DNA of 64,000 nucleotides, taken from positions 1-64,000 of the forward strand of contig JAGYIR010000011.1 of the NCBI GenBank assembly GCA_018402525.1, read 5' to 3'. The notes under the pieces were generated by a model. That model was not told the DNA's origin and ran no database searches. It saw nothing but the letters and a program-made list of their open reading frames with translations. A program made the position numbers and the translations under genes. Positions within the stretch are counted from its first letter, which is position 1, and every line of letters starts with the position of its first letter. The DNA is from Crocinitomicaceae bacterium (lineage in GTDB: Bacteria > Bacteroidota > Bacteroidia > Flavobacteriales_D > Crocinitomicaceae). Shown here piece by piece: positions 1-64,000 of the stretch.

Positions 1-87
1 GGAATAAATTAATTTGTACATTTGAAATTGGATTACCTAAAAATGTCCTGTAATCCTGATGAACAAGTGACTGCCAAGATTTAAGAA

Positions 88-297
88 ATGACTTTTGATT
101 TAAAACTGTTTTATAAAGTTACATTTTGTATCAGCCTAATTGGACTGATTGTGAAATTTGCACAATACATTCAGAGGTTTTTCAATCAAATTCAGGGAGT
201 TGCATCGGCCGACAACATTCTTCAGGAAGGTGACATTTTGGTGCTGTTTGGTTCTAATAGTGATTTGCAAAGTTTTTTGAAGTTGAAAATGAGATGA
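88..297 (+). pseudogene. TrkA-C-like domain fragment (remnant or small protein)
   Basis: A 69-codon frame whose C-terminal half (QEGDILVLFGSNSDLQSF) matches the closing segment of TrkA-C domains, the ligand-sensing RCK-associated domain of potassium channels and antiporters. Family members carry this domain behind membrane or NAD-binding domains, which are missing here. An in-frame stop at 82-84 lies just before the start codon and no frame leads into it from the window edge. The stop codon overlaps the porin start (ATGA), so it could be translationally coupled. I read it as the tail of a broken transport gene; a genuine small protein is the alternative. The family call rests on one motif. 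Confidence 0.4.
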
Positions 298-1412
298 TAA
301 AAATTCAGTTAAGAGTTTTAGTTCTTGTCGTATTCTGTTTCTTTTCCGGGATTATTTTCTCTCAAAACGACAGTATCTGGCAACAAAAGCCTAGTTTGAG
401 TCTTTCTGGGTTTTTGGATGCTTATTACGTTTACGATTTCAATGAACCACCAACAAATGTGCGTCAATCCTTTTTGTTTAACCACAACCGACATAACGAG
501 TTCAATGTGAACTTAGGGTTGATAAAGTTAGGTCTTGAACACACCAAATACAGAGCAAACCTTGCGTTTCATGCAGGAACCTATGTCAATGATAATTATG
601 CAGCGGAGCCTGGATTACTGAAGAATATTTTTGAGGCGAATGTTGGGATTTCGCTCAGCAAGAAAAACAAATTTTGGTTTGATGCTGGTGTATTTCCTTC
701 TCACATTGGCTTTGAAAGTGCTATTTCGATTGATAACTGGACGTTGACCCGATCGCTGTTGGCTGAGAGTTCGCCCTACTTTTTGTCAGGCGCAAAACTG
801 ACGTACAATCCAAACGACAAGTTGGAAATTGCTGCACTGGTTGTAAATGGTTGGCAACGTATTCAGCGATTACAAGGCAATTCCATGCTGTCTTTTGGGA
901 CACAACTGAACTTCAGTCCATCTGATAAATTCACGTTTAATTGGAGCACGTTCATTGGAACCGATGATCCTGACGTACTCCGCAGAATGCGTTATTTTAA
1001 CAATCTCTACGGTCAATTTCAGTTCACTGATAAATTTGGGTTGATTACAGGCTTTGACGCAGGAGTGCAACAGACCGTTAAAGGAAGTTCTAGTTATGAG
1101 TATTGGTTGAGTCCTGTGATTATAGCACAATTTGCGATCAGTAAAACTTGGAAAACTGCTCTGAGAGGCGAATATTACGAAGATCAATGGGGTGTGATCA
1201 TTCCGACTGGCACAATGAACGTATTTCAAACAACGGGAGTTTCATTAAATGTGGACTATGCGCCTACAGAGAATATCATGTGTCGACTAGAAGGTCGCTG
1301 GCTGAATAGTAAGGACAACATTTTTCCGACCAAAGCAGCACCTACGAACAATAACTTTATTATTGGAGCTTCAATAGCTGTCAGGTTTTCAGAAGTGTTA
1401 AACGAAAAGTAA
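294..1412 (+). CDS. Outer-membrane beta-barrel porin, BBP2 (OmpL-like) family
   Basis: Predicted outer-membrane beta barrel of 372 residues. The first ~23 residues form a signal peptide ending near FSQ. The mature protein opens with SGFLDAYYVYDFNEPP, typical of the putative beta-barrel porin-2 family of Bacteroidota, and continues as alternating strands with aromatic girdle residues and Asn/Asp-rich turns (for example the region around residues 140-190). It ends with a short strand before the C-terminus. Family members are often found next to potassium or ammonium uptake genes, which agrees with the TrkA-C-like fragment that overlaps its start by four bases. The transported solute cannot be told from the sequence. 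Confidence 0.8.
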   Translation: MIKIQLRVLVLVVFCFFSGIIFSQNDSIWQQKPSLSLSGFLDAYYVYDFNEPPTNVRQSFLFNHNRHNEFNVNLGLIKLGLEHTKYRANLAFHAGTYVNDNYAAEPGLLKNIFEANVGISLSKKNKFWFDAGVFPSHIGFESAISIDNWTLTRSLLAESSPYFLSGAKLTYNPNDKLEIAALVVNGWQRIQRLQGNSMLSFGTQLNFSPSDKFTFNWSTFIGTDDPDVLRRMRYFNNLYGQFQFTDKFGLITGFDAGVQQTVKGSSSYEYWLSPVIIAQFAISKTWKTALRGEYYEDQWGVIIPTGTMNVFQTTGVSLNVDYAPTENIMCRLEGRWLNSKDNIFPTKAAPTNNNFIIGASIAVRFSEVLNEK

Positions 1413-1466
1413 GAGCGTTTATAGTTTGAAAATTCTTAGATTCGTTTATTCAGCAAATCTATTAGG

Positions 1467-1883
1467 ATGAATCCACCGACAATTACAGTTAAAGTCACTA
1501 TATCTTCTGATGAAATCAAGGTGTGGGACTATTATACAGCTCCAGAGCATATTACCCAATGGAACTTTGCCAACGACGATTGGTGTTGTCCCTCTGCGAA
1601 TAATGAATTAAGCGTAGGAGGGAAGTATGTTGCTCGAATGGAAGCAAAGAACGGTAGTTTTGGATTTGATTTCGAAGCTGTGTACGACGAAATTAGTCTT
1701 GGTGAAAAATTGAAATATACCATGTCAGATGGGAGAAGGGTGACTGTGCTTTTTATTCCGCTCAGTGATACGGTAGAAGTCAAGGTAATATTTGATGCTG
1801 ACAATGAAAATCCGTTAGGTGTTCAACAAGCTGGATGGCAGTCGATACTGAATAATTTCAAGAAGTACGTGGAGGAACATTGA
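1467..1883 (+). CDS. SRPBCC / AHSA1-domain protein
   Basis: A 138-residue cytoplasmic protein of the START-like SRPBCC fold, AHSA1 subfamily. The N-terminal strand with VWDYYTAPEHITQWNFA is the hallmark of this family (W-x-x-x-T-x-P-x-x-I-x-x-W), followed by a conserved GGKY turn near residue 50 and a C-terminal long helix (GVQQAGWQSILNNFKKYVEE). Such proteins bind hydrophobic ligands in a deep cavity; the ligand is unknown. It stands alone 54 bases after the porin and is followed by a strong hairpin terminator. Confidence 0.85.
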   Translation: MNPPTITVKVTISSDEIKVWDYYTAPEHITQWNFANDDWCCPSANNELSVGGKYVARMEAKNGSFGFDFEAVYDEISLGEKLKYTMSDGRRVTVLFIPLSDTVEVKVIFDADNENPLGVQQAGWQSILNNFKKYVEEH

Positions 1884-1916
1884 TAGAAGCGAGCTTGACG
1901 ATTTGGTTGAAATGAC

Positions 1917-1946
1917 AAAGTCCCACCTAAATAGGTGGGACTTTTT
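1917..1946. terminator. Bidirectional intrinsic terminator
   Basis: A stem of about 12 bp, AAGTCCCACCT against AGGTGGGACTT, with a short AT loop and a T run on the plus side and an A run on the other. It lies between the plus-strand SRPBCC gene and the minus-strand tRNA, so it can end both transcripts. Confidence 0.85.
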
Positions 1947-1947
1947 G

Positions 1948-2021
1948 TAGCGAGAGGGAGATTTGAACTCCCGACCTCCGGGTTATGAATCCGGCGCTCT
2001 AACCAACTGAGCTACCTCGCC
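1948..2021 (-). tRNA. tRNA-Met (CAT anticodon)
   Basis: The minus strand folds as a complete cloverleaf: acceptor GGCGAGG paired with TCTCGCT (G-U at both ends), D-arm with AGCTCAGTTGGTTAGAGC, anticodon stem around the loop TTCATAA, and a T-arm with GGGAG TTCAAAT CTCCC. The anticodon is CAT. Discriminator A follows; CCA is not encoded. Elongator Met is the simplest reading, but a tRNA-Ile2 with a modified C34 has the same gene anticodon and is not excluded. Confidence 0.93.
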
Positions 2022-2087
2022 ATTTATGCTTAAATGCGGGTGCAAATATAGCAGTATTTTTATTTCAAACAAGGATTTTACAAGAAT

Positions 2088-3803
2088 CTACGCGGATAAT
2101 TTGGTTAATTCCGTTTCGACAAAATCAGCGAGTTCTTTTAAGTGATTCACCTTGAAGTTGAATTCAATTCCCGCTACCTTGTAAATTTCTGGAATAGAGC
2201 GGGTATAGGCCAAACTGAGCGCCTCCTTGTACTGCTGAATAGCTTTTGAATTGTTCTCCAAGCTATTTTTCCATACGCCAAGTGCCCCCAATTGTGCAAT
2301 TCCATATTCGATGTAATAAAACGGAACTTCAAAAATGTGCAGTTGACGCTGCCAAGAATTGGATAACATGTCCTCAAATCCTGTCCAGTCCGTTAAACCT
2401 GTTCCATATTCTTTTCCTAATTCTACCCATTTTTCGGCACGTTCAACATCGGTGTGATTGAAATTTACGTACAACCAATGTTGGAATTCATCGACTTGTG
2501 CGATCCAAGGTAAAATTTTCAAGATGGTTTCTAACTGTTCTTTCTTTGCACGTTTGAAATCATCTGGATTCGTGTAAAACTGATTCCATTTCTCCATCGA
2601 CAGCAATTCCATTGACATTGAAGCTAGTTCAGCAACTTCAGAAGGTAAATTCTTAAATCCTGTTAATTCCAGATCGCGGCTTAAAAATGAGTGAATGGCA
2701 TGTCCACCTTCGTGTACCATGGTCACTAAATCGTTTGTAGATCCGACAGCATTCATAAAGATAAATGGAACCCCGATTTCGTAAAGCGGATAGTTGTATC
2801 CACCTGGTGATTTACCTTCTTTGGATTCTAAATCTAAGTGATTCATGGCATTCATGGTACTCAAACAATCTCCAAAATATGGATCGATTTCATTGAACAT
2901 AGTTATAGTTCCTTGCAAAAGTTCTTCTCCTGTTGTAAAAGGTTTTAGTGGCTGTTTTCCTTCTGGATCGACTTCCAAATCCCACGGTTTAAATTTCTTT
3001 TTTCCTAGTTTGTCAAGTCGTTCTTGTTGAATTTTCTTCACAATCGGAACGATAACAGACTTTACTGATGTATGGAAATCATAGCAATCCTGCACTGAAT
3101 AGTCAAAACGACCGAGTGCTTCCATCATGTAGTCTCGAAAATTGTCAAAACCAGCATTTACCGCGACTTGATGTCTCTTTTTGAGTAGCGAGTTGAACAA
3201 TTCGTTGAAAGCGTCTACATCTTCACGTCTGCGATCAGCAATTTTCTCGAATACTTCCTTTCGGATGGATTCATCGGTTTCTTTGAGGAGTTGTGATGCT
3301 TTTTGCATCGTCATTTTCTCTCCCTTGTACTCAATTGTTTGTGCTGCAGCGATGGAACCAAATTTTTGACTTTCCTCAGCAATCTCCGAGATGATGGGAA
3401 TATTCTGTTCGCGATAAAGTTCAAGCGATTTACGAACACTTCTGAAAAGAATTGCATATGCTGGATCATTTTCAAGCTCATTTGTAAACGGTGAAGCATT
3501 GAGTTTTCTATTCAATTGATCTTCCAGGGGAGCAATTTTCGGTTGAATCTCGCTGACAAAAAACGAGTACGATTTGCTCAGTTCTTCATCACGTGTGTCA
3601 ATTGACATTTTGATGTATCGCCAAGCAGCGTCTTCCTCTAAGATCGCTTCTAGTTCACTATGGTCTTTTAACCATTGGATGAATGCTTCTTTTGTCTCAA
3701 TGGAACGATTGAGCAAGTTATTAAAATACACTTCAATTGATTGCCAGTCGTTGATTGTCAATGATGCATCGACAAAATGGCGTTGTGGTCTCTCTATCTG
3801 CAT
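2088..3803 (-). CDS. M3 family oligoendopeptidase
   Basis: Zinc metallopeptidase of the M3 (oligoendopeptidase F / thimet) family, 571 residues from the ATG at 3803; a TTG six bases upstream is in frame but less likely. The catalytic HEGGH motif is at residues 364-368, inside TMVHEGGHAIHSFLSRDLEL, and a downstream glutamate (SEVAELASMSMELL) supplies the third zinc ligand as in the family. There is no signal peptide, so it acts in the cytoplasm on short peptides. It follows the DUF5606 gene, but a terminator hairpin between them ends only a few bases before its start codon. Confidence 0.93.
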   Translation of the reverse strand: MQIERPQRHFVDASLTINDWQSIEVYFNNLLNRSIETKEAFIQWLKDHSELEAILEEDAAWRYIKMSIDTRDEELSKSYSFFVSEIQPKIAPLEDQLNRKLNASPFTNELENDPAYAILFRSVRKSLELYREQNIPIISEIAEESQKFGSIAAAQTIEYKGEKMTMQKASQLLKETDESIRKEVFEKIADRRREDVDAFNELFNSLLKKRHQVAVNAGFDNFRDYMMEALGRFDYSVQDCYDFHTSVKSVIVPIVKKIQQERLDKLGKKKFKPWDLEVDPEGKQPLKPFTTGEELLQGTITMFNEIDPYFGDCLSTMNAMNHLDLESKEGKSPGGYNYPLYEIGVPFIFMNAVGSTNDLVTMVHEGGHAIHSFLSRDLELTGFKNLPSEVAELASMSMELLSMEKWNQFYTNPDDFKRAKKEQLETILKILPWIAQVDEFQHWLYVNFNHTDVERAEKWVELGKEYGTGLTDWTGFEDMLSNSWQRQLHIFEVPFYYIEYGIAQLGALGVWKNSLENNSKAIQQYKEALSLAYTRSIPEIYKVAGIEFNFKVNHLKELADFVETELTKLSA

Positions 3804-3807
3804 GGGC

Positions 3808-3838
3808 AAAAAAAAGCGTCAACCTTGGACTGACGCTT
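3808..3838 (-). terminator. Intrinsic terminator after the DUF5606 gene
   Basis: On the minus strand AAGCGTCA pairs with TGACGCTT (8 bp, 9-base loop) followed by eight T. It begins 8 bases after the DUF5606 stop codon. Its T run ends four bases before the ATG of the M3 peptidase gene, so it also forms part of that gene's 5' leader if there is read-through. Confidence 0.8.
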
Positions 3839-3845
3839 ATAACTA

Positions 3846-4439
3846 TTATTTATTGGTTGTATTCTTTTTCGGTGCGACCTTCTTTGGTGCGGATTTCACA
3901 GCTGATTTACTAGCCGTTGATTTAGCTGTTGTTGCGGCTGGTTTTTTCTTTGCTGCTGTTTTTTTTGCTGATGCTTTCTTTTCAGCACCTTCTTCAGCTT
4001 CGGCTTTCGTTTCCTTTTTGACTGCTTTTTCTTTCGCAGCTGGTTTCTTATCTTCAGCAGGTTTTAAGTTACCGGACTTAAGCAATAGGTTGTACCATTG
4101 GAATAATTTCTTGATATCAGAAGGGTAGACGCGCTCTTCGTCATAGTTTGGTAGAATGTCCGTCAAGAAATCTTGCAAGATGGCAATATCTTCTTTGTGT
4201 GAAGGAGCTTCAGCTTCACCTTGTTTTGCATGAATTTCGGCAAATATTTCTTTCAATGGTTTATCATCTTCGTGCGTGTAGATACTTATATCTTCAAGCG
4301 CAGAAATACGATCGGTAGAGTAGGCAGGGAATCTTTTTTTATCCACAAGAGATTCAACAATGATGCTGTTTTTTCCTTGTGCGATAACTTTAAATAATCC
4401 CGGTCTCCCTGAAATTGAAATAATACCTGATAAATCCAT
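3846..4439 (-). CDS. DUF5606 protein with Lys/Ala-rich tail
   Basis: A 197-residue cytoplasmic protein. Residues 1-135 match the DUF5606 domain of Bacteroidota: an N-terminal SH3-like barrel (MDLSGIISISGRPGLFKV) and a helical segment with FLTDILPNYDEERVYPSDIK. From about residue 135 the chain becomes low-complexity Lys/Ala/Thr repeats (KKASAKKTAAKKKPA), resembling histone-H1-like tails that bind nucleic acid. The domain's function is not known; nucleic-acid binding is inferred from the tail alone. It is preceded by the minus-strand S8 peptidase, 49 bases away. Confidence 0.8.
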   Translation of the reverse strand: MDLSGIISISGRPGLFKVIAQGKNSIIVESLVDKKRFPAYSTDRISALEDISIYTHEDDKPLKEIFAEIHAKQGEAEAPSHKEDIAILQDFLTDILPNYDEERVYPSDIKKLFQWYNLLLKSGNLKPAEDKKPAAKEKAVKKETKAEAEEGAEKKASAKKTAAKKKPAATTAKSTASKSAVKSAPKKVAPKKNTTNK

Positions 4440-4488
4440 AAAGTAATTTTTTTGAATGCCAAAAATAGAAACTTCTTTCGTTTTAGAC

Positions 4489-6822
4489 TTACAATCTTAT
4501 TATTTTTGAATAAAATGTTCCTGTTTCTGTGCTGATCTTGAGTGTGTACGTTCCTTTTGCGACACTATTGAGTGAATAATTATTGCCTGAGTTTCGTTTT
4601 AAATCAATTATTTCTCCATTCATATTTATTAAAACAGCAGTATTAATCACTTCATCCAACTTTATTTCAATGTTATTGTCTGAAGGATTAGGAAACACTG
4701 TAACCTCGTAATTCTCCAATTCGTTTAAATTGGCTGTCACAACAATTGGCAAGGAAATCGAGGAGCACCCGTCGGTGTTATATACCTCCACCTGGTATTC
4801 GCCATATGGAGGCGTTACAACTAGTTCTTGATCGTTTTCACCTGGTATACTTGAACCATCAAGGAGCCAATTAAAGTATGTCCCAGAGGAAGCGACCAAA
4901 CTTGAAGGCATACTTGGCGAGATGGTTGGAATTGATGGAAGCGTTTGTTGTAATAAAGCGTTCAACGCGTGAATTTTACCGTATCCGTAAGCATTGTTGG
5001 GAACCGACCCGGTAAAACCATCAACATAAGCTGAATTGTGAATGTCATCCAAAAAATCTTGATAGCTGGCGCGGTTGCATCTTTCCAAATAAAGGGCGGC
5101 GATTCCGGCCACTACAGGAGCTGACATCGATGTTCCACCATTTCTACCATGCATTCCTCCAGAGTCAATTGCAGCATTGTATGCAGGGTTCATTAAAATC
5201 CATACCGGTGCAGTTGCCAAGGAAATATCCCCAGCAGCAGTGATGTCTGGTTTTATCACATTATGACGATTTGGTCCTTTACTCGAATTCACGCTCAATT
5301 CACCAACCATGGGTGGCACAGCGGGCGCATAGGTATTGAGGTTTTTATCGATGTGCGAAAGTCGATTGCGCATATTACCAACAGAAACAACTTTCTCAGA
5401 GCAGTTCCAGGACGAAACAATACTTTGATTTTTATCGGGTGCTACATAGTAAATTGAATCTGGAAACTCAGCTAAAGGAGGAGCCTGAGCAAACATACTG
5501 TTTAGTCCAAATTCGATACCACTCCATAAATCATAGCTTCCGGAACCTGTAGTTTCAAATCGATATCGGTAATTCGTAGAATCCACTCGCGTGAGAATTT
5601 GAAGTTGTAAATTATTACCCACAATATTGCTGTAAATTTCTATCGTCGCAAGTCGGTTTGAGCCATTCCAGATCGTGTCAAAAATGGTAGTGCCTATTGA
5701 TGACATTGCACCATGAAACGCTGTTCGACCTCTAAAATCCCAATTAGGTCCTTCCGTATCAGCTCCCATTGCCACGTCAAAAGTAGCCTCTGACAGGTCA
5801 GTCCAAAGGTCAAAAAATATAGTGTTAGCTCCCATTTGAGCACTCGTTGCAGGATTATTTGCAAACCATACAAAATTGGTGTCTGAAGTCACATCGCTTC
5901 GCTGGTGGTAAGGACCATAATTTCCTGAATTACCAGCTGCTCCAACAATAATTCGACCTGGTTTTTCATCCAAAAGGGCTTCCATCATTTCTGAGGCGGG
6001 ATCATTTCCGTCGTGACTACCAAGATAACTTCCAACACTTAAATTTACCACTGCAGGTAATCCGAGTGAATCAGCGACTTTAAAGATGTAATCGCAGGCA
6101 TCTGCAACGGTCAAAGTCCAATTTGGTCTCGAAAAGGATGTTTTCACAATAATAATGGATGATTCTGGAGCCATACCTTTGTTTTGTCCGTTCGCAGATC
6201 CATTTCCGGAGCCTTGTCCTGCGACTGTTGTTCCATGTCCCTGATTATCCATGCTTGTGCAAGTCAAATTGTTTATTGCTGTACTGTCCCAAGCAAATCC
6301 ATATCCATAGGGTTGAGGAGAGTTTACATCATCGGGCATGGATTGATCCCAAAATCGAATGATGCGCGTACTACCGTCACTGTTTTTAAAGTCATCATGA
6401 TTAAAGTCGGCACCCGTGTCCACGTAACCAATAATAACACCATTACCTGTGTACGCGGTACCAAGTCCACCAGCTCCGGCATGCACTTCATCGACAAAAT
6501 GATGCAATCTAGCAGTATCGCTCATTAAGCTTGGTGGAGCGAATTCAAAATAATAATTCGTCAAATCTCCATTCGCGTATTTTTCTTGAATCCATTCAGG
6601 CGTGGCAGTGACAAACAACCAATTATCTGTCGCAAACTTAATGGTGATTGCTTCACGTTCAAGCAATTGATAATTCTTTTCATTTGAAGGAACACAAAAG
6701 GTTGTTTTTTCGCTGGGATTTTTTTTCAGAAGTTCTTTGAATCCAAGCTTTTGAGCATTACTTGAAAATTGCAGTATCGTTGCAAGTATGCATACAGCAA
6801 GCAGTTGTAAGTGTTTTACCAT
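4489..6822 (-). CDS. Secreted S8 (subtilisin) peptidase with T9SS sorting domain
   Basis: A 777-residue secreted serine protease. Signal peptide at residues 1-23 (ending SNAQ). The subtilisin triad is Asp135 (IGYVDTGADFNHDDF), His196 (DNQGHGTTVAG) and Ser565 (GGTSMSAPVVAGIAALY). After a short PKD-like segment, the last ~75 residues (from VFPNPSDNNIEI) form a type A T9SS C-terminal sorting domain, which directs export across the outer membrane through the gliding-linked secretion system and is normally cleaved there. It is divergent from a second S8 peptidase gene that lacks this domain. Substrate unknown. Confidence 0.93.
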   Translation of the reverse strand: MVKHLQLLAVCILATILQFSSNAQKLGFKELLKKNPSEKTTFCVPSNEKNYQLLEREAITIKFATDNWLFVTATPEWIQEKYANGDLTNYYFEFAPPSLMSDTARLHHFVDEVHAGAGGLGTAYTGNGVIIGYVDTGADFNHDDFKNSDGSTRIIRFWDQSMPDDVNSPQPYGYGFAWDSTAINNLTCTSMDNQGHGTTVAGQGSGNGSANGQNKGMAPESSIIIVKTSFSRPNWTLTVADACDYIFKVADSLGLPAVVNLSVGSYLGSHDGNDPASEMMEALLDEKPGRIIVGAAGNSGNYGPYHQRSDVTSDTNFVWFANNPATSAQMGANTIFFDLWTDLSEATFDVAMGADTEGPNWDFRGRTAFHGAMSSIGTTIFDTIWNGSNRLATIEIYSNIVGNNLQLQILTRVDSTNYRYRFETTGSGSYDLWSGIEFGLNSMFAQAPPLAEFPDSIYYVAPDKNQSIVSSWNCSEKVVSVGNMRNRLSHIDKNLNTYAPAVPPMVGELSVNSSKGPNRHNVIKPDITAAGDISLATAPVWILMNPAYNAAIDSGGMHGRNGGTSMSAPVVAGIAALYLERCNRASYQDFLDDIHNSAYVDGFTGSVPNNAYGYGKIHALNALLQQTLPSIPTISPSMPSSLVASSGTYFNWLLDGSSIPGENDQELVVTPPYGEYQVEVYNTDGCSSISLPIVVTANLNELENYEVTVFPNPSDNNIEIKLDEVINTAVLINMNGEIIDLKRNSGNNYSLNSVAKGTYTLKISTETGTFYSKIIRL

Positions 6823-6936
6823 TGGTCATTGATTTATACCTTATAGACGTAAATATACACCGAATCGTTAATTTTTTAGTTATGATCAAATAAATAGTTT
6901 TAATTTTAAGCCAGAAATTTTTTAGATAGAAAACAT

Positions 6937-8511
6937 ATGAACAAAATTGTCATCAAATTATCATTAAGTCTTTTCGCTTTTGGATTCACAAACTTAGTTT
7001 TTGGTCAAGAGGTTGACAAGTCAGTATTAAACTGGTACAACGGGAAAGCTGGTATGCAAACTGAAAAGGCATACAAAAAGGTAAAAAAGAAAAAGTCAAC
7101 TACAGTTATCGTTGCTATTATCGATTCAGGAATGGATATTGAGCACGAAGATTTGAAAGGGAAAATTTGGACCAATACAAAAGAAATTCCTGGCAATGGC
7201 ATTGACGATGATGGCAATGGTTATATTGATGACATTCACGGATGGAACTTTCTAGGGAATAGCAGTGGAGAGAACGCCAACGATATGCGTTTGGAAAAAA
7301 CTAGAATTCTGGCTAATCTTTCTCAAAAAGCAGCATCAGAATCGTTGACTGAGGATGAACAAGCGTTGTTGGACGAAGTAAAAGCATCTGTTGAAGAAGA
7401 TAGAGCAAAGTATGAAGGGTATTTGGCTCAAATGGATATGATGGGTCCTATGTTGGCAAATATCCCGTCGATGGTAGCTGCTGAAATTGGAAAGGAAAAT
7501 TATACAGAAAAGGACTTAAAGAAGTGGAAGGCACCGGCTGAAAAACAGCAAATTAAGCAATTGGCTTTGGCAATTTTGTCAGGAGATCTATCTGAGGAGT
7601 CGATTAAACAGCAAAAAGAGCAACTTCAAAACATGTTGGATACGCATTTAAATCCAGATTTTGACGGTAGAGCAATTGTTGGTGATAATCCTGATGATTT
7701 TTCGGATGTAAACTACGGAAATAATGATGTTGAAGGTCCAGATGCATTGCACGGTACTCACGTTGGTGGTATTGTTGGCTCGATTCGAGGGAATAAGCTT
7801 GGAGGAGATGGTGTTGCGAACAATGTATTGTTAATGTCACTTAGAGCTGTTCCGAATGGAGATGAGTTTGATAAGGACATTGCTTTGGCTATTCGTTATG
7901 CAGTTGACAATGGTGCTAGCATCATCAACATGTCATTTGGTAAGGCATATTCACCTCATCAAAAGGAAGTTTACGAGGCATTTGCGTATGCTGATTCCAA
8001 AGGTGTTTTATGTATTCACGCTGCTGGAAATGATCACAAGGACATTGATGTAGAGCCAAATTATCCAACATCGCGTTATGTTTTTCAAACGGAGAAATTG
8101 GATCATTTTCTAACAATTGGTTCTTCTACAAAAGAGACGGAAGAAAAATTACCTTCACCATTTTCGAACTATGGTCAGCAGACTGTCGATGTTTTTGCTC
8201 CTGGATCAGAGATTTACAATACAGTACCTCAAAGTGAATATGCTACATTACAAGGAACATCCATGGCATGTCCAATGGTGTCTGGAGCTGCAGCGTTCTT
8301 GAAATCGTATTTCCCAGAGAAAACCATGAAAGAAATTGCTGAATTATTGTTATCATCTTCTCGTTCATACAAAGGTGTGATGCAAACTCATCCAAACACA
8401 AAGGAAATGGTTGATTTTGGAACCCTTTCGGTAACAGGTGGAGTTGTTGATTTATACAATGCTGTAATGGTGTTGTTAGCAGAGGAGAAAGCAGCGAAAT
8501 CTAAGAAATAA
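6937..8511 (+). CDS. S8 family (subtilisin-like) peptidase
   Basis: A 524-residue exported serine protease. Signal peptide to about residue 24 (LVFGQ). Triad Asp63 (VAIIDSGMDIEHEDLKG), His272 (ALHGTHVGGIVGS) and Ser442 (QGTSMACPMVSGAAAF). Between Asp and His there is an unusually long spacer of ~210 residues, rich in Lys/Glu helices (residues ~115-220), probably a coiled-coil insertion. There is no T9SS domain, so it probably stays in the periplasm or is released differently. It is divergent from the other S8 gene and ends in a strong terminator. Confidence 0.92.
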   Translation: MNKIVIKLSLSLFAFGFTNLVFGQEVDKSVLNWYNGKAGMQTEKAYKKVKKKKSTTVIVAIIDSGMDIEHEDLKGKIWTNTKEIPGNGIDDDGNGYIDDIHGWNFLGNSSGENANDMRLEKTRILANLSQKAASESLTEDEQALLDEVKASVEEDRAKYEGYLAQMDMMGPMLANIPSMVAAEIGKENYTEKDLKKWKAPAEKQQIKQLALAILSGDLSEESIKQQKEQLQNMLDTHLNPDFDGRAIVGDNPDDFSDVNYGNNDVEGPDALHGTHVGGIVGSIRGNKLGGDGVANNVLLMSLRAVPNGDEFDKDIALAIRYAVDNGASIINMSFGKAYSPHQKEVYEAFAYADSKGVLCIHAAGNDHKDIDVEPNYPTSRYVFQTEKLDHFLTIGSSTKETEEKLPSPFSNYGQQTVDVFAPGSEIYNTVPQSEYATLQGTSMACPMVSGAAAFLKSYFPEKTMKEIAELLLSSSRSYKGVMQTHPNTKEMVDFGTLSVTGGVVDLYNAVMVLLAEEKAAKSKK

Positions 8512-8530
8512 AGAATAATTATTTAATGAT

Positions 8531-8565
8531 AAGGTTGTTGGACAATGTCTGACAACCTTTTTTTA
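8531..8565 (+). terminator. Intrinsic terminator of the S8 peptidase gene
   Basis: AGGTTGT pairs with ACAACCT around an ~11-base loop and is followed by seven T, 20 bases after the stop codon. Confidence 0.85.
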
Positions 8566-8575
8566 TTCATGAGAT

Positions 8576-8974
8576 ATGAAGAAAATGATGCTTGTTTTAT
8601 TTGGATTTGTTCCTTTAGTTGTAAATTCTCAACTCGACCGACTAGTAGATGATTGGCATAAAGCGGCATCTGAAGCTAATTTTGACGCATATTTTGGTGC
8701 GTTAACAGATGATTTTATTTTTTTAGGTACGGCGCCTGGTGAACGTTGGAGCAAAGAGGAGTTTGCTTCCTTTTCCAAACCTTATTTCGATAAAGGGCAG
8801 GCTTGGGATTTTAAGTCAAAGGACCGTCATTGGATGTTTTCTGCGGACAAGAAAATGGCGTGGTTTGATGAGGATCTTGAAACTTGGATGGAAGGTTGCC
8901 GGGGAAGTGGAATTTTGGTAAAGAGGAAAGGTGAGTGGAAGCTGGTCTATTACAATCTTAACCGTCCTCATTGA
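8576..8974 (+). CDS. Exported SnoaL/NTF2-like domain protein
   Basis: A 132-residue protein with a signal peptide (residues 1-18, MKKMMLVLFGFVPLVVNS). The rest follows the NTF2-like cone fold, SnoaL_3 type: helix LVDDWHKAASEANFDAYFGAL, then TDDFIFLGTAPGERWSKEEFASF, and C-terminal strands ending GILVKRKGEWKLVYYNLN. Known proteins of this fold are small enzymes or ligand carriers; no catalytic set can be assigned. The start lies directly after the preceding gene's terminator, so it needs its own promoter or read-through. Confidence 0.8.
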   Translation: MKKMMLVLFGFVPLVVNSQLDRLVDDWHKAASEANFDAYFGALTDDFIFLGTAPGERWSKEEFASFSKPYFDKGQAWDFKSKDRHWMFSADKKMAWFDEDLETWMEGCRGSGILVKRKGEWKLVYYNLNRPH

Positions 8975-9018
8975 AAATGAAAAGATTCAGGAGTTCATTG
9001 AGCTTCGGAAACAATAAA

Positions 9019-9045
9019 AAAGGAGGTAATGATTTTACCTCCTTT
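9019..9045. terminator. Hairpin terminator between convergent genes
   Basis: An 11 bp perfect stem, AAAGGAGGTAA with TTACCTCCTTT, and a 5-base loop. The A run on the plus strand gives a T run for minus-strand transcripts, so it mainly ends the 9067-9486 gene. A nearly identical stem recurs at 25711-25736. Confidence 0.8.
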
Positions 9046-9066
9046 ATAACTTAAATTATGTAGTAG

Positions 9067-9486
9067 TTATTTAAACAGTTCAACAAACGAATTCTCTACA
9101 TCAATATGAACGGCGCTCGGAAATTCAGCGTGAAGAACTAATATATTCTCATGGTGCTGCTCCAGTTTTTCTAGACGATCTCTACGTAGCAAAATTATAG
9201 TCGAACGACCGTGGTGGTCTAGTTTATCGACCAACGTTTCGTTGTTGAAATCGCATTGCCAGTGTGTTTCACCCATCGGTTCTTCGTAGGAAACTTCAAT
9301 GGTAGGAACTGCTACAAAGTCGTGCGTTCCAATTCCTCCAAGCTCAAATGCGATGCGCATGAATCCACCTGTGAGACTTAAATCGTCTCTTGAGATACCC
9401 AACTCTTTAAATGATATTTTACCTATGGTTGGCGAATTAAATTTAACCAACACTTCACCTACGTTTATTTCAATTGATTGTCCCAT
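9067..9486 (-). CDS. Hypothetical protein, 139 residues
   Basis: The frame opens further upstream, but the extension is a membrane-like run over AT-rich intergenic DNA. I take the ATG at 9486 (MGQSIEINVGEVLVKFN), preceded by a purine/A-rich stretch. The protein looks globular and cytoplasmic, with alternating strands, a GGFMRIAFELGGIGTHDFVA segment and several His pairs (LDHHGRS, QHHENI). I recognise no family. It ends in a hairpin terminator, and the DNA upstream holds one of the inverted-terminus elements. Confidence 0.6.
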   Translation of the reverse strand: MGQSIEINVGEVLVKFNSPTIGKISFKELGISRDDLSLTGGFMRIAFELGGIGTHDFVAVPTIEVSYEEPMGETHWQCDFNNETLVDKLDHHGRSTIILLRRDRLEKLEQHHENILVLHAEFPSAVHIDVENSFVELFK

Positions 9487-9582
9487 TTTGTTTTTGTTCA
9501 AATTTACGAGTTGAACAGTACTTAGAACATGATGGAAGTCATGAATAAACAGGATTATTATAATGAAAGTTAGCAATATCTA

Positions 9583-9701
9583 CATTTCGAAATATTACGA
9601 TACTAAGTTACTTAGCTTATAATTTGTAGGTCAATTCAAATACTCAACTAAATAATGACGATTAATTTTCTCATGTTGCAATATCGCAATATTTCGAAAT
9701 T
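9583..9701. repeat. Intergenic element with inverted termini, copy 1
   Basis: The left terminus (9583-9602) reads TTTCGAAATATTACGATA and the right terminus (9681-9701) is its near inverse, ATATCGCAATATTTCGAAAT, about 78 bases apart. The same pair, with the same orientation and almost the same spacing, recurs at 15345-15469 and 20334-20453. The inner sequence is AT-rich and shows no reading frame. In this copy the right terminus sits in the loop of a perfect 18 bp stem. Confidence 0.75.
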
Positions 9702-9717
9702 GCAACATGAGAAAATT
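9664..9717. repeat. Perfect 18 bp stem-loop around the repeat terminus
   Basis: AATTTTCTCATGTTGCAA at 9664-9681 is exactly repeated in inverse at 9700-9717, enclosing an 18-base loop that is the core of the repeat terminus. No T run follows, so it does not look like a simple terminator. The gap 9487-9898 holds this stem, element copy 1 and one solo terminus, and no gene that I can see. Confidence 0.8.
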
Positions 9718-9830
9718 ACTTGTTCTTTTCATTGCAGTTTTTAACTTTTACTTATTTTTCCTCGTAATCCGCTCGAAACTGTTCAAATTCTAATGAAATT
9801 ACATTAGAGTCGCTTAATATTGTTAGGTTG

Positions 9831-9853
9831 TAATATCACAATATTTCGAAATT
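9831..9853. repeat. Solo copy of the element terminus
   Basis: TAATATCACAATATTTCGAA followed by ATT, one base different from the core of the right termini. No inverse partner lies within the following 100 bases. It is 46 bases downstream of the aldolase gene's stop codon. Confidence 0.65.
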
Positions 9854-9898
9854 TCTAAATGTGAACTCTACCGTTAATTTCGATACAGCGTTTAACTT

Positions 9899-10555
9899 CT
9901 ATCCATTCCCCTTGGCATAGTCCGCCAGGAATTGCTCTAATCCAGATGTGGTCAGGGGGTGATTCGCCAACGCCTTAATCGCTTTAAGTGGCCCCGTCAT
10001 AACGTCCGATCCAATTTCTGCGCAGTGAATAATGTGCATAGGGTGGCGAACAGATGCTGCCAAAATTTGTGTATCGAATGAATAGTTGTCATATATCAAG
10101 CGAATTTGGGCGATTAGGTCCAGTCCGTTCACCGAGATATCATCTAATCTTCCTAAGAAAGGTGAGATATAAGTTGCCCCAGCCTTTGCAGCCAATAATG
10201 CTTGTCCTGCTGAAAAAACCAAGGTACAATTTGTTTTTATTCCCTTGGATGAAAAATACTTGATGGCTTTGATTCCTTCAGTAATCATCGGGACTTTCAC
10301 CACAATATTTTTATGCAAGCCCGCTAAATGTTCACCTTCACGAACGATACCTTCATAATCAGTAGAGATAACTTCTGCGCTCACCGGTCCATCTACAATG
10401 TTGCAAATTGCGACATAATGATCTAGGATATTCTGCTCACCGGTTATTCCTTCTTTGGACATCAAGGAAGGATTGGTAGTCACCCCATCGAGGATTCCCA
10501 TGTCATTTGCTTCTGTGATTTCCGCTAAGTTTGCTGTGTCGATAAAAAATTTCAT
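9899..10555 (-). CDS. fsa: Fructose-6-phosphate aldolase / transaldolase (TalC type)
   Basis: Class I aldolase of the small transaldolase family, 218 residues (family about 212-222). The start MKFFIDTANLAEI and TTNPSLM near residue 27 are diagnostic, and the Schiff-base Lys87 lies in NIVVKVPM. The C-terminal GPLKAIKALANHPLTTSGLEQF is also typical. It acts in the cytoplasm, either as a transaldolase in the pentose phosphate pathway or as a fructose-6-phosphate aldolase; the sequence class does not separate the two with certainty. It follows the thiolase gene but is separated from it by a terminator. Confidence 0.92.
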   Translation of the reverse strand: MKFFIDTANLAEITEANDMGILDGVTTNPSLMSKEGITGEQNILDHYVAICNIVDGPVSAEVISTDYEGIVREGEHLAGLHKNIVVKVPMITEGIKAIKYFSSKGIKTNCTLVFSAGQALLAAKAGATYISPFLGRLDDISVNGLDLIAQIRLIYDNYSFDTQILAASVRHPMHIIHCAEIGSDVMTGPLKAIKALANHPLTTSGLEQFLADYAKGNG

Positions 10556-10574
10556 AGTAGTATTATGATGTTAT

Positions 10575-10604
10575 AAAAAATCCCTTCCATTTCTGAAAGG
10601 GATT
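10575..10604 (-). terminator. Intrinsic terminator of the thiolase gene
   Basis: On the minus strand AATCCCTT pairs with AAGGGATT around a 10-base loop, followed by six T. It lies 10 bases beyond the thiolase stop codon and upstream of the aldolase gene. Confidence 0.8.
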
Positions 10605-10613
10605 GTAAATAGA

Positions 10614-11792
10614 TTAAATATTTTCGATGACCATTGCCGAAGCACCTCCGCCACCGTTGCAGATTCCCGCTGCACCGTACTTTCCATTATTTTGTTTCAA
10701 AACGTTGATTAATGTCACAATGATACGAGAACCACTATTTCCAAGCGGATGTCCCAATGAAACTGCTCCACCGTTGACATCTACTTTTGCAGGATCTAGT
10801 CCAAGTTTTTGAATGTTAACCAAGCCAACAACAGAGAAGGCTTGATTCAATTCCCAATAGTCGATATCAGCAATAGAGAGATTCGCTTTTTTCAATGCAA
10901 CAGGAACAGCTTTCGATGGTGCAGTAGTAAACCATTCTGGTTCATGCGCCGCATCACCATATCCAATAATTTTGGCTATAGGTTTTACTCCAAGTTCTTC
11001 CACTTTTTCTTTGCTCATCAAAATTAAAGCAGATGCACCATCATTCAATGTTGAAGCATTTGCTGCAGTCACCGTTCCTTCTTTGGTAAAAACTGCTCTT
11101 AGCTCTGGAATTTTATCCAATTTAACATTCGCGTATTCTTCATCTTTATCTACAATGATAGCATCACCTCTACGTTGAGGAACTTCTACTGGAACGATTT
11201 CATCCGCAAATTTATTTGCTTCCCATGCTGCTGCTGAACGCTTGTAGGATTCAATCGCAAAATTATCCTGATCTTCTCTAGAAATATTGTATTCAGTTGC
11301 GCACTTATCTGCACAAACCCCCATGTGAACTTGATTGTAAACGTCTGTCAATCCATCCATGACCATTCCATCTGTCATTTTTACATCACCTAATTTTGTC
11401 GCTACACGTGCATTAAAATAGTGAGGAACTAAACTCATATTCTCCATACCACCTGCTATAACCACATCATTGTCTCCACATAAAATGGATTGAGCGGCAA
11501 GACTTAACGCTTTCATACCTGAAGCACATACTTTATTAATAGTCGTACAAGGTACATCATTGGTAATTCCTGCAAAAATTGCTGCTTGACGCGCTGGAGC
11601 TTGACCTAAGTTCGCTTGTAACACATTTCCCATAAATACTTCGTCCACACTGCCAGGGTCAATTCCGGCCTTATCCAATGCGCCTTTTATTGCTGCAGCA
11701 CCTAATTTTGTTGCTGAAACTGTTGAAAGTGATCCACCAAAGCTACCAATTGGGGTGCGAACAGCTGATACAATATATACTTCTTTATTCAT
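10614..11792 (-). CDS. Acetyl-CoA C-acyltransferase (thiolase)
   Basis: Thiolase of 392 residues, joining or splitting acetyl-CoA units in fatty acid or acetoacetyl-CoA metabolism. Acylated Cys89 lies in INKVCASGMKAL, the general-base His in GHPLGNSGSR, and the second Cys in ICNGGGGASAMVIE. I use the ATG at 11792 (MNKEVYIVSAVRTPIG), the normal family N-terminus; the open frame upstream adds 35 residues of unlike sequence. Length and motifs fit acetyl-CoA acetyltransferase, but substrate chain length cannot be read here. Monocistronic, with its own terminator. Confidence 0.95.
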   Translation of the reverse strand: MNKEVYIVSAVRTPIGSFGGSLSTVSATKLGAAAIKGALDKAGIDPGSVDEVFMGNVLQANLGQAPARQAAIFAGITNDVPCTTINKVCASGMKALSLAAQSILCGDNDVVIAGGMENMSLVPHYFNARVATKLGDVKMTDGMVMDGLTDVYNQVHMGVCADKCATEYNISREDQDNFAIESYKRSAAAWEANKFADEIVPVEVPQRRGDAIIVDKDEEYANVKLDKIPELRAVFTKEGTVTAANASTLNDGASALILMSKEKVEELGVKPIAKIIGYGDAAHEPEWFTTAPSKAVPVALKKANLSIADIDYWELNQAFSVVGLVNIQKLGLDPAKVDVNGGAVSLGHPLGNSGSRIIVTLINVLKQNNGKYGAAGICNGGGGASAMVIENI

Positions 11793-11911
11793 GATTGTTA
11801 TTCTAAAATTTGATTTCGACGAAATTACTAAAAACAAGAGACAATCCCTTGAGGATGTTGTGGAAAGTGAATGATTATTTGTATAATAATGAATCACAGC
11901 ACAATAATTAC

Positions 11912-11940
11912 TTTGATATTATAAAGGTTCGTTAATTTTG
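11912..11940 (+). promoter_or_regulatory. Bacteroidota-type promoter of the DUF3078 gene
   Basis: TTTG at 11912-11915, 17 bases, then TAATTTTG at 11933-11940, matching the -33 TTTG / -7 TAnnTTTG pattern known for Bacteroidota. The start codon follows 15 bases later at 11955. Confidence 0.6.
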
Positions 11941-11954
11941 CGCAAAAAAAAAAA

Positions 11955-12893
11955 ATGAGTAAATTTTCTTTCTTTCTTTTCGCAGTGTGCATCGCACATG
12001 TTGCGCTCTCACAAGAAAACGATACCATTCCACCAAATTGGAAATTAAAAGCGACTTATGGGGTGAATGGAACCCAAAGCTCTTTTGTAAATTGGAATGC
12101 CGGTGGACGAAACAATATTGCTTTATTGGGATATATAGAGGCTTCTTCTAAATATTCGAAAGGTAGAATTGATTGGAACAATGATTTAGGTTTAGCTTTA
12201 GGTGGACTTCAGTACATTGGAAAGGGGAATTCTGAGGATATTCAAAAAACGGATGATCGTATTGATTTTGCCTCTAAAATTGGATATAAAATGAAGGAAC
12301 ATTGGTTTCTTGCCGTAATCGGAGGATTTAAATCACAGTTTATGGATGGATTCGCCTTCCCAAATGATTCTGTAAGGGTTTCTAAATTTATGGCACCTGG
12401 ATATGTGAGCCTCTCGCTCGGTATAAATTATGTTCCAAATAATCATTTTTCAGTATTTATATCTCCACTCTCATCTAAGTTAACTTTTGTTCAGGACACA
12501 AAACTTGCTGATGCGGGTGCTTTTGGAGTTGAACCAGCAGTTATAGATCAAACAACTGGTGATGTTATTTCAAATGGTAAAAAATTCAGAAGTGAGTTTG
12601 GAGCATTCATCAAAGTGAAATATGATCAGACTTTAGCGAAGAATATAGAGATGAAATCGAAATTGGAGCTATTTTCGAATTATATGAACAACCCAGAAAA
12701 TATTGATATCAATGCTGAGATTATAATGAATTTTAAGGTAAATAATTGGTTTTCAGCTTCGGTGAATTGGTTATTGATTTATGATGATGATATTCTTATC
12801 ACCGATAACAATGGAAATAGAGGTCCCAGAACACAATTTAAATCAGTAATAGGTCTTGGAGTTTCTTATACCATGCGAAATTTTAAGGAGTAG
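11955..12893 (+). CDS. DUF3078 protein, probable outer-membrane beta barrel
   Basis: A 312-residue exported protein. Signal peptide through residue ~19 (HVALSQ). The mature part carries the DUF3078 signature: PPNWKLKATYGVNGTQSSF, NWNAGGRNNIALLG and APGYVSLSLGINYVPN. The alternating hydrophobic strands and acidic turns (LLIYDDDILITDNNGN) point to an outer-membrane barrel. Its function is not known in any member I can recall. It has its own promoter and terminator, so it is a single-gene unit. Confidence 0.88.
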   Translation: MSKFSFFLFAVCIAHVALSQENDTIPPNWKLKATYGVNGTQSSFVNWNAGGRNNIALLGYIEASSKYSKGRIDWNNDLGLALGGLQYIGKGNSEDIQKTDDRIDFASKIGYKMKEHWFLAVIGGFKSQFMDGFAFPNDSVRVSKFMAPGYVSLSLGINYVPNNHFSVFISPLSSKLTFVQDTKLADAGAFGVEPAVIDQTTGDVISNGKKFRSEFGAFIKVKYDQTLAKNIEMKSKLELFSNYMNNPENIDINAEIIMNFKVNNWFSASVNWLLIYDDDILITDNNGNRGPRTQFKSVIGLGVSYTMRNFKE

Positions 12894-12911
12894 ATTAAAG
12901 TTTTAAAAAGT

Positions 12912-12940
12912 AAAAAGGATGTATAGCACATCCTTTTTTT
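12912..12940 (+). terminator. Intrinsic terminator of the DUF3078 gene
   Basis: AAAAAGGATGT pairs with ACATCCTTTTT around a 5-base loop, continuing into T, 18 bases after the stop codon. Confidence 0.9.
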
Positions 12941-12981
12941 ATGCCGATTTGTTGACATTCTTTATTACTTTCGTGAAGTAA

Positions 12982-15051
12982 ATGCATCTATTCTCATATA
13001 TATCAATTTGGTGGTTAATCCCGTTAGTCGTTGTTTCAATTCTTGTGACGGTTCTTTATTATAAGAAGCAGTATCAACTTACGGACATAACTGCGGCTAA
13101 GAAGCTTATTTTAATTGTTTTACGAGCATTTTCAATTATTCTACTGGTGATCTTGCTCTTCGATATAATGATTGAGCGAAAGGAGTATAAAACAGAAAAT
13201 CCTGTTTTTATCGCATTGATTGATAATTCCACTTCGATGCTGAATTATGAAGACAGTGCCAACGTAAAAGCTGACATTGAGGAGTTGATAGGGTCATTGA
13301 AAAAACAATACCAAGATCGTTTTGATTTTAAAACGTTTTTTGTGGGAACAGACTTCACGAGTGATTCGCTCAATTTTTCCGCAGATGAATCGAATTTAGA
13401 TAAAGGTTTTGAATCCATTTATAGTCAGTATTACAGCCGTAACATTGGTGGAATCTGTTTTATAAGTGATGGTAATTTCACGACTGGAAAGAATCCCATA
13501 TACAGTGCTCGAAAAATTAGCTTTACGCCTGTTTTCTCAATTGGGATTGGTGACACGGTGGTCAAGAAGGACCAATTTATCCGTTCGGTTTCTGCCAATC
13601 AAATTGCCTTTTTTAAAAATAGTTTTCCAATCGAAGTAGCGATTGAAGCCACCCGAATGGGAAAGGGAGAGAGCAGGCTAACCTTGTTTAAGGGAACTAA
13701 GGAAATCGCATCACAACAAGTTAATTATACCGATGGAAGAAGTGATTTTGCGCAAGTCACTTTTATGGTTGACGCAGATGAAATTGGCTTTGTTGAATAC
13801 AGCGTTAGAATAGAACATAAGTCAAACGAAGTTAACTACGAGAATAATACGAAGCGTTTTTACATCGAAGTTGTTGATTCACGTTTGAAAATTTTGATAT
13901 TGTCACAGGCTCCTCATCCAGACGTGGCAGCACTAAAAAGTGTTTTTGATCAGGACGAAAATAGTGAGGTGGATGTTAAAATTGTAAGTGATTGGGATGG
14001 CAACTTAAGTGACTACGCTCTTTTAGTATGGCATCAGCCAAATGAAAATAATAAAATCATCACCCAGATTAATAATACAAAAACACCTGTTCTGTACTTG
14101 CTTACAAGTGAGATCAATAGTGGTGTAGTGAACACTCTGAATTTAGGATTGAAACTATCAACTAGAAGAGGAGTCGATGAAGTCCAATCTTATCCGTCTA
14201 CCGGTTTTCAATTGTTTGAAATTTCGGATGAATTAACAGTTAGTCTTGGACAGTGGCCTCCACTGAAAGTGCCATTTGGTAAGATAGAGAATTCGCAAGG
14301 AAGTGCATTGTTAAAGCAACGAATCGGTGGTGTAAAGAAGGAGGATCCTATTCTTTATTTTGGTGGTGATATGAGTAAAAAGTTTGGTGTATTCATAGGT
14401 GAGGGATTATGGCGATGGAAACTCACAGATTACATAAAAACGAGCAAAACAGTAAGTTTTAATGAATTGATTCAGAAAACATCTCAATACTTAACGGTGA
14501 AGAAGAATACCGACCCTTTACGCATTATTCTGCCGAAGCGTTTCAATAAAAAGGACGATATTATTATAAATGCAGAGTATTATAATGCATCCTTGGAGCG
14601 AATTACTTCACCAAAAATTACGTTCGACCTTCGTAACGATGAAAACGATGTCATTCCATACGAGTTTGCCAAGAATACGTCAGATTATTTCCTTAATTTG
14701 GGTAAACTTAAGCCAGGGAAATACAATTGGACTTCAGCATCAAATTTTGAGTCTAAGAAAACAATTAAGCAAGGTGTTTTTGTAGTGGAGGATGTATCAA
14801 TCGAATCGCTATATTCACATGCAAATCACAGTCTTTTACGCCAGTTGGCAACGGAAACGAACGGCGGTTTTTATACAATGGGTAATCCAAATAGGCTTTT
14901 TGATGATATTGACAAGCGAATGGACATTGTATCGATTCAATACGAAGAGTCAAACTTCAATGATTTAATCGATTGGAAGTGGATTTTTGTTCTAGCTTTT
15001 TTACTTCTGACCACAGAATGGTTCCTGAGACGTTATTGGGGTAGTTATTAA
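12982..15051 (+). CDS. VWA-domain membrane protein
   Basis: A 689-residue inner-membrane protein. Two N-terminal membrane helices (residues ~7-27 and ~41-61) are followed by a von Willebrand A domain with an intact metal site, DNSTS at residues 81-85. A large middle region of Ig-like and flavodoxin-like character follows, then a C-terminal helix (WIFVLAFLLLTTEWFLRRYW). The bulk should therefore lie outside the cytoplasm, anchored at both ends. The layout resembles BatA-like and glutamine-amidotransferase-like membrane proteins of Bacteroidota. Role unknown. Confidence 0.85.
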   Translation: MHLFSYISIWWLIPLVVVSILVTVLYYKKQYQLTDITAAKKLILIVLRAFSIILLVILLFDIMIERKEYKTENPVFIALIDNSTSMLNYEDSANVKADIEELIGSLKKQYQDRFDFKTFFVGTDFTSDSLNFSADESNLDKGFESIYSQYYSRNIGGICFISDGNFTTGKNPIYSARKISFTPVFSIGIGDTVVKKDQFIRSVSANQIAFFKNSFPIEVAIEATRMGKGESRLTLFKGTKEIASQQVNYTDGRSDFAQVTFMVDADEIGFVEYSVRIEHKSNEVNYENNTKRFYIEVVDSRLKILILSQAPHPDVAALKSVFDQDENSEVDVKIVSDWDGNLSDYALLVWHQPNENNKIITQINNTKTPVLYLLTSEINSGVVNTLNLGLKLSTRRGVDEVQSYPSTGFQLFEISDELTVSLGQWPPLKVPFGKIENSQGSALLKQRIGGVKKEDPILYFGGDMSKKFGVFIGEGLWRWKLTDYIKTSKTVSFNELIQKTSQYLTVKKNTDPLRIILPKRFNKKDDIIINAEYYNASLERITSPKITFDLRNDENDVIPYEFAKNTSDYFLNLGKLKPGKYNWTSASNFESKKTIKQGVFVVEDVSIESLYSHANHSLLRQLATETNGGFYTMGNPNRLFDDIDKRMDIVSIQYEESNFNDLIDWKWIFVLAFLLLTTEWFLRRYWGSY

Positions 15052-15064
15052 TTTTGTATTATCA

Positions 15065-15083
15065 ACACAATATTTCGAATTTC
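15065..15083. repeat. Degenerate solo copy of the element terminus
   Basis: CACAATATTTCGAATTTC matches the half CGCAATATTTCGAAATTT of the element terminus with small differences. It lies 14 bases after the VWA gene, about 280 bases before complete copy 2. Confidence 0.4.
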
Positions 15084-15128
15084 AAGGCGTTAGTTATAAT
15101 ACCAAAAGCAATTAACAAAATTTCGCCT

Positions 15129-15281
15129 ATGTTAAAAAGTTACACTAAAATTGCTCCTTGCGAAGAGTCTAAATACGCACCGAATGCAGCAACATTATTG
15201 ACTATCTTAAATTATAGCAAGTCATTAGAAGTTAAATCTTCCAAAAGGACAAAGAGTAAGTTGCTATTAAACTTAAATTGA
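15129..15281 (+). CDS. Small basic protein, 50 residues
   Basis: From the ATG at 15129 the frame gives a 50-residue Lys/Ser-rich protein: MLKSYTKIAPCEESKYAP, then a helix around TLLTILNYSKSLEVK and a C-terminal LLNLN. The frame is open further upstream, but that part crosses the degenerate repeat and looks non-coding. A strong terminator begins four bases after the stop, as expected for a real transcription unit. I recall similar short proteins in other Bacteroidota, but this is from memory. No function can be proposed. Confidence 0.65.
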   Translation: MLKSYTKIAPCEESKYAPNAATLLTILNYSKSLEVKSSKRTKSKLLLNLN

Positions 15282-15284
15282 TTG

Positions 15285-15313
15285 AAAACGCCAGCTTTGT
15301 TGGCGTTTTTTTT
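15285..15313 (+). terminator. Intrinsic terminator of the small-protein gene
   Basis: AACGCCA pairs with TGGCGTT around GCTTTGT, followed by eight T in all. Confidence 0.92.
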
Positions 15314-15344
15314 AGTTATTGAAGTTTTAAATTTGGTAGAATCT

Positions 15345-15469
15345 AAATTTCGAAATATTGCGATATTTAGTTAAGTGAATATGAGTTTCATGATAAGATA
15401 GATAGAAGGGTAGAGCTAATCAATGTGAAAAATTAGTTATAAATTCAAATATCGCAATATTTCGAAATT
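15345..15469. repeat. Intergenic element with inverted termini, copy 2
   Basis: The left terminus 15345-15368 contains TTTCGAAATATTGCGATATT and the right terminus 15447-15469 is its exact inverse over more than 20 bases, with 78 bases between. It lies upstream of the ArsR-type regulator gene. The gap 15282-15589 holds the terminator above, this element and no gene that I can see. Confidence 0.85.
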
Positions 15470-15589
15470 GCGATGCTTCACTATTTTTCAAAATCTCATC
15501 AATTTTCCGATAGATTTATTTGGTCGTATATCAACTTTTTCACTAACTTGATAAGACAAATACATATTAACCACCAAATTTAACTAACT

Positions 15590-15976
15590 ATGGGCGCTTC
15601 AAAAATGGAGTTTTACACTGAACACCAGATTCAAATGGCAAACATGTTCAAAGCTTTGGGACACCCGGCGCGAATAGCAATTGTAGAGGAATTAACAGTA
15701 AATGACGATTTCAATTGTAGTGATTTAAGCGCGGTAATTCCACTAGCCCAATCGACTATTTCGTATCACTTAAAGGAACTTTTTGATAATGGGTTTCTTG
15801 GATATTTAGTACAAGGTAGCAACTGCCATTATCGACCAATGGCTGATTCTTTTATAGAAATTAGTAACTACCTTTTGGCGATATATTCGCTAATTGACAG
15901 ACCCGATTACCCAATAAAAGACTTTTATACCAAGCCAAGAATAATTCACAAATCCCACTTCTTCTTCAAGGTGTAG
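15590..15976 (+). CDS. ArsR/SmtB-type winged-helix regulator
   Basis: A 128-residue DNA-binding protein. MANMFKALGHPARIAIVEEL is the classic ArsR start, the recognition helix is around PLAQSTISYHLKELFDNGFL (residues ~45-65), and the wing follows (GYLVQGSNCHYRPM). The usual metal-binding CxC motif is absent; Cys residues are single (NCSDL, SNCHY), so the signal is not obvious. The C-terminus is extended by ~30 basic residues. It stands alone 120 bases after element copy 2. Target genes are unknown. Confidence 0.88.
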   Translation: MGASKMEFYTEHQIQMANMFKALGHPARIAIVEELTVNDDFNCSDLSAVIPLAQSTISYHLKELFDNGFLGYLVQGSNCHYRPMADSFIEISNYLLAIYSLIDRPDYPIKDFYTKPRIIHKSHFFFKV

Positions 15977-16024
15977 AATAAATCTATCTTGTAGTTTAAC
16001 AATTTTTGTGAATACAATTCTTAA

Positions 16025-18103
16025 CTACCAAATGCGTGCAACTTTTTCTTTCGTATTCCTCATTGGATCTGATTCCTTGACACCAAAAGCTTCAAAGAAC
16101 TCAGGACAGTTCATCAATGGACCATTGACCCTATACATACCAGGGGAGTGAGAATCGTTTGCGATTCTGTTTTTCAGTTCCTCTTCGGTATAGTTTATTT
16201 TCCAAAGTTGAGCATATGCAATAAAAAACCGCTGTGCAGGTGTATAACCGTTGATCAGCTTACCTGATTTGAATTCTTTCGTTTTTGTATAAGCGTAATA
16301 AGCCATCGTTAATCCACCAAGATCTGCGATGTTTTCGCCCATAGTAAGTGATGAATTTACACAGTGACCTTCGATCGGGCAAAATTGGTTGAAAGTCGTT
16401 CCAAGCGTGGTAGTTCTCTTTTCGAATGCCGCCCTGTCTTCTTCTGACCACCAGTTGGTAAATGATCCATCTGCCGCGAATTTGGAGCCCATATCATCGA
16501 AACCGTGCGTGAATTCATGTCCGATTACCATGCCAATGCGTCCATAATTTACAGCGTCTTCATAATTCTCACTGAAAAAAGGCGCTTGCATAATTCCAGC
16601 TGGAAAAACGATTTCGTTCAGTAATGGGTGATAATAAGCATTGATCATATGCGCTGGCATTCCCCATTCTTCCTTGTCGACTTTTTCGTTGAGCTTTTTT
16701 AGATTTTTTGCTCTAGCATATCTCGCTATTGCTTTGTTGTTTTCCACAAGATTTGTTGGTGTAAAAACGAGTGGACTAAAATCCTCCGATTTGGAAGGGA
16801 ATCCGAGTTTACGTCCAATTGCGTCAAGTTTAATTTGTGCCTCCTTTTTAGTTACAGCACTCATCCAATCAAGATTGTCTATGCGCTCCTGAAAAACAAC
16901 TAATAAATTATCAACCATTTCATTGACCCTTTGCTGAGCTGTCTCTGAGAAGTGGCGACCAACAAATACTTTTCCAAGAAGCTCAGAAAACTCTGAGTTT
17001 GTTATCTCTTGTACCGCTTGTTCTTCAATGGATTTCATTTGTGCTTTTCCGGTTAGAATTTTCCCGTAAAAGTTGAAATGCTCACTTAAGTATTGCTTAT
17101 CAAGTTGGTCAGCAAAGTGATTAAGTACTTTCCATAACAAATAATTTTTCCAAGTTTCCATGGTTACTTTGTCGAACATGAGGTGGATACGAGAAATATA
17201 TTCGGGTTGACCTACAACAAGTTGGTCGAATTTAGCTATGTCAATATGATCGATGTACTCCCGGAGTTGGAGGTTGGTAAATTTATCTGCAATATCCGAA
17301 AAAGAGAACAAGTTATAGGTGTTTTCAGGTATCCTTAACTCTGCAGGTGCCATCATTCCTTTAGCCAGTTGAGTCTCAAAGTCTACAATCTGCGCTGCCT
17401 TTTCTTTTGAATTATCTATTTGAGCGTACAATAATATTCTATGGATATAATTTGTGTACGACCTTAAGATTTCAGACTTGTCCTCGTTTAAATAATATTC
17501 TTTGCTTGGAAGACCAATTCCTCCTTGCCACATACTAACAATATGCTCATCAACATTCTTCATGTCCTGACGAACGCCAAATCTAAAAAGTGAGTTGATT
17601 CCAAGTTCATGATGGTGAGCAATAACTTTAATAATGTCCTCCTTTGTCGAAATTGCCAATACCTCATCTAATTCTGCTTGAATTGGTGATAAGCCAAGAT
17701 TCGCTCTGTTCTCCAGATCAATAAATGAATTGTAATACGCTCCAAGCAATCGCATATCGCTTTCTTTGTGGGAATTAATGTTTTTTGCATCTTCCAATAT
17801 GCTAATTAGTTTTTTGTTATTCGCTTGCTCAAGTTCATTAAAACTTCCCCAACGCGATTCTGACGGCGGAACAGGATTTTCGACCAGCCATTTACCATTC
17901 GAGAATTGAAAAAAATCATCTTGTGGGCGAATTGAATTATCTAGATAATCAATGTCGATTGATTCGAATTTTGAAACGTCCTCAGAAGAGCTTTCGGTTG
18001 AAGTCACAATTTCTTCTATTTCAGATGTTTCTGTTGCTTTCTTTGCTGTGTCACAGCTTGTTAAAAGTACAATTAGTACAATTAGAAATACATGTTTTGT
18101 CAT
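16025..18103 (-). CDS. M13 family metalloendopeptidase (neprilysin/PepO type), lipoprotein
   Basis: A 692-residue zinc endopeptidase. The N-terminus is a lipoprotein signal with lipobox LTSC (Cys17), so it is anchored to a membrane outside the cytoplasm. The zinc motif HEFTH is at residues 529-533 (VIGHEFTHGFDDMG), and the third ligand is in GENIADLGGLTMAY. NAYYHPLLNEIVFPAGIMQ is the substrate-binding NAYY segment of the family, and the C-terminus ends in RIW instead of the common CxVW. It cleaves peptides. The stop of the upstream GNAT gene is two bases from its start, so the two are cotranscribed. Confidence 0.94.
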   Translation of the reverse strand: MTKHVFLIVLIVLLTSCDTAKKATETSEIEEIVTSTESSSEDVSKFESIDIDYLDNSIRPQDDFFQFSNGKWLVENPVPPSESRWGSFNELEQANNKKLISILEDAKNINSHKESDMRLLGAYYNSFIDLENRANLGLSPIQAELDEVLAISTKEDIIKVIAHHHELGINSLFRFGVRQDMKNVDEHIVSMWQGGIGLPSKEYYLNEDKSEILRSYTNYIHRILLYAQIDNSKEKAAQIVDFETQLAKGMMAPAELRIPENTYNLFSFSDIADKFTNLQLREYIDHIDIAKFDQLVVGQPEYISRIHLMFDKVTMETWKNYLLWKVLNHFADQLDKQYLSEHFNFYGKILTGKAQMKSIEEQAVQEITNSEFSELLGKVFVGRHFSETAQQRVNEMVDNLLVVFQERIDNLDWMSAVTKKEAQIKLDAIGRKLGFPSKSEDFSPLVFTPTNLVENNKAIARYARAKNLKKLNEKVDKEEWGMPAHMINAYYHPLLNEIVFPAGIMQAPFFSENYEDAVNYGRIGMVIGHEFTHGFDDMGSKFAADGSFTNWWSEEDRAAFEKRTTTLGTTFNQFCPIEGHCVNSSLTMGENIADLGGLTMAYYAYTKTKEFKSGKLINGYTPAQRFFIAYAQLWKINYTEEELKNRIANDSHSPGMYRVNGPLMNCPEFFEAFGVKESDPMRNTKEKVARIW

Positions 18104-18105
18104 TC

Positions 18106-18567
18106 TTAGTGCTTTTTTGGGTCAAGTTTCATTTCAACGTGTGGAATTCCATCTTCAAGGTATTCATTTCCAGTCGAGAAAAAGTTGTGTTGTTCGTAAT
18201 ATTTTTCCAAATGTTTTTGTGCGGAGATCTGAATCGGAGAATTACCAAACTCCATAAGTGCAAATTCAACTGATTTATTCATCAAATCATGTCCAATTCC
18301 TTTACCTCTAATTTTTTCGTCAATCACCACACGACCGATTGCAGCCTCTTCGTAAGAAAGACCTGGTGGAAGAATTCGAGCTGTTGCAACAATGTCGCCC
18401 ATTCCATTTCGACAAATGAGATGATAGGATTTTTTATCTTTCCCATCCAAATCGAGGTAAGCACAATTTTGCTCAACTACAAACGCATTCAATCTCAATG
18501 CAATTATATCATGAAATTCATTGAGCGTTAAATCTTTGTAATGTTTTATTTCCCAGTTTAGAACCAT
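18106..18567 (-). CDS. elaA: GNAT N-acetyltransferase, ElaA type
   Basis: A 153-residue acetyltransferase. The N-terminal LRLNAFVVEQNCAYLDLDGKD is specific to the ElaA group, and the acetyl-CoA site is IRGKGIGHDLM around residue 90. QKHLEKYYEQHNFFSTGNEYLEDGIPHVEM closes the fold. The substrate of ElaA proteins is not established. It lies four bases after the acyl-CoA carboxylase stop and two before the M13 gene, so the three genes form one minus-strand operon. Confidence 0.9.
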   Translation of the reverse strand: MVLNWEIKHYKDLTLNEFHDIIALRLNAFVVEQNCAYLDLDGKDKKSYHLICRNGMGDIVATARILPPGLSYEEAAIGRVVIDEKIRGKGIGHDLMNKSVEFALMEFGNSPIQISAQKHLEKYYEQHNFFSTGNEYLEDGIPHVEMKLDPKKH

Positions 18568-18571
18568 TTCT

Positions 18572-20215
18572 TTATGTTTGAATTACACCTACATTATACG
18601 GTTTCTCAGCCTTTTTGTGATTTGCCATTTCAATTCCCATGGAAATTATCTTTCGGGTTTCAATTGGATCAATGATGGCATCAATCCACAGGCGACTAGC
18701 AGCATAATAAGGAGATGTTTGCCTATCGTATCTGTCTTTTATTAAATTGAAGAGTTCCTTTTCGCGTTCTGGAGTTATTTCTTCACCTTTTGCTTTAAGT
18801 GATGCAACTTCAATTTGCAATAATACCTTTGCAGCCGCTGATCCTCCCATCACTGCTATTTCCGCAGTAGGCCAACCAACAATCAAACGTGGGTCGTATG
18901 CTTTTCCGCACATCGCATAATTCCCAGCGCCGTAAGAATTTCCTGTCACGATAGTGAACTTAGGAACAACTGAATTTGACATAGCATTCACCATTTTTGC
19001 TCCATCCTTTATTATACCACCGTGTTCACTCTTGGAACCTACCATGAAGCCAGTGACATCCTGCAGAAAGACAAGTGGAATATTCTTTTGATTACAATTC
19101 ATGATGAAACGAGCTGCTTTATCTGCTGAATCGGAGTAAATAACTCCTCCAAACTGCATTTCACCCTTCGCATTCTTGACAATTTCACGGTTATTGGCTA
19201 CAATTCCAACACTCCAACCATCAACTCTTGCGTAAGCACAGACGATTGATTTGCCATAATTTGCCTTATATTCAGTAAATTTAGATTCGTCGACAAGACA
19301 TTTTATAATTTCGCGAACGTTATAGGGTTTAGACCGGTCGGCTGGAATGATTCCATAAATATCTTTTGGATCTTTTAAAGGTAATAGGGCTTCTTTTCGA
19401 TCAAACCCTGCGTTTTCAGTTGCACCAATTTTATCCACCAATTCTCGAATTGTCTCAAGACAATCTTGGTCATTCTCGGTATTGTAATCGCAAACACCTG
19501 AAATCTCAGTATGTGTAGTAGCGCCTCCAAGTGTTTCATTATCAATGGACTCTCCAATAGCTGCTTTTACTAAGTAAGATCCCGCTAGGAAAATAGTACC
19601 TGTCTTATTGACAATCAGCGATTCGTCTGACATAATAGGAAGATATGCACCGCCCGCGACACAGCTTCCCATGACCGCAGCAATTTGAACAATTCCCATT
19701 GAACTCATCACAGCATTGTTTCGGAAAATTCGTCCAAAATGTTCTTTGTCTGGGAAAATTTCATCCTGCATCGGCAAGAATACACCTGCAGAATCTACTA
19801 GGTAGATAATTGGCAATTTGTTTTCCATTGCAATCTCCTGAGCACGTAAATTTTTCTTACCAGTTATTGGGAACCAAGCTCCGGCTTTAACGGTGGCGTC
19901 ATTGGCAACAACAATACACTGTTTACCTTTGATGAAGCCTATTTCAATTACAACACCACCTGCCGGACAACCGCCGTATTCTTCATACATTTCATAGCCG
20001 GCAAAAGCACCGATTTCAATTCGCTCAGCTCCTGGGTCTAGTAATAAATCAATTCTCTCACGGGCTGTGAGTTTACCGCTTTCATGGAGTTTAGCGATGC
20101 GTTTCTTCCCACCACCTTCGTAAATCTTCTCCAACTCACGTCTCAGCTGCGTGATTTTCAAACGCATTACATCGTCATTTTTATTGTATTCCAGTTCTTT
20201 ATTGGATATTGCCAT
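18572..20215 (-). CDS. Acyl-CoA carboxylase, carboxyltransferase (beta) subunit
   Basis: A 547-residue biotin-dependent carboxyltransferase subunit, with the two crotonase-like halves of the family. LTARERIDLLLDPGA and the acyl-CoA site (GGCPAGGVVIEIGFIKGK) lie in the N half; QDVTGFMVGSKSEHGGIIK and NSYGAGNYAMCGKAYDPR in the C half. The pattern, with GGATTHTEISGVCDY, is closest to methylcrotonyl-CoA carboxylase of leucine breakdown; propionyl- or geranyl-CoA remain possible. No biotin carboxylase subunit is nearby, so its partner must lie elsewhere. Confidence 0.92.
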   Translation of the reverse strand: MAISNKELEYNKNDDVMRLKITQLRRELEKIYEGGGKKRIAKLHESGKLTARERIDLLLDPGAERIEIGAFAGYEMYEEYGGCPAGGVVIEIGFIKGKQCIVVANDATVKAGAWFPITGKKNLRAQEIAMENKLPIIYLVDSAGVFLPMQDEIFPDKEHFGRIFRNNAVMSSMGIVQIAAVMGSCVAGGAYLPIMSDESLIVNKTGTIFLAGSYLVKAAIGESIDNETLGGATTHTEISGVCDYNTENDQDCLETIRELVDKIGATENAGFDRKEALLPLKDPKDIYGIIPADRSKPYNVREIIKCLVDESKFTEYKANYGKSIVCAYARVDGWSVGIVANNREIVKNAKGEMQFGGVIYSDSADKAARFIMNCNQKNIPLVFLQDVTGFMVGSKSEHGGIIKDGAKMVNAMSNSVVPKFTIVTGNSYGAGNYAMCGKAYDPRLIVGWPTAEIAVMGGSAAAKVLLQIEVASLKAKGEEITPEREKELFNLIKDRYDRQTSPYYAASRLWIDAIIDPIETRKIISMGIEMANHKKAEKPYNVGVIQT

Positions 20216-20333
20216 TTCTGTTTTACTTTAATCGGTTTCCAAATATAATCAATTCTTCCTCCTTAGGACAATTGATAGTGTAGATTTTGGGGTTAAGGAA
20301 AGTTAAAGTTTAGCGATTCAAAATTGACTTCGC

Positions 20334-20453
20334 AATTTCGAAATATTGCGATATTTAAATATTTCTCTGCATAACGATTATTAAACTGTTCATTGTAAAA
20401 GCGATGCAAGTGTAATTTGTGGCAATTCGATATATCGCAATATTTCGAAATTT
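20334..20453. repeat. Intergenic element with inverted termini, copy 3
   Basis: The left terminus 20334-20356 contains TTTCGAAATATTGCGATATT, and the right terminus 20432-20453 is its inverse, 75 bases apart. It lies between the divergent acyl-CoA carboxylase and pcm genes. The rest of the gap 20216-20681 is AT-rich; the -7-like TAACTTTG at 20670-20677 is just before pcm and no other feature is visible. Confidence 0.85.
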
Positions 20454-20681
20454 AGATTACTTTATTAAACATCACATTCCAGCTCCATTTCCATTTTTAA
20501 TACCCACTCGCTTTACCATAAACCCAAGTAACATCCTTGCACCCGTCTTCTTCAAATCCAGACATCTGATTCTACAACAATCAACTAGTTTTCTTTCTCA
20601 AAAACCAAACCCGTGACTTTGAACATTCAATTGTTAGAAATTCACATAAAATGATTGCTCTAATTGAATTAACTTTGAGCC

Positions 20682-21326
20682 ATGCAAGATTCGTTTAAGT
20701 ACAAGGGAATGCGAAAAAAGCTAATTGCGGCGCTTCGTGAAAAGGGGATAGTTGATGGGAAAATTCTTAGCGCATTTGATGCAGTTCCACGCCACTACTT
20801 TTTGGACAATGCGTTTGCAGAACAAGCGTATACCAACATGGCTTTTCAGATTGGAGCAGGACAGACCATTAGTCATCCATATACGGTGGCATTCCAAACG
20901 CAACTGCTGGAAGTGAAACGAGGAGATAAAATTTTGGAGATTGGAACTGGTTCCGGATTTCAAACGTCTATTTTGTGCGAGCTGGGAGCTAAGGTTTTTA
21001 GTATAGAGCGACATAAAGCCCTGCACTTAAAAGCGAAAAACATTATTACACATTTGAAGTATACGCCGCGACTGTCATTCGGGGATGGATACAAGGGATT
21101 GCCTACGTTTGCACCATTTGACAAAGTAATTATTACCTGTGGAGCACCGAATATTCCACAAACGTTAGTCGATCAGATGAAGATAGGTGGAATAATGATC
21201 ATTCCGATTGGTGAAGGTGCAGAGCAACTCATGGTTAAAGTGACAAAAATCTCTGAAACTGAAATAGGCGAAGAAGAATTTGGCGTTTTTAGTTTTGTTC
21301 CGATGCTGGAGAGCAAGGTAAACTAA
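20682..21326 (+). CDS. pcm: Protein-L-isoaspartate O-methyltransferase
   Basis: A 214-residue SAM-dependent enzyme that methylates isoaspartyl residues in aged proteins and so starts their repair. Conserved blocks are VPRHYFLDNAFAEQAY, GAGQTISHPYTVAFQTQLL (substrate loop), SAM motif I EIGTGSGFQTSIL, and KVIITCGAPNIPQTLVDQ. The length is typical. It acts in the cytoplasm. Its stop overlaps that of the convergent endonuclease-like gene by four bases. TAACTTTG, a -7-like element, ends five bases before the start codon. Confidence 0.95.
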   Translation: MQDSFKYKGMRKKLIAALREKGIVDGKILSAFDAVPRHYFLDNAFAEQAYTNMAFQIGAGQTISHPYTVAFQTQLLEVKRGDKILEIGTGSGFQTSILCELGAKVFSIERHKALHLKAKNIITHLKYTPRLSFGDGYKGLPTFAPFDKVIITCGAPNIPQTLVDQMKIGGIMIIPIGEGAEQLMVKVTKISETEIGEEEFGVFSFVPMLESKVN

Positions 21327-22300
21327 CGAATTATAACTCCAATACTTACGGGTAAATGATCCGAATAGCCCTCTAAATATTTAACTCCACCATAGTTTCT
21401 CTTTGGTACCGTGTCACCTTTGTAAACGTCTAGTAAAAATTCATCAGAGTAAATGTTGCCAGAATTTTCTAAGACTGAAATACGTTTAGAGGTTGTGAAG
21501 TTAGAAGATACCATGATGTGATCTAAAACATCCCATTCACTTCGGTAATTGTACGTTCCACCATATTTCCCTGAAGACTTTGTAATCATAGGTGTCAATA
21601 CTTCTGATACGAGCTGCGGTGCCTTGTCGGCTGGATAATCGTTTAAATCTCCCATAAGGACAATCTTCACACTTGGACTAGCAACTAGCACTGAATCAAT
21701 GAATTTTCGCGCAGCATTCGCTGCAATGAGACGTTTGGGTTCACTTGCTTCTGCACCGCCTGAGCGACTAGGCCAGTGATTTACCATTGCTAAAATCGTA
21801 TCTTTCTTGTAAGTCAACTTTGCCCAAACAATGTCGCGTGTGGGACGTTCACCTTCTGGCATGTTGTAGCGAATGAAGCCCGATGTTTGAAGTTTTAGCG
21901 TGATACTATCATAGATCAAAGCCACGTCAATCCCTCGATTGTCACCACTTTCGTAATGGACAACACCGTACGATGATTTTAGTTTTCCATGATTGACAAG
22001 ATCACGCACAACACGCTCATTTTCAACTTCACAAAGTCCAATAAGTAGGGGAGATTCAAATAGATTGATTGTTTCGTTGAGATGTGCCAATTTCTTTTGG
22101 TAGCGCTCTGCATTCCATTCCAGTTTTCCTGTCGGAAGAAAATCTTGGTCTTCCTTTTCTGGATCGTCGAAGGTGTCAAAAAGATTTTCAACATTGTAAA
22201 AAGCGATCGTACGTGTGGTCTGAGCACATCCACTTAAGCTAATTACGACAGCAGCTAATACACTGTACGAGTAGAATTTAAATATAGTTTTTTTATTCAT
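21323..22300 (-). CDS. Endonuclease/exonuclease/phosphatase family lipoprotein
   Basis: A 325-residue member of the EEP (DNase I-like) superfamily. It has a lipoprotein signal with lipobox LSGC (Cys25), so it sits outside the cytoplasm. The conserved elements are FYNVENLFD (Asn and Glu metal ligands), LIGLCEVENERV, VNHWPSRSGG, MGDLNDYPAD and the final YSDHLPV. Members hydrolyse phosphodiesters; substrate unknown. The start overlaps the WbqC gene's end by eight bases, making it the last gene of the dapB-lepB-wbqC operon. Confidence 0.9.
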   Translation of the reverse strand: MNKKTIFKFYSYSVLAAVVISLSGCAQTTRTIAFYNVENLFDTFDDPEKEDQDFLPTGKLEWNAERYQKKLAHLNETINLFESPLLIGLCEVENERVVRDLVNHGKLKSSYGVVHYESGDNRGIDVALIYDSITLKLQTSGFIRYNMPEGERPTRDIVWAKLTYKKDTILAMVNHWPSRSGGAEASEPKRLIAANAARKFIDSVLVASPSVKIVLMGDLNDYPADKAPQLVSEVLTPMITKSSGKYGGTYNYRSEWDVLDHIMVSSNFTTSKRISVLENSGNIYSDEFLLDVYKGDTVPKRNYGGVKYLEGYSDHLPVSIGVIIR

Positions 22301-22901
22301 TTTCTAAAATTAGTTTGCGCGCCATAGGTCCTTCGCAGAAAATCGCATCTAAGATAGATAAACTCTCTTGATAGCTTTCTTTTCCAGGGAAAACTTGAAT
22401 ATATGGCGCCGTCTGTTTTTCCTGAAATCCATCTTTATGAACGAGTGAAAATCTTAAATCATCTTCAATCATCGGGTGAAAATCAACCGTTGTTTTTAAT
22501 TCGACGTCAATGTACAACCATTTCAAGATTCTTTCAGTAATTGCTGTATTAAATTTAAGTAAACTTTTCTCTTCATTAAACAGTAATTCTTCGACTTCCA
22601 TCCCGTAATATTCGAAGTAAGCAGAAGATTGATAAGCACTTGTAATGGATCTCCAGTGACGTACACGCCAGTTTTCATCGTCGGAAAGGAGAATGTCTTC
22701 TGTCACGGTTTTTGTTCCGAACGGTTTTTTTGTTGGGATGGAAAGCGAAACAATTCCATCACCAGCCAACAAATCACAGCGATTGCGATAAGTCTGCTTC
22801 GGAAAATGCTCCTTGGCTTCAATCAACACTTCTGAATGCTTGACCAATTCCTTAAAATACGCGATACTTCCAAAATAGGAGGTAGGCAAGATGGGCATCA
22901 T
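22293..22901 (-). CDS. WbqC family protein
   Basis: A 202-residue protein of the WbqC family. It has the typical start LPTSYFGSIAYFKELVKH, the core HFPKQTYRNRCDLLAGDGIVSL, and the IDVELKTT region near residue 130. The family occurs in O-antigen and surface glycan loci and is thought to modify activated sugars or amino acids, but the reaction in most members is not known. ATGA overlap with lepB indicates translational coupling. Confidence 0.88.
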   Translation of the reverse strand: MMPILPTSYFGSIAYFKELVKHSEVLIEAKEHFPKQTYRNRCDLLAGDGIVSLSIPTKKPFGTKTVTEDILLSDDENWRVRHWRSITSAYQSSAYFEYYGMEVEELLFNEEKSLLKFNTAITERILKWLYIDVELKTTVDFHPMIEDDLRFSLVHKDGFQEKQTAPYIQVFPGKESYQESLSILDAIFCEGPMARKLILENE

Positions 22902-24796
22902 TCGATTATATTAAATAAACGCTCCCAACGAATTCCTTTGTACGGACTTTTTGAAAACCAAACCATGGATGCCTTGCCGACAACGTGATCTTCTGGAACA
23001 AATCCCCAAACACGTGAATCGGCTGAATTGTAGCGATTATCTCCCATCAGCCAGTAATAGTTCATCGCAAAGGTGTACTTACTTGTCTTCTTTCCGTCAA
23101 TGTAGATGTCATCAGCTTTCTCCTCCAGCGTATGGCCTTCGTAGGCCGTGATAATTCTTCGGTACCAAGCGATATTCTCCTTGCTGACCTTAATGGTTTG
23201 TCCTTTGTATGGCACCTGGAATTTTGTAAAGTCCGTCATGGTATTGTTCACATCAAAATCTTTCGGGAAGACATTGATATTCTCAATACGTTGACTCGGA
23301 CGAGGTGTAATTCCTTCATCAGAATACTGCGGACGTTTGACAATCTCAAAGATTCCCTCGGGATTGGCTCTTTTTAAGCGTTTAAGCTGATCCTTGGTTA
23401 AATTCATGATGTAATTTCCATCCCCAATCGAGTAGTAATCTTGTCGCTCAAATTCCAACCCGTATTTTTCATCCATGACTTTTGGACTAGGAACGGTGGT
23501 ATTTGATACCGTGTATTGCAAATTCTGATGTTCTGGAATAAATGCCTTTTTCCCATTCACGTACAATACAGCATCTTTGATTTCTAGCCAATCACCCGGA
23601 ATTCCAACGCAACGTTTGATGTAATTCTCACGTTTGTCAACAGGTCGATAGATAACACCGTAATGCTCAATCATCATTCCGGTGCTGTTTTCGTAAGCGA
23701 CTTTATCTTCAGCTAACATCTTTCGCGCTTTATCTTTCCATGTTCCGATGTTGTCTATAAAGTCTTGTCCGTTTAAGTCGAGAATACGCTCTCCAGCTAG
23801 TTGGTTCACGTACTGATCCAATCCTTGCATATCGTACTGACCTTGTGGATTAGCACGCAAAATACTATCCTTTAACTGAAACGCCAATTTTGAAATGTAG
23901 CCGTTATTGGCTTTCCACAAACGCAAGGCTTCGTTGTTGACGATTCCATGGTAATCATGTCCCATCAAACCGTTCGGCATGCGTGGATCGTACACCGCCG
24001 TATCACCTGAAGGATAATTGAAAACAACTACATCGTTGCGATTCACCTTGCTAAATCCTGGAAGTCGTGTGTATTTTAATGTCTCCAAAGAGGTATACGA
24101 TTTCACATTTACCCATGGAACAGTATTGTGCACTAATGGGTAGGAGAGTGGTGTGACAGGTACTTTTGGACCGTAGGTCAATTTGTTTACGAATAAGAAA
24201 TCACCCACCAACAATGTTTTTTCCATCGAGCCAGTTGGAATCTGAAACGGTTCAAAGACATACGTTCGAATAATTCCCGCTGCTACAATCGCGAAAAGAA
24301 TAGAATCTCCCCATTCCTTTACCTTCGATTTTTTCCCTGGTTTGTGACGTGTGACAGCACTAATCGCTAATGCTAAAACGTGACCGATGACTGGCAATGA
24401 AAGAAAAAGTGCCAAATGATCTCCCCATTCACGCTCTGCCATTTCCTTTGTGTTTGCCCAATTGGTTTCTGGTAAAATCTTATCGTTGGATTGCGCAATT
24501 TTCGCCATGATGATGTATGGGAAGAAAATACCTTGAAACGTGTCAATGAGGGAATAATACCCAAAACGACGAATGTAAGAAGTGTTGGCAACCGACCACA
24601 TAACCAAGTGGACTCCCGGAAAAATCATCAAAAGTGACCACCATGGTTTTTTACAACCCAGTTTAAATGCAACGAAGTAATTGTAGCCAGGAATCAGCGC
24701 TTCCCAAGATTTACGGTCGGCTTGCTCAAAACTCTTCCACCACATAGCAAGGTAGGGATGTACAAGTAAAAACAGGTAAAAATAAAGTGCGTTCAT
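22898..24796 (-). CDS. lepB: Signal peptidase I, long Bacteroidota form
   Basis: An inner-membrane S26 peptidase that removes signal peptides. It is 632 residues against ~320 in E. coli. The N-terminal ~150 residues hold extra membrane helices. The catalytic Ser190 is in IPTGSMEKTLLVGDF and the Lys near residue 394 is in NYIKRCVGIPGDW; about 170 residues separate the two boxes. The final box is MGDNRYNSADSRVWGFVPE. The extra N-terminal part and insertion are typical of this phylum. It is coupled to dapB (three-base gap) and wbqC (overlap). Confidence 0.94.
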   Translation of the reverse strand: MNALYFYLFLLVHPYLAMWWKSFEQADRKSWEALIPGYNYFVAFKLGCKKPWWSLLMIFPGVHLVMWSVANTSYIRRFGYYSLIDTFQGIFFPYIIMAKIAQSNDKILPETNWANTKEMAEREWGDHLALFLSLPVIGHVLALAISAVTRHKPGKKSKVKEWGDSILFAIVAAGIIRTYVFEPFQIPTGSMEKTLLVGDFLFVNKLTYGPKVPVTPLSYPLVHNTVPWVNVKSYTSLETLKYTRLPGFSKVNRNDVVVFNYPSGDTAVYDPRMPNGLMGHDYHGIVNNEALRLWKANNGYISKLAFQLKDSILRANPQGQYDMQGLDQYVNQLAGERILDLNGQDFIDNIGTWKDKARKMLAEDKVAYENSTGMMIEHYGVIYRPVDKRENYIKRCVGIPGDWLEIKDAVLYVNGKKAFIPEHQNLQYTVSNTTVPSPKVMDEKYGLEFERQDYYSIGDGNYIMNLTKDQLKRLKRANPEGIFEIVKRPQYSDEGITPRPSQRIENINVFPKDFDVNNTMTDFTKFQVPYKGQTIKVSKENIAWYRRIITAYEGHTLEEKADDIYIDGKKTSKYTFAMNYYWLMGDNRYNSADSRVWGFVPEDHVVGKASMVWFSKSPYKGIRWERLFNIIE

Positions 24797-24799
24797 GAT

Positions 24800-25522
24800 T
24801 TACAATTTAATGACGTCTTGCATGGTATAAACGCCCTTTTTTCCCTGAATCCATTCAGCGGCAATAACGGCTCCTAATGCAAAACCTTTTCGGTTGTGTG
24901 CAGTATGTTTAATTTCGATTGTATCAATTTCTGATGTGTATGCCACGGTGTGGGTACCAGGAACACCATCTTCACGAAGGGATGTCACGGCAACCTGCCC
25001 TGCGTTAACGTGAGGTGGTGCGTTTTCTCCGTGAATCCATGATGAAAAATTTTCATTCTCCAATAAAATATCGTTGGCAATGCTAACGGCTGTTCCGCTC
25101 GGCGCATCCAATTTTTGTTTGTGGTGAATTTCCTCAACGCTTGGTTTATAATCAGCGTGACCTTCCATCAACTGTGCAAGGCGTTTGTTGATATCAAAAA
25201 ATATATTGACGCCAATACTGAAGTTGGAAGCATACAAGATGCTACCGTTGTTATGACTAACGTAATCCATAACGTAAGGTAATTGGTCGTTCCAAGCAGT
25301 TGTTCCTACAATTATTGGCGTGTTGTGATTGATACAATGTTCAATGTGATTCACAGCAAAATGGGGGGCCGTAAATTCAATAGCGACATCCACTTGCTTG
25401 AAATCAATCGATTCAATAGGTTGTTGACTATTGCTTTTAGCTATAATGGTGTGACCGCGAGAAATGGCAATTTCTTCAATTACTTTACCCATTTTTCCGT
25501 AGCCAATCAATGCTATTCTCAT
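24800..25522 (-). CDS. dapB: 4-hydroxy-tetrahydrodipicolinate reductase
   Basis: A 240-residue NAD(P)H-dependent enzyme of lysine and meso-diaminopimelate synthesis, acting in the cytoplasm. The nucleotide loop is LIGYGKMGKVIEEIA at the N-terminus, and the catalytic segment EIHHKQKLDAPSGTA (residues ~130-145) holds the His pair, Lys and the DAPSGTA anion site. The length is slightly short, as usual in Bacteroidota. First gene of the operon dapB-lepB-wbqC-EEP. Confidence 0.95.
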   Translation of the reverse strand: MRIALIGYGKMGKVIEEIAISRGHTIIAKSNSQQPIESIDFKQVDVAIEFTAPHFAVNHIEHCINHNTPIIVGTTAWNDQLPYVMDYVSHNNGSILYASNFSIGVNIFFDINKRLAQLMEGHADYKPSVEEIHHKQKLDAPSGTAVSIANDILLENENFSSWIHGENAPPHVNAGQVAVTSLREDGVPGTHTVAYTSEIDTIEIKHTAHNRKGFALGAVIAAEWIQGKKGVYTMQDVIKL

Positions 25523-25710
25523 GTTTCCGTTGAATTAAAGCAAAAATAAAGTTTTAGTAAGAACACACAACATAATTAACGATTTTTATCGGCAACAGAA
25601 AAAATGTCAATTTTGATGAACAAACTAGCGATTTTGCTTTGGCAGAATTTTACAAGAAAAATTTTGGATTGGAAAGATAGATTGGGTGGAGGTAATATAT
25701 TAAAAATCTA

Positions 25711-25736
25711 AAAAGGAGGTAAAGCTACCTCCTTTT
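25711..25736 (-). terminator. Hairpin terminator of the PadR/GldL-like operon
   Basis: An 11 bp perfect stem, AAAAGGAGGTA with TACCTCCTTTT, around AAGC. It begins four bases after the stop of the minus-strand membrane-protein gene. The rest of the gap up to dapB holds nothing that I recognise. Confidence 0.85.
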
Positions 25737-25740
25737 AAAT

Positions 25741-26499
25741 TTACTTGTTTCTCTTTGTTGAATCGGAATTAAATTGATGGATTTCGACTTTATGTGTTGT
25801 GTCCATTGTTTTTTTTGAGTATCCCAAATCAATCAAAGCGAACAAAATGCCTGCCGCACCTATCATAAAGGTGGTATTAATAATTGCATTGAATTTTGTC
25901 TCAGGATCTCTGTACCTGACAACGAAATAAATTGGAATGAATACAAGCATAAAAACCAACAGGCTGGAAAACAAGATTATATTCGCCATTGGCCAATGCA
26001 TGATTTTAAATAGTGCACCGATGGAACCTGCGGAGGCAGTTAGCATTCCTAGAGTCATAATCAATCGATTGCTTTTTACTTCATCGTCTTTGAATTTTAG
26101 GACAATGTTCAATGGTATAAATACTAGGCTGAAGAATGCGAGACTGAGTACAACAAATATTCCCGCTCCGGGCCAGTGCATGGACTTAAATACCACTCCA
26201 AATACAATAAGAAGTATGGTAGCGATTCCTGATATTTTCAACGTTCTTTTCATGGCGTAAAAATTTTTAAATGTTAATAATTTTTGTGTTTCAGCTTCAA
26301 TTTCACCAAGCTCCTTGTGGTAAAATCGGGCAATAGTCATCTGGTAGAACTCAAAAAAGTCCCCTTCATTAGGCATTTCATTCTCGATGATACAGCAGAC
26401 GTGATCCAAAATGTTTAGTTTGACGTCTTCAATCTTAACACCTCTTTTCCCTATGTCATCTAAAATGAAATCAACCTGTTCACTCGTTACATTATACAT
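25741..26499 (-). CDS. GldL-like membrane protein with duplicated MHWP hairpins
   Basis: A 252-residue protein. The N-terminal ~90 residues are soluble and helical. Six hydrophobic segments follow. Two contain the same motif, FKSMHWPGAG (residues ~125-134) and FKIMHWPMAN (~185-194), each at the start of a membrane helix; FK-x-MHWPGA is also the hallmark of GldL, the motor-associated inner-membrane protein of gliding and T9SS. The long GldL tail is lacking, so it is a relative and not GldL itself. It overlaps the PadR gene by eight bases and is presumably under its control. Function unknown. Confidence 0.7.
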   Translation of the reverse strand: MYNVTSEQVDFILDDIGKRGVKIEDVKLNILDHVCCIIENEMPNEGDFFEFYQMTIARFYHKELGEIEAETQKLLTFKNFYAMKRTLKISGIATILLIVFGVVFKSMHWPGAGIFVVLSLAFFSLVFIPLNIVLKFKDDEVKSNRLIMTLGMLTASAGSIGALFKIMHWPMANIILFSSLLVFMLVFIPIYFVVRYRDPETKFNAIINTTFMIGAAGILFALIDLGYSKKTMDTTHKVEIHQFNSDSTKRNK

Positions 26500-26836
26500 T
26501 GAGTATTGGATTGTCTATACCCAACAAAAAACGCATCGTTTTCATAAAGTCCGCCAATTCATTGACGCGCTCTAAAACAGTGCTTTTCCCTTGATCTGTA
26601 AGAATGTAGTATTTGCGAACGCGTTTCCCAATATAAACAGTCTCTGTAATCACATCTCCTTGCTTCTCAAGTGCATGAAGGGTAGGGTATAGTGCACCTT
26701 CCGTGATTTGAATTTTGTCAGAAGTTAACTCCTTAACCTTCTGAGTGATTTCATAACCGTACATTTTATCTCCTTCTTTTAGAAGATTTAAAATGATGGT
26801 TTTTAATGTTCCTTTTATTAGTTCTGATGAATACAT
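26492..26836 (-). CDS. PadR family transcriptional regulator
   Basis: A 114-residue winged-helix repressor. MYSSELIKGTLKTIILNLL and KMYGYEITQKVKEL give the HTH, ITEGALYPTLHALEKQGDVI is the recognition region, and the wing is KRVRKYYILTDQGK. The start is the family's usual one. Two palindromic sites overlap its promoter, so autoregulation is likely. The coding end overlaps the membrane protein gene by eight bases, an arrangement common for PadR proteins that control a neighbouring membrane gene. Effector unknown. Confidence 0.92.
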   Translation of the reverse strand: MYSSELIKGTLKTIILNLLKEGDKMYGYEITQKVKELTSDKIQITEGALYPTLHALEKQGDVITETVYIGKRVRKYYILTDQGKSTVLERVNELADFMKTMRFLLGIDNPILNV

Positions 26837-26840
26837 AGGT

Positions 26841-26848
26841 CAAATATA
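26841..26848 (-). promoter_or_regulatory. -7 promoter element of the padR gene
   Basis: On the minus strand TATATTTG matches the Bacteroidota -7 consensus TAnnTTTG and ends only four bases before the ATG. The transcript would then have almost no leader. The element overlaps the first operator arm, as expected for repression. Confidence 0.5.
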
Positions 26849-26896
26849 CATAATATTCTTATGTATAAAAATTTAATACATAAGAATATTATGTAT
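26846..26896. promoter_or_regulatory. Double palindromic operator, probably for PadR
   Basis: Two 21 bp arms (26846-26866 and 26876-26896) are perfect inverted copies across a 9-base AT spacer. Each arm is itself a palindrome: ATACATAA, five bases, TTATGTAT. This fits the ATGT/ACAT half-sites known for PadR proteins. The arms cover the padR promoter and start just 10 bases upstream of its start codon. They could also act on the plus-strand YcxB-like gene. Confidence 0.75.
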
Positions 26897-27031
26897 AAAT
26901 TATTAAAGTATTGTTTTTCAGTGTATTAAAAAAATAATTTTTTAAAAAAAACTATTCGCATGAGAAATTGAGATAAAAAATCGGTTTCAGTTACTTAAAA
27001 CTACCTTTGTAAAAAACAATTGTTATCCTCC

Positions 27032-27562
27032 ATGAAGTACTCCTATAAAATCGAAAAGGAAGATTTGCTTGAATTTCAGCTATACACGGCTTCCAAATCA
27101 GAAGTTTTAGCAAAAAAACGCAGAAATAATCGCGCGTTTCTTGTTGCCGTCTCTATTTTGTTTGCAGGATACTTTTTCTCCAGCGATGAAGTGATTATGG
27201 GAATTTACTTCTCGGTAATGGTCATTTTACTTGTCCTGTTTTACGCCAAGTACTTCTCATGGAAACAGAAACTGAATTACCGACGCTTTCTCGCCGCGAA
27301 CTACTCCAGCCGATTTGGAATGGAAGAAACGCTTGAAACTTTTCCTACCAAAATTCACGTGAAGGATAACTTTGGTGAAGGGGATGTGGGCGCTTCGGAA
27401 TTAAAAAGTGTGGTGGAGGTAGATACTCATTTCTTTATCAACTTGGAAAGTGGCTCGTCGCTTATTGTCCCAAAAGCAAATGTGAATGCGACACAGCTTA
27501 AAAGTGACCTAGCGCGACTTAAAGTACAAATGGACGAAGAGTTGGATTGGTCGTGGAAGTAG
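27032..27562 (+). CDS. YcxB-like membrane protein
   Basis: A 176-residue protein from the ATG at 27032; a TTG 12 bases upstream is also in frame. Two membrane helices form a hairpin at residues ~35-70 (FLVAVSILFAGYFF and GIYFSVMVILLVLFYA). The C-terminal soluble half is a PH-like YcxB domain (DVGASELKSVVEVDTHFFI, SLIVPKAN). TACCTTTG at 27002-27009 could be its -7 element. Function unknown in the family. A hairpin terminator follows at 27625. Confidence 0.75.
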   Translation: MKYSYKIEKEDLLEFQLYTASKSEVLAKKRRNNRAFLVAVSILFAGYFFSSDEVIMGIYFSVMVILLVLFYAKYFSWKQKLNYRRFLAANYSSRFGMEETLETFPTKIHVKDNFGEGDVGASELKSVVEVDTHFFINLESGSSLIVPKANVNATQLKSDLARLKVQMDEELDWSWK

Positions 27563-27624
27563 GCTGTGTTATGGCAAAGTAGGTTATGGTTTACGTAAAT
27601 ATTGGCGAAGAAAGAGCACAAAGG

Positions 27625-27646
27625 AAATCGTCATAAGACGATTTTT
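27625..27646 (+). terminator. Hairpin terminator after the YcxB-like gene
   Basis: AAATCGTC pairs with GACGATTT around ATAA and is followed by T, about 60 bases after the stop codon. Confidence 0.65.
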
Positions 27647-27775
27647 GCACCTTAGTGTTCTTTATTTTCCAGCACCACTGCACTGACTCTTTGCGCACCT
27701 GGCGATTATACAAATTGAGTTGTTATCGCGAAATACGCTAGTGCTAAGATATATATTGGCAAAGAAAGGGTGGTA

Positions 27776-29011
27776 CTATGAATAAAACAAGGTTTCCGTC
27801 TTAAATGTGAGAGTGAAACGTGTCCCGCTTTCAGTAGTTCGAGTGATACTACCTTCCAATTGTTGTGTCAACGTTTCCAATAATTCTAAACCAAAAGTTC
27901 CATCTTTTATGGGGGGCACCCAAACACCATTGTCAGCATATAAAAACGTAGTAGTGGTTGGATTTGATTTCACATCAATAGAAATTTCACCATGAGGCAT
28001 GTTTTTTATTCCATGCTTCAAAGAATTGGTGATTAATTCATTGAAAATTAAAGAAATAGGAACCATGCTTTTTACGTCCACTTTTTCTAATTCCGATTGT
28101 ATAGATAACTTCACGCGATCACCAACATTTAAACTTTCACAAATGTCCTTTGATAAGTTCATCAGGTAGGATTCTAAATTGATTTTCGCTAAATCATCGT
28201 TGGAATACATCTTTTCGTGAATCAATGCCATGGATCGAATACGCCCTATTGCTTCATTGAAGTGTTTTTGGACTTCTTCACTTTCCGTTTCAAACGATTG
28301 GAGCTTTAAGAGACTGGATATAATTTGTAGATTATTTTTCACCCTATGGTGAATCTCTTTAAACATAACTTCATTCAAATCATTCTGGTTTTTTATAATG
28401 ATTTGCTTTTCACTTAAATCCTTGTTGATTCCTTGTAATTGATACTCTGCAAATCGATTGGCGTCAATGAAATAATGAATAATATATCCCAAAATAAGGG
28501 AACCAATAATTGCGTTGATTGCTTGAAATAACTTGATGATTAGTGTGTTTTCTTTCATTAACACAATATTGGTATCAAACATAAAAAAGATATAACAAAT
28601 GAGTGAGGTTGTAAAGCAAATCAATCCCACTGCTCCCCATCTTTTCCCAAGTACAAAGTAAGCGAAAATCACCTCTGTCATGTACCAAACCAAATCAACC
28701 AAATGTATCATGTCTTGCACGAGAAACAATTGAGAAGTGCTAAGAATAATCGCGAGTAGTAGAAACAGTTTCGCAGCCAATTCATATTTACGCGTGATTC
28801 TAATGGTAATAAGGATAGTACTGCAAAATAGCAATGCCACAGCCATTACAGCAAGGTAATTAGGAGCCATAAGGGCAGTCACGAGAGTAAAAATTGAAAC
28901 CGCATAAAAGATGGCAATATTTACACTCCATGTAAGTTTGAACCTCGCTTGGTCGTATAAGTCTTTGTAGTCGTTTTTGGGTTGCTTAAAAAAGGCTATT
29001 GCAGTTGACAC
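27776..29011 (-). CDS. Membrane sensor histidine kinase, HisKA_2 type
   Basis: A 411-residue inner-membrane kinase. Residues ~25-190 contain about six membrane helices without a large periplasmic sensor, so it may sense within the membrane. A short linker leads to the HisKA_2 phosphoacceptor box MFKEIHHRVKNNLQIISSLL, then an ATPase domain with ISLIFNELITNSLKHG (N box), YADNGVWVPP (G1) and GTFGLELLETL (G2). No response regulator gene is adjacent, so its partner is unknown. Confidence 0.88.
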   Translation of the reverse strand: MSTAIAFFKQPKNDYKDLYDQARFKLTWSVNIAIFYAVSIFTLVTALMAPNYLAVMAVALLFCSTILITIRITRKYELAAKLFLLLAIILSTSQLFLVQDMIHLVDLVWYMTEVIFAYFVLGKRWGAVGLICFTTSLICYIFFMFDTNIVLMKENTLIIKLFQAINAIIGSLILGYIIHYFIDANRFAEYQLQGINKDLSEKQIIIKNQNDLNEVMFKEIHHRVKNNLQIISSLLKLQSFETESEEVQKHFNEAIGRIRSMALIHEKMYSNDDLAKINLESYLMNLSKDICESLNVGDRVKLSIQSELEKVDVKSMVPISLIFNELITNSLKHGIKNMPHGEISIDVKSNPTTTTFLYADNGVWVPPIKDGTFGLELLETLTQQLEGSITRTTESGTRFTLTFKTETLFYS

Positions 29012-29227
29012 AAAATGAAAATTAATGATTGTTCTACCTTATTATTAGGCAATAAAAGTTATCAAATATATGAAAAAGAAGTTCAGCTGACATGCGCAGC
29101 GATTCAAGTTATAGGGATGTTTTTTTTATAATGTAAGGGGATTCTAGCATCGTCTATTACAATGTTGCGTAACCATTGTCACACAATTAATAGCTAATTC
29201 ACATAACTTTGATTAAAATTATCCCCT

Positions 29228-30154
29228 GTGAATAACACCCTTCTTCGTCAAGTAGTTTTTGTGCTCTTAGTAGGAGCGAGCCTACTTCCGTGGGTTTCAG
29301 CGCCAATGGCATTGTTTGTAGGAATTGTGTTCGCCAATATTTTTCAATCGACATCTTCGAAAAGTACATCTTCTATCGTTAAGCGATTGCTCCAAATTTC
29401 TATAGTTGGACTTGGTTTTGGGATGAATATCACCACGGCACTTGAAGTAGGAAAAGAAGGGTTTTTGCTCACCGTTTTTACGCTCATCGTGGTGTTTCTA
29501 ATTGGCTGGGGATTGAGTAAACTATTTGGGTTGGACCGTAAAATTGCCTATCTGATTTCCAGCGGAACTGCCATTTGTGGAGGCAGTGCTATTGCTGCCA
29601 TTGCTCCGTTGATTAAAGCCAATGAAAAGGAAATAAGCATCGCTATTGGGACTGTATTTATTCTTAATGCAGCTGCGCTGTTTATTTTTCCGGTAATTGG
29701 ACATTTACTGGAAATCAGTCAATACGATTTTGGACTCTGGAGTGCTATTGCTATACACGATACAAGCTCGGTAGTAGGTGCTTCATCGCAATATGGCGAA
29801 ATTGCATTAGAGGTTGCAACCACGGTAAAACTCAGTCGTGCCTTATGGATTATTCCCTTGTCGATTATTACCGCGCTTGTTTTTCGCCGAACAGAACAAG
29901 GAATTAAATTTCCCTTCTTCATTTTACTTTTCATTCTAGCCATGCTTATTTCAAGTTGGATTCCACAGTATGCAGAAGTGTACAGTTGGTTCAGTTCCCT
30001 TGCAAAACGCTTATTGATACTCACACTATTTCTAGTTGGAACGCAATTAACACTGGAAACGATAAAAACAGCTGGGGTAAAATCAATGCTTTTTGGTTCT
30101 ATCCTGTGGGCGTTGATTAGCGTGATATCCTTGGTGGTGATATTGGTGTGGTAG
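29228..30154 (+). CDS. YeiH family (UPF0324) putative anion exporter
   Basis: A 308-residue polytopic inner-membrane protein with ~9-10 helices. Family motifs are LGFGMNITTALEVGKEGF, SGTAICGGSAIAAIAPLI and WSAIAIHDTSSVVGAS. Members are annotated as putative sulfate exporters but this is not proven for most. The start is GTG at 29228. TAACTTTG at 29204-29211 fits a -7 element. Single-gene unit. Confidence 0.9.
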   Translation: MNNTLLRQVVFVLLVGASLLPWVSAPMALFVGIVFANIFQSTSSKSTSSIVKRLLQISIVGLGFGMNITTALEVGKEGFLLTVFTLIVVFLIGWGLSKLFGLDRKIAYLISSGTAICGGSAIAAIAPLIKANEKEISIAIGTVFILNAAALFIFPVIGHLLEISQYDFGLWSAIAIHDTSSVVGASSQYGEIALEVATTVKLSRALWIIPLSIITALVFRRTEQGIKFPFFILLFILAMLISSWIPQYAEVYSWFSSLAKRLLILTLFLVGTQLTLETIKTAGVKSMLFGSILWALISVISLVVILVW

Positions 30155-30310
30155 GATTGCACTGCACAGAACCAATTGGTTCAAATATCCTAAAAAACAA
30201 ACGCTTCTCGGGCAAATCGTTATTATCTCTCTTAAAATGTGGAAAAGAAACTGAAAATCACGTATTTTCCGCAATGGAAATGTGGGGGAGAAGTGGTAGA
30301 TTTGGTGATA

Positions 30311-30853
30311 ATGAAAAAAAACATCCAACGCATTCTAATTGTATCCTTACTACTATACTCCTGTAAAAGTGAGCATAGTTCAGAAAAAGATACAATATCG
30401 TTCGTAAATACAGTCTATTACTTCACGTTGAATTTTGATTCAACCGATTGCACGGTTCATAGCGCATGCGATTGCTGTTCTGATCATTTGGTATTTCTCA
30501 ATGACAAAGAATTTGTATTCATAAATTATTGTCTCGCCGATAAAACGTACTTCAAAGGAAAGTATAAGATTCTTGATAGTGCCCTTCAACTTAACTTTAA
30601 CTCAACCCATGTGTCGAGAAATTACAATTGGGAGCGTGAATTGGACACCACCGGTACAATTAAAAATGAATACACCATCACTAAAACGACGTGGGATCCA
30701 CAACCAAGGAACATAGCTATTTTTCACTGTAAAGATAAGACATGTCTTAATGCTTCTTCAGAAAGTGTGACTTCTTACGGTGTGCGGGATACCTTGCAGG
30801 TAAATCAAATGATTGATCGTATGAAAAAGGATGGAATTTGGGAGAAATTGTAA
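30311..30853 (+). CDS. Hypothetical lipoprotein
   Basis: Starting at ATG 30311 the protein (180 residues) opens with a lipoprotein signal, MKKNIQRILIVSLLLYSCKS, with lipobox LYSC at Cys18. The longer frame upstream adds 24 residues without a signal and is less likely. The mature part has Cys-rich stretches (CTVHSACDCCSD, FHCKDKTC), suggesting disulfides or metal binding. No family recognised. Confidence 0.7.
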   Translation: MKKNIQRILIVSLLLYSCKSEHSSEKDTISFVNTVYYFTLNFDSTDCTVHSACDCCSDHLVFLNDKEFVFINYCLADKTYFKGKYKILDSALQLNFNSTHVSRNYNWERELDTTGTIKNEYTITKTTWDPQPRNIAIFHCKDKTCLNASSESVTSYGVRDTLQVNQMIDRMKKDGIWEKL

Positions 30854-31044
30854 ATTTCAGAGAATTGAGAAACAGAAACAATTTGTGAATAACTAAAGAT
30901 AAAATGTTGGTTTTGAGGGAGAGGAATGTAGGGGAGATTGGGTGAATGATAAATTTGTTGGTAAATTTGATACGTAGAGTAAAAACATTGTGTTACTTTT
31001 CGACTTATTGTTGTTTACTATTTAAACTTTATAAAATCAGGGCC

Positions 31045-31365
31045 ATGAAAACAATTATTTTTTCCATTATTCTAGTTATCTCTTCAATTACAAAAGCGCA
31101 AGAAACTTACACCAAAATTTTAGTAAACGACCAAGAAATTAATGTCATTTCTGCGTCTGAAAGTAACAGAATAAAGATTATTTCAAACGAACAAGAATAT
31201 GAGGGATTTGACCTTTCCGGTGTTGGGTGCGGGATTACAAAAAAAGATGACTATTGGATCGTAGTACCCTCCAAACCTGAAACCAAGGTAGTTTACTTAA
31301 CTGTTTCAGCTAAAATTGATGGTAAGTTTTATCAGATTTTCCGTCAAGAATTTCGTGTAGAGTAG
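31045..31365 (+). CDS. Small secreted hypothetical protein
   Basis: A 106-residue protein from ATG 31045, with a clear signal peptide (MKTIIFSIILVISSITKAQ). The mature ~87 residues look like a small beta-sandwich (ILVNDQEINVISASESNRIK, YEGFDLSGVGCGI). The in-frame extension upstream adds 33 residues that destroy the signal peptide, so I do not use it. Unrecognised family. Confidence 0.65.
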   Translation: MKTIIFSIILVISSITKAQETYTKILVNDQEINVISASESNRIKIISNEQEYEGFDLSGVGCGITKKDDYWIVVPSKPETKVVYLTVSAKIDGKFYQIFRQEFRVE

Positions 31366-31447
31366 TTATTTTGATAAACTACATTGGAGATTTACGTAAT
31401 TTGACATTTGAACTTAAAAATTATTCAGAAGTAACAAAAGAATATAT

Positions 31448-33979
31448 ATGATGAAAGCCATTAATAGTCTTCATATTATGAGGGAGTCAATCATACTGAT
31501 GTTATTGATAATGTCAACTGGACTAAATGTTTTGGGACAGAAATTGACAATAAATGACCTTACTAATTTTTGCAACAAAAAAACTTGGGGAGAAGTGAGT
31601 CAAATCCTTACTAAAAGTAATTGGATCTATTATGATTCTGAGAAAGGAAGTACCGATGAATTAAGCATTGTAACTTGGTCATATAGCAAGGAATTGTATA
31701 GTGATGAAGCTCTAGGATGGCTTAATCTGAGCACAGAAGAAGGCGAGCCAATAGGAGTTACTTATTCCTTTTTTAATAGTCGGTCATATTCGATGATTCA
31801 GGGTTCCATAAATTCCAATGGATTTAAGTTAATTGATAATAGTATTGAAGATGGAGAGGTTATTTCAATATATGAGAATAAGATATTTAAACTTTTTATT
31901 TCTATTATTAAACGAGAAAGTTCCGACTGGAGTGATGTGAGCACAACTGCTTATAGAATATCGTTAATAAAAAAATCTAGTATTAATGATCCAAGTAATG
32001 GTAAGAAAACAGATTATTATTATGGCGATGTTAAGATGGCTGAATATTCATTGTTAAATGGTGAGTTAAACGGTGAATTGAAAGCATTCCACGAAAATGG
32101 AAGACTAAAAAAAGTTGGTAATTACAAAAGTGGAAATGAATATGGTCTATTTAGGGAATATAGAGAGGATGGGAGTCTCGAAGTAGAGTACATGACATTT
32201 GGTGGAAAATTAAACGGCTTCATGAAGGTCTATAATTCAAGCGGAGAACTTAAATCTATAGGCAATTATAAAAATGATACAGAACATGGTTCTTTCATTG
32301 AGTATGATGACTATGGAAACAAAAACGAAGAGTATTCAATGCTAAATGGTTTGAAAAACGGAGAGTATAAGTTGTATGAAGATGGCAGGATATCTTCTTC
32401 CATGAGCTATAAGGATGACAAGTTATATGGAAAATATGTGGAGTTTATTTACGATAGTAAAACTGGAGTATTAAATTTCAAAATGACTGGTGAATATTTT
32501 GATGACGCTAAAAACGGGCAATGGAAATTGGTGCAATATAAAGATGAAAAAGAACACGTTTTGGCATATGAGAATTATGATGGAGGTATTAAAAATGGTG
32601 ATTTCAAAGAGGTTAGAGGGGATTCTTTGATTTTTGGAAATTATTTTAATGATGAAATCAATGGACCCTACATGGTTTATCTGGATATGACTAAAATGTT
32701 ATTTGGTGGTATTATTAATGGAGATTCTTCTGAGATTAATTTATCAGTTGTTGGTCAATATAAAAAGGACCAAAAAACTGGATTTTGGAAATTTTATGAT
32801 TTAGCTGAATCAAAGGTTAAGGAGGGAAGTTTTATTGAAGATAAAAAGGTAGGTGAATGGCGTTATTATCATTCCAATTGGTCTGATGAAAATGAAAAGG
32901 ATGCATCTTACTCGGGGGAATTGTATTTAATCGAAAATTATACTAGAGGTGAATTGAATGGAGAAAGCCGGAGATATTCATACCTTTCAAAAAACCGGCA
33001 TCTTTGTGCAAAGAATGAGCAGGGTTATGGTGAACAAGATACTTGTGTGACAATAGATTTTGAAAAGATTCAGGAGATAATCTATTATCAAAACGGGAAA
33101 CTCCATGGATTATATGAATTACAAGATTCGATGAATAAATTGATTACCAAAGGTTCCTATATGTACAATTCAAAACATGGCGAATGGATTGAGAGTTTTC
33201 CCTTAAATGATATAAATAATACACTTTACTATGTGTATGAAAAAGGTAATTACAATTATAATTTACGCGAAGGGAAATGGGTTCAATATTCTGACCCGGA
33301 AATTATTTATGCAACATTCAATTACCTCAATGGAGAGCTACATGGAGAGTTTGTTTCATTGAATGAATTCAATAGACCCAGGGAGATTAAAGTTTTTGAG
33401 AAGGGTGAATTTAAAAAAGTCACCTATTTTGATAGTTTGGGAATTAATATAACCAGCACATATGATATACGTAATGAAACCAAAGAAAATTACAAATGTA
33501 TAAAGACCGACTATTTTGAAACCCAAATTGTTTCTCAGGAGTATCGACTGAAGAAAAGTGAAGGAATAAATCATTCATGGTTTGAAATCACATTTTTCCT
33601 TGCTACAAATCCTAGCCCTACTGGAGAAGTCGTAGGCTTCAAAGATGGAGACTTCAAAGTGTTGAATAATAGCAAACAGCCTATAGTAGAAGGAACATAT
33701 TTCAAAGAGAACAGAATTGGATTGTGGACATATTATTATTACGATCAAGGAGTAAAGATTGAGACGAAATTTATAGACGACAAAATTGGTACAGAAATTT
33801 ACAAGCTAATTAATGGGGGATTATTAAATGGTACTTTCATTTATTTTGATGAAATAAATGGAATTAAAGAGGTGAGAAAAATAAAAAATGGTTTAAGAAA
33901 TGGTAAAATGACTTCATATGATTTAAAAACTAATCAGGTAATAAAAAAGACTAGCTACAAAGACGGGGTTTTGAAATAG
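31448..33979 (+). CDS. Large secreted MORN-repeat protein
   Basis: An 843-residue exported protein. Signal peptide in the first ~30 residues (ending LNVLGQ). After an N-terminal domain of ~150 residues, the chain consists of many MORN_2-type units with the pattern G-x-Y-x-x-G-x-x-x-G-x-W/F-x-x-Y, for example VGNYKSGNEYGLFREYREDG, KGSYMYNSKHGEWIE and EGTYFKENRIGLWTYYY. I count at least ten. Such repeats form long beta ribbons; related YwqK proteins are called antitoxins in annotation, which I would not transfer here. Low local GC. Confidence 0.85.
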   Translation: MMKAINSLHIMRESIILMLLIMSTGLNVLGQKLTINDLTNFCNKKTWGEVSQILTKSNWIYYDSEKGSTDELSIVTWSYSKELYSDEALGWLNLSTEEGEPIGVTYSFFNSRSYSMIQGSINSNGFKLIDNSIEDGEVISIYENKIFKLFISIIKRESSDWSDVSTTAYRISLIKKSSINDPSNGKKTDYYYGDVKMAEYSLLNGELNGELKAFHENGRLKKVGNYKSGNEYGLFREYREDGSLEVEYMTFGGKLNGFMKVYNSSGELKSIGNYKNDTEHGSFIEYDDYGNKNEEYSMLNGLKNGEYKLYEDGRISSSMSYKDDKLYGKYVEFIYDSKTGVLNFKMTGEYFDDAKNGQWKLVQYKDEKEHVLAYENYDGGIKNGDFKEVRGDSLIFGNYFNDEINGPYMVYLDMTKMLFGGIINGDSSEINLSVVGQYKKDQKTGFWKFYDLAESKVKEGSFIEDKKVGEWRYYHSNWSDENEKDASYSGELYLIENYTRGELNGESRRYSYLSKNRHLCAKNEQGYGEQDTCVTIDFEKIQEIIYYQNGKLHGLYELQDSMNKLITKGSYMYNSKHGEWIESFPLNDINNTLYYVYEKGNYNYNLREGKWVQYSDPEIIYATFNYLNGELHGEFVSLNEFNRPREIKVFEKGEFKKVTYFDSLGINITSTYDIRNETKENYKCIKTDYFETQIVSQEYRLKKSEGINHSWFEITFFLATNPSPTGEVVGFKDGDFKVLNNSKQPIVEGTYFKENRIGLWTYYYYDQGVKIETKFIDDKIGTEIYKLINGGLLNGTFIYFDEINGIKEVRKIKNGLRNGKMTSYDLKTNQVIKKTSYKDGVLK

Positions 33980-34007
33980 GCTCGCCACTTGTACTAACTT
34001 CCATCCA

Positions 34008-34032
34008 TTAATTCCCCCCAATCATTTCCCCG
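34008..34032 (+). repeat. 25 bp direct repeat, left copy
   Basis: TTAATTCCCCCCAATCATTT followed by CCCCG. It recurs with one mismatch at 34750-34774, so the transposase gene and both its hairpins lie between direct copies. Confidence 0.8.
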
Positions 34033-34082
34033 CTCCGCTGGATTTGCACCGCGCAGCAGCCACGGAGTGAATCCTGCGGAAT
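34032..34082. repeat. REP-like hairpin, left, interrupted copy
   Basis: GCTCCGCTGGATTTGCA (34032-34048) and ATCCTGCGGAAT (34071-34082) together equal the inverse of the right hairpin, but 22 bases are inserted between the two parts in the loop region. Confidence 0.75.
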
Positions 34083-34100
34083 AGTTCTTAACTTAATTGA

Positions 34101-34676
34101 ATGAAACAAGGTGTCAAGCACACAATAAAAAAGAACACTAGCTACTTCCTAACACTTACCGTTGTTGGTTGGATTGATGTTTTTACTAGAAAAAATCACA
34201 AGGATGCAATTATAAACTCACTGCGCTACTGCATTAAGAATAAAGGTCTGAATGTTTACTGTTATTGTTTGATGTCAAACCACTTACATTTGATAGTTAA
34301 CTGCAATGATCCCTTTGAATTAAAAGATGTCATTAGGGATTTTAAAAAGTTCTCAGCCAAAAAGATATTGAGTCAAATACAAAATGAACCTGAATCTAGA
34401 AGAGAGTGGATGCTAAATGAATTTTCAAAAGCCGCGGATGAAAGTCAGAAGCATAAAAGTTACAAGTTTTGGCAAGTGGGAAATCATGCAATAGAATTGT
34501 ATAGCGAAAAGTTTTTGTGGGATAAAATCAATTATATTCACAATAACCCAGTAGAAGAGGGTTTCGTGAATAATAATTATGAATGGAAATATTCTTCAGC
34601 GAGTAGTTATCACGAAATGGAATCTTTACTAGAAGAAGTTTATTGTATTCCTAGGATGCTACAAACGATTAAATGA
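34101..34676 (+). CDS. REP-associated tyrosine transposase (RAYT, Y1_Tnp)
   Basis: A 191-residue HUH transposase of the IS200-like Y1 superfamily. The metal-binding pair is in MSNHLHLIVNC (HLH), the fold start is YFLTLTVVGWIDVF, and the nucleophile Tyr is probably in NHAIELYSEKFLWDKINYIH, followed by NNPVEEGFV. RAYT proteins act on REP hairpins and are usually domesticated single-copy genes. Inverted REP-like hairpins lie 18 bases upstream and seven bases downstream. It is directly upstream of the thiamine riboswitch. Confidence 0.93.
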   Translation: MKQGVKHTIKKNTSYFLTLTVVGWIDVFTRKNHKDAIINSLRYCIKNKGLNVYCYCLMSNHLHLIVNCNDPFELKDVIRDFKKFSAKKILSQIQNEPESRREWMLNEFSKAADESQKHKSYKFWQVGNHAIELYSEKFLWDKINYIHNNPVEEGFVNNNYEWKYSSASSYHEMESLLEEVYCIPRMLQTIK

Positions 34677-34682
34677 AAAGAC

Positions 34683-34711
34683 ATTCCGCAGGATTGCAAA
34701 TCCAGCGGAGC
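34683..34711. repeat. REP-like hairpin, right copy
   Basis: CCGCAGGATT pairs with AATCCAGCGG around a 3-base loop with one central A-A mismatch. The 29-base unit is the inverse of the left copy. It begins seven bases after the transposase stop codon. Confidence 0.8.
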
Positions 34712-34749
34712 CGTTTAATTGTCGACCACACTTAAGTATTTTAGTTCTG

Positions 34750-34774
34750 TTAATTCCCCCCAATCATTTTCCCG
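34750..34774 (+). repeat. 25 bp direct repeat, right copy
   Basis: TTAATTCCCCCCAATCATTT followed by TCCCG, 24 of 25 bases equal to 34008-34032. It lies about 30 bases upstream of the TPP riboswitch. Confidence 0.8.
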
Positions 34775-34803
34775 TCCCATAAATATTTCCTACATTTACA
34801 CAG

Positions 34804-34883
34804 TACTTTAGGGGTGCCCGTTCATTCGGCTGAGATCATACCCTTTGAACCTGATACAGTTTGTGCTGTCGTAGGGAAAAGTA
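34804..34883 (+). promoter_or_regulatory. TPP riboswitch (THI element)
   Basis: The canonical core is present: GGGGTGCCC, GGCTGAGATCATACCC, GAACCTGATACAG, a variable hairpin (CAGTTTGTGCTG) and TAGGGAA. P1 is TACTTT (34804-34809) with AAAGTA (34878-34883). It binds thiamine pyrophosphate and lowers expression of the downstream thi operon. A promoter is not clear; TACATTTA at 34791 is a weak -7 candidate. Confidence 0.96.
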
Positions 34884-34899
34884 GAAATGCGCTCTGACG

Positions 34900-34957
34900 C
34901 CATTCCTAAGGTGCATAATAGTATGTTGTACGTAATTTACACGTAAAAAAGGAATGG
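34900..34957 (+). promoter_or_regulatory. thiS: Start-codon sequestering helix of thiS
   Basis: CCATTCCT at 34900-34907 is perfectly complementary to AGGAATGG at 34950-34957, which includes the thiS ATG (34954-34956). Lying just after the TPP aptamer, this is the likely expression platform. No terminator with a T run is seen, so control is probably at translation. Confidence 0.6.
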
Positions 34958-35157
34958 AAATAAGCATCAATCATATCAAAACAACTGTTGAAGAAAATAC
35001 TTCTTTAACTGCCGTTGTCGCGACAAATTCTGGAGAGAATACCAAAGGAATCGCTGTTGCCGTCAACGAAAACGTGGTGCCCAAAAACGAGTGGGATAAC
35101 ACCATTTTACAAGAAAACGATACAATCATCATCATTAAAGCAACGCAAGGAGGGTAA
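34954..35157 (+). CDS. thiS: Sulfur carrier protein ThiS
   Basis: A 67-residue ubiquitin-like sulfur carrier ending in the required Gly-Gly (KATQGG). ThiF adenylates this C-terminus and it becomes the thiocarboxylate that ThiG uses to build the thiazole ring. The fold markers are INHIKTTVEENTSLTAVV and VNENVVPKNEWDNTIL. First gene of the operon, directly under the riboswitch. Confidence 0.95.
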   Translation: MEISINHIKTTVEENTSLTAVVATNSGENTKGIAVAVNENVVPKNEWDNTILQENDTIIIIKATQGG

Positions 35158-35177
35158 TAAATTAACAGTAAAACAAA

Positions 35178-37207
<2,030 letters not shown>

Positions 37208-37225
37208 TGGTTGGTACAGAGTTTT

Positions 37226-37259
37226 AACACAGAGGAACGGAGGAACAGAGGTCACAGAG
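37226..37259. repeat. 34 bp perfect inverted repeat, left arm
   Basis: AACACAGAGGAACGGAGGAA and 14 more bases; the exact inverse is at 37682-37715. The units (CAGAG, GGAGG) resemble a CTCTGTG variant of the CTCTGCG blocks. It starts 18 bases after thiC. A second motif, CCTTTGTGCCCTTGTGGTT, follows at 37270. Confidence 0.9.
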
Positions 37260-37327
37260 TTTTGAAATCCTTTGTGCCCTTGTGGTTAAACCTACAATAA
37301 TTGATAAACAAATTAAAAGTTAGAATT

Positions 37328-37666
37328 ATGAAAAATATAAAACTAATAGTGCTCACAACAATGACAATGCTGTTTCTAGGAATGGGAAATGTCAATGCGC
37401 AGGAAGAACCTTCAAAAACAGTCATTATTCGAGTTACAGAAGGCAGTAGTAGCAGTGCTGTGAAACTTGGACTTGTAACAATTGATGCAGAAGGAAATAC
37501 AAATGCGATAGTTTTGGAAAAGGGACATGATTTAGATGTCTCAGCAAGTAATGGGGCGCTAATTCAAAAAGAGATTGAGAAATGGAAGCAAGAAGGATAT
37601 GAAATAAAGCATTTTTCAACTTCTGGAGAGACAATATTTCGTACAATGATCATATTGGAAAAGTAG
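37328..37666 (+). CDS. Small secreted protein inside the thi operon
   Basis: A 112-residue protein from ATG 37328, with a signal peptide (MKNIKLIVLTTMTMLFLGMG to NVNAQ). The mature ~85 residues have strands (TVIIRVTEG, GLVTIDAEGN) and a C-terminal helix. I recognise no family and see no thiamine link. The gene sits between thiC and the thiE-like gene, exactly enclosed by a perfect 34 bp inverted repeat, so it looks like an inserted cassette. Confidence 0.7.
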   Translation: MKNIKLIVLTTMTMLFLGMGNVNAQEEPSKTVIIRVTEGSSSSAVKLGLVTIDAEGNTNAIVLEKGHDLDVSASNGALIQKEIEKWKQEGYEIKHFSTSGETIFRTMIILEK

Positions 37667-37681
37667 AACGCTTTTATTCTC

Positions 37682-37715
37682 CTCTGTGACCTCTGTTCCT
37701 CCGTTCCTCTGTGTT
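37682..37715. repeat. 34 bp perfect inverted repeat, right arm
   Basis: CTCTGTGACCTCTGTTCCTC and 14 more bases, the exact inverse of 37226-37259. It ends 19 bases before the next thi gene. Confidence 0.9.
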
Positions 37716-37734
37716 TAAATTAAAATAGGAATCA

Positions 37735-38319
37735 ATGCTCATAGTTATTTCATATCCTGAAGCACCCGCAAACGAAGCATCCCGCATCAATCAACTATTC
37801 GATTCGGGAATGCAGCTGTTTCACCTTCGGAAGCCCCACGCAACGAAAGAGGAAGTGAGATTATTACTGAACGAAATTAACCCCGAATACAGAAAAGGTG
37901 TTGTTTTGAACCAGTTTTACGAGTTGTCAGAAGAATTTGGAATGAACAGATTTCATTTTTCAACGGACAAAAGAAATAGAAGTAAGCACAACGCTTGGAA
38001 CAAAGATGGAAACATCCTTTCGACTTCCACGCATGAATTGAAAGAATACACATCGCTTGAAAGTTGTTTTGACTATGCGTTTTTAAGTCCAGTTTTCGAT
38101 AGTATTTCGAAGCCATTGTACAAAAAAGTGCAGTTTGAGATAAAAGAAAAAACGAACGTCAAATTGATAGCGCTGGGTGGAATAACAGCAACGAATTGCA
38201 ATGAAGTTAAGCGACTTGGATGCGATGGAATAGCAGTACTAGGAGGAATCTGGCAACAACAACATCCAGTGGAATCCTTCAAAGAAATAAAAAGAGTATG
38301 GAATATACACGATCAATAG
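37735..38319 (+). CDS. Thiamine phosphate synthase-like protein (TenI/ThiE fold)
   Basis: A 194-residue TIM-barrel protein related to ThiE and TenI. It has MQLFHLRKPHATKEEV, FDYAFLSPVFDSISK and LIALGGITATNCNEVKRLG (phosphate loop). The second, more typical ThiE is encoded at 39040. This copy lacks the full pyrophosphate-binding TxT loop and may instead be a TenI-type thiazole tautomerase. Its end overlaps thiD by 22 bases. Confidence 0.85.
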   Translation: MLIVISYPEAPANEASRINQLFDSGMQLFHLRKPHATKEEVRLLLNEINPEYRKGVVLNQFYELSEEFGMNRFHFSTDKRNRSKHNAWNKDGNILSTSTHELKEYTSLESCFDYAFLSPVFDSISKPLYKKVQFEIKEKTNVKLIALGGITATNCNEVKRLGCDGIAVLGGIWQQQHPVESFKEIKRVWNIHDQ

Positions 38320-39050
38320 TAATTAGTATCGCAGGTTTCGACCCAACGGGCGGAGCGGGAGTGCTGGCGGACATCAAAACGATTGAGCAAAACAATTGCC
38401 TCGGCTTTGGTGTGTTGACATCAACGACCATTCAAACGGAATTTGAAGTCATCGGCGTAAATTGGTTGTCGCAAGAGGAAATTCTCAATCAGCTGAATCC
38501 ATTGTTGGAGCATTACGCCGTGAAAGCGGTGAAGATTGGAATTGTCAATCAACTGTCTACACTCAAAGCAATTTGCCTGCGGGTTCGAGAAGTCAATCCA
38601 GAAATCTACATTGTTTGGGATCCAATTCTCGTCGCGACATCGGGCAAACCATTTCTAGAAAACGTCACCAAAGAAGAGCTAGAAGATGTTCTTTCATTGA
38701 TTGACTTAATCACTCCAAATACGTTGGAAGCTATTGAGTTAGGTGGAATGGAAAACGAGATCGAAAGCGCACGTGAATTGCTAAAAATGACGAACGTTTT
38801 ATTGAAAGGTGGACACTCCACAATCGATCAGGGAACCGACATTTTGTTCTACGAAGACAAGGAAGTACGCATTGAATCGGAGTTAAAAGAATACCACGAC
38901 AAGCACGGAACAGGATGTATTCTCGCTTCTGCGATTACCGCAAACATCGCCAAAGGAACGAGTTTAATTCAATCCTGCCGAAACGCAAAGCAATACTTGG
39001 AGACAACAGCAAATTCTAACGCACAACGATTGGCATATCATGTTCAGTAG
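38298..39050 (+). CDS. thiD: Hydroxymethylpyrimidine/phosphomethylpyrimidine kinase
   Basis: A 250-residue ribokinase-like enzyme that phosphorylates HMP and HMP-P. Start ATG 38298 gives the typical VISIAGFDPTGGAGVLADIK; a longer frame upstream lies within the previous gene. IYIVWDPILVATSGKPF, LITPNTLEAIEL and the C-terminal DKHGTGCILASAITA anion hole are clear. It overlaps both flanking genes, so the middle of the operon is tightly coupled. Confidence 0.95.
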   Translation: MEYTRSIVISIAGFDPTGGAGVLADIKTIEQNNCLGFGVLTSTTIQTEFEVIGVNWLSQEEILNQLNPLLEHYAVKAVKIGIVNQLSTLKAICLRVREVNPEIYIVWDPILVATSGKPFLENVTKEELEDVLSLIDLITPNTLEAIELGGMENEIESARELLKMTNVLLKGGHSTIDQGTDILFYEDKEVRIESELKEYHDKHGTGCILASAITANIAKGTSLIQSCRNAKQYLETTANSNAQRLAYHVQ

Positions 39051-39681
39051 ATTACATTACATATCGCAGGGAGAAACGTCTCAAGAGCAACTCAACAACA
39101 TCAAAAATGCGTTGAATGCTGGTTGCGACTGGATTCAATTGCGTTTCAAGGAGAAGGACGAGCTTTCCTCAAATTACTTCGCCGAGAAAGTGAAATTGGA
39201 ATGTGAACGCTATTATGCGTCACTGATCATCAACGATTTTGCGGACATCGCCAAGCGCGTGGATGCAGATGGTGTGCATGTTGGATTGGGAGATACATCA
39301 GTAAGTGAAGTGCGAGAGATTATCGGTCCAAATGGAATAATAGGAGGGACGGCGAATACTTTTGAACACGTATTACAACGTTTCAGCGAGCGCTGTGATT
39401 ACGTGGGATTAGGGCCATATCGCTTTACAGAAACGAAAAAGAACTTAAGTCCAATTTTGGGCATTGAAGGGTATCAAGATATTGCCAGTCGATTGAAAGA
39501 AATGGGCGTTACAATTCCAATCTTCGCCATTGGCGGAATAGAACTGGAAGATGTGGAAGGCTTGATGGTAGCGGGAATTCACGGCGTTGCATTGTCAGGT
39601 GGAATCACGCATGCGACAGATAGAAAAGAATTTATAAATCAGATGAATAAGGCACTGAATGGAAAAGTTAAAAATAGCTGA
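39040..39681 (+). CDS. thiE: Thiamine phosphate synthase
   Basis: A 213-residue TIM-barrel enzyme that couples HMP-PP to the thiazole phosphate. [63 protein letters not shown] and [15 protein letters not shown] are the ThiE blocks. It starts within the thiD end (11-base overlap) and ends within the thiG start (23-base overlap). Confidence 0.95.
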
Positions 39682-40429
39682 TAAGGAATTTATTTCGCGT
39701 TTGTTCTTGGGGACAGGGAAATTTGGATCTTCTGAATTGATGGAGCAAGCAATTTTGAGTTCTGAGAGTGAATTGGTGACAGTGGCACTAAAACGCGTCG
39801 ATTTGGAGACAGATACGGACGCTATTTTGTCGCATTTGAATCACCCACGCATTAATTTATTGCCAAATACTTCAGGAGCACGTAATGCCAAAGAAGCGGT
39901 GTTTGCAGCACAATTGGCACGAGAAGCTTTGGAAACGAACTGGTTGAAACTGGAAATTCACCCCGATCCAAAATACTTATTGCCAGACGCCATTGAAACA
40001 CTCAAAGCGACGGAAGAATTAGCAAAATTGGGATTCATCATCTTGCCGTACATTCACGCTGATCCAGTGTTGTGCAAGCAATTAGAAGACGCAGGAACAG
40101 CAGCTGTCATGCCGTTGGGAGCGCCAATCGGAACAAACAAAGGACTTCGCACCAGCGACTTTTTGGAAATCATCATCGAGCAGAGTAAAGTCCCAGTGAT
40201 TGTCGATGCGGGAATTGGAGCGCCTTCGCATGCGGCATACGCGATGGAACTTGGAGCAGACGCCGTGTTGGTCAATACAGCAATCGCAGTGGCAGGAAAT
40301 CCAGTGGAAATGGCACAGGCGTTTAAATTGGCAGTAGAAGCAGGAAGAATGGCATACGAAGCAAAATTAGGAAAAGTACAGAATTCAGCAGTGGCGAGTA
40401 GTCCGTTGACGAGTTTTTTAAACGATTAA
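39659..40429 (+). CDS. thiG: Thiazole synthase
   Basis: A 256-residue TIM-barrel enzyme that forms the thiazole phosphate from deoxyxylulose phosphate, dehydroglycine and ThiS-thiocarboxylate. [16 protein letters not shown] is the N-terminal signature; [20 protein letters not shown], the catalytic Lys region [15 protein letters not shown], and [20 protein letters not shown] are intact. The partners ThiS, ThiH and ThiF are in the same operon. Confidence 0.97.
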
Positions 40430-40433
40430 GTAC

Positions 40434-40500
40434 CCATTGTCTCTGCGGGACTCTGCGCAAAACCTCTGCGTACCTCTGCGAGAAAGAAAATTATAATACA
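40434..40500. repeat. Degenerate CTCTGCG repeat block B (upstream of GxxExxY)
   Basis: Four CTCTGCG units at 10-13 base steps, ending CTCTGCGAGAAAGAAAAT and then AATACA. The tail resembles the tail of block C, so the two blocks are in direct orientation around the GxxExxY gene. Confidence 0.85.
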
Positions 40501-40564
40501 GTGTAAAATAAGTGATAATATTTTCTAACTTAATATAGAATTGTTAACCACAAAACACTAAAAA

Positions 40565-40942
40565 ATGACTGAAAATGATTTGTCCTATTCGATTCGAGGA
40601 GCTGCTTTTAAAGTACATTCGATATTAGGACCGGGTTTATTAGAGTCGGTTTATGAAGCCGCTTTAATGTGTGAATTGAAGAAAAAAGGATTAGAAGTTC
40701 ATTCTCAAGTTAGAGTACCAGCTTATTATGAAGATATAAAATTGGATTTAGGATTTAGAATAGATTTACTGGTGAATAATAAAGTTATAATAGAATTAAA
40801 GTCGGTGGAATCTCTTACAGGAGTTCATTTTAAACAAGTACAAACGTATTTGAAGTTGACTGATATTAAACTTGGCCTTCTAATAAATTTTAATTCCTTA
40901 CCACTTAGAGAGTCAATACACAGAATCGTAAATAATTTGTAA
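40565..40942 (+). CDS. GxxExxY protein (PD-(D/E)xK-like)
   Basis: A 125-residue protein. The GxxExxY motif is GLLESVY at residues ~24-30, after SIRGAAFKVHSILGPG. A PD-(D/E)xK-like core follows: the acidic residue in LGFRIDLLVNN and the ELK in KVIIELKSVESL. Relatives are placed in a PD-(D/E)xK nuclease superfamily family; catalysis is not proven. It has no thiamine role and sits in the thiG-thiH gap between two CTCTGCG blocks. A truncated second copy is at 35178. Confidence 0.88.
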   Translation: MTENDLSYSIRGAAFKVHSILGPGLLESVYEAALMCELKKKGLEVHSQVRVPAYYEDIKLDLGFRIDLLVNNKVIIELKSVESLTGVHFKQVQTYLKLTDIKLGLLINFNSLPLRESIHRIVNNL

Positions 40943-41000
40943 TTATGAGTAGTTTTTTTGTAGCCTGTTTCGAGCAACCGCGAGAAAATAATACGATCTC

Positions 41001-41105
41001 CTTCTCTGCGTCCCTCTGCGAAAATCTTTGCGTACACCAAACAAACACTTCCTCTGCGTTTCTCAGCGAATTCCTCTGCGAGCCTCTGCGAGAAAAAACA
41101 ATACA
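41001..41105. repeat. Degenerate CTCTGCG repeat block C (downstream of GxxExxY)
   Basis: Seven units (CTCTGCG, CTTTGCG, CTCAGCG) with irregular spacing, ending CTCTGCGAGAAAAAACAA and TACA right before the thiH start. Not CRISPR-like: no uniform repeat and no spacers. Confidence 0.85.
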
Positions 41106-42230
41106 ATGGTAATGAGTTCCTTCAAACAAATATTCGACACATACAACTGGGATGAAGTAAAAACATCGATCTATTCAAAAACGGAAGCTGATGTCCTGCG
41201 TGCTATTCAATCCAATCGACCGGATTTAGAAGATTTCAAAGCAATGATTTCCCCAGCAGGCGAGAAGTACATTGAAGAAATGGCACAAAAATCCAGTCAG
41301 TTGACACAAAAGCGCTTTGGAAAAACCATGCAGATGTACGCACCGATGTATTTAAGCAACGAATGCAATAATATTTGTACGTATTGCGGATTCAGCCTCG
41401 ATAATAAAATCAAACGGAGAACGCTCACTGATAAAGAGATCCTGCAAGAAGTCGAGGTGCTGAAAAATCATGGATTCAATCACATTTTATTGGTGACAGG
41501 CGAAGCGAATCACACCGTCCATACAAAGTATTTTCTAAATGCCATCAAGTTGATTAAATCGAAGTTTGCGAATATTTCCATTGAAGTACAACCGTTGGAA
41601 CAAGATGAATACGAACAATTGCACGAAGCAGGAGTTTACGCTGTATTGGTCTACCAGGAAACGTATCACAGAGAAGTGTATAAACAATACCATCCAAAAG
41701 GAAAGAAATCGAATTTCGATTACCGACTAGAAACCCCAGATAGATTAGGAAGAGCGAACATTCACAAAATTGGTATCGGGGCGTTATTGGGACTGGAAGA
41801 TTGGCGTGTGGAATCCTTTTTCACGGCCTTACACCTCGATTACCTTCAAAAAACTTACTGGAAGACTAAATACTCGATTTCCTTTCCAAGGATGAGACCA
41901 GCAGAGGGAATCATAGAACCAAACGTGATTGTCTCGGATAAAAATCTTGTGCAATTATTGACAGCGTATCGAATTTTCAATGAAGATGTCGAATTGTCTA
42001 TTTCAACACGCGAATCAGAGCATTTTAGAAACAATGTTATTCCATTGGGCGTGACATCGATGAGCGCCGGGTCTAAAACGAATCCTGGAGGTTACTCAGT
42101 AGATGTCGAATCACTGGAGCAATTTGAAATCAGCGATGAACGAAGCATTGAGGAAATGACAAAAGTCATTCAATCGGCAGGGTATGAGCCGGTTTTCAAA
42201 GATTGGGACCAACAATTTTCAGTGCAATGA
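41106..42230 (+). CDS. thiH: 2-iminoacetate synthase ThiH
   Basis: A 374-residue radical SAM enzyme that cleaves tyrosine to dehydroglycine for the thiazole ring. The cluster motif CNNICTYCGF (C-x3-C-x2-C) follows PMYLSNE. HILLVTGEANH, VYQETYHREVYKQYHPKGKK and the C-terminal SAGSKTNPGGYS are family blocks. I take ATG 41106 (another ATG is two codons later); the frame upstream runs into the repeat block. It overlaps thiF by four bases. Confidence 0.96.
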   Translation: MVMSSFKQIFDTYNWDEVKTSIYSKTEADVLRAIQSNRPDLEDFKAMISPAGEKYIEEMAQKSSQLTQKRFGKTMQMYAPMYLSNECNNICTYCGFSLDNKIKRRTLTDKEILQEVEVLKNHGFNHILLVTGEANHTVHTKYFLNAIKLIKSKFANISIEVQPLEQDEYEQLHEAGVYAVLVYQETYHREVYKQYHPKGKKSNFDYRLETPDRLGRANIHKIGIGALLGLEDWRVESFFTALHLDYLQKTYWKTKYSISFPRMRPAEGIIEPNVIVSDKNLVQLLTAYRIFNEDVELSISTRESEHFRNNVIPLGVTSMSAGSKTNPGGYSVDVESLEQFEISDERSIEEMTKVIQSAGYEPVFKDWDQQFSVQ

Positions 42231-42937
42231 TAGGGAAGGAGGAATTCGGTCGTTTCGAGAAACAAATGGTACTGGAGGAAATAGGTATCATGGGGCAAGT
42301 CAAATTGAAAGAAGCCAAAGTTGCCGTTGTTGGTGCGGGTGGATTGGGATGTCCCGTCTTGCAATACCTGAACAGTATGGGGGTAGGCACACTTGGTCTT
42401 ATCGATTTTGATACTGTCCAAGAATCGAATCTACACCGCCAAATTTTGTACTCTTCAGAAGAGGTTGGTAAATCAAAAATTGAGTGCGCAACACAGCGAT
42501 TAAAAACACAGAATCCCTATACGACACTCAATGAACACAATTTCGTGCTCACAGAAGAAAACGCGGAAGAAATTCTATCTCAATACGATATCGTTGTCGA
42601 CGGCTGTGATAATTTCCTTACCCGCTACATTGTCAACGATACCTGCGTGAAGATTGGGAAACCGTTGATTTATGGAAGTATTCTCGGCTTTGAGGGGCAG
42701 CTATCAACATTCAACTACAAAGGAAGTAAGAACCTCCGCGATATTTTTCCAGAACCTCCAAACCCTGAAGATGTCCCTAACTGTTCAGAAAATGGCGTCC
42801 TTGGTAGCTTTCCGGGAATCATAGGTACGATGATGGCGCAAGAAGCGGTAAAAGTGATTTTGGATTTGGATGTCCTCGCAAATCAGTTATTGATTTTTAA
42901 TACAAAGGATTGGAACTTAACGAAGATTAAGTTTTGA
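42227..42937 (+). CDS. thiF: ThiF/MoeB/HesA-type adenylyltransferase
   Basis: A 236-residue E1-like enzyme that adenylates the C-terminal Gly of ThiS. The ATP loop is VVGAGGLGCPVLQYLNSMGV, then LIDFDTVQESNLHRQILY and the DGCDNFLTRYIVND region; the crossover loop is NCSENGVLGSFPGIIG. ATG 42227 overlaps the thiH stop (ATGA); an in-frame TTG further upstream lies within thiH. The usual four-Cys zinc site is not complete. Last gene of the operon. Confidence 0.92.
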   Translation: MIGKEEFGRFEKQMVLEEIGIMGQVKLKEAKVAVVGAGGLGCPVLQYLNSMGVGTLGLIDFDTVQESNLHRQILYSSEEVGKSKIECATQRLKTQNPYTTLNEHNFVLTEENAEEILSQYDIVVDGCDNFLTRYIVNDTCVKIGKPLIYGSILGFEGQLSTFNYKGSKNLRDIFPEPPNPEDVPNCSENGVLGSFPGIIGTMMAQEAVKVILDLDVLANQLLIFNTKDWNLTKIKF

Positions 42938-42938
42938 A

Positions 42939-42974
42939 TTTAGAGTTATGTGTTTAGAATCATCCCACTCTAAA
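42939..42974. terminator. Possible bidirectional hairpin between thiF and DUF5683
   Basis: TTTAGAGT pairs with ACTCTAAA across a 20-base loop. It lies between convergent genes but lacks a clear T run, so this is a weak candidate. Confidence 0.3.
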
Positions 42975-42984
42975 CTCTTAATTC

Positions 42985-43554
42985 TCAATTAAAGGACAAG
43001 CTCAGCCTCAATCCCGCTGTCCGATAATCCATCAAAACAGGATCCATGCGCAACGTAAGATCTGGGGAGATATCGAATGAAACAAAATGTGCCTCGACAC
43101 CAGCATCAATGACTTGCAGAAGATAAACAAATCCAACTGCTAGAATTGCTAAGTCCCTGCGACGGATACTTTGCTCGTACAATTGTAAGACGCCCTGATC
43201 ATCGTAGCTGCTCCATTGTGGATCGCCTAATTGACCTTCGAGACGAAGTGTATACTCATTACGAAGCGATTTTTGGCGTTGCTGATTACTGATAAGCCAA
43301 TAAGTTGTTCCACCTAGTCCAGCGTAAATCAACGGTACTTTCCAAAACGCCTTCTTTTTGCCTTTTGGCATCGCAAGGTGATTGTAAATTTGTCCTGCAC
43401 CAGGAAGCGCTGCAGAAAGTATCACAGCAGTTTTTATGGAGTGCCCGCGAACAGTGTCCTCTACTTCAATGGTTAATGAATCAACGGGTGTTTCATCTTG
43501 GGCAATGCAAGAAAAGGCTAGAAAAAAAAGGAGTATGGTGATTCCCTTTATCAT
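42985..43554 (-). CDS. DUF5683 protein
   Basis: A 189-residue exported or membrane protein. Signal-like N-terminus (MIKGITILLFFLAFSCIAQ), then the DUF5683 core: SIKTAVILSAALPGAGQIYNH, FWKVPLIYAGLGGTTYW and RRRDLAILAVGFVYLLQVIDAGVEAHF. Function unknown, but in Bacteroidota the gene is regularly next to parB, as here (four-base overlap). Three hydrophobic segments suggest a membrane location. Confidence 0.88.
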   Translation of the reverse strand: MIKGITILLFFLAFSCIAQDETPVDSLTIEVEDTVRGHSIKTAVILSAALPGAGQIYNHLAMPKGKKKAFWKVPLIYAGLGGTTYWLISNQQRQKSLRNEYTLRLEGQLGDPQWSSYDDQGVLQLYEQSIRRRDLAILAVGFVYLLQVIDAGVEAHFVSFDISPDLTLRMDPVLMDYRTAGLRLSLSFN

Positions 43555-44468
43555 TTATTGAGTAGTTCCATAATTCGATTAAAATCGACTTGGGAATTGA
43601 AATTTAAAATGATTTTACCACTGCCATTCTGCGCTTTCTTGATTTCAACCTTCGTAGAAAGTCGATCGCTTAAATGTTCTTTCAGCGTGAATTCATTCTC
43701 AGAAATCTTAGGACTTGAGGTCGAAGTACTGGTCGATTTAGAAACACTTTCTGGTGATTTTATTTCCTCACCTCTCAACAATGCTTCAATTTCACGTACG
43801 GATAAATTTTCATCGACAACACGTTTAAATAGAGCAACTTGTGTATCCTCATCTCCAGCAGAGACTAAAGCACGTGCATGTCCCATTGTGATCAAGTGAT
43901 TCTTAACTCCAGCTTGAATATCAGCAGGCAATTTCAACAAACGCAAATGATTCGTAATACTTGAGCGACTCTTTGCAATTTTTTGGCTAAGTTGTTCTTG
44001 CGTAAGATCACACTCCTCAATCAAACGGTGGTAGGAGAGAGCGACTTCAATTGGATTTAAATCCTCACGTTGAATGTTTTCTACCAATGCCATTTCTAGC
44101 ATCGTTTGATCGTTCGCAATGCGAATGTATGCAGGGACTTCTGTCAATCCAGCTAATTGCGACGCTCTAAATCGACGTTCACCAGAAATTAATTGATATT
44201 TATCGCGACCGAGTTTACGCACTGTCAACGGTTGAATGATTCCATGCGTTTTAATCGATGCACTTAATTCTTGTAAGGCTTCTTTTTCAAAATTTGAACG
44301 TGGATTGAAAGGATTGGCTTCAATACTTGAAATAGCGATACTGGCGATTGATCCAACAATCCCCGAACTTCCGTTGTTTGACGTGATATCAGTTTCAGAA
44401 CTCTCCAGTAATGCACTTAATCCTTTCCCCAATGCTGATCGCTTTTTCGTGTTAGAGCTCATCTCCAA
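43551..44468 (-). CDS. parB: Chromosome partition protein ParB
   Basis: A 305-residue ParB/Spo0J CTPase and parS-binding protein. The N-terminal domain has ALGKGLSALL, IKTHGIIQPLTVRKLG and LISGERRFRASQLAGL (CTP-binding box); ENIQREDLNPIEVALSYH and the HTH SQKIAKSRSSITNHLRLLKL follow. A Ser/Thr-rich linker leads to the C-terminal dimerisation domain. It overlaps parA by 17 bases. I saw no obvious palindromic parS site in the window. Confidence 0.95.
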   Translation of the reverse strand: MEMSSNTKKRSALGKGLSALLESSETDITSNNGSSGIVGSIASIAISSIEANPFNPRSNFEKEALQELSASIKTHGIIQPLTVRKLGRDKYQLISGERRFRASQLAGLTEVPAYIRIANDQTMLEMALVENIQREDLNPIEVALSYHRLIEECDLTQEQLSQKIAKSRSSITNHLRLLKLPADIQAGVKNHLITMGHARALVSAGDEDTQVALFKRVVDENLSVREIEALLRGEEIKSPESVSKSTSTSTSSPKISENEFTLKEHLSDRLSTKVEIKKAQNGSGKIILNFNSQVDFNRIMELLNK

Positions 44469-45264
44469 TGTTTATTTTTTTATCCTCGTTAGCAATTTTC
44501 GTGAGGTTGTTTTTCTGCAACAATTCACGTGTTAAATTCAAATAGTTGATAGCACCCTTGCTTCCTGCGTCATGCATGATGATGGTTTCGCCATAACTCG
44601 GCGCTTCTCCCAATTTCGTGTTTCTGTGAATCACCGTGTCAAATACAATCTCTTGAAAGTGCATTTTCACTTCTTCCACCACTTGATTTGCCAATCGAAG
44701 ACGTGTATCGTACATCGTTAACAAAATCCCTTCAATCTCTAAGTCCGTATTCAAGCGGCCTTGAACGATTTTAATGGTATTCAATAATTTTCCTAATCCT
44801 TCCAATGCAAAGTATTCGCATTGTACTGGCACCATGACTGAATCTGCTGCTGTCAAGGCATTTACAGTGATTAAACCAAGAGAAGGAGAACAATCAATAA
44901 TGATGAAATCGTAATCGTCCTTGATTTTTTCCAGTGCGAATTTCAATTTATGCTCTCTGTTCGGAAGATTGATCATTTCCAATTCTGCACCTACCAAATC
45001 AATGTGAGAAGGAAGGATGTATAAATTTGGATTGTCTGTTTTGATAATCAACTCCGCTGGATCAGCATCATTGATTAAGCAATCGTAAATATTTTTCGTG
45101 TTTTTTGGATCCAATCCAACACCTGAAGTGGCATTCGCCTGTGGGTCAGCGTCTATGATCAGCGTTTTGTATTCCAAAACACCTAAACACCCACACAAAT
45201 TAATGGTAGTGGTAGTTTTTCCAACCCCTCCTTTCTGATTCGCAATCGCTATAATTTTACCCAT
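44452..45264 (-). CDS. parA: Chromosome partition ATPase ParA (Soj)
   Basis: A 270-residue Walker-type ATPase that moves ParB-bound origin DNA. The deviant Walker A is NQKGGVGKTTTTINL, Walker A' is LIDADPQANATSGVG, and Walker B is FIIIDCSPSLGL. It has no N-terminal HTH, so it is of the chromosomal type. First gene of the parA-parB-DUF5683 operon. Confidence 0.96.
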   Translation of the reverse strand: MGKIIAIANQKGGVGKTTTTINLCGCLGVLEYKTLIIDADPQANATSGVGLDPKNTKNIYDCLINDADPAELIIKTDNPNLYILPSHIDLVGAELEMINLPNREHKLKFALEKIKDDYDFIIIDCSPSLGLITVNALTAADSVMVPVQCEYFALEGLGKLLNTIKIVQGRLNTDLEIEGILLTMYDTRLRLANQVVEEVKMHFQEIVFDTVIHRNTKLGEAPSYGETIIMHDAGSKGAINYLNLTRELLQKNNLTKIANEDKKINIGDEL

Positions 45265-45402
45265 TCATTGTAAATTGAAGCCTAAAGATACGCTAATTGG
45301 TCGTTTAAATCGCCAAAATGTGTAAGGAGTTATCAACGGTTTTTGTGTGGAAACAATGTTGACAACGTTGAATTAATTCGTAAGAAAGTGTATTCGATTG
45401 AA

Positions 45403-45723
45403 CTACAAGTCTTCGAAGGAAACTTCAGAGTAACTATCGATGCTATCTGTTTTTTCTTCAACTTCATACTCACCAGTCGCTTTCAACTCGTCAATCTTTT
45501 CGATGACGTCAATTAAGCCCTCCTTAAATTTCTCAAAATCCTCTTTGTATAAGAAAATCTTGTGTTTTTGGTAGCCTTCTTGTCCGTTATTAAACGTTTT
45601 TTTACTCTCAGTAACAGTAATATAAAGGTCGTTTCCTTTTGTTGATTTCACATCAAAGAAGTAGGTTCTCTTCCCCGCTCTCACTGCATTTGAATAGACT
45701 TCATTGTTCTTTTCGTAATCCAT
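45403..45723 (-). CDS. DUF3276 / PUR-domain protein
   Basis: A 106-residue protein with a PUR-alpha-like nucleic-acid-binding fold. VRAGKRTYFFDVKSTKGNDL, LYITVTESKK and KHKIFLYKEDFEKFKEGL are family blocks. The ~25 C-terminal residues are acidic. Borrelia BpuR is a studied relative that binds DNA and RNA; the role here is inferred only. Single gene. Confidence 0.9.
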   Translation of the reverse strand: MDYEKNNEVYSNAVRAGKRTYFFDVKSTKGNDLYITVTESKKTFNNGQEGYQKHKIFLYKEDFEKFKEGLIDVIEKIDELKATGEYEVEEKTDSIDSYSEVSFEDL

Positions 45724-45840
45724 AACCTAGTGCCTTTAGTTGGTTTTAGTTAACAAATATGCTATTTTCTTTTTAATTGCACAAATGAAAGGATTGATAT
45801 AAGACAGGATGTTGTTGCTCAGTTGGTTGTGAATAGTGTT

Positions 45841-45915
45841 GCCTTCGACTTCGCTCAGTCAACCTTTTTCACAAATTGTTTCTTCGCGAATCGCTGACTG
45901 CGCGGAGTCGAAGGC
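45841..45915. repeat. Long imperfect inverted repeat
   Basis: GCCTTCGACTTCGCTCAGTC at 45841 and its inverse at 45895-45915 pair over 21 bases with two mismatches across a ~33-base loop. Similar CCTTCGACT..GCTCAG repeats are found between genes in many bacterial genomes. It lies between two minus-strand genes, just after the ABC exporter gene, and may end its transcript. Confidence 0.7.
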
Positions 45916-45930
45916 AGATTTAGCGAATCT

Positions 45931-47682
45931 CTACGCTTTTTCCTCCATCAATTGCTTCTTGTACAATTCCGCGTAAGCACCGTTGCGCTTCAATAACTCC
46001 TGATGTGTTCCTTCTTCCGTGACCGAACCCTCTACAATATTGATGATACGATTAGCGTTTCGAATGGAAGAAATGCGGTGACTGACTACCAATGAAGTAG
46101 GAGCTTCCACTTTTTTCAAATTTTCCAAGATGATTTCTTCGGTTTCTGTGTCTACAGCGGATAAACAATCGTCGAGAATAAGGAGTTTTGGATTTCTAAT
46201 AAGTGCCCTAGCTATGCTGATTCGTTGTTTTTGTCCACCACTTAGGTTGACACCGCGTTCGCCGAGTACTGTATCAAACTTGTTCTTGAATTCCGCGATG
46301 TTGTGGTAAACATGTGCCATTTTGGTGACTTCAATCAAGCGTTCATCCGTGACTTCTCCTTCCAAACTTCCGAATTCTAAGTTGTTGCGAATGGAATCTG
46401 AGAATAAGAATACGTCTTGAGGAACGATTCCCGTTTGGTTCTTGAATTCTTCTAGGTTGATGTCAGGTAGATTCACCCCATCAATTAAAATTTCTCCTTG
46501 ATCTGGCTCAATTTGCCGCATCAACAGTTTTAAAATGGTCGATTTACCACTTCCTGTTTTTCCAACAATTCCCAACGATTCTCCTTTCAAGATGACAAAA
46601 CTCAAATCCTTGATCGCCATGATTCCCGAATTGGGGTAGGTGTAGTAGACGTTTTTGAATTCGATTTTTCCTTCAAATTTAAACGGAGCATTTGAATTAT
46701 TGACTATGTCTGGCGTTGTTTCCAAGAATTCGTTGATGCGTGTTTGACTCGCCGCAGCGCGCTGAATCAGCGAGGTGACCCATCCAACAGATGCAAACGG
46801 CCATGTCAACATATTCACGTAAAAAATGAACTTCATAATTCCTCCCGGTGTGATTCCATCATCGTAGTAGAGCAATCCACCCAAGTAGATACACATGATG
46901 GTACTTACACCAATTAAAATGAAGATGGTCGGCATGAATAACGAGTTAACAAGCACTAAGCGCATGCTTTTCGTTTTGTAATTCTCTGCTGAAGTATTGA
47001 ACTTGTCTTCAATCTCCTGTGTTCGGCTGTATGCTTTAATGACACGAATTCCCGTAAACGTCTCCTGCGCAATGGTCGACATGTTCGATTGCTCTTCTTG
47101 CACTGTTCTGCTGATGGTGTTAATTTTTGAAGCTACCTTATAAATAACAAAAGACATGATCGGCAAAGGAAGCAGAACGGCAACAGTAAGCGATGCACTT
47201 ATCTGCAACATGTTGTTGATGACGAGTATCGCTAAAACCGCGAGATTAATGGTATACATGATACCAGGTCCCAAATACATGCGCACGTGCGAAACATCTT
47301 CAGAAATTCGGTTCATTAAGTCTCCTGTCGTGTTTTTCTTGAAAAAGGAATAGTTCAGTCGCTGGTAATGCACGTAAATTTCATTTTTCAAATCGAATTC
47401 AATTAAACGGGACATGATAATGATCGTCTGACGTGTCATAAAAAGGAAAATTCCTGAAATAAGCGACAAAAGCATGAAATATGCACCGACTTCTAATGCG
47501 TAGTACAATAAATCGTCTTGGCTATTTTCCGTTCCCCATTTCGTGAGCGCATCTGTAGTATCTCCAAAGAATTCAGGCATTTCCACTTTGAACCAGTTAC
47601 TTCCAACAATAAAGAGGATCCCTAAAAGGAATCTCCATTTGTATTTAAAAAAATATTTGTTGAGATAGCTCAGTGACTTCAT
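45931..47682 (-). CDS. ABC exporter (MsbA/MdlB-like), fused permease and ATPase
   Basis: A 583-residue half-transporter that works as a dimer in the inner membrane. Six membrane helices cover residues ~15-310. The ATPase domain has Walker A GIVGKTGSGKSTI, signature NLSGGQKQRISIARAL, Walker B KLLILDDCLSAVD and switch His in LVVSHRISSI. The substrate may be a lipid or drug; it cannot be told. In the D-loop region Cys replaces the usual catalytic Glu position (LDDCLS), as is seen in heterodimeric exporters, so its partner may be another subunit. Confidence 0.9.
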   Translation of the reverse strand: MKSLSYLNKYFFKYKWRFLLGILFIVGSNWFKVEMPEFFGDTTDALTKWGTENSQDDLLYYALEVGAYFMLLSLISGIFLFMTRQTIIIMSRLIEFDLKNEIYVHYQRLNYSFFKKNTTGDLMNRISEDVSHVRMYLGPGIMYTINLAVLAILVINNMLQISASLTVAVLLPLPIMSFVIYKVASKINTISRTVQEEQSNMSTIAQETFTGIRVIKAYSRTQEIEDKFNTSAENYKTKSMRLVLVNSLFMPTIFILIGVSTIMCIYLGGLLYYDDGITPGGIMKFIFYVNMLTWPFASVGWVTSLIQRAAASQTRINEFLETTPDIVNNSNAPFKFEGKIEFKNVYYTYPNSGIMAIKDLSFVILKGESLGIVGKTGSGKSTILKLLMRQIEPDQGEILIDGVNLPDINLEEFKNQTGIVPQDVFLFSDSIRNNLEFGSLEGEVTDERLIEVTKMAHVYHNIAEFKNKFDTVLGERGVNLSGGQKQRISIARALIRNPKLLILDDCLSAVDTETEEIILENLKKVEAPTSLVVSHRISSIRNANRIINIVEGSVTEEGTHQELLKRNGAYAELYKKQLMEEKA

Positions 47683-47763
47683 CGATAATTTCCTATTTTT
47701 GCCTCGCGATTTTACATGACGTTGTAAAAGTATATAATTGAGTTAACATTTACGCTCTAAGAT

Positions 47764-48861
47764 ATGTTTGAAGTAAAAAATATTGAGGATACCAACCTCG
47801 CAGATAATCCAGTTATTGCTCAAATGAGCAAATACAATCACGAACAAATCCTTTTTTGTAACGACAATGCTACAGGCTTAAAAGCGATCATTGCTGTGCA
47901 TAATACAGTGTTGGGTCCAGCTTTGGGTGGAACACGCATGTGGCCGTATGCGTCAGAAACGGAAGCGTTGAATGATGTTTTGCGTTTGTCACGTGGAATG
48001 ACGTACAAAAATTCAATTTCAGGATTAAATCTTGGAGGAGGTAAAGCTGTTATCATTGGCGATTCACGTTCAATGAAGTCAGAAGCGTTGTTTAGACGAT
48101 TCGGAAAGTTCGTAAACAGTTTAGCTGGAAAATACATTACGGCGGAAGATGTTGGGATTTCTCCAATCGACATGACGTATGTAAACATGGAAACAAATCA
48201 CGTAGTTGGTTTACCGGGAAGAAGTGGAGATCCATCACCAGTAACGGCGCATGGAACTTACATGGGAATGAAAGCGTGTGCGAAACAACAGTTTGGTAGC
48301 GATTCGTTGAGCGGAAAGAAAATCGCTGTGCAAGGAGTTGGACACGTAGGTGAATACCTTGTGGCAGCTTTAGCAAAAGAAAATGCAGAAATTTTTATAA
48401 CGGATATTCACGAACCGACATTGGCGCGCGTTGCAAAACAATATGGTGCAAAAGTGGTTGGTTTGAATGAAATCTATGACATCGACATGGATATATATGC
48501 GCCATGTGCCTTAGGTGCAACGGTGAACGATGATACATTGTCACGTTTAAAATGTTCTATCATCGCTGGAGCGGCAAACAATCAATTGCAAAATGAAGAC
48601 GTACACGGTCGCATTGTTATGGAGAAAGGAATTATTTATGCTCCTGATTATGCATTGAATGCAGGTGGTGTGATCAATTGTTATTCTGAGGTGAAAGGTT
48701 TATCTCCTGAGTGGGCAATGGGTCAAGCAGAGGCAATTTATACAACGATTCAAAATATTGTTCAGCGCTCAGCAGCTGAAAAAATTCCAACGTATCAAAT
48801 TGCCAATAAAATGGCAGAAGAACGTATCGAATCCATCGGAAAGGTAAAACTTCCACTTTAA
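47764..48861 (+). CDS. Leu/Phe/Val-type amino acid dehydrogenase
   Basis: A 365-residue NAD-dependent dehydrogenase of the Glu/Leu/Phe/Val family. LGPALGGTRMWPY and NLGGGKAVIIGD (catalytic Lys), the Asp in TAEDVGISPIDM, and the cofactor site VQGVGHVGEYLVAAL are present. NAGGVINCYSEV lies near the C-terminus. It oxidises branched-chain or aromatic amino acids to 2-oxo acids; leucine is the best guess. Upstream of nusB by 17 bases. Confidence 0.93.
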   Translation: MFEVKNIEDTNLADNPVIAQMSKYNHEQILFCNDNATGLKAIIAVHNTVLGPALGGTRMWPYASETEALNDVLRLSRGMTYKNSISGLNLGGGKAVIIGDSRSMKSEALFRRFGKFVNSLAGKYITAEDVGISPIDMTYVNMETNHVVGLPGRSGDPSPVTAHGTYMGMKACAKQQFGSDSLSGKKIAVQGVGHVGEYLVAALAKENAEIFITDIHEPTLARVAKQYGAKVVGLNEIYDIDMDIYAPCALGATVNDDTLSRLKCSIIAGAANNQLQNEDVHGRIVMEKGIIYAPDYALNAGGVINCYSEVKGLSPEWAMGQAEAIYTTIQNIVQRSAAEKIPTYQIANKMAEERIESIGKVKLPL

Positions 48862-48877
48862 AAAGTTAAACAACAGA

Positions 48878-49825
48878 ATGTTAAACAGACGCCATTTAAG
48901 AATCAAGGTTCTTCAATCACTTTATGCATTTTTCCAATCAAACGACAACGATTTTGGGAGGGTACAGAAAGAAATGTCACAATCGATTGAGCGAATTTAT
49001 GATTTATACATTTATTTGCTGTTGACGTTTTCAGAATTGAAATTTATTGGTGAAGAACGCAATGAAGCCAATAAAAAGAAAATGCGTCCTTCGGAAGAAG
49101 AAATGAATCCGAACTTAAAATTTGTTCAGAACAAGATTATAGAAATCTTAGAGAAAAACGAAGATTTGCGAATTGCTAGTGAAAAGCGTAAAGTCAATTG
49201 GGTAGGGGACGTACACCGCGAAATGTTTCGTAAGATGTACTTGCAAATGCGTGAGAATGAAGTGTATTTCTCGCACATGAATAACGGAATTGAAGGATTT
49301 GAAGAAGATAAGGCGTTTGCAATTGCACTGTTTAAATCGGACATCGCTAATTCACCAATTCTTTACAATTTCTTTGAAGAAAGCAGTATTCATTGGATGG
49401 ACGACATCGACTTGGCGTGCTCCATGGTGGTGAAAACGATCAAAGCATTTGAAGAAGACGGTGTAAACGAAATCATGCCCTTGTACAAAGATCAAGAGGA
49501 TGAAACGACATTCGTCAACGAGTTACTCAAGAAAACGATTACCTTTGACAAAGAAAATGAGGCGCTGATTGACAAATACACCAAGAATTGGGAATTGGAT
49601 CGAATTGCAAAAATGGACGTTATTTTAATGAAAATGGCGATTACTGAATTACAAATCTTCAGTAACATTCCAACCAAGGTGACGTTGAACGAATACATTG
49701 AAATATCTAAATTCTACAGTACACCCAAGAGCAATGGATTTATCAACGGTGTATTGGATAACGTGATTTCTACGTTAGAAAAAGAAGGAAAGATTACAAA
49801 AATTGGAAGAGGATTAAAAGAATAA
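48878..49825 (+). CDS. nusB: Transcription antitermination factor NusB, long form
   Basis: A 315-residue protein. The C-terminal ~130 residues form the NusB helical domain (ALIDKYTKNWELDRIAKMDV, ILMKMAITELQIFSNIPTKV, TLNEYIEISKFYSTPKSNGFINGVLD). The N-terminal ~170 residues are an extension usual in Bacteroidota and opening with RRHLRIKVLQSLYAF. It binds boxA RNA with S10 to support rRNA transcription. Followed after four bases by the DUF1573 gene. Confidence 0.93.
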   Translation: MLNRRHLRIKVLQSLYAFFQSNDNDFGRVQKEMSQSIERIYDLYIYLLLTFSELKFIGEERNEANKKKMRPSEEEMNPNLKFVQNKIIEILEKNEDLRIASEKRKVNWVGDVHREMFRKMYLQMRENEVYFSHMNNGIEGFEEDKAFAIALFKSDIANSPILYNFFEESSIHWMDDIDLACSMVVKTIKAFEEDGVNEIMPLYKDQEDETTFVNELLKKTITFDKENEALIDKYTKNWELDRIAKMDVILMKMAITELQIFSNIPTKVTLNEYIEISKFYSTPKSNGFINGVLDNVISTLEKEGKITKIGRGLKE

Positions 49826-49829
49826 GATT

Positions 49830-50225
49830 ATGAAGACATTGAGTTTATTTTTAGGTGTTTCGTTGTTGCTTTTCGCTTGTGGAGGTAATACAGATTACGA
49901 AGTAGGAAACAAAACTACGATGGAAGTCAATGAGATATTTGATGCCGGTGACATTGTAAAAGGTGAGAAAATCACTGCAGTATTCACCATCAAGAACACA
50001 GGAGATTATCCGTTGGTGATTGGAGAAGTAAAAGGATCTTGTTCTTGTACAGTAGCAGATTATCCAGAGGATCCAATTGCTCCGGGACAAGAAGGAAAAA
50101 TTTCAGCACACGTGAACACAGATCAAGTGGAGGCAGGGTTGTTGAACAAATCGGTGCGAATTGTTGCAAATACAAATCCATCGGTGAAACAAGTGCTTAT
50201 CAAAGCAAACATAATTAGAAAATAA
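49830..50225 (+). CDS. DUF1573 lipoprotein
   Basis: A 131-residue lipoprotein with lipobox LFAC (Cys17). The mature part is the DUF1573 Ig-like domain: [38 protein letters not shown] and [16 protein letters not shown]. The function is unknown. In Bacteroidota it often sits between nusB and yajC, as here. Confidence 0.9.
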
Positions 50226-50244
50226 AACAAAAAACAACGTTGAT

Positions 50245-50508
50245 ATGAATCAAATGGTAATGTTGGTGTTGATCTTAGTAGTATTCTACTTCTTTATGAT
50301 CAGACCACAAATGAAAAAGCAAAAAGAGTTGAAGAAATTCCGTGAGGGATTGAGTGTAGGGGATAAAGTAGTAACAATCGGTGGGATTCACGGGAAAATT
50401 CTTGAAGTAGCAGAATCAACAATTTTGATTTCTGTGGATACAGGAAAACTTCGTTTGGATAAGTCAGCAATCTCTAGCTCTGCAGAAGATAAATTGATGG
50501 TGAAGTAA
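50245..50508 (+). CDS. yajC: Preprotein translocase accessory subunit YajC
   Basis: An 87-residue inner-membrane protein with one N-terminal helix ([20 protein letters not shown]) and the soluble YajC domain ([17 protein letters not shown]). It associates with SecDF. Last gene of the nusB-DUF1573-yajC unit; a terminator follows. Confidence 0.94.
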
Positions 50509-50530
50509 TTTACAGCCAAAAACAATAGTA

Positions 50531-50566
50531 GAACGCTCTTTCAGATTTGGAAGGGCGTTCTCTTTT
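50531..50566 (+). terminator. Intrinsic terminator after yajC
   Basis: GAACGC pairs with GCGTTC, continuing as CTTTC/GAAGG with a small bulge, then TCTTTT. Confidence 0.75.
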
Positions 50567-50603
50567 ATGCTCCTTTAGTCAACATGCAAATTGGTTCTGC
50601 TTT

Positions 50604-51443
50604 TTATTTGACAGTTGTCGCTTTCATGATTTCTGACATGCTTTTACTTGAGAGCGCGCCATTCTTATGACTTCTGAAGTACATAAATGCTTCTAGCTCA
50701 TTACAAGAAATTACATAACCAAGATAGGCTATTTTATCGCCAACAGGTACTGGGATAATGTTGATATATGCGCTACCTTCTTGCTTGTCCATAATTGCTT
50801 TCACCCAGTCTTCGTGACTAACCAATTCAAAAGGATGGGTGTAGTTTTCAGCAATGATAGCTTCCGTTAATTTAGGATCCATTGTACTTTTGTCAATAAG
50901 CAATGTAAAATTCTTTAAAGAAGGGGATCTTTCATCGTAGACATCTTTTACTTTCGCCATTCCAGAAAGGTTATGCGTGATGATTGCTTCAATAGCATCC
51001 TGTAAAGTCGTTAAACCAAAAACCAATTGTTCTTCGCTCCAACCTCTTGTATGTTGCATTAGATTTGCATTGCTATGCCCTTTGGTGTTTAGTCCGATAT
51101 AAAGACTCGAAGCTTTTGTTATTCCAGTCCATCCGTTGCCCATATCGGAAGATCTCTTTGAAACATCAGATCCTAACATAATAACAGTCACGGAACCGTC
51201 GCTTTTTACTTTTGAAATTGCTTCTTTAACCGGCATCTCCTCTTGAATTTCCGTCAGCGTCCAGAACTCTTTTACTGCATTACGAAAAATTTCGTTCACG
51301 TCCTCATTATCTGTCAAACCAAGAATTACATGAGATTTTTTGAGGTTTTTAGCTTCTTCATTGTTTAAGAATTGCCCATTCACACTGAAGTAAGTGCAAG
51401 AAAGAATTCCGATTGTAAAAAGTAAATTGAATACTGTTTTCAT
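50604..51443 (-). CDS. Secreted hypothetical protein, 279 residues
   Basis: Signal peptide through about residue 24 (TYFSVNGQ). The remaining ~255 residues look like an alpha/beta protein (KSHVILGLTDNEDVNEIFRN, GSVTVIMLGSDVSKRSSDMG, KNFTLLIDKSTMDPKLTEAI). The short Cys in the signal is not a clear lipobox. I recognise no family. Stands alone, with ~130 AT-rich bases upstream to the VanW gene. Confidence 0.7.
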   Translation of the reverse strand: MKTVFNLLFTIGILSCTYFSVNGQFLNNEEAKNLKKSHVILGLTDNEDVNEIFRNAVKEFWTLTEIQEEMPVKEAISKVKSDGSVTVIMLGSDVSKRSSDMGNGWTGITKASSLYIGLNTKGHSNANLMQHTRGWSEEQLVFGLTTLQDAIEAIITHNLSGMAKVKDVYDERSPSLKNFTLLIDKSTMDPKLTEAIIAENYTHPFELVSHEDWVKAIMDKQEGSAYINIIPVPVGDKIAYLGYVISCNELEAFMYFRSHKNGALSSKSMSEIMKATTVK

Positions 51444-51570
51444 AGTTGTATGGTTTATTAAGTTTTACCAAATATAACTTTTATCCGGCAGTTTATACAA
51501 TATAGTGTTATGTATCATCTATAGAACTGTATATGGTCACTTAAAGGAGTTGTAAGAAGAAGTCACTTTC

Positions 51571-52383
51571 TCATTTCCGTTCAGCTAAAAATGGACTGTA
51601 CATCATGATGGCATGATTTTCAACGAGCAATGATGCTGTTTCTTTGCCAGATTCATTCGTTTCTATTTTAATGATTTGGTTATGCCGCGTGTAACCTCCC
51701 CATGTCTGCTGATTCATTTGGTGATTTCGCTCTTCTATTCTAAAGGTTGAACCAATCTGCGAAGAGGAGATCAACTCTCCGTATAGGTGCGTTTCATCCA
51801 GCCAAAGATTGATTTGAAAGCCATTTTTTGTTTCATTCTTAACCTGAAGATCGATGTAATTGTATGAAAGTGTTGCACCTGCTCCAAATGGGACTTTTCT
51901 ATTTACATCAGGAAACACATCAAAACCATGTCTATGCCTTTCTATAACCGTTAACGGAGAGTGAGCAAAAATCCAAAACAAAAGATTTCCTAGTTGGCAT
52001 AATCCACCGCCCGTTCCTTTGTCGATTTCACCCTGATTCAGCACCAAACCTTCGAGATAGCCCTTTAATTTTGTAGGTCTCCCAACTAGCTTCCAAATAG
52101 AGAAGGTTTCTCCTGGTTGGATGGTAGTATAGTTCAATTTTTCAACGGCAAGAGCGAGGTTCGTTCGCTTATTCTCCTGTAAATACATGTCAACATCTTT
52201 CAATGGCCTTAAAATCATTGACTGATGCTTAAAGACGGAGTATCCATCGATTGCTTTTTCATCCTGCTTCGCCCATTTTTTATTCCCAAACACCCAATTC
52301 ATTTTTCTTTTGAGGACAAAATATTCCTTTCCGAAAACTTGTCTCAGTGGACTTCTACGAATTGGTTTATGGATGTTTGTCAT
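51571..52383 (-). CDS. VanW family protein
   Basis: A 270-residue protein of the VanW family. NLALAVEKLNYTTIQPGETF, GRPTKLKGYLEGLVLNQG and TGGGLCQLGNLLFWIFAHSP are diagnostic. The start PIRRSPLRQVFGKEYFVLKR is also conserved. VanW is named from vancomycin-resistance clusters, but its role is not known and members occur in many non-resistant species; no resistance should be read from this. No signal peptide is seen. Confidence 0.88.
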   Translation of the reverse strand: MTNIHKPIRRSPLRQVFGKEYFVLKRKMNWVFGNKKWAKQDEKAIDGYSVFKHQSMILRPLKDVDMYLQENKRTNLALAVEKLNYTTIQPGETFSIWKLVGRPTKLKGYLEGLVLNQGEIDKGTGGGLCQLGNLLFWIFAHSPLTVIERHRHGFDVFPDVNRKVPFGAGATLSYNYIDLQVKNETKNGFQINLWLDETHLYGELISSSQIGSTFRIEERNHQMNQQTWGGYTRHNQIIKIETNESGKETASLLVENHAIMMYSPFLAERK

Positions 52384-52473
52384 GCGAATGATGGGAAATA
52401 GGCTAGGAGTTTATTTTTGTCGGTTCAACTCTTAAATATAAAACTTTTACCTGAAGTTAACCCCTCAATTCCC

Positions 52474-52839
52474 TCACGAATAAACCCCATTCATCTTAAA
52501 AAACGAAGTTTCTGCGGTGGAAATGCTCGCTGTGACTTTGATTTCACCTGTTTCAGTGGTGCTGTACACCAATTTTACTTCAACGTCTGGCGTTGTGTTT
52601 GGATTTAGAATCGCTAAAAACTTGCACGTGCCCATTTCGGTCAAACGCAACGGTTTGTCGAGTACTGTGCTGATCAGTTCTTTGACCATTTCCAGTTGTG
52701 CGACGCCTGGAGTGACAGGATTTCCAGGGAAGTGACCGTCAAAAATGGGGTGGAGGGGATTGATGTGTACTGCGAATGTTGCAGTTCCTTCTTCCAAGCT
52801 GCTGGAAGCAATCGCGTAAAAGTCGTTTTGTAAAATCAT
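52474..52839 (-). CDS. FabZ-like 3-hydroxyacyl-ACP dehydratase
   Basis: A 121-residue hotdog protein. The catalytic block is HPIFDGHFPGNPVTPGVAQL followed by Glu, with His in GHFPG and the acidic residue in AQLE. This matches FabZ in the key segment but is shorter. In a flexirubin/aryl-polyene locus it should remove water from 3-hydroxyacyl-ACP to form polyene double bonds. Last gene of the cluster, overlapping the LolA-like gene by four bases. Confidence 0.85.
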   Translation of the reverse strand: MILQNDFYAIASSSLEEGTATFAVHINPLHPIFDGHFPGNPVTPGVAQLEMVKELISTVLDKPLRLTEMGTCKFLAILNPNTTPDVEVKLVYSTTETGEIKVTASISTAETSFFKMNGVYS

Positions 52840-53462
52840 TGAAATTGAGTGAATTTAGTGTCCGTAATGGTTGTATTGGTGCGAATATTCGAAAAAGCGT
52901 AGACAATTTTGTCGTTTTCGGTTTCTACCAAGGTCATTTGATCGAGGTTCAGCGTGCTTTTTGAAAAAAGTAAATCGATGGAGGAAATATAATTCGCCAT
53001 GCGCGCGTTTTTGGGTTTTAACACCAGTTTGTAGTGACTTCCGCTTTCAAAATAGGCAATATTGAATTCCTTTTCATTGAGGAAATCGCCGCTGAAAAGT
53101 TGCACCATCAATCCTTGGATTTTCTTTACCACACGGTTCGCTGTCGCATTTTTGACTTCTTGTCCATTCTCTTGAAAACGCGCTTTTGTCCCATTAATCA
53201 AAATGATTTGCTTCTTGGGAGAGGTGTGTTCCCAACGAATTTTGTCGGATTGTTTGTAGGCTAGTTTTCCCTGTGCTTTTTTGGGTGTGTTGAACATGCT
53301 CGAATGAACGTGTTCTTCAAAATTGGCGGTAATGCTTTTCGTTTCAGCGGTTTTCTTGTTGATTTTCGCTTTGCACGTACTAGGATTGGCAATCTTTGTG
53401 AAGGTTTGCGCAGAGCCAGTGAACACAAGAAAAACGAACAACGGAAAAATGAATTTATGCAT
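52836..53462 (-). CDS. LolA-like outer-membrane lipid carrier
   Basis: A 208-residue periplasmic protein with a signal peptide (residues 1-18, FTGSAQ). The LolA-type half-barrel is seen in SITANFEEHVHSSMFNTPKK, AQGKLAYKQSDKIRWEHTSP and LFSGDFLNEKEFNIAYF. Such carriers are standard in aryl-polyene loci and may ferry the pigment lipid to the outer membrane; this is inference. Overlaps both neighbours. Confidence 0.85.
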   Translation of the reverse strand: MHKFIFPLFVFLVFTGSAQTFTKIANPSTCKAKINKKTAETKSITANFEEHVHSSMFNTPKKAQGKLAYKQSDKIRWEHTSPKKQIILINGTKARFQENGQEVKNATANRVVKKIQGLMVQLFSGDFLNEKEFNIAYFESGSHYKLVLKPKNARMANYISSIDLLFSKSTLNLDQMTLVETENDKIVYAFSNIRTNTTITDTKFTQFQ

Positions 53463-54216
53463 GTATGACGGTTTTTATCGTGTCACCATTGACAAATTTA
53501 GTGCCATTCGTCGACAAAGCAACAATTATTTCTTCCAGCGCTTCAACAGTCACTTCTAAATTGTCGTGAAAAAGGAGAATGCTTCCCGGTTTTGTCTTTG
53601 CTAGAATCCGTTTTTTTAACTTCTGTGGATCTTTGTACACGGAATCGTAACTGCGGACAGTCCAACCGACATTGGTGAGCTTTAATTCCTTCAATACCTT
53701 GGCGTACTTGGGATTCGTGTAACCAATGGGAGGACGAAACAACGAAGTCTCAATCCCACTGATCTTGCTCAATGCACGTTGTCCATGGAGAATTTCTTCC
53801 CGTAAACGTTTTGTGCTGTACATGGACATAAAATTGTTGTGTGCGTAGGAATGATTCCCAATCAAATGTCCCTCTTGTTTAATGCGCAGAACGATGTCGG
53901 GGTATTCTTCTGCGTGTTTTCCGACCACAAAAAAGATCGCTTTGCAGTTATGTTTGGCGAGAATGTCCAAAATCTTCGGTGTTCTTGTTGGATGCGGTCC
54001 ATCGTCGAAGGTGAGCAGGACTTCCCTGGAATCCAAGCGATTGACAGAAGTGAGGAAGTAATTTAACTTGAGAAAAAGCACACCAGAACTTACAATGATG
54101 ACAAAAAGCGCGGTGACTCCAATTAGGATTGGAACAAAATAGGATTTTTCACTCAGCAAAAGACAAATAACCATGATGCTAAGCGCATACAATAAGATGG
54201 TTAGTCTATGCTTCAT
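53455..54216 (-). CDS. Polysaccharide deacetylase (NodB) domain protein
   Basis: A 253-residue membrane-anchored protein. Two N-terminal helices (residues ~5-50) precede the NodB domain: TFDDGPHPTRTPKILDIL (metal Asp pair), GNHSYAHNNFMSMYS (His-x3-His), FRPPIGYTNPKY and SILLFHDNLE. The metal triad looks complete. Its role in the pigment cluster is unclear: removal of an acyl group or shaping of a glycan. Overlaps its upstream neighbour by 11 bases. Confidence 0.85.
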   Translation of the reverse strand: MKHRLTILLYALSIMVICLLLSEKSYFVPILIGVTALFVIIVSSGVLFLKLNYFLTSVNRLDSREVLLTFDDGPHPTRTPKILDILAKHNCKAIFFVVGKHAEEYPDIVLRIKQEGHLIGNHSYAHNNFMSMYSTKRLREEILHGQRALSKISGIETSLFRPPIGYTNPKYAKVLKELKLTNVGWTVRSYDSVYKDPQKLKKRILAKTKPGSILLFHDNLEVTVEALEEIIVALSTNGTKFVNGDTIKTVIHA

Positions 54217-55126
54217 CCCTTGTAATTAGTGTGATTCCCACTTTTCCGGGACATAAATCGTTGACGACTAATGCGTATTTCGCCATATGTCGATATTTCA
54301 AAAAGTCGTGCGCAACATGCACTGCATACGAAGACGCGCTGTAATGAAATCCTGTGAAATCGAGGTAATTGATCGCTTCTTTCGGAGAGAAATGCGCTTC
54401 AATGTCATCGTTTGAGTGCAACAACAAATCAATTTCTTCCATGGAGATGTCGTGCACATCGAGGAAAGTGCCGATATCTTCCAATAAATTCGTTGCATTG
54501 AAATTTGTCGAAACTGCTTGAATGGCAATTTCACTTTTAGCGGGACTTAACGCGAAAAACGAAGCGCCAGAGCTCAACGGAAATTCGTTGGGAATTAAAT
54601 CAGGCTGCACGGTTGCTAAAAAATCAATTTTTTCGTCCGCAGCGCCGATGAGTACGTTCTTTTTCCCATCGTTCAAACATAGGATCGCATCCATCAAGGA
54701 GACTTCAAACGAGAGGTTATTCTGCGTGTGCGTCATGTTGTACGCGTGATTGTTCAATCCGAGCGAAATCTGTCCACCAATGGTGTTGTGCGTCGATTGT
54801 ATAAACGCTGTTGGCGATAGAAAATCACTCGTCGACGTTAAAAAAGTCGATAAAAACTTCTCGGTATCTTTCAAGCATCCTAGCGCAGTTCCAACAACAA
54901 TCGCGTCAAAATCCGTAGCGACTTGATTTCTGCATTCAATCGATGCCGCTAATCCCATGCGCAACACAGGACTCAATCGTCTTAATGCTGCTGGTGGAAT
55001 AAATTCCTTGAAATCGGGTGAAATGACGTCTGAATCATCACTTAACGGCGTCAACGATTTGTAGACATTTGAATTCCGAAATGAATCTTGGTGCGAAATG
55101 GATGCTATGGCGTGGATGTAGTACAT
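54206..55126 (-). CDS. Beta-ketoacyl synthase-like, chain-length-factor type
   Basis: A 306-residue protein of the ketoacyl synthase N-domain type (Ketoacyl-synt_2-like). Fold markers are ALRRLSPVLRMGLAASIEC, IVVGTALGCLKDTEKFLSTF and FIQSTHNTIGGQISLGL. At the nucleophile position there is no Cys but THTQNNLSFE, Gln being the residue seen in chain-length factors of type II polyketide systems. The C half is short. It probably pairs with the active synthase encoded next to it (one-base gap). Confidence 0.82.
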   Translation of the reverse strand: MYYIHAIASISHQDSFRNSNVYKSLTPLSDDSDVISPDFKEFIPPAALRRLSPVLRMGLAASIECRNQVATDFDAIVVGTALGCLKDTEKFLSTFLTSTSDFLSPTAFIQSTHNTIGGQISLGLNNHAYNMTHTQNNLSFEVSLMDAILCLNDGKKNVLIGAADEKIDFLATVQPDLIPNEFPLSSGASFFALSPAKSEIAIQAVSTNFNATNLLEDIGTFLDVHDISMEEIDLLLHSNDDIEAHFSPKEAINYLDFTGFHYSASSYAVHVAHDFLKYRHMAKYALVVNDLCPGKVGITLITRDEA

Positions 55127-55127
55127 A

Positions 55128-56303
55128 TTAGAGCGCGCTTAAAATGACTGTTGAATTGTTTCCGCCAAATCCAAACGAGTTGGAAAGAACGTGCTTAATT
55201 GTTTTACCTGATTCAAATTTCAATTGTGGCGTTAACCCAGTTTCTTCAATGGGTGTAGAGAAATTGAGGTTAGGGTAGAGCAATCCTTGTCGAATCGCCT
55301 CGATGGCAAATACCGCCTCGATTCCACCTGAAGCAGCCAATGTATGTCCCGTGTACGCTTTTGTCGAGCTGAATGGGGGAATGTTGTCTTTAAAAATGGA
55401 CTTAATCGCATGCGATTCCGATAAATCGTTGTTCGGTGTCGCTGTTCCGTGCGCGTTGATGTAATCGATATCACTTGGTTGTAATCCCGCTACATTCAAG
55501 GCTTCCTGCATGGAAAGCGTTGCTCCATATCCGTTGGGAGAGGAAGCAGTTTGGTGAAACGCATCCGAAGCATTGCTCCAGCCTGTCAATTTTGCAAGGG
55601 GCGTTTGTTTGGAGATAACGAGTGATTTCTCCGATTCTAATACGAGGAATCCTGCACCTTCACCTAAATTCAATCCTTTTCGGCTCTCATCAAACGGTCG
55701 ACACCATTCATCGTCAAAGATCATCAGTGATTTAAATCCTGAAATCGTAAACGAACTTAATCCATCCGTTCCACCTACAACAACACGGTCCAACATGCCT
55801 TGTTGAATCATGCGAGCACCCATCATAAGCGCATTCGCAGCAGATGAACAAGCAGTTGAGATGGTGTTTATAAAATCACTGATTTTTAATTCATTAGAAA
55901 TTTCCTCACTACTCGTTCCACTTGCGTGATGGCGGTAGTTGAGTGGATTGTGATTTGTTCCTTCCAAGAAATTTTTATACTCTTTTTCGGACATGTCCAT
56001 ACCACCAACAGACGTACCTGAAATCAATCCTGTTCGAATCGTTGGATCGATGGAATGTCCTGCAAATGCTTCTTTCGCTGCAATCATTCCCAACAACGCG
56101 GTCCGTGAACCTTCGGTTGTCAGGTTGAATTTCTCCATCAATTCGGCGTTTGAAAAAGGAACAGCACCGACACGGTAGTTTGGAAGCGCTTGAAAAGCAC
56201 CCAATTTAATCCCTGTTTGCTGGTCGCGCAAGCTTTTTATGCTTTCCGCAACGTTGTTACCAATAGAAGAGATTGTTCCGGAACCGGTGATAAAAATTTC
56301 CAT
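55128..56303 (-). CDS. Beta-ketoacyl-ACP synthase (active-site residues intact)
   Basis: A 391-residue FabF-type condensing enzyme. The Cys nucleophile is in NTISTACSSAANALM, the first His in INAHGTATPNND and the second in STKAYTGHTLAASGG. LSNSFGFGGNNSTVIL closes the fold. It should extend the polyene chain on ACP. It follows the ACP gene by four bases and precedes the chain-length-factor-like gene, a pair as in type II polyketide and aryl-polyene systems. Confidence 0.92.
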   Translation of the reverse strand: MEIFITGSGTISSIGNNVAESIKSLRDQQTGIKLGAFQALPNYRVGAVPFSNAELMEKFNLTTEGSRTALLGMIAAKEAFAGHSIDPTIRTGLISGTSVGGMDMSEKEYKNFLEGTNHNPLNYRHHASGTSSEEISNELKISDFINTISTACSSAANALMMGARMIQQGMLDRVVVGGTDGLSSFTISGFKSLMIFDDEWCRPFDESRKGLNLGEGAGFLVLESEKSLVISKQTPLAKLTGWSNASDAFHQTASSPNGYGATLSMQEALNVAGLQPSDIDYINAHGTATPNNDLSESHAIKSIFKDNIPPFSSTKAYTGHTLAASGGIEAVFAIEAIRQGLLYPNLNFSTPIEETGLTPQLKFESGKTIKHVLSNSFGFGGNNSTVILSAL

Positions 56304-56307
56304 GGAA

Positions 56308-56559
56308 TTATTGGTTCTTCTGGATGTAAGCTGCCAATGAATTTACGGATTGAAAAATCTCCTTCCCTTCGTTCGGATCGGCAATTTTGATTCCATAATT
56401 CTGCTCAAGCAGCACGATAAACTCCAATGCGTCTATCGAATCCAATCCTAATCCTTCCCCAAAAAGAGGAGCATCGTCTTGAATATCTCCTGGCGTTAAA
56501 TCTTCCAAGTTTAATTGCTCAATGATCTGAGATTTAAGCGTTTCTTTAAAATCACTCAT
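56308..56559 (-). CDS. Acyl carrier protein
   Basis: An 83-residue carrier protein. The phosphopantetheine Ser is in GLGLDSIDALEFIVLLEQ. It is one of two ACPs in the cluster; the D-S-I variant of the DSL motif separates it from the 59952 copy. Four bases from each neighbour. Confidence 0.93.
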   Translation of the reverse strand: MSDFKETLKSQIIEQLNLEDLTPGDIQDDAPLFGEGLGLDSIDALEFIVLLEQNYGIKIADPNEGKEIFQSVNSLAAYIQKNQ

Positions 56560-56563
56560 GTTG

Positions 56564-57154
56564 TTATTGTTTGTATAATGTAGTTAATTCTTCCGTTGTT
56601 ATTGTTCCGTCTTCAGCGGATACGAGGAATAAAAAGCATTCTTCAGCATCATCCATCGCATTTACCCAGCCGCACAAACATTTGTTTGCACCTTTGCGAA
56701 GATAAAAGTTAATTTGGTCTAAAAAGAACGATGCGTCAAAATTTTCGTTAATGAAAAAGACGTTTTCTCCATACCATTTTTTGAAAATCGCCAATTCACC
56801 CGTCAAGATATTCGGCAATGTGTAGACAAATAGGGAAGGTGATGGATTTCCACGTTCATCGTAACTTTCAATAAATTTAAGATCGGTTGCTTGACTAGAG
56901 CTGCTATTCGCGAAGATCAAAGCGACTTCTTCCGTTTCCATTTCAGCCAATTCAGCGGATTCTTGCAAGATGTTGATTCCCAAAAATGCCATTTTCGCCA
57001 AAGGATCCATTTTGTAGAACTTGGGATAATTCAATCCTAATTCTGAATAAATGGTTTTTGTCCAGCTTTCTTCAGCAACACCTGCAATTTTACGTTCGTT
57101 TCCGTTCACAAACATACCTGCGGGACTTAATTTTACACTTGCGACAATCTTCAT
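56564..57154 (-). CDS. Half-length ketoacyl-synthase-like protein
   Basis: A 196-residue protein that aligns by pattern with the N-terminal half of a condensing enzyme: YKMDPLAKMAFLGINILQES, EEVALIFANSSSSQATDLKF and FVYTLPNILTGELAIFKKWY. At the place of the Cys nucleophile it has FINENFDASFFLDQ. No His motifs. It is presumably not catalytic; it might be a structural partner of the synthase encoded upstream, with which it overlaps by four bases. Confidence 0.7.
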   Translation of the reverse strand: MKIVASVKLSPAGMFVNGNERKIAGVAEESWTKTIYSELGLNYPKFYKMDPLAKMAFLGINILQESAELAEMETEEVALIFANSSSSQATDLKFIESYDERGNPSPSLFVYTLPNILTGELAIFKKWYGENVFFINENFDASFFLDQINFYLRKGANKCLCGWVNAMDDAEECFLFLVSAEDGTITTEELTTLYKQ

Positions 57155-58242
57155 ACCTCTTTGCTTAAAATGAGTGAAGCATTTCCACCTCCAAATCCCG
57201 AAGCGGTTTTTAGCACGGTGTTGACCTTTTGTGCGGTATTTTCTTTAATCACGTTCAAGGGACACGAAGTTCCTGTTTCCTCGAAACCTATGCTTTTGAA
57301 CAATAAATCGTTTTCCATCGTAATCATACTCGCCAAGACTTCAATAATTCCCGCTGCGCCTAATGTGTGACCAAAATAACCTTTCCAACTGTTCAACGGA
57401 ACGGCGGTCAATTGCAAGCGATCAAAGGCGATGCTTTCCATTTCATCGTTGTATAAAGTCCCAGTTCCGTGTGCTGAGATGTAATCAATTTGATCTGGAG
57501 AGATTCCTGAACGCTTGAATGTGTTCGTCACAGAGCGAAACAAGCCTTCTCCTGTACGCGAAGGTCCCGAAATGTGATTTGCGTCGTTGGAGGAAGATCC
57601 ACCCAAGTAGCGCACGCTAAATGCGGATGTCGCGATGGGAGCTTTTGAAACAATGACTGCTCCAGCGGCTTCACCAATGCAAATGCCTTTTCGGTTTTTA
57701 TCAAACGGTTGACTCGGAACATCGCTCAATGCAAACAAGGATTGAAAACCAAAGACCACAAAATCGGACAACGCATCAATTCCCATGACAACACATTGAT
57801 CGTATTCATCGGTGGAAAGGTAATCTGCTGCGGTATTTATTGCGATAACACCCGAAATACAAGCGTTTGATATGATAATCGGTTTGTTTTTCGGTGCAAG
57901 TTTGGTTTCAATAATGCTCCGTGTCGACGCGAACGTATCGTTGGGAAGTGCATCGATGTCCGCTTTTGTCGAACTAACGATAATCAATGTTTTGCTCGAA
58001 GCGAATAGGGGAGCGCCATGGTTTTGAATCAACGCATCGCATAAATTGCTCAATAATTCCTGGTAGCGATTCTCCGTGTGAAGCGTCGTAATCTTTCCCA
58101 GTGGCCAATTTTCTTGGTTGAATCCTGAGTTTTCAACCACCGTCACACCAGATTGTCCATTTTTCAATGCGCGGGTATGTGCATCAATCGTTGAACCAAG
58201 TGGGGTAATCATACCGCCGTATGTCACAAACAATTGCTTCAT
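57151..58242 (-). CDS. Beta-ketoacyl-ACP synthase
   Basis: A 363-residue condensing enzyme from ATG 58242, which overlaps the previous stop (ATGA); the frame is open 33 bases further, within the upstream gene. Cys is in ISNACISGVIAINTAADYL, His in ISAHGTGTLYNDEMES and in KGYFGHTLGAAGIIEVLA. KTASGFGGGNASLIL closes the fold. Overlaps the half-length synthase-like gene by four bases. Confidence 0.9.
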   Translation of the reverse strand: MKQLFVTYGGMITPLGSTIDAHTRALKNGQSGVTVVENSGFNQENWPLGKITTLHTENRYQELLSNLCDALIQNHGAPLFASSKTLIIVSSTKADIDALPNDTFASTRSIIETKLAPKNKPIIISNACISGVIAINTAADYLSTDEYDQCVVMGIDALSDFVVFGFQSLFALSDVPSQPFDKNRKGICIGEAAGAVIVSKAPIATSAFSVRYLGGSSSNDANHISGPSRTGEGLFRSVTNTFKRSGISPDQIDYISAHGTGTLYNDEMESIAFDRLQLTAVPLNSWKGYFGHTLGAAGIIEVLASMITMENDLLFKSIGFEETGTSCPLNVIKENTAQKVNTVLKTASGFGGGNASLILSKEV

Positions 58243-58670
58243 TCCTCTCCTTGCCAATTTTGTTTTTCTTCCCATTCGGCATAGAAAGGAGGTTTTACCA
58301 ATTCGAGTAATTTATTTTCAATTCCCAAGAAGACTTGTGTCGTAGAGCCTGTCGCTGCAATTTCGCCAGTCGTTAAATTGGTGACAACGTAACGAAAAAC
58401 GACTTTTGACGAAGCATGTCGCTCAAGAATAGCCTTGACAGCCACTTTTTGTCCGTAATAGACAGAAGCTTTGTGATTGATGTCAGATTTAACGATGGGC
58501 GTATAAAACCCATTGTTATAGGCATCCAAGTATTCAATGCCATACACAGCGCCAAAATACTCGCGGGCATCTTCGAAAAATTTCAGATAATTTCCGTGCC
58601 AAACCACGCCCATAGCATCCGTTTCACTGAAACGAACGGGGATTTGAACTTCGGCTTCTAATATCATCAT
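58239..58670 (-). CDS. 4HBT-type acyl-CoA/ACP thioesterase
   Basis: A 143-residue hotdog thioesterase. RFSETDAMGVVWHGNYLKFF is the 4-hydroxybenzoyl-CoA thioesterase block, with the catalytic Asp in TDAMG. It may release aryl or polyene acyl chains from their carrier, or edit stalled intermediates. It overlaps both flanking genes by four bases. Confidence 0.9.
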   Translation of the reverse strand: MMILEAEVQIPVRFSETDAMGVVWHGNYLKFFEDAREYFGAVYGIEYLDAYNNGFYTPIVKSDINHKASVYYGQKVAVKAILERHASSKVVFRYVVTNLTTGEIAATGSTTQVFLGIENKLLELVKPPFYAEWEEKQNWQGEE

Positions 58671-59086
58671 GCGACTACAATTTTCATTTGGCAGGTCATC
58701 AATTTCTTCTCGTTGGAAAAAACAGTTCCCTCAATTAAATGGATGGCATCGAAGGTATTCAAAATTTCAATCTTAGTCGACAATTGTTCACCAGTTTTTG
58801 GCAATCCTTCGACTTTTAACTTCGAAACAGCGCCAATAAAACCAAGTTTTCCCGCTTCTTCACCCTTTTGACTTCCAACGTAGCCAAATCCAGCAGCGCA
58901 CGTCTGTGCAACATTCTCCACTAGTGCAGATTCGGAAAGAATTCCGTCCTCGATAAAGAGATTGTCCGCTTGAATTTCAAATTGACTTTCGAAATTGGTT
59001 TCCGAAGCATTGATCAGCGCATCAATCATTACGAAAGGCGCACGTTGTGGAATGTACGTTTGAATATTTTCTTTGTTAATCAGCAT
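58667..59086 (-). CDS. Hotdog dehydratase-like protein (ApeP-like)
   Basis: A 139-residue hotdog protein. QRAPFVMIDALINASET and ALVENVAQTCAAGFGYV (acidic residue in VEN) resemble dehydratases of aryl-polyene loci. The His of the FabZ-type GHFPG block is not present, so it may need a partner such as the 52474 protein. It overlaps the acyltransferase gene by 11 bases. Confidence 0.75.
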   Translation of the reverse strand: MLINKENIQTYIPQRAPFVMIDALINASETNFESQFEIQADNLFIEDGILSESALVENVAQTCAAGFGYVGSQKGEEAGKLGFIGAVSKLKVEGLPKTGEQLSTKIEILNTFDAIHLIEGTVFSNEKKLMTCQMKIVVA

Positions 59087-59948
59087 AGTACTTATAAAAA
59101 TTGAACCATTGGGTCGGATATTTCTCTACCATTGATTCGAGGTGTTTGACATATTTTTGGGCAATTTCTTCCGCAGGCATTTTCTCAACAATGGGATCAG
59201 TCGCGTATAAATCATAATGAAATTTCGATGCTTTTGCAGCGTAAACAAACGAAATGGGAACGTTGAATTTTTCAGCCATCTGAAACGGTCCAACGGGGAA
59301 TTGTGCTTTTCCTTTCAAAAAGTCGAATTCAAAAGATTTGATATCGGAAGTCGTTCTGTCCGCGTGAATAGCGACAAGTTCATTACGTTTCAGTGCTTGG
59401 TGAATGAGAATCAGATGCGACAATTCATCCTTTTTAATGGGGATCAAATTGTAATTCGAACCACCTGTTTTCATTTCCATGAATTTCTTGATTTTTTCGA
59501 CTTCAGCGTCCATCATCACAATGTTGATTTTTGTCGTAATGCGCTCGTGAATGAGATTCCCAGCGTTTTCCCAGTTTCCGACATGTCCCGAAATTAGGAT
59601 TCCACCTTTTTGGTTATCATTCATTTCTCGAAGTACAATTTCGTTGTTAAAGGTATGCGTGAACGCTTTTCGCTTGTTGGAGAGCATCGCAATTCGATCG
59701 ATAAGGGTTTGACCGAAATTATAGAAATTCTGAATTGCTAATTTTCGTGCTTTTTTGGGTGTGTAGCCAAATCCGACGGTATAAAATTGAATTAGTCCGT
59801 TGCGAGGAACTTTAGCAAATAGGATGTAATAGTAAGAAACGAAGTAGCAAAAAAAGTAAGAGACGTTTAGACCAAATGCACGGATAATAAAGACAAAGAA
59901 CTTATATCCCCACAAGGAGCCTTTCGTTTTTCCGTCCCATTTCTCCAT
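59076..59948 (-). CDS. LpxL/HtrB-like lipid A-type acyltransferase
   Basis: A 290-residue membrane-anchored acyltransferase. The catalytic block is GGILISGHVGNWENAGNLI, with the H-x4-E pair in HVGNWE. N-terminal helix YKFFVFIIRAFGLNVSYFFC. AIHADRTTSDIKSFEFDFL is a second family block. In the pigment locus it may attach the polyene acyl chain to a lipid such as dialkylresorcinol or a phospholipid. Follows the ACP gene by three bases. Confidence 0.88.
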   Translation of the reverse strand: MEKWDGKTKGSLWGYKFFVFIIRAFGLNVSYFFCYFVSYYYILFAKVPRNGLIQFYTVGFGYTPKKARKLAIQNFYNFGQTLIDRIAMLSNKRKAFTHTFNNEIVLREMNDNQKGGILISGHVGNWENAGNLIHERITTKINIVMMDAEVEKIKKFMEMKTGGSNYNLIPIKKDELSHLILIHQALKRNELVAIHADRTTSDIKSFEFDFLKGKAQFPVGPFQMAEKFNVPISFVYAAKASKFHYDLYATDPIVEKMPAEEIAQKYVKHLESMVEKYPTQWFNFYKYYAD

Positions 59949-59951
59949 GAA

Positions 59952-60203
59952 TTACGCCGTTTCAGCAAATTTTCGCTCTGCTAAATCATAAAAATCATCG
60001 AAGGTATCAATTGCCTTGAAATCGTCAGCCGTTGGTTTAAAACCTAAATTCTCCTCAATTACAACCACTAAGTCTACGTAATCCAAGCTGTCAAGATCCA
60101 ATGTTTCATGAAGATTGTTATCCGCTAAGATTTCATTTTCGTCCACTTCAAATTCTTCAGATAGGAAGCGTTTCGTCGTTGCTATTATTTCATCTCTACT
60201 CAT
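59952..60203 (-). CDS. Acyl carrier protein
   Basis: An 83-residue ACP with the phosphopantetheine Ser in TLDLDSLDYVDLVVVIEE (canonical DSL). Separate from the 56308 ACP in sequence, so the two may serve different steps, such as primer loading and chain extension. 16 bases downstream of a ketoacyl synthase gene. Confidence 0.95.
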   Translation of the reverse strand: MSRDEIIATTKRFLSEEFEVDENEILADNNLHETLDLDSLDYVDLVVVIEENLGFKPTADDFKAIDTFDDFYDLAERKFAETA

Positions 60204-60219
60204 AGGTAATAATTATGCG

Positions 60220-61443
60220 CTATTTTACGAATTTTTTTATAATTAACGAAGAATTTGTTCCTCCAAATCCAAAAGAGTTAGAAAGGAAGCAATCGATGTT
60301 TTTCTCTGTGTATTCAGGTACGACATTGATTTTTACTGAATCTTCATCCGGGTTTTCAAAGTTAATGTTTGGGGCAATAAAACTATTCTCCATCATTAGC
60401 AAAGAGTATGCCACCTCGCTAGCACCTGCCATCCAACATTCGTGACCCGTCATACCTTTGGTTGAACTCACAGGTACTTTACCTCCGAGAACTGCGTGAA
60501 TTGCTTGTGCTTCCATCGAGTCACCAACAGGGGTAGAGGTCGCGTGCGCATTTACGTAATCAATGACATCTGATGAAATGTTTGCTTGTTTCAACGCCAT
60601 ATTTAATGAGCGAAATTGACCGTCAAAATTTGGGTTTGAAATATGTTCTCCGTTCGAAGAAAAACCGTATCCGATAATTTCTCCTAATATTGGTGCTCCT
60701 CGTTCCAATGCAGATTCAAGTGATTCGACAACTAACGTCGCTGCGCCTCCAGAAGGAACTAAACCGTCTCTGTTCTTGTCGAATGGGCGAGAGGCCTTTG
60801 CTGGTTCACTTTGGTTGATGGAAAATGCTCCCAATCCATCAAAACTAGCCATGCTGTATTTGTTGATTTCTTGCGCTCCACCACAAATGATGCGGTCTTG
60901 CAATCCTTGTTTGATCATCAAGTAGCCCATACCGATGGAATGAGATCCTGAAGCACAAGCAGCACTCAACGTAATGTTAATGCCTTTCAATTTGTAAATG
61001 GTCGACAAATTCATGTTGACCGTGCAATTCATATTTTGGAAAATGTCACCACTTCCAATCAATGTTGTGTCTTTTCGGCTTCTTACTTTATCAATAGTTT
61101 CAATCACGGCCCCAGCAGTACTGTCGTTTCCGTAGATGATGCCAGTTTCGTTTTTTTCTAGAAAGTCAATGTCCAATTTGGCTTGTTCAAGCGCTTCTTT
61201 GGTTGACATAAACGCGTACATCGCAGGTTGATGCATTCCAATGCGTTCTCTTCGCGAAAGAAATGGTTTTAAGTCTGGATCGTCCACCATTCCTGTCAAA
61301 CAAGAGCGGTAACCGAATTCCTCACGTTGTGTATCGTAAATAATGCCACTTTTTCCATTGCGCAAAGAATCCAAGACATTGTCCTGTCCAACTCCAATGC
61401 AGGAGTACAAACCAATACCTGTTATGACGACTCTTCTTTCCAT
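60220..61443 (-). CDS. Beta-ketoacyl-ACP synthase, FabB/FabF type
   Basis: A 407-residue condensing enzyme with an intact triad: Cys in LSAACASGSHSIGMG, His in VNAHATSTPVGDSME and His in KGMTGHECWMAGASEVAYSL. LSNSFGFGGTNSSLIIKK ends the protein. It may carry out the first extensions on the aryl primer. Three bases after the FabG-like gene. Confidence 0.95.
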   Translation of the reverse strand: MERRVVITGIGLYSCIGVGQDNVLDSLRNGKSGIIYDTQREEFGYRSCLTGMVDDPDLKPFLSRRERIGMHQPAMYAFMSTKEALEQAKLDIDFLEKNETGIIYGNDSTAGAVIETIDKVRSRKDTTLIGSGDIFQNMNCTVNMNLSTIYKLKGINITLSAACASGSHSIGMGYLMIKQGLQDRIICGGAQEINKYSMASFDGLGAFSINQSEPAKASRPFDKNRDGLVPSGGAATLVVESLESALERGAPILGEIIGYGFSSNGEHISNPNFDGQFRSLNMALKQANISSDVIDYVNAHATSTPVGDSMEAQAIHAVLGGKVPVSSTKGMTGHECWMAGASEVAYSLLMMENSFIAPNINFENPDEDSVKINVVPEYTEKNIDCFLSNSFGFGGTNSSLIIKKFVK

Positions 61444-61446
61444 TAC

Positions 61447-62178
61447 CTATGCGTAAATTCCTCCGTTAATGTTGATGACCTCACCTGTTATGTAGGCAGC
61501 CTTATCGGAAGCGAGGAAACTCACTAAATGAGCGACTTCTTCTGCTTCTCCAAAACGATTCGCAGGAACCATTTGTTTTAATTCGTCTTCGTTCAATTCA
61601 CTTGTCATGTCAGAATTAATAAATCCTGGTGCTACCGCGTTGACAGTGATTTTTCGTTTCGCAATCTCTTGGGAAAGTGCTTTCGTCGCCGCAATCATCG
61701 CACCTTTCGCAGCAGAATAATTGGTTTGACCTGGAACTCCTTTTTGTCCCGAAAGTGATGCAATGTTGATAATACGTCCTGAACGGTTGCGTAGCATTTT
61801 TTTGATGACAGCTTGCGTACAGTTGTACATTCCTTTTACAGAAATATTCATGACTTTATCCCAATCTTCCTCAGTTACCCATGGAAAAAGGTTATCGCGT
61901 GTAATTCCCGCATTGTTTACGAGTACTTCAATGTGCGAATCAGGATTGTTTTCTTGCCAAGTTGCAATTGCGCTACTTGCCGCTCCAGATTCTTCAACGT
62001 TGAATTTTAACAATTCAGCCGTTCCACCGTTTGCTTTGATGGTATCTAATGTTTCTTGCGCTGCGGCATCGTTTGAGGCGTAGTTAATGATGATGTGTAA
62101 TCCCAAATCCTTTGCCAACTGAATGGCTATGGCTCTTCCTATCCCTCGTGAAGAACCCGTTACTAATGCACATTTCAT
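61447..62178 (-). CDS. fabG: 3-oxoacyl-ACP reductase
   Basis: A 243-residue short-chain dehydrogenase. NADPH loop TGSSRGIGRAIAIQL, LVNNAGITRDN, the catalytic Ser in ASLSGQ and the pair in TNYSAAKGAM. ITGEVININGGIYA closes the fold. It should reduce the 3-keto group in each polyene cycle. 31 bases after the ammonia-lyase gene. Confidence 0.94.
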   Translation of the reverse strand: MKCALVTGSSRGIGRAIAIQLAKDLGLHIIINYASNDAAAQETLDTIKANGGTAELLKFNVEESGAASSAIATWQENNPDSHIEVLVNNAGITRDNLFPWVTEEDWDKVMNISVKGMYNCTQAVIKKMLRNRSGRIINIASLSGQKGVPGQTNYSAAKGAMIAATKALSQEIAKRKITVNAVAPGFINSDMTSELNEDELKQMVPANRFGEAEEVAHLVSFLASDKAAYITGEVININGGIYA

Positions 62179-62209
62179 AAGTTACTAGTTTGTTTTATCA
62201 TTACTTGTA

Positions 62210-63739
62210 CTATAAACTAATGTTTGTTGAACGTAAAATAGCAATTATCCTCTTTATATTTTCTGATTGGGGGACATCATCTGTAATTGCTGGCATTATT
62301 CCACGAATCATATCGTAGATTTTCTTTGTTTTAGATGAAAGACGCTCAAGCTGACTTTGCTCTAATAAATCGATTGCTTGACAAACGGCCATCATGTGAA
62401 TAGCCATTACTTGGTATCCATTCTCGATCACTTTTTTCGTCAATACAGCACTGTTTGTTCCCATACTCACGATGTCTTGGTTATCGTTGTTGTTTGGAAT
62501 ACTGTGCACGTACATTGGATTCGATAATGTTTGGTTTTCAGCTGTTGTCGAAGTCGCAGTGAACTGTAATCCTTGAATTCCGAAGTTGAAGCCTAATTTT
62601 CCAAGGTTTAAGAATGCAGGGAATTTATCGTTCAATTTTGCATTCAGCAAGAAATTCAACTGACGTTCCGCTAACATCGTTAAACGCGTCACAACAATCT
62701 TCACCTTGTCCATTTCCAATGAAATGTAATCTCCGTGGAAATTTCCACCGTGGAATACGTTTTGCTCTTCGACACTTACAATTGGATTGTCGTTGGTAGA
62801 GTTCAATTCATTTTCAATCACACTTTTGGCATAATTCAATGTTTCGAGCACTGGTCCCAAAATTTGAGGCACACAGCGAATAGAATAATATTCTTGTATT
62901 TTCTTTTTGAACTCAGAGCGACCCATTTCTTCGCTGTCCTTGAACAACTCTTCACGCTTGCGAATCAAATCGCTGTCCGACAAGAACGAGCGCATATCAG
63001 CAGCCACTTTTTGTTGACCTGGGTGATGTTTTACCCCGTTTAAGCCCTGCGAGAATGAATCGTCGAATGCTTCAACCACTTCGTTGATGATAGAAGAAGA
63101 AGCTATTGACCAGTTCAATAAGCGGTATGCGTAGATTAAGTTCACAGCTCCAATTCCTGTCATGCAAGAAGTACCGTTCATTAATCCCAATCCATCGCGT
63201 AATTTTACATCAAGCGGGGAGATGCCTTTCGCTTTCAATACTTCAGCAGTTGGTTTGCGTTCACCATCAATAGTAACAAACCCTTCACCGATTAGATTAA
63301 GAGCTAAGTGCGCTAATTGGACTAAATCACCACTTGCTCCGACACCACCGTGCTCGTATATTTCCGGAGAAATTCGTTCATTTAAAAATTCCACCAATTT
63401 CTCAATAACTCCTAAACTAATTCCAGAATTAGCCTGTAAGAAATTGTTGATACGTGCAATAAGCACTGCTCGTACGTATTCTTCGTCTAAAATATTTCCA
63501 GTCCCCGTAGAGTGACTGCGAATAAGGTTGTACTGAAGTTGGTTTAACTTATCTTCATCAATTTTGAATTGCGCCATTGGCCCAAAACCGGTATTGATTC
63601 CGTAAATAATTTTGTCACTTGAAAAATCCTTTAAAAAATCGAAAGATGCATTAACAGAGGCGATAAGCTCTTTGTTCAAGGTAAAAGGCTTGAATTCAAG
63701 CGCATATTTTTCAAGGTCTGATAAGTTAATCTGATTCAT
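62210..63739 (-). CDS. HAL/PAL/TAL family aromatic amino acid ammonia-lyase
   Basis: A 509-residue lyase. The MIO prosthetic group forms from Ala135-Ser136-Gly137 (GGVGASGDLVQLAHLAL). The catalytic Tyr is in IIYGINTGFGPM. The specificity pair is Ser75-His76 (NLIRSHSTGTG), which resembles histidine lyases more than the His-Leu of classic tyrosine lyases. Yet in the flexirubin locus tyrosine to 4-coumarate is the expected reaction, giving the aryl primer; related flavobacterial proteins in the same place are tyrosine lyases. No hut genes are near. First complete gene behind the promoter. Confidence 0.88.
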   Translation of the reverse strand: MNQINLSDLEKYALEFKPFTLNKELIASVNASFDFLKDFSSDKIIYGINTGFGPMAQFKIDEDKLNQLQYNLIRSHSTGTGNILDEEYVRAVLIARINNFLQANSGISLGVIEKLVEFLNERISPEIYEHGGVGASGDLVQLAHLALNLIGEGFVTIDGERKPTAEVLKAKGISPLDVKLRDGLGLMNGTSCMTGIGAVNLIYAYRLLNWSIASSSIINEVVEAFDDSFSQGLNGVKHHPGQQKVAADMRSFLSDSDLIRKREELFKDSEEMGRSEFKKKIQEYYSIRCVPQILGPVLETLNYAKSVIENELNSTNDNPIVSVEEQNVFHGGNFHGDYISLEMDKVKIVVTRLTMLAERQLNFLLNAKLNDKFPAFLNLGKLGFNFGIQGLQFTATSTTAENQTLSNPMYVHSIPNNNDNQDIVSMGTNSAVLTKKVIENGYQVMAIHMMAVCQAIDLLEQSQLERLSSKTKKIYDMIRGIMPAITDDVPQSENIKRIIAILRSTNISL

Positions 63740-63793
63740 CTGGTTATCTGTGGTCTAATTGACTTAAATATAAGTTATATTAACACGAAGTAA

Positions 63794-63822
63794 CAAAAGT
63801 AATTTTTTTTTCTGAAACGCAA
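63794..63822 (-). promoter_or_regulatory. Promoter of the flexirubin cluster
   Basis: On the minus strand, TTG (63822-63820), 18 bases, then TACTTTTG (63801-63794), matching TTG/TAnnTTTG of Bacteroidota. The ammonia-lyase start is 55 bases downstream at 63739. All following genes down to 52474 are on the same strand with no larger gap. Confidence 0.55.
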
Positions 63823-63884
63823 TTAAATCAACGTTTAATCAGAAGTAACAAAGTATTTACAATTGTGTCAATTCGTGGTGTAGG

Positions 63885-63998
63885 TTACTTTCGTTTTAAT
63901 TCCAAAATTGTATGAAAACTATCTCCGTGCAAGTGGTGTTCATCCACACATTCAAATCCAGCCTTATCTACAATGTATTTCATTGCAGAAGAAGAGTA
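63885..63998 (-). CDS. C-terminus of a methyltransferase-like protein (partial)
   Basis: The last 37 residues of a minus-strand gene that enters from beyond the window edge: YSSSAMKYIVDKAGFECVDE, then HHLHGDSFHTILELKRK and a stop at 63885-63887. The pattern resembles the closing strands of class I SAM-dependent methyltransferases. It lies 63 bases upstream of the ammonia-lyase promoter. With such a short part the call is tentative. Confidence 0.5.
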   Translation of the reverse strand, partial: YSSSAMKYIVDKAGFECVDEHHLHGDSFHTILELKRK

Positions 63999-64000
63999 CA

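Follow-up and report, generated by a model that had tools for sequence, protein, structure and literature searches.

Layout of the thi operon

The window, that is the whole stretch of 64,000 nucleotides that was analysed, carries a thi operon on the plus strand with a TPP riboswitch (34800-34894) at its head. The genes that follow the riboswitch are thiS (34954-35157), thiC (35360-37207), a thiE/tenI-like gene (TMP-TENI; 37735-38319), and thiD-like, thiE, thiH and thiF-like genes. The gene at 39659-40429, which we take to be thiG, has only weak NCBIfam matches, and these are to other families. The thiS-thiC gap holds a GxxExxY relic (35175-35225, plus strand), which represents the 5' end of the gene, aligns to 40562-40612 and has a tblastn E of 2e-4, and an adjoining CTCTGCG block (35253-35282, plus strand). 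The thiG-thiH gap holds an intact GxxExxY gene (TIGR04256 / PDDEXK_3; 40565-40942, plus strand) between CTCTGCG blocks, one upstream (40441-40480, plus strand) and others downstream (41004-41090, plus strand). The downstream blocks have the orientation of the upstream one, so that the operon's own GxxExxY cassette is flanked by direct and not by inverted blocks, which counts against the reading preferred below.

Upstream of the riboswitch lies a gene for a REP-type (Y1, RAYT) transposase (34101-34676). On its flanks are CCGCTGGATTTGCA-like sequences and two copies of TTAATTCCCCCCAATCATTT, at 34008 and 34750. The latter look like the edges of an insertion of the transposase gene (34008-34775) just upstream of the riboswitch. 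This transposase was rejected by eye as the owner of the repeats described below, because its flanks carry other repeats.

The junction between thiC and the thiE-like gene contains a single open reading frame enclosed by inverted repeats. A repeat search of the window gave two arms of 38 nt, 37222-37259 (minus strand) and 37682-37719 (plus strand, the inverse of the left arm), which are 97% complementary (37 of 38 positions) and spaced 422 nt apart. The perfect 34 bp inverted repeats reported in the initial annotation are present as the exactly matching part of these slightly longer arms (37226-37259 and 37682-37715). The arms consist of CTCTGTG-like units, reading outward on the minus strand in the left arm, and a further repeat-like unit, CTTTGTGCCCTTGTGGTTAAACC, is found just inside the left arm (37270-37292, plus strand). 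The repeat comparison bore out the description of the arms as variants of the CTCTGCG blocks elsewhere in the operon. When up to three mismatches were allowed, an 18-nt segment of the arm occurred in the window at the two arm sites only, against an average of 0.03 occurrences in shuffled sequences. Inspection of the arms by eye showed no target-site duplication, and the corresponding junction of the nearest relative is itself altered by repeats.

The passenger gene

The enclosed gene (37328-37666, plus strand), here called the passenger, encodes 112 amino acids. Its N-terminus resembles a signal peptide by inspection, and the protein is therefore probably secreted. A scan of the protein from its second codon gave no Pfam or NCBIfam family match and no match to a thiamine gene, in agreement with the earlier description of one unrelated gene inside the repeats. 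The PHROGs search gave a single weak match (E 0.016), and a structure model made from the single sequence had a mean pLDDT of 44.8, too poor for a fold search.

With the single protein as query, no relatives were found in the named genomes. Matches were found in 10 of 200 genomes of the family, the source genome included, and none of the other nine belongs to its genus. No CTCTGYG blocks occur near the passenger homologues in other genera (L006-L017), which thus give no sign that the bracket moved the passenger gene. A tblastn search for GxxExxY remnants between the thi arms also came up empty (best E 1.1), so there is no sign that the passenger replaced such a gene.

The thiC-thiE junction in relatives

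A match to the thiE-like protein was found in 10 of 34 genomes of the genus; leaving out the source genome and one in which thiC was not on the same piece, eight junctions could be read. The passenger is absent from all eight (L046-L051, L053, L054), so that the comparison with related thi operons suggested in the initial annotation sets the source genome apart. The thiC-thiE gap in these relatives is 3, 3, 79, 92, 99, 103, 200 and 251 bp, against 527 bp in the window. Among the other genomes of the genus, G138 has the nearest thiE-like protein (60%). Its gaps are only 5 bp between thiS and thiC and 6 bp between thiG and thiH, where the window has the GxxExxY relic and the intact GxxExxY gene, respectively. 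Its thiC-thiE gap of 200 bp contains one minus-strand block and plus-strand blocks, thus inverted, and no open reading frame. The wide thiC-thiE gaps in relatives weaken the argument from tight junctions at this position, but it holds for the other two, with their gaps of 5 and 6 bp in G138. In two of the relatives (L047, L051) an open reading frame that is presumably S23-like lies directly downstream of the thi genes; no CTCTGYG blocks were found near these two frames.

The CTCTGYG repeat family in the source genome

The source genome comprises 3.16 Mb in 19 contigs and is the one genome of its species that the analysis covered. It contains 27 doublets of the form CTCTGYG-N1-30-CTCTGYG, with none for the reversed pattern used as control. 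The thi arms are members of this genome-wide repeat family, whose short repeats form inverted pairs dispersed in intergenic DNA, as in REPINs. Gene-free inverted pairs were found at five sites (C1:27237, C1:130535, C6:357613, C7:642658 and C10:73982), and three right arms are clustered at C10:218125.

Comparison of all arms against all others gave two classes, A and B, and each of the gene-free pairs is made up of one A and one B arm with a local score of 12 to 20 between them. The two thi arms, on the other hand, belong to one sub-type and score 36 against each other, 18-27 against other A arms and 9-25 against B arms; their nearest kin is the arm at C10:218233 (score 30-32). Near-identity of the kind found at the thi site is therefore unusual for the family in the source genome. 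Judged from the arm sequences, it fits the recent formation or active upkeep that had been proposed for the repeats, the latter for example by homogenisation.

Only one other gene-sized inverted pair was found in the source genome, at C7:476733-477355. It has exact 22-nt arms and encloses a GxxExxY gene that is split into two frames.

Association of CTCTGYG repeats with GxxExxY genes

CTCTGYG brackets typically surround GxxExxY genes, which belong to the PD-(D/E)XK family, and the association is strong. With three aligned GxxExxY proteins as the query, a scan of the named genomes found at least 567 confirmed loci. The best 80 were kept and 74 of these were used, with 350 bp of flanking sequence on both sides; six were left out, and some of the loci are interrelated. 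A block was defined as at least two CTCTGYG-type units, with CTTTGYG and CTCCGYG included, within 350 bp. Blocks were found at 61 of the 74 loci (from the best 80 of at least 567) and on both sides at 45 of them. The two-sided loci were inverted and outward-reading in 35 cases, direct (+,+) in eight and inward in two. Of 140 control windows, each 700 bp long and taken 900 bp or more away, 3 contained a block. At the thi site, inverted and outward arms of the CTCTGYG type likewise flank one small gene on either side.

The best 80 loci are mostly from Bacteroidota, with Fluviicola and Brumimicrobium records among the matches. Outward two-sided loci were also found under the labels Neomarinimicrobiota, Pyrinomonadaceae and Anaerolinea; a record labelled Armatimonadetes gave an inward locus.

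The association is less strong inside the genus. Twenty rows gave 18 GxxExxY loci after two fragments had been merged into their neighbours, and a block was found near 10 of the 18, on both sides at five and strictly inverted at three (L091, L086 and L020). At one locus (L078) outward blocks are present only at a greater distance from the GxxExxY gene. Two of 83 control windows in the genus contained a block, and both of these lie in the thiC-thiE junction of G138.

At least four CTCTGYG doublets were found in 53 of the 200 family genomes, namely in 48 of the 96 with a PF13366 match and in 5 of the 104 without, a comparison that ignores kinship between genomes. The reversed-pattern control differed slightly between the two groups (means 0.53 and 0.33, p 0.02). 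A search for the bracket geometry gave matches in 3 of 399 genomes; its criteria were too strict, as the thi cassette itself was missed. By coordinates, the match in G152 spans a GxxExxY gene and that in G064 adjoins one; the third is in G351.

Other arrangements of the repeats were seen in passing. In G064 (L063:880-1805, contig C6) two direct copies of a stretch of about 67 nt, measured by eye, which end in CTCTGTG units, enclose a 155-aa open reading frame whose start resembles a signal peptide. Intergenic tandem arrays of CTCTGYG-type blocks were seen at two further sites (L185, G056:C12:203700-205300; L179, G043:C14:37200-38600).

Sites with changing contents

The blocks flank different contents, or none, at two orthologous sites. 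One is the thiC-thiE junction. The other is a site with a GxxExxY gene between inverted blocks in G006 (L183, G006:C17:121500-122900), where the orthologous position in G067 (L178, G067:C1:805200-806400) has inverted blocks around some 240 bp of other repeat-like sequence. Both outer flanks can be aligned between the two genomes, and no trace of a GxxExxY gene was found within the G067 bracket (best E 5.3). A third genome, G019, has two tandem GxxExxY cassettes that are identical at 699 of 699 positions (L177, G019:C10:164700-166800). A GxxExxY-type unit can therefore be amplified, which concerns the GxxExxY cassette and not the thi cassette.

Origin of the thi cassette

The preferred reading is that the thi feature is an inverted CTCTGYG bracket of the type found at GxxExxY genes, situated at the thiC-thiE junction of a TPP-riboswitch operon and holding the passenger instead of a nuclease-family gene. 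We regard the chances of this being correct as about even. The arms would serve a non-autonomous unit as its ends or as docking sites, and the passenger may have been placed there by a GxxExxY protein, one of which is encoded 2.8 kb downstream, or by break repair at the repeats. It would then be co-transcribed with the thi operon. Any movement or exchange may be driven by the nuclease.

In a wider form, which we put forward only tentatively, CTCTGYG repeats and GxxExxY genes would constitute a REPIN-RAYT-like system, present in several phyla, with a PD-(D/E)XK nuclease in place of the HUH transposase. The brackets would serve as swappable docking sites in operons, and the thi cassette would be a secreted-protein gene in such a bracket, now under the control of a TPP riboswitch.

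Alternatively, the arrangement may be coincidental. The CTCTGYG repeats would then be independent REP/ERIC-like intergenic elements that gather at gene junctions, and the passenger would have been acquired separately into a repeat-rich gap. Gene-free copies at other intergenic sites and passenger homologues elsewhere without arms agree with this, as does the G138 junction, which has repeats and no open reading frame. The range of the thiC-thiE gap in the eight relatives, 3 to 251 bp, also shows that the junction tolerates extra DNA. Against coincidence, the thi arms share one sub-type and are near-identical, unlike the A and B arms of the five gene-free pairs; the tight layout of a gene in an inverted bracket is the common one at GxxExxY genes; and the sole other gene-sized inverted pair found in the source genome contains such a gene. 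We consider coincidence rather improbable, if far from negligible.

An explanation at the level of RNA is unlikely. The arms would pair in the thi mRNA with the gene in the loop, and RNase III would cut the stem as in 23S rRNA intervening sequences, so that the passenger message is parted from those of thiC and thiE. The predicted fold does close a 38-bp stem (-154.5 kcal/mol, z -7.3), with none of 100 shuffled sequences folding as well, and in the 35 inverted GxxExxY loci an arm matches its own partner better than arms of other loci (mean 19.4 against 12.0; 0 of 10000 permutations). However, the arms of the eight direct-repeat GxxExxY loci, which are unable to pair with each other, are even more alike (30.8 against 13.6). 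Pairing is therefore not needed to explain the similarity of the arms, and the gene-free A/B pairs are imperfect.

It is highly improbable that the gene is switched on and off by inversion through its arms, as the initial annotation had suggested from the exact inverted repeats around a gene within an operon. The arms are members of a dispersed repeat family, no site-specific recombinase was present among the 20 neighbouring proteins that were scanned (21323-31365 and 42985-52383), and three orthologous GxxExxY cassettes (L058, L059 and L060) are all in one orientation.

If the GxxExxY-type bracket preferred here is the end of a nuclease-driven element, this would offer one testable account of a large class of intergenic repeats that lack an explanation and of a protein family whose role is unclear, and it would give operon junctions a way to take up unrelated genes. 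The thi case hints at a little-described path for genes into operons. A literature search, which had most subscription journals outside its coverage, gave no description of a link between CTCTGYG repeats and GxxExxY genes, and it gave two papers that name GxxExxY, each a single time and in passing.

Comparison with known systems

Terminal inverted repeats are shared with MITEs as defined in PMC3116915, and the gene-free CTCTGYG pairs are of about MITE size. Compared with the available part of that definition, the difference is that neither a parent transposase nor a target-site duplication was identified for the CTCTGYG pairs.

The 23S rRNA intervening sequences with an S23 open reading frame, in the available text of PMC4990558, have the frame in the loop of a 28 bp terminal stem in an element of 428-444 nt. 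The thi case is similar in element length and in having an open reading frame in the loop of a long stem, here predicted to be 38 bp. It differs from what that text describes in that it lies in a protein-coding operon and encodes another protein.

The nearest known arrangement is that of REPINs and RAYTs. The available part of PMC3116915 describes inverted pairs of repeats dispersed in intergenic DNA, an associated gene with the repeats on its flanks and a proposed trans-acting enzyme. Paired dispersed repeats, a repeat-flanked gene and an enzyme proposed to act in trans are common to both systems. As far as that part of the source goes, the gene found with the CTCTGYG repeats differs in being PD-(D/E)XK-like and not a Y1/HUH transposase, and the present repeats, about 38 nt long, differ in being made up of successive CTCTGYG units. 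Because both the enzyme family and the repeat are others, the thi feature is not classified as a member of the REPIN-RAYT systems.

The GxxExxY loci themselves (TIGR04256 / PF13366 PDDEXK_3) resemble the thi case in their inverted, outward CTCTGYG bracket, their single small gene and their similar length, a likeness that comes from the present comparison. They differ in that the gene bracketed at the thi site is not GxxExxY and that no remnant of one was found inside the arms. The thi feature is therefore classified as a bracket with another gene and not as a GxxExxY cassette.
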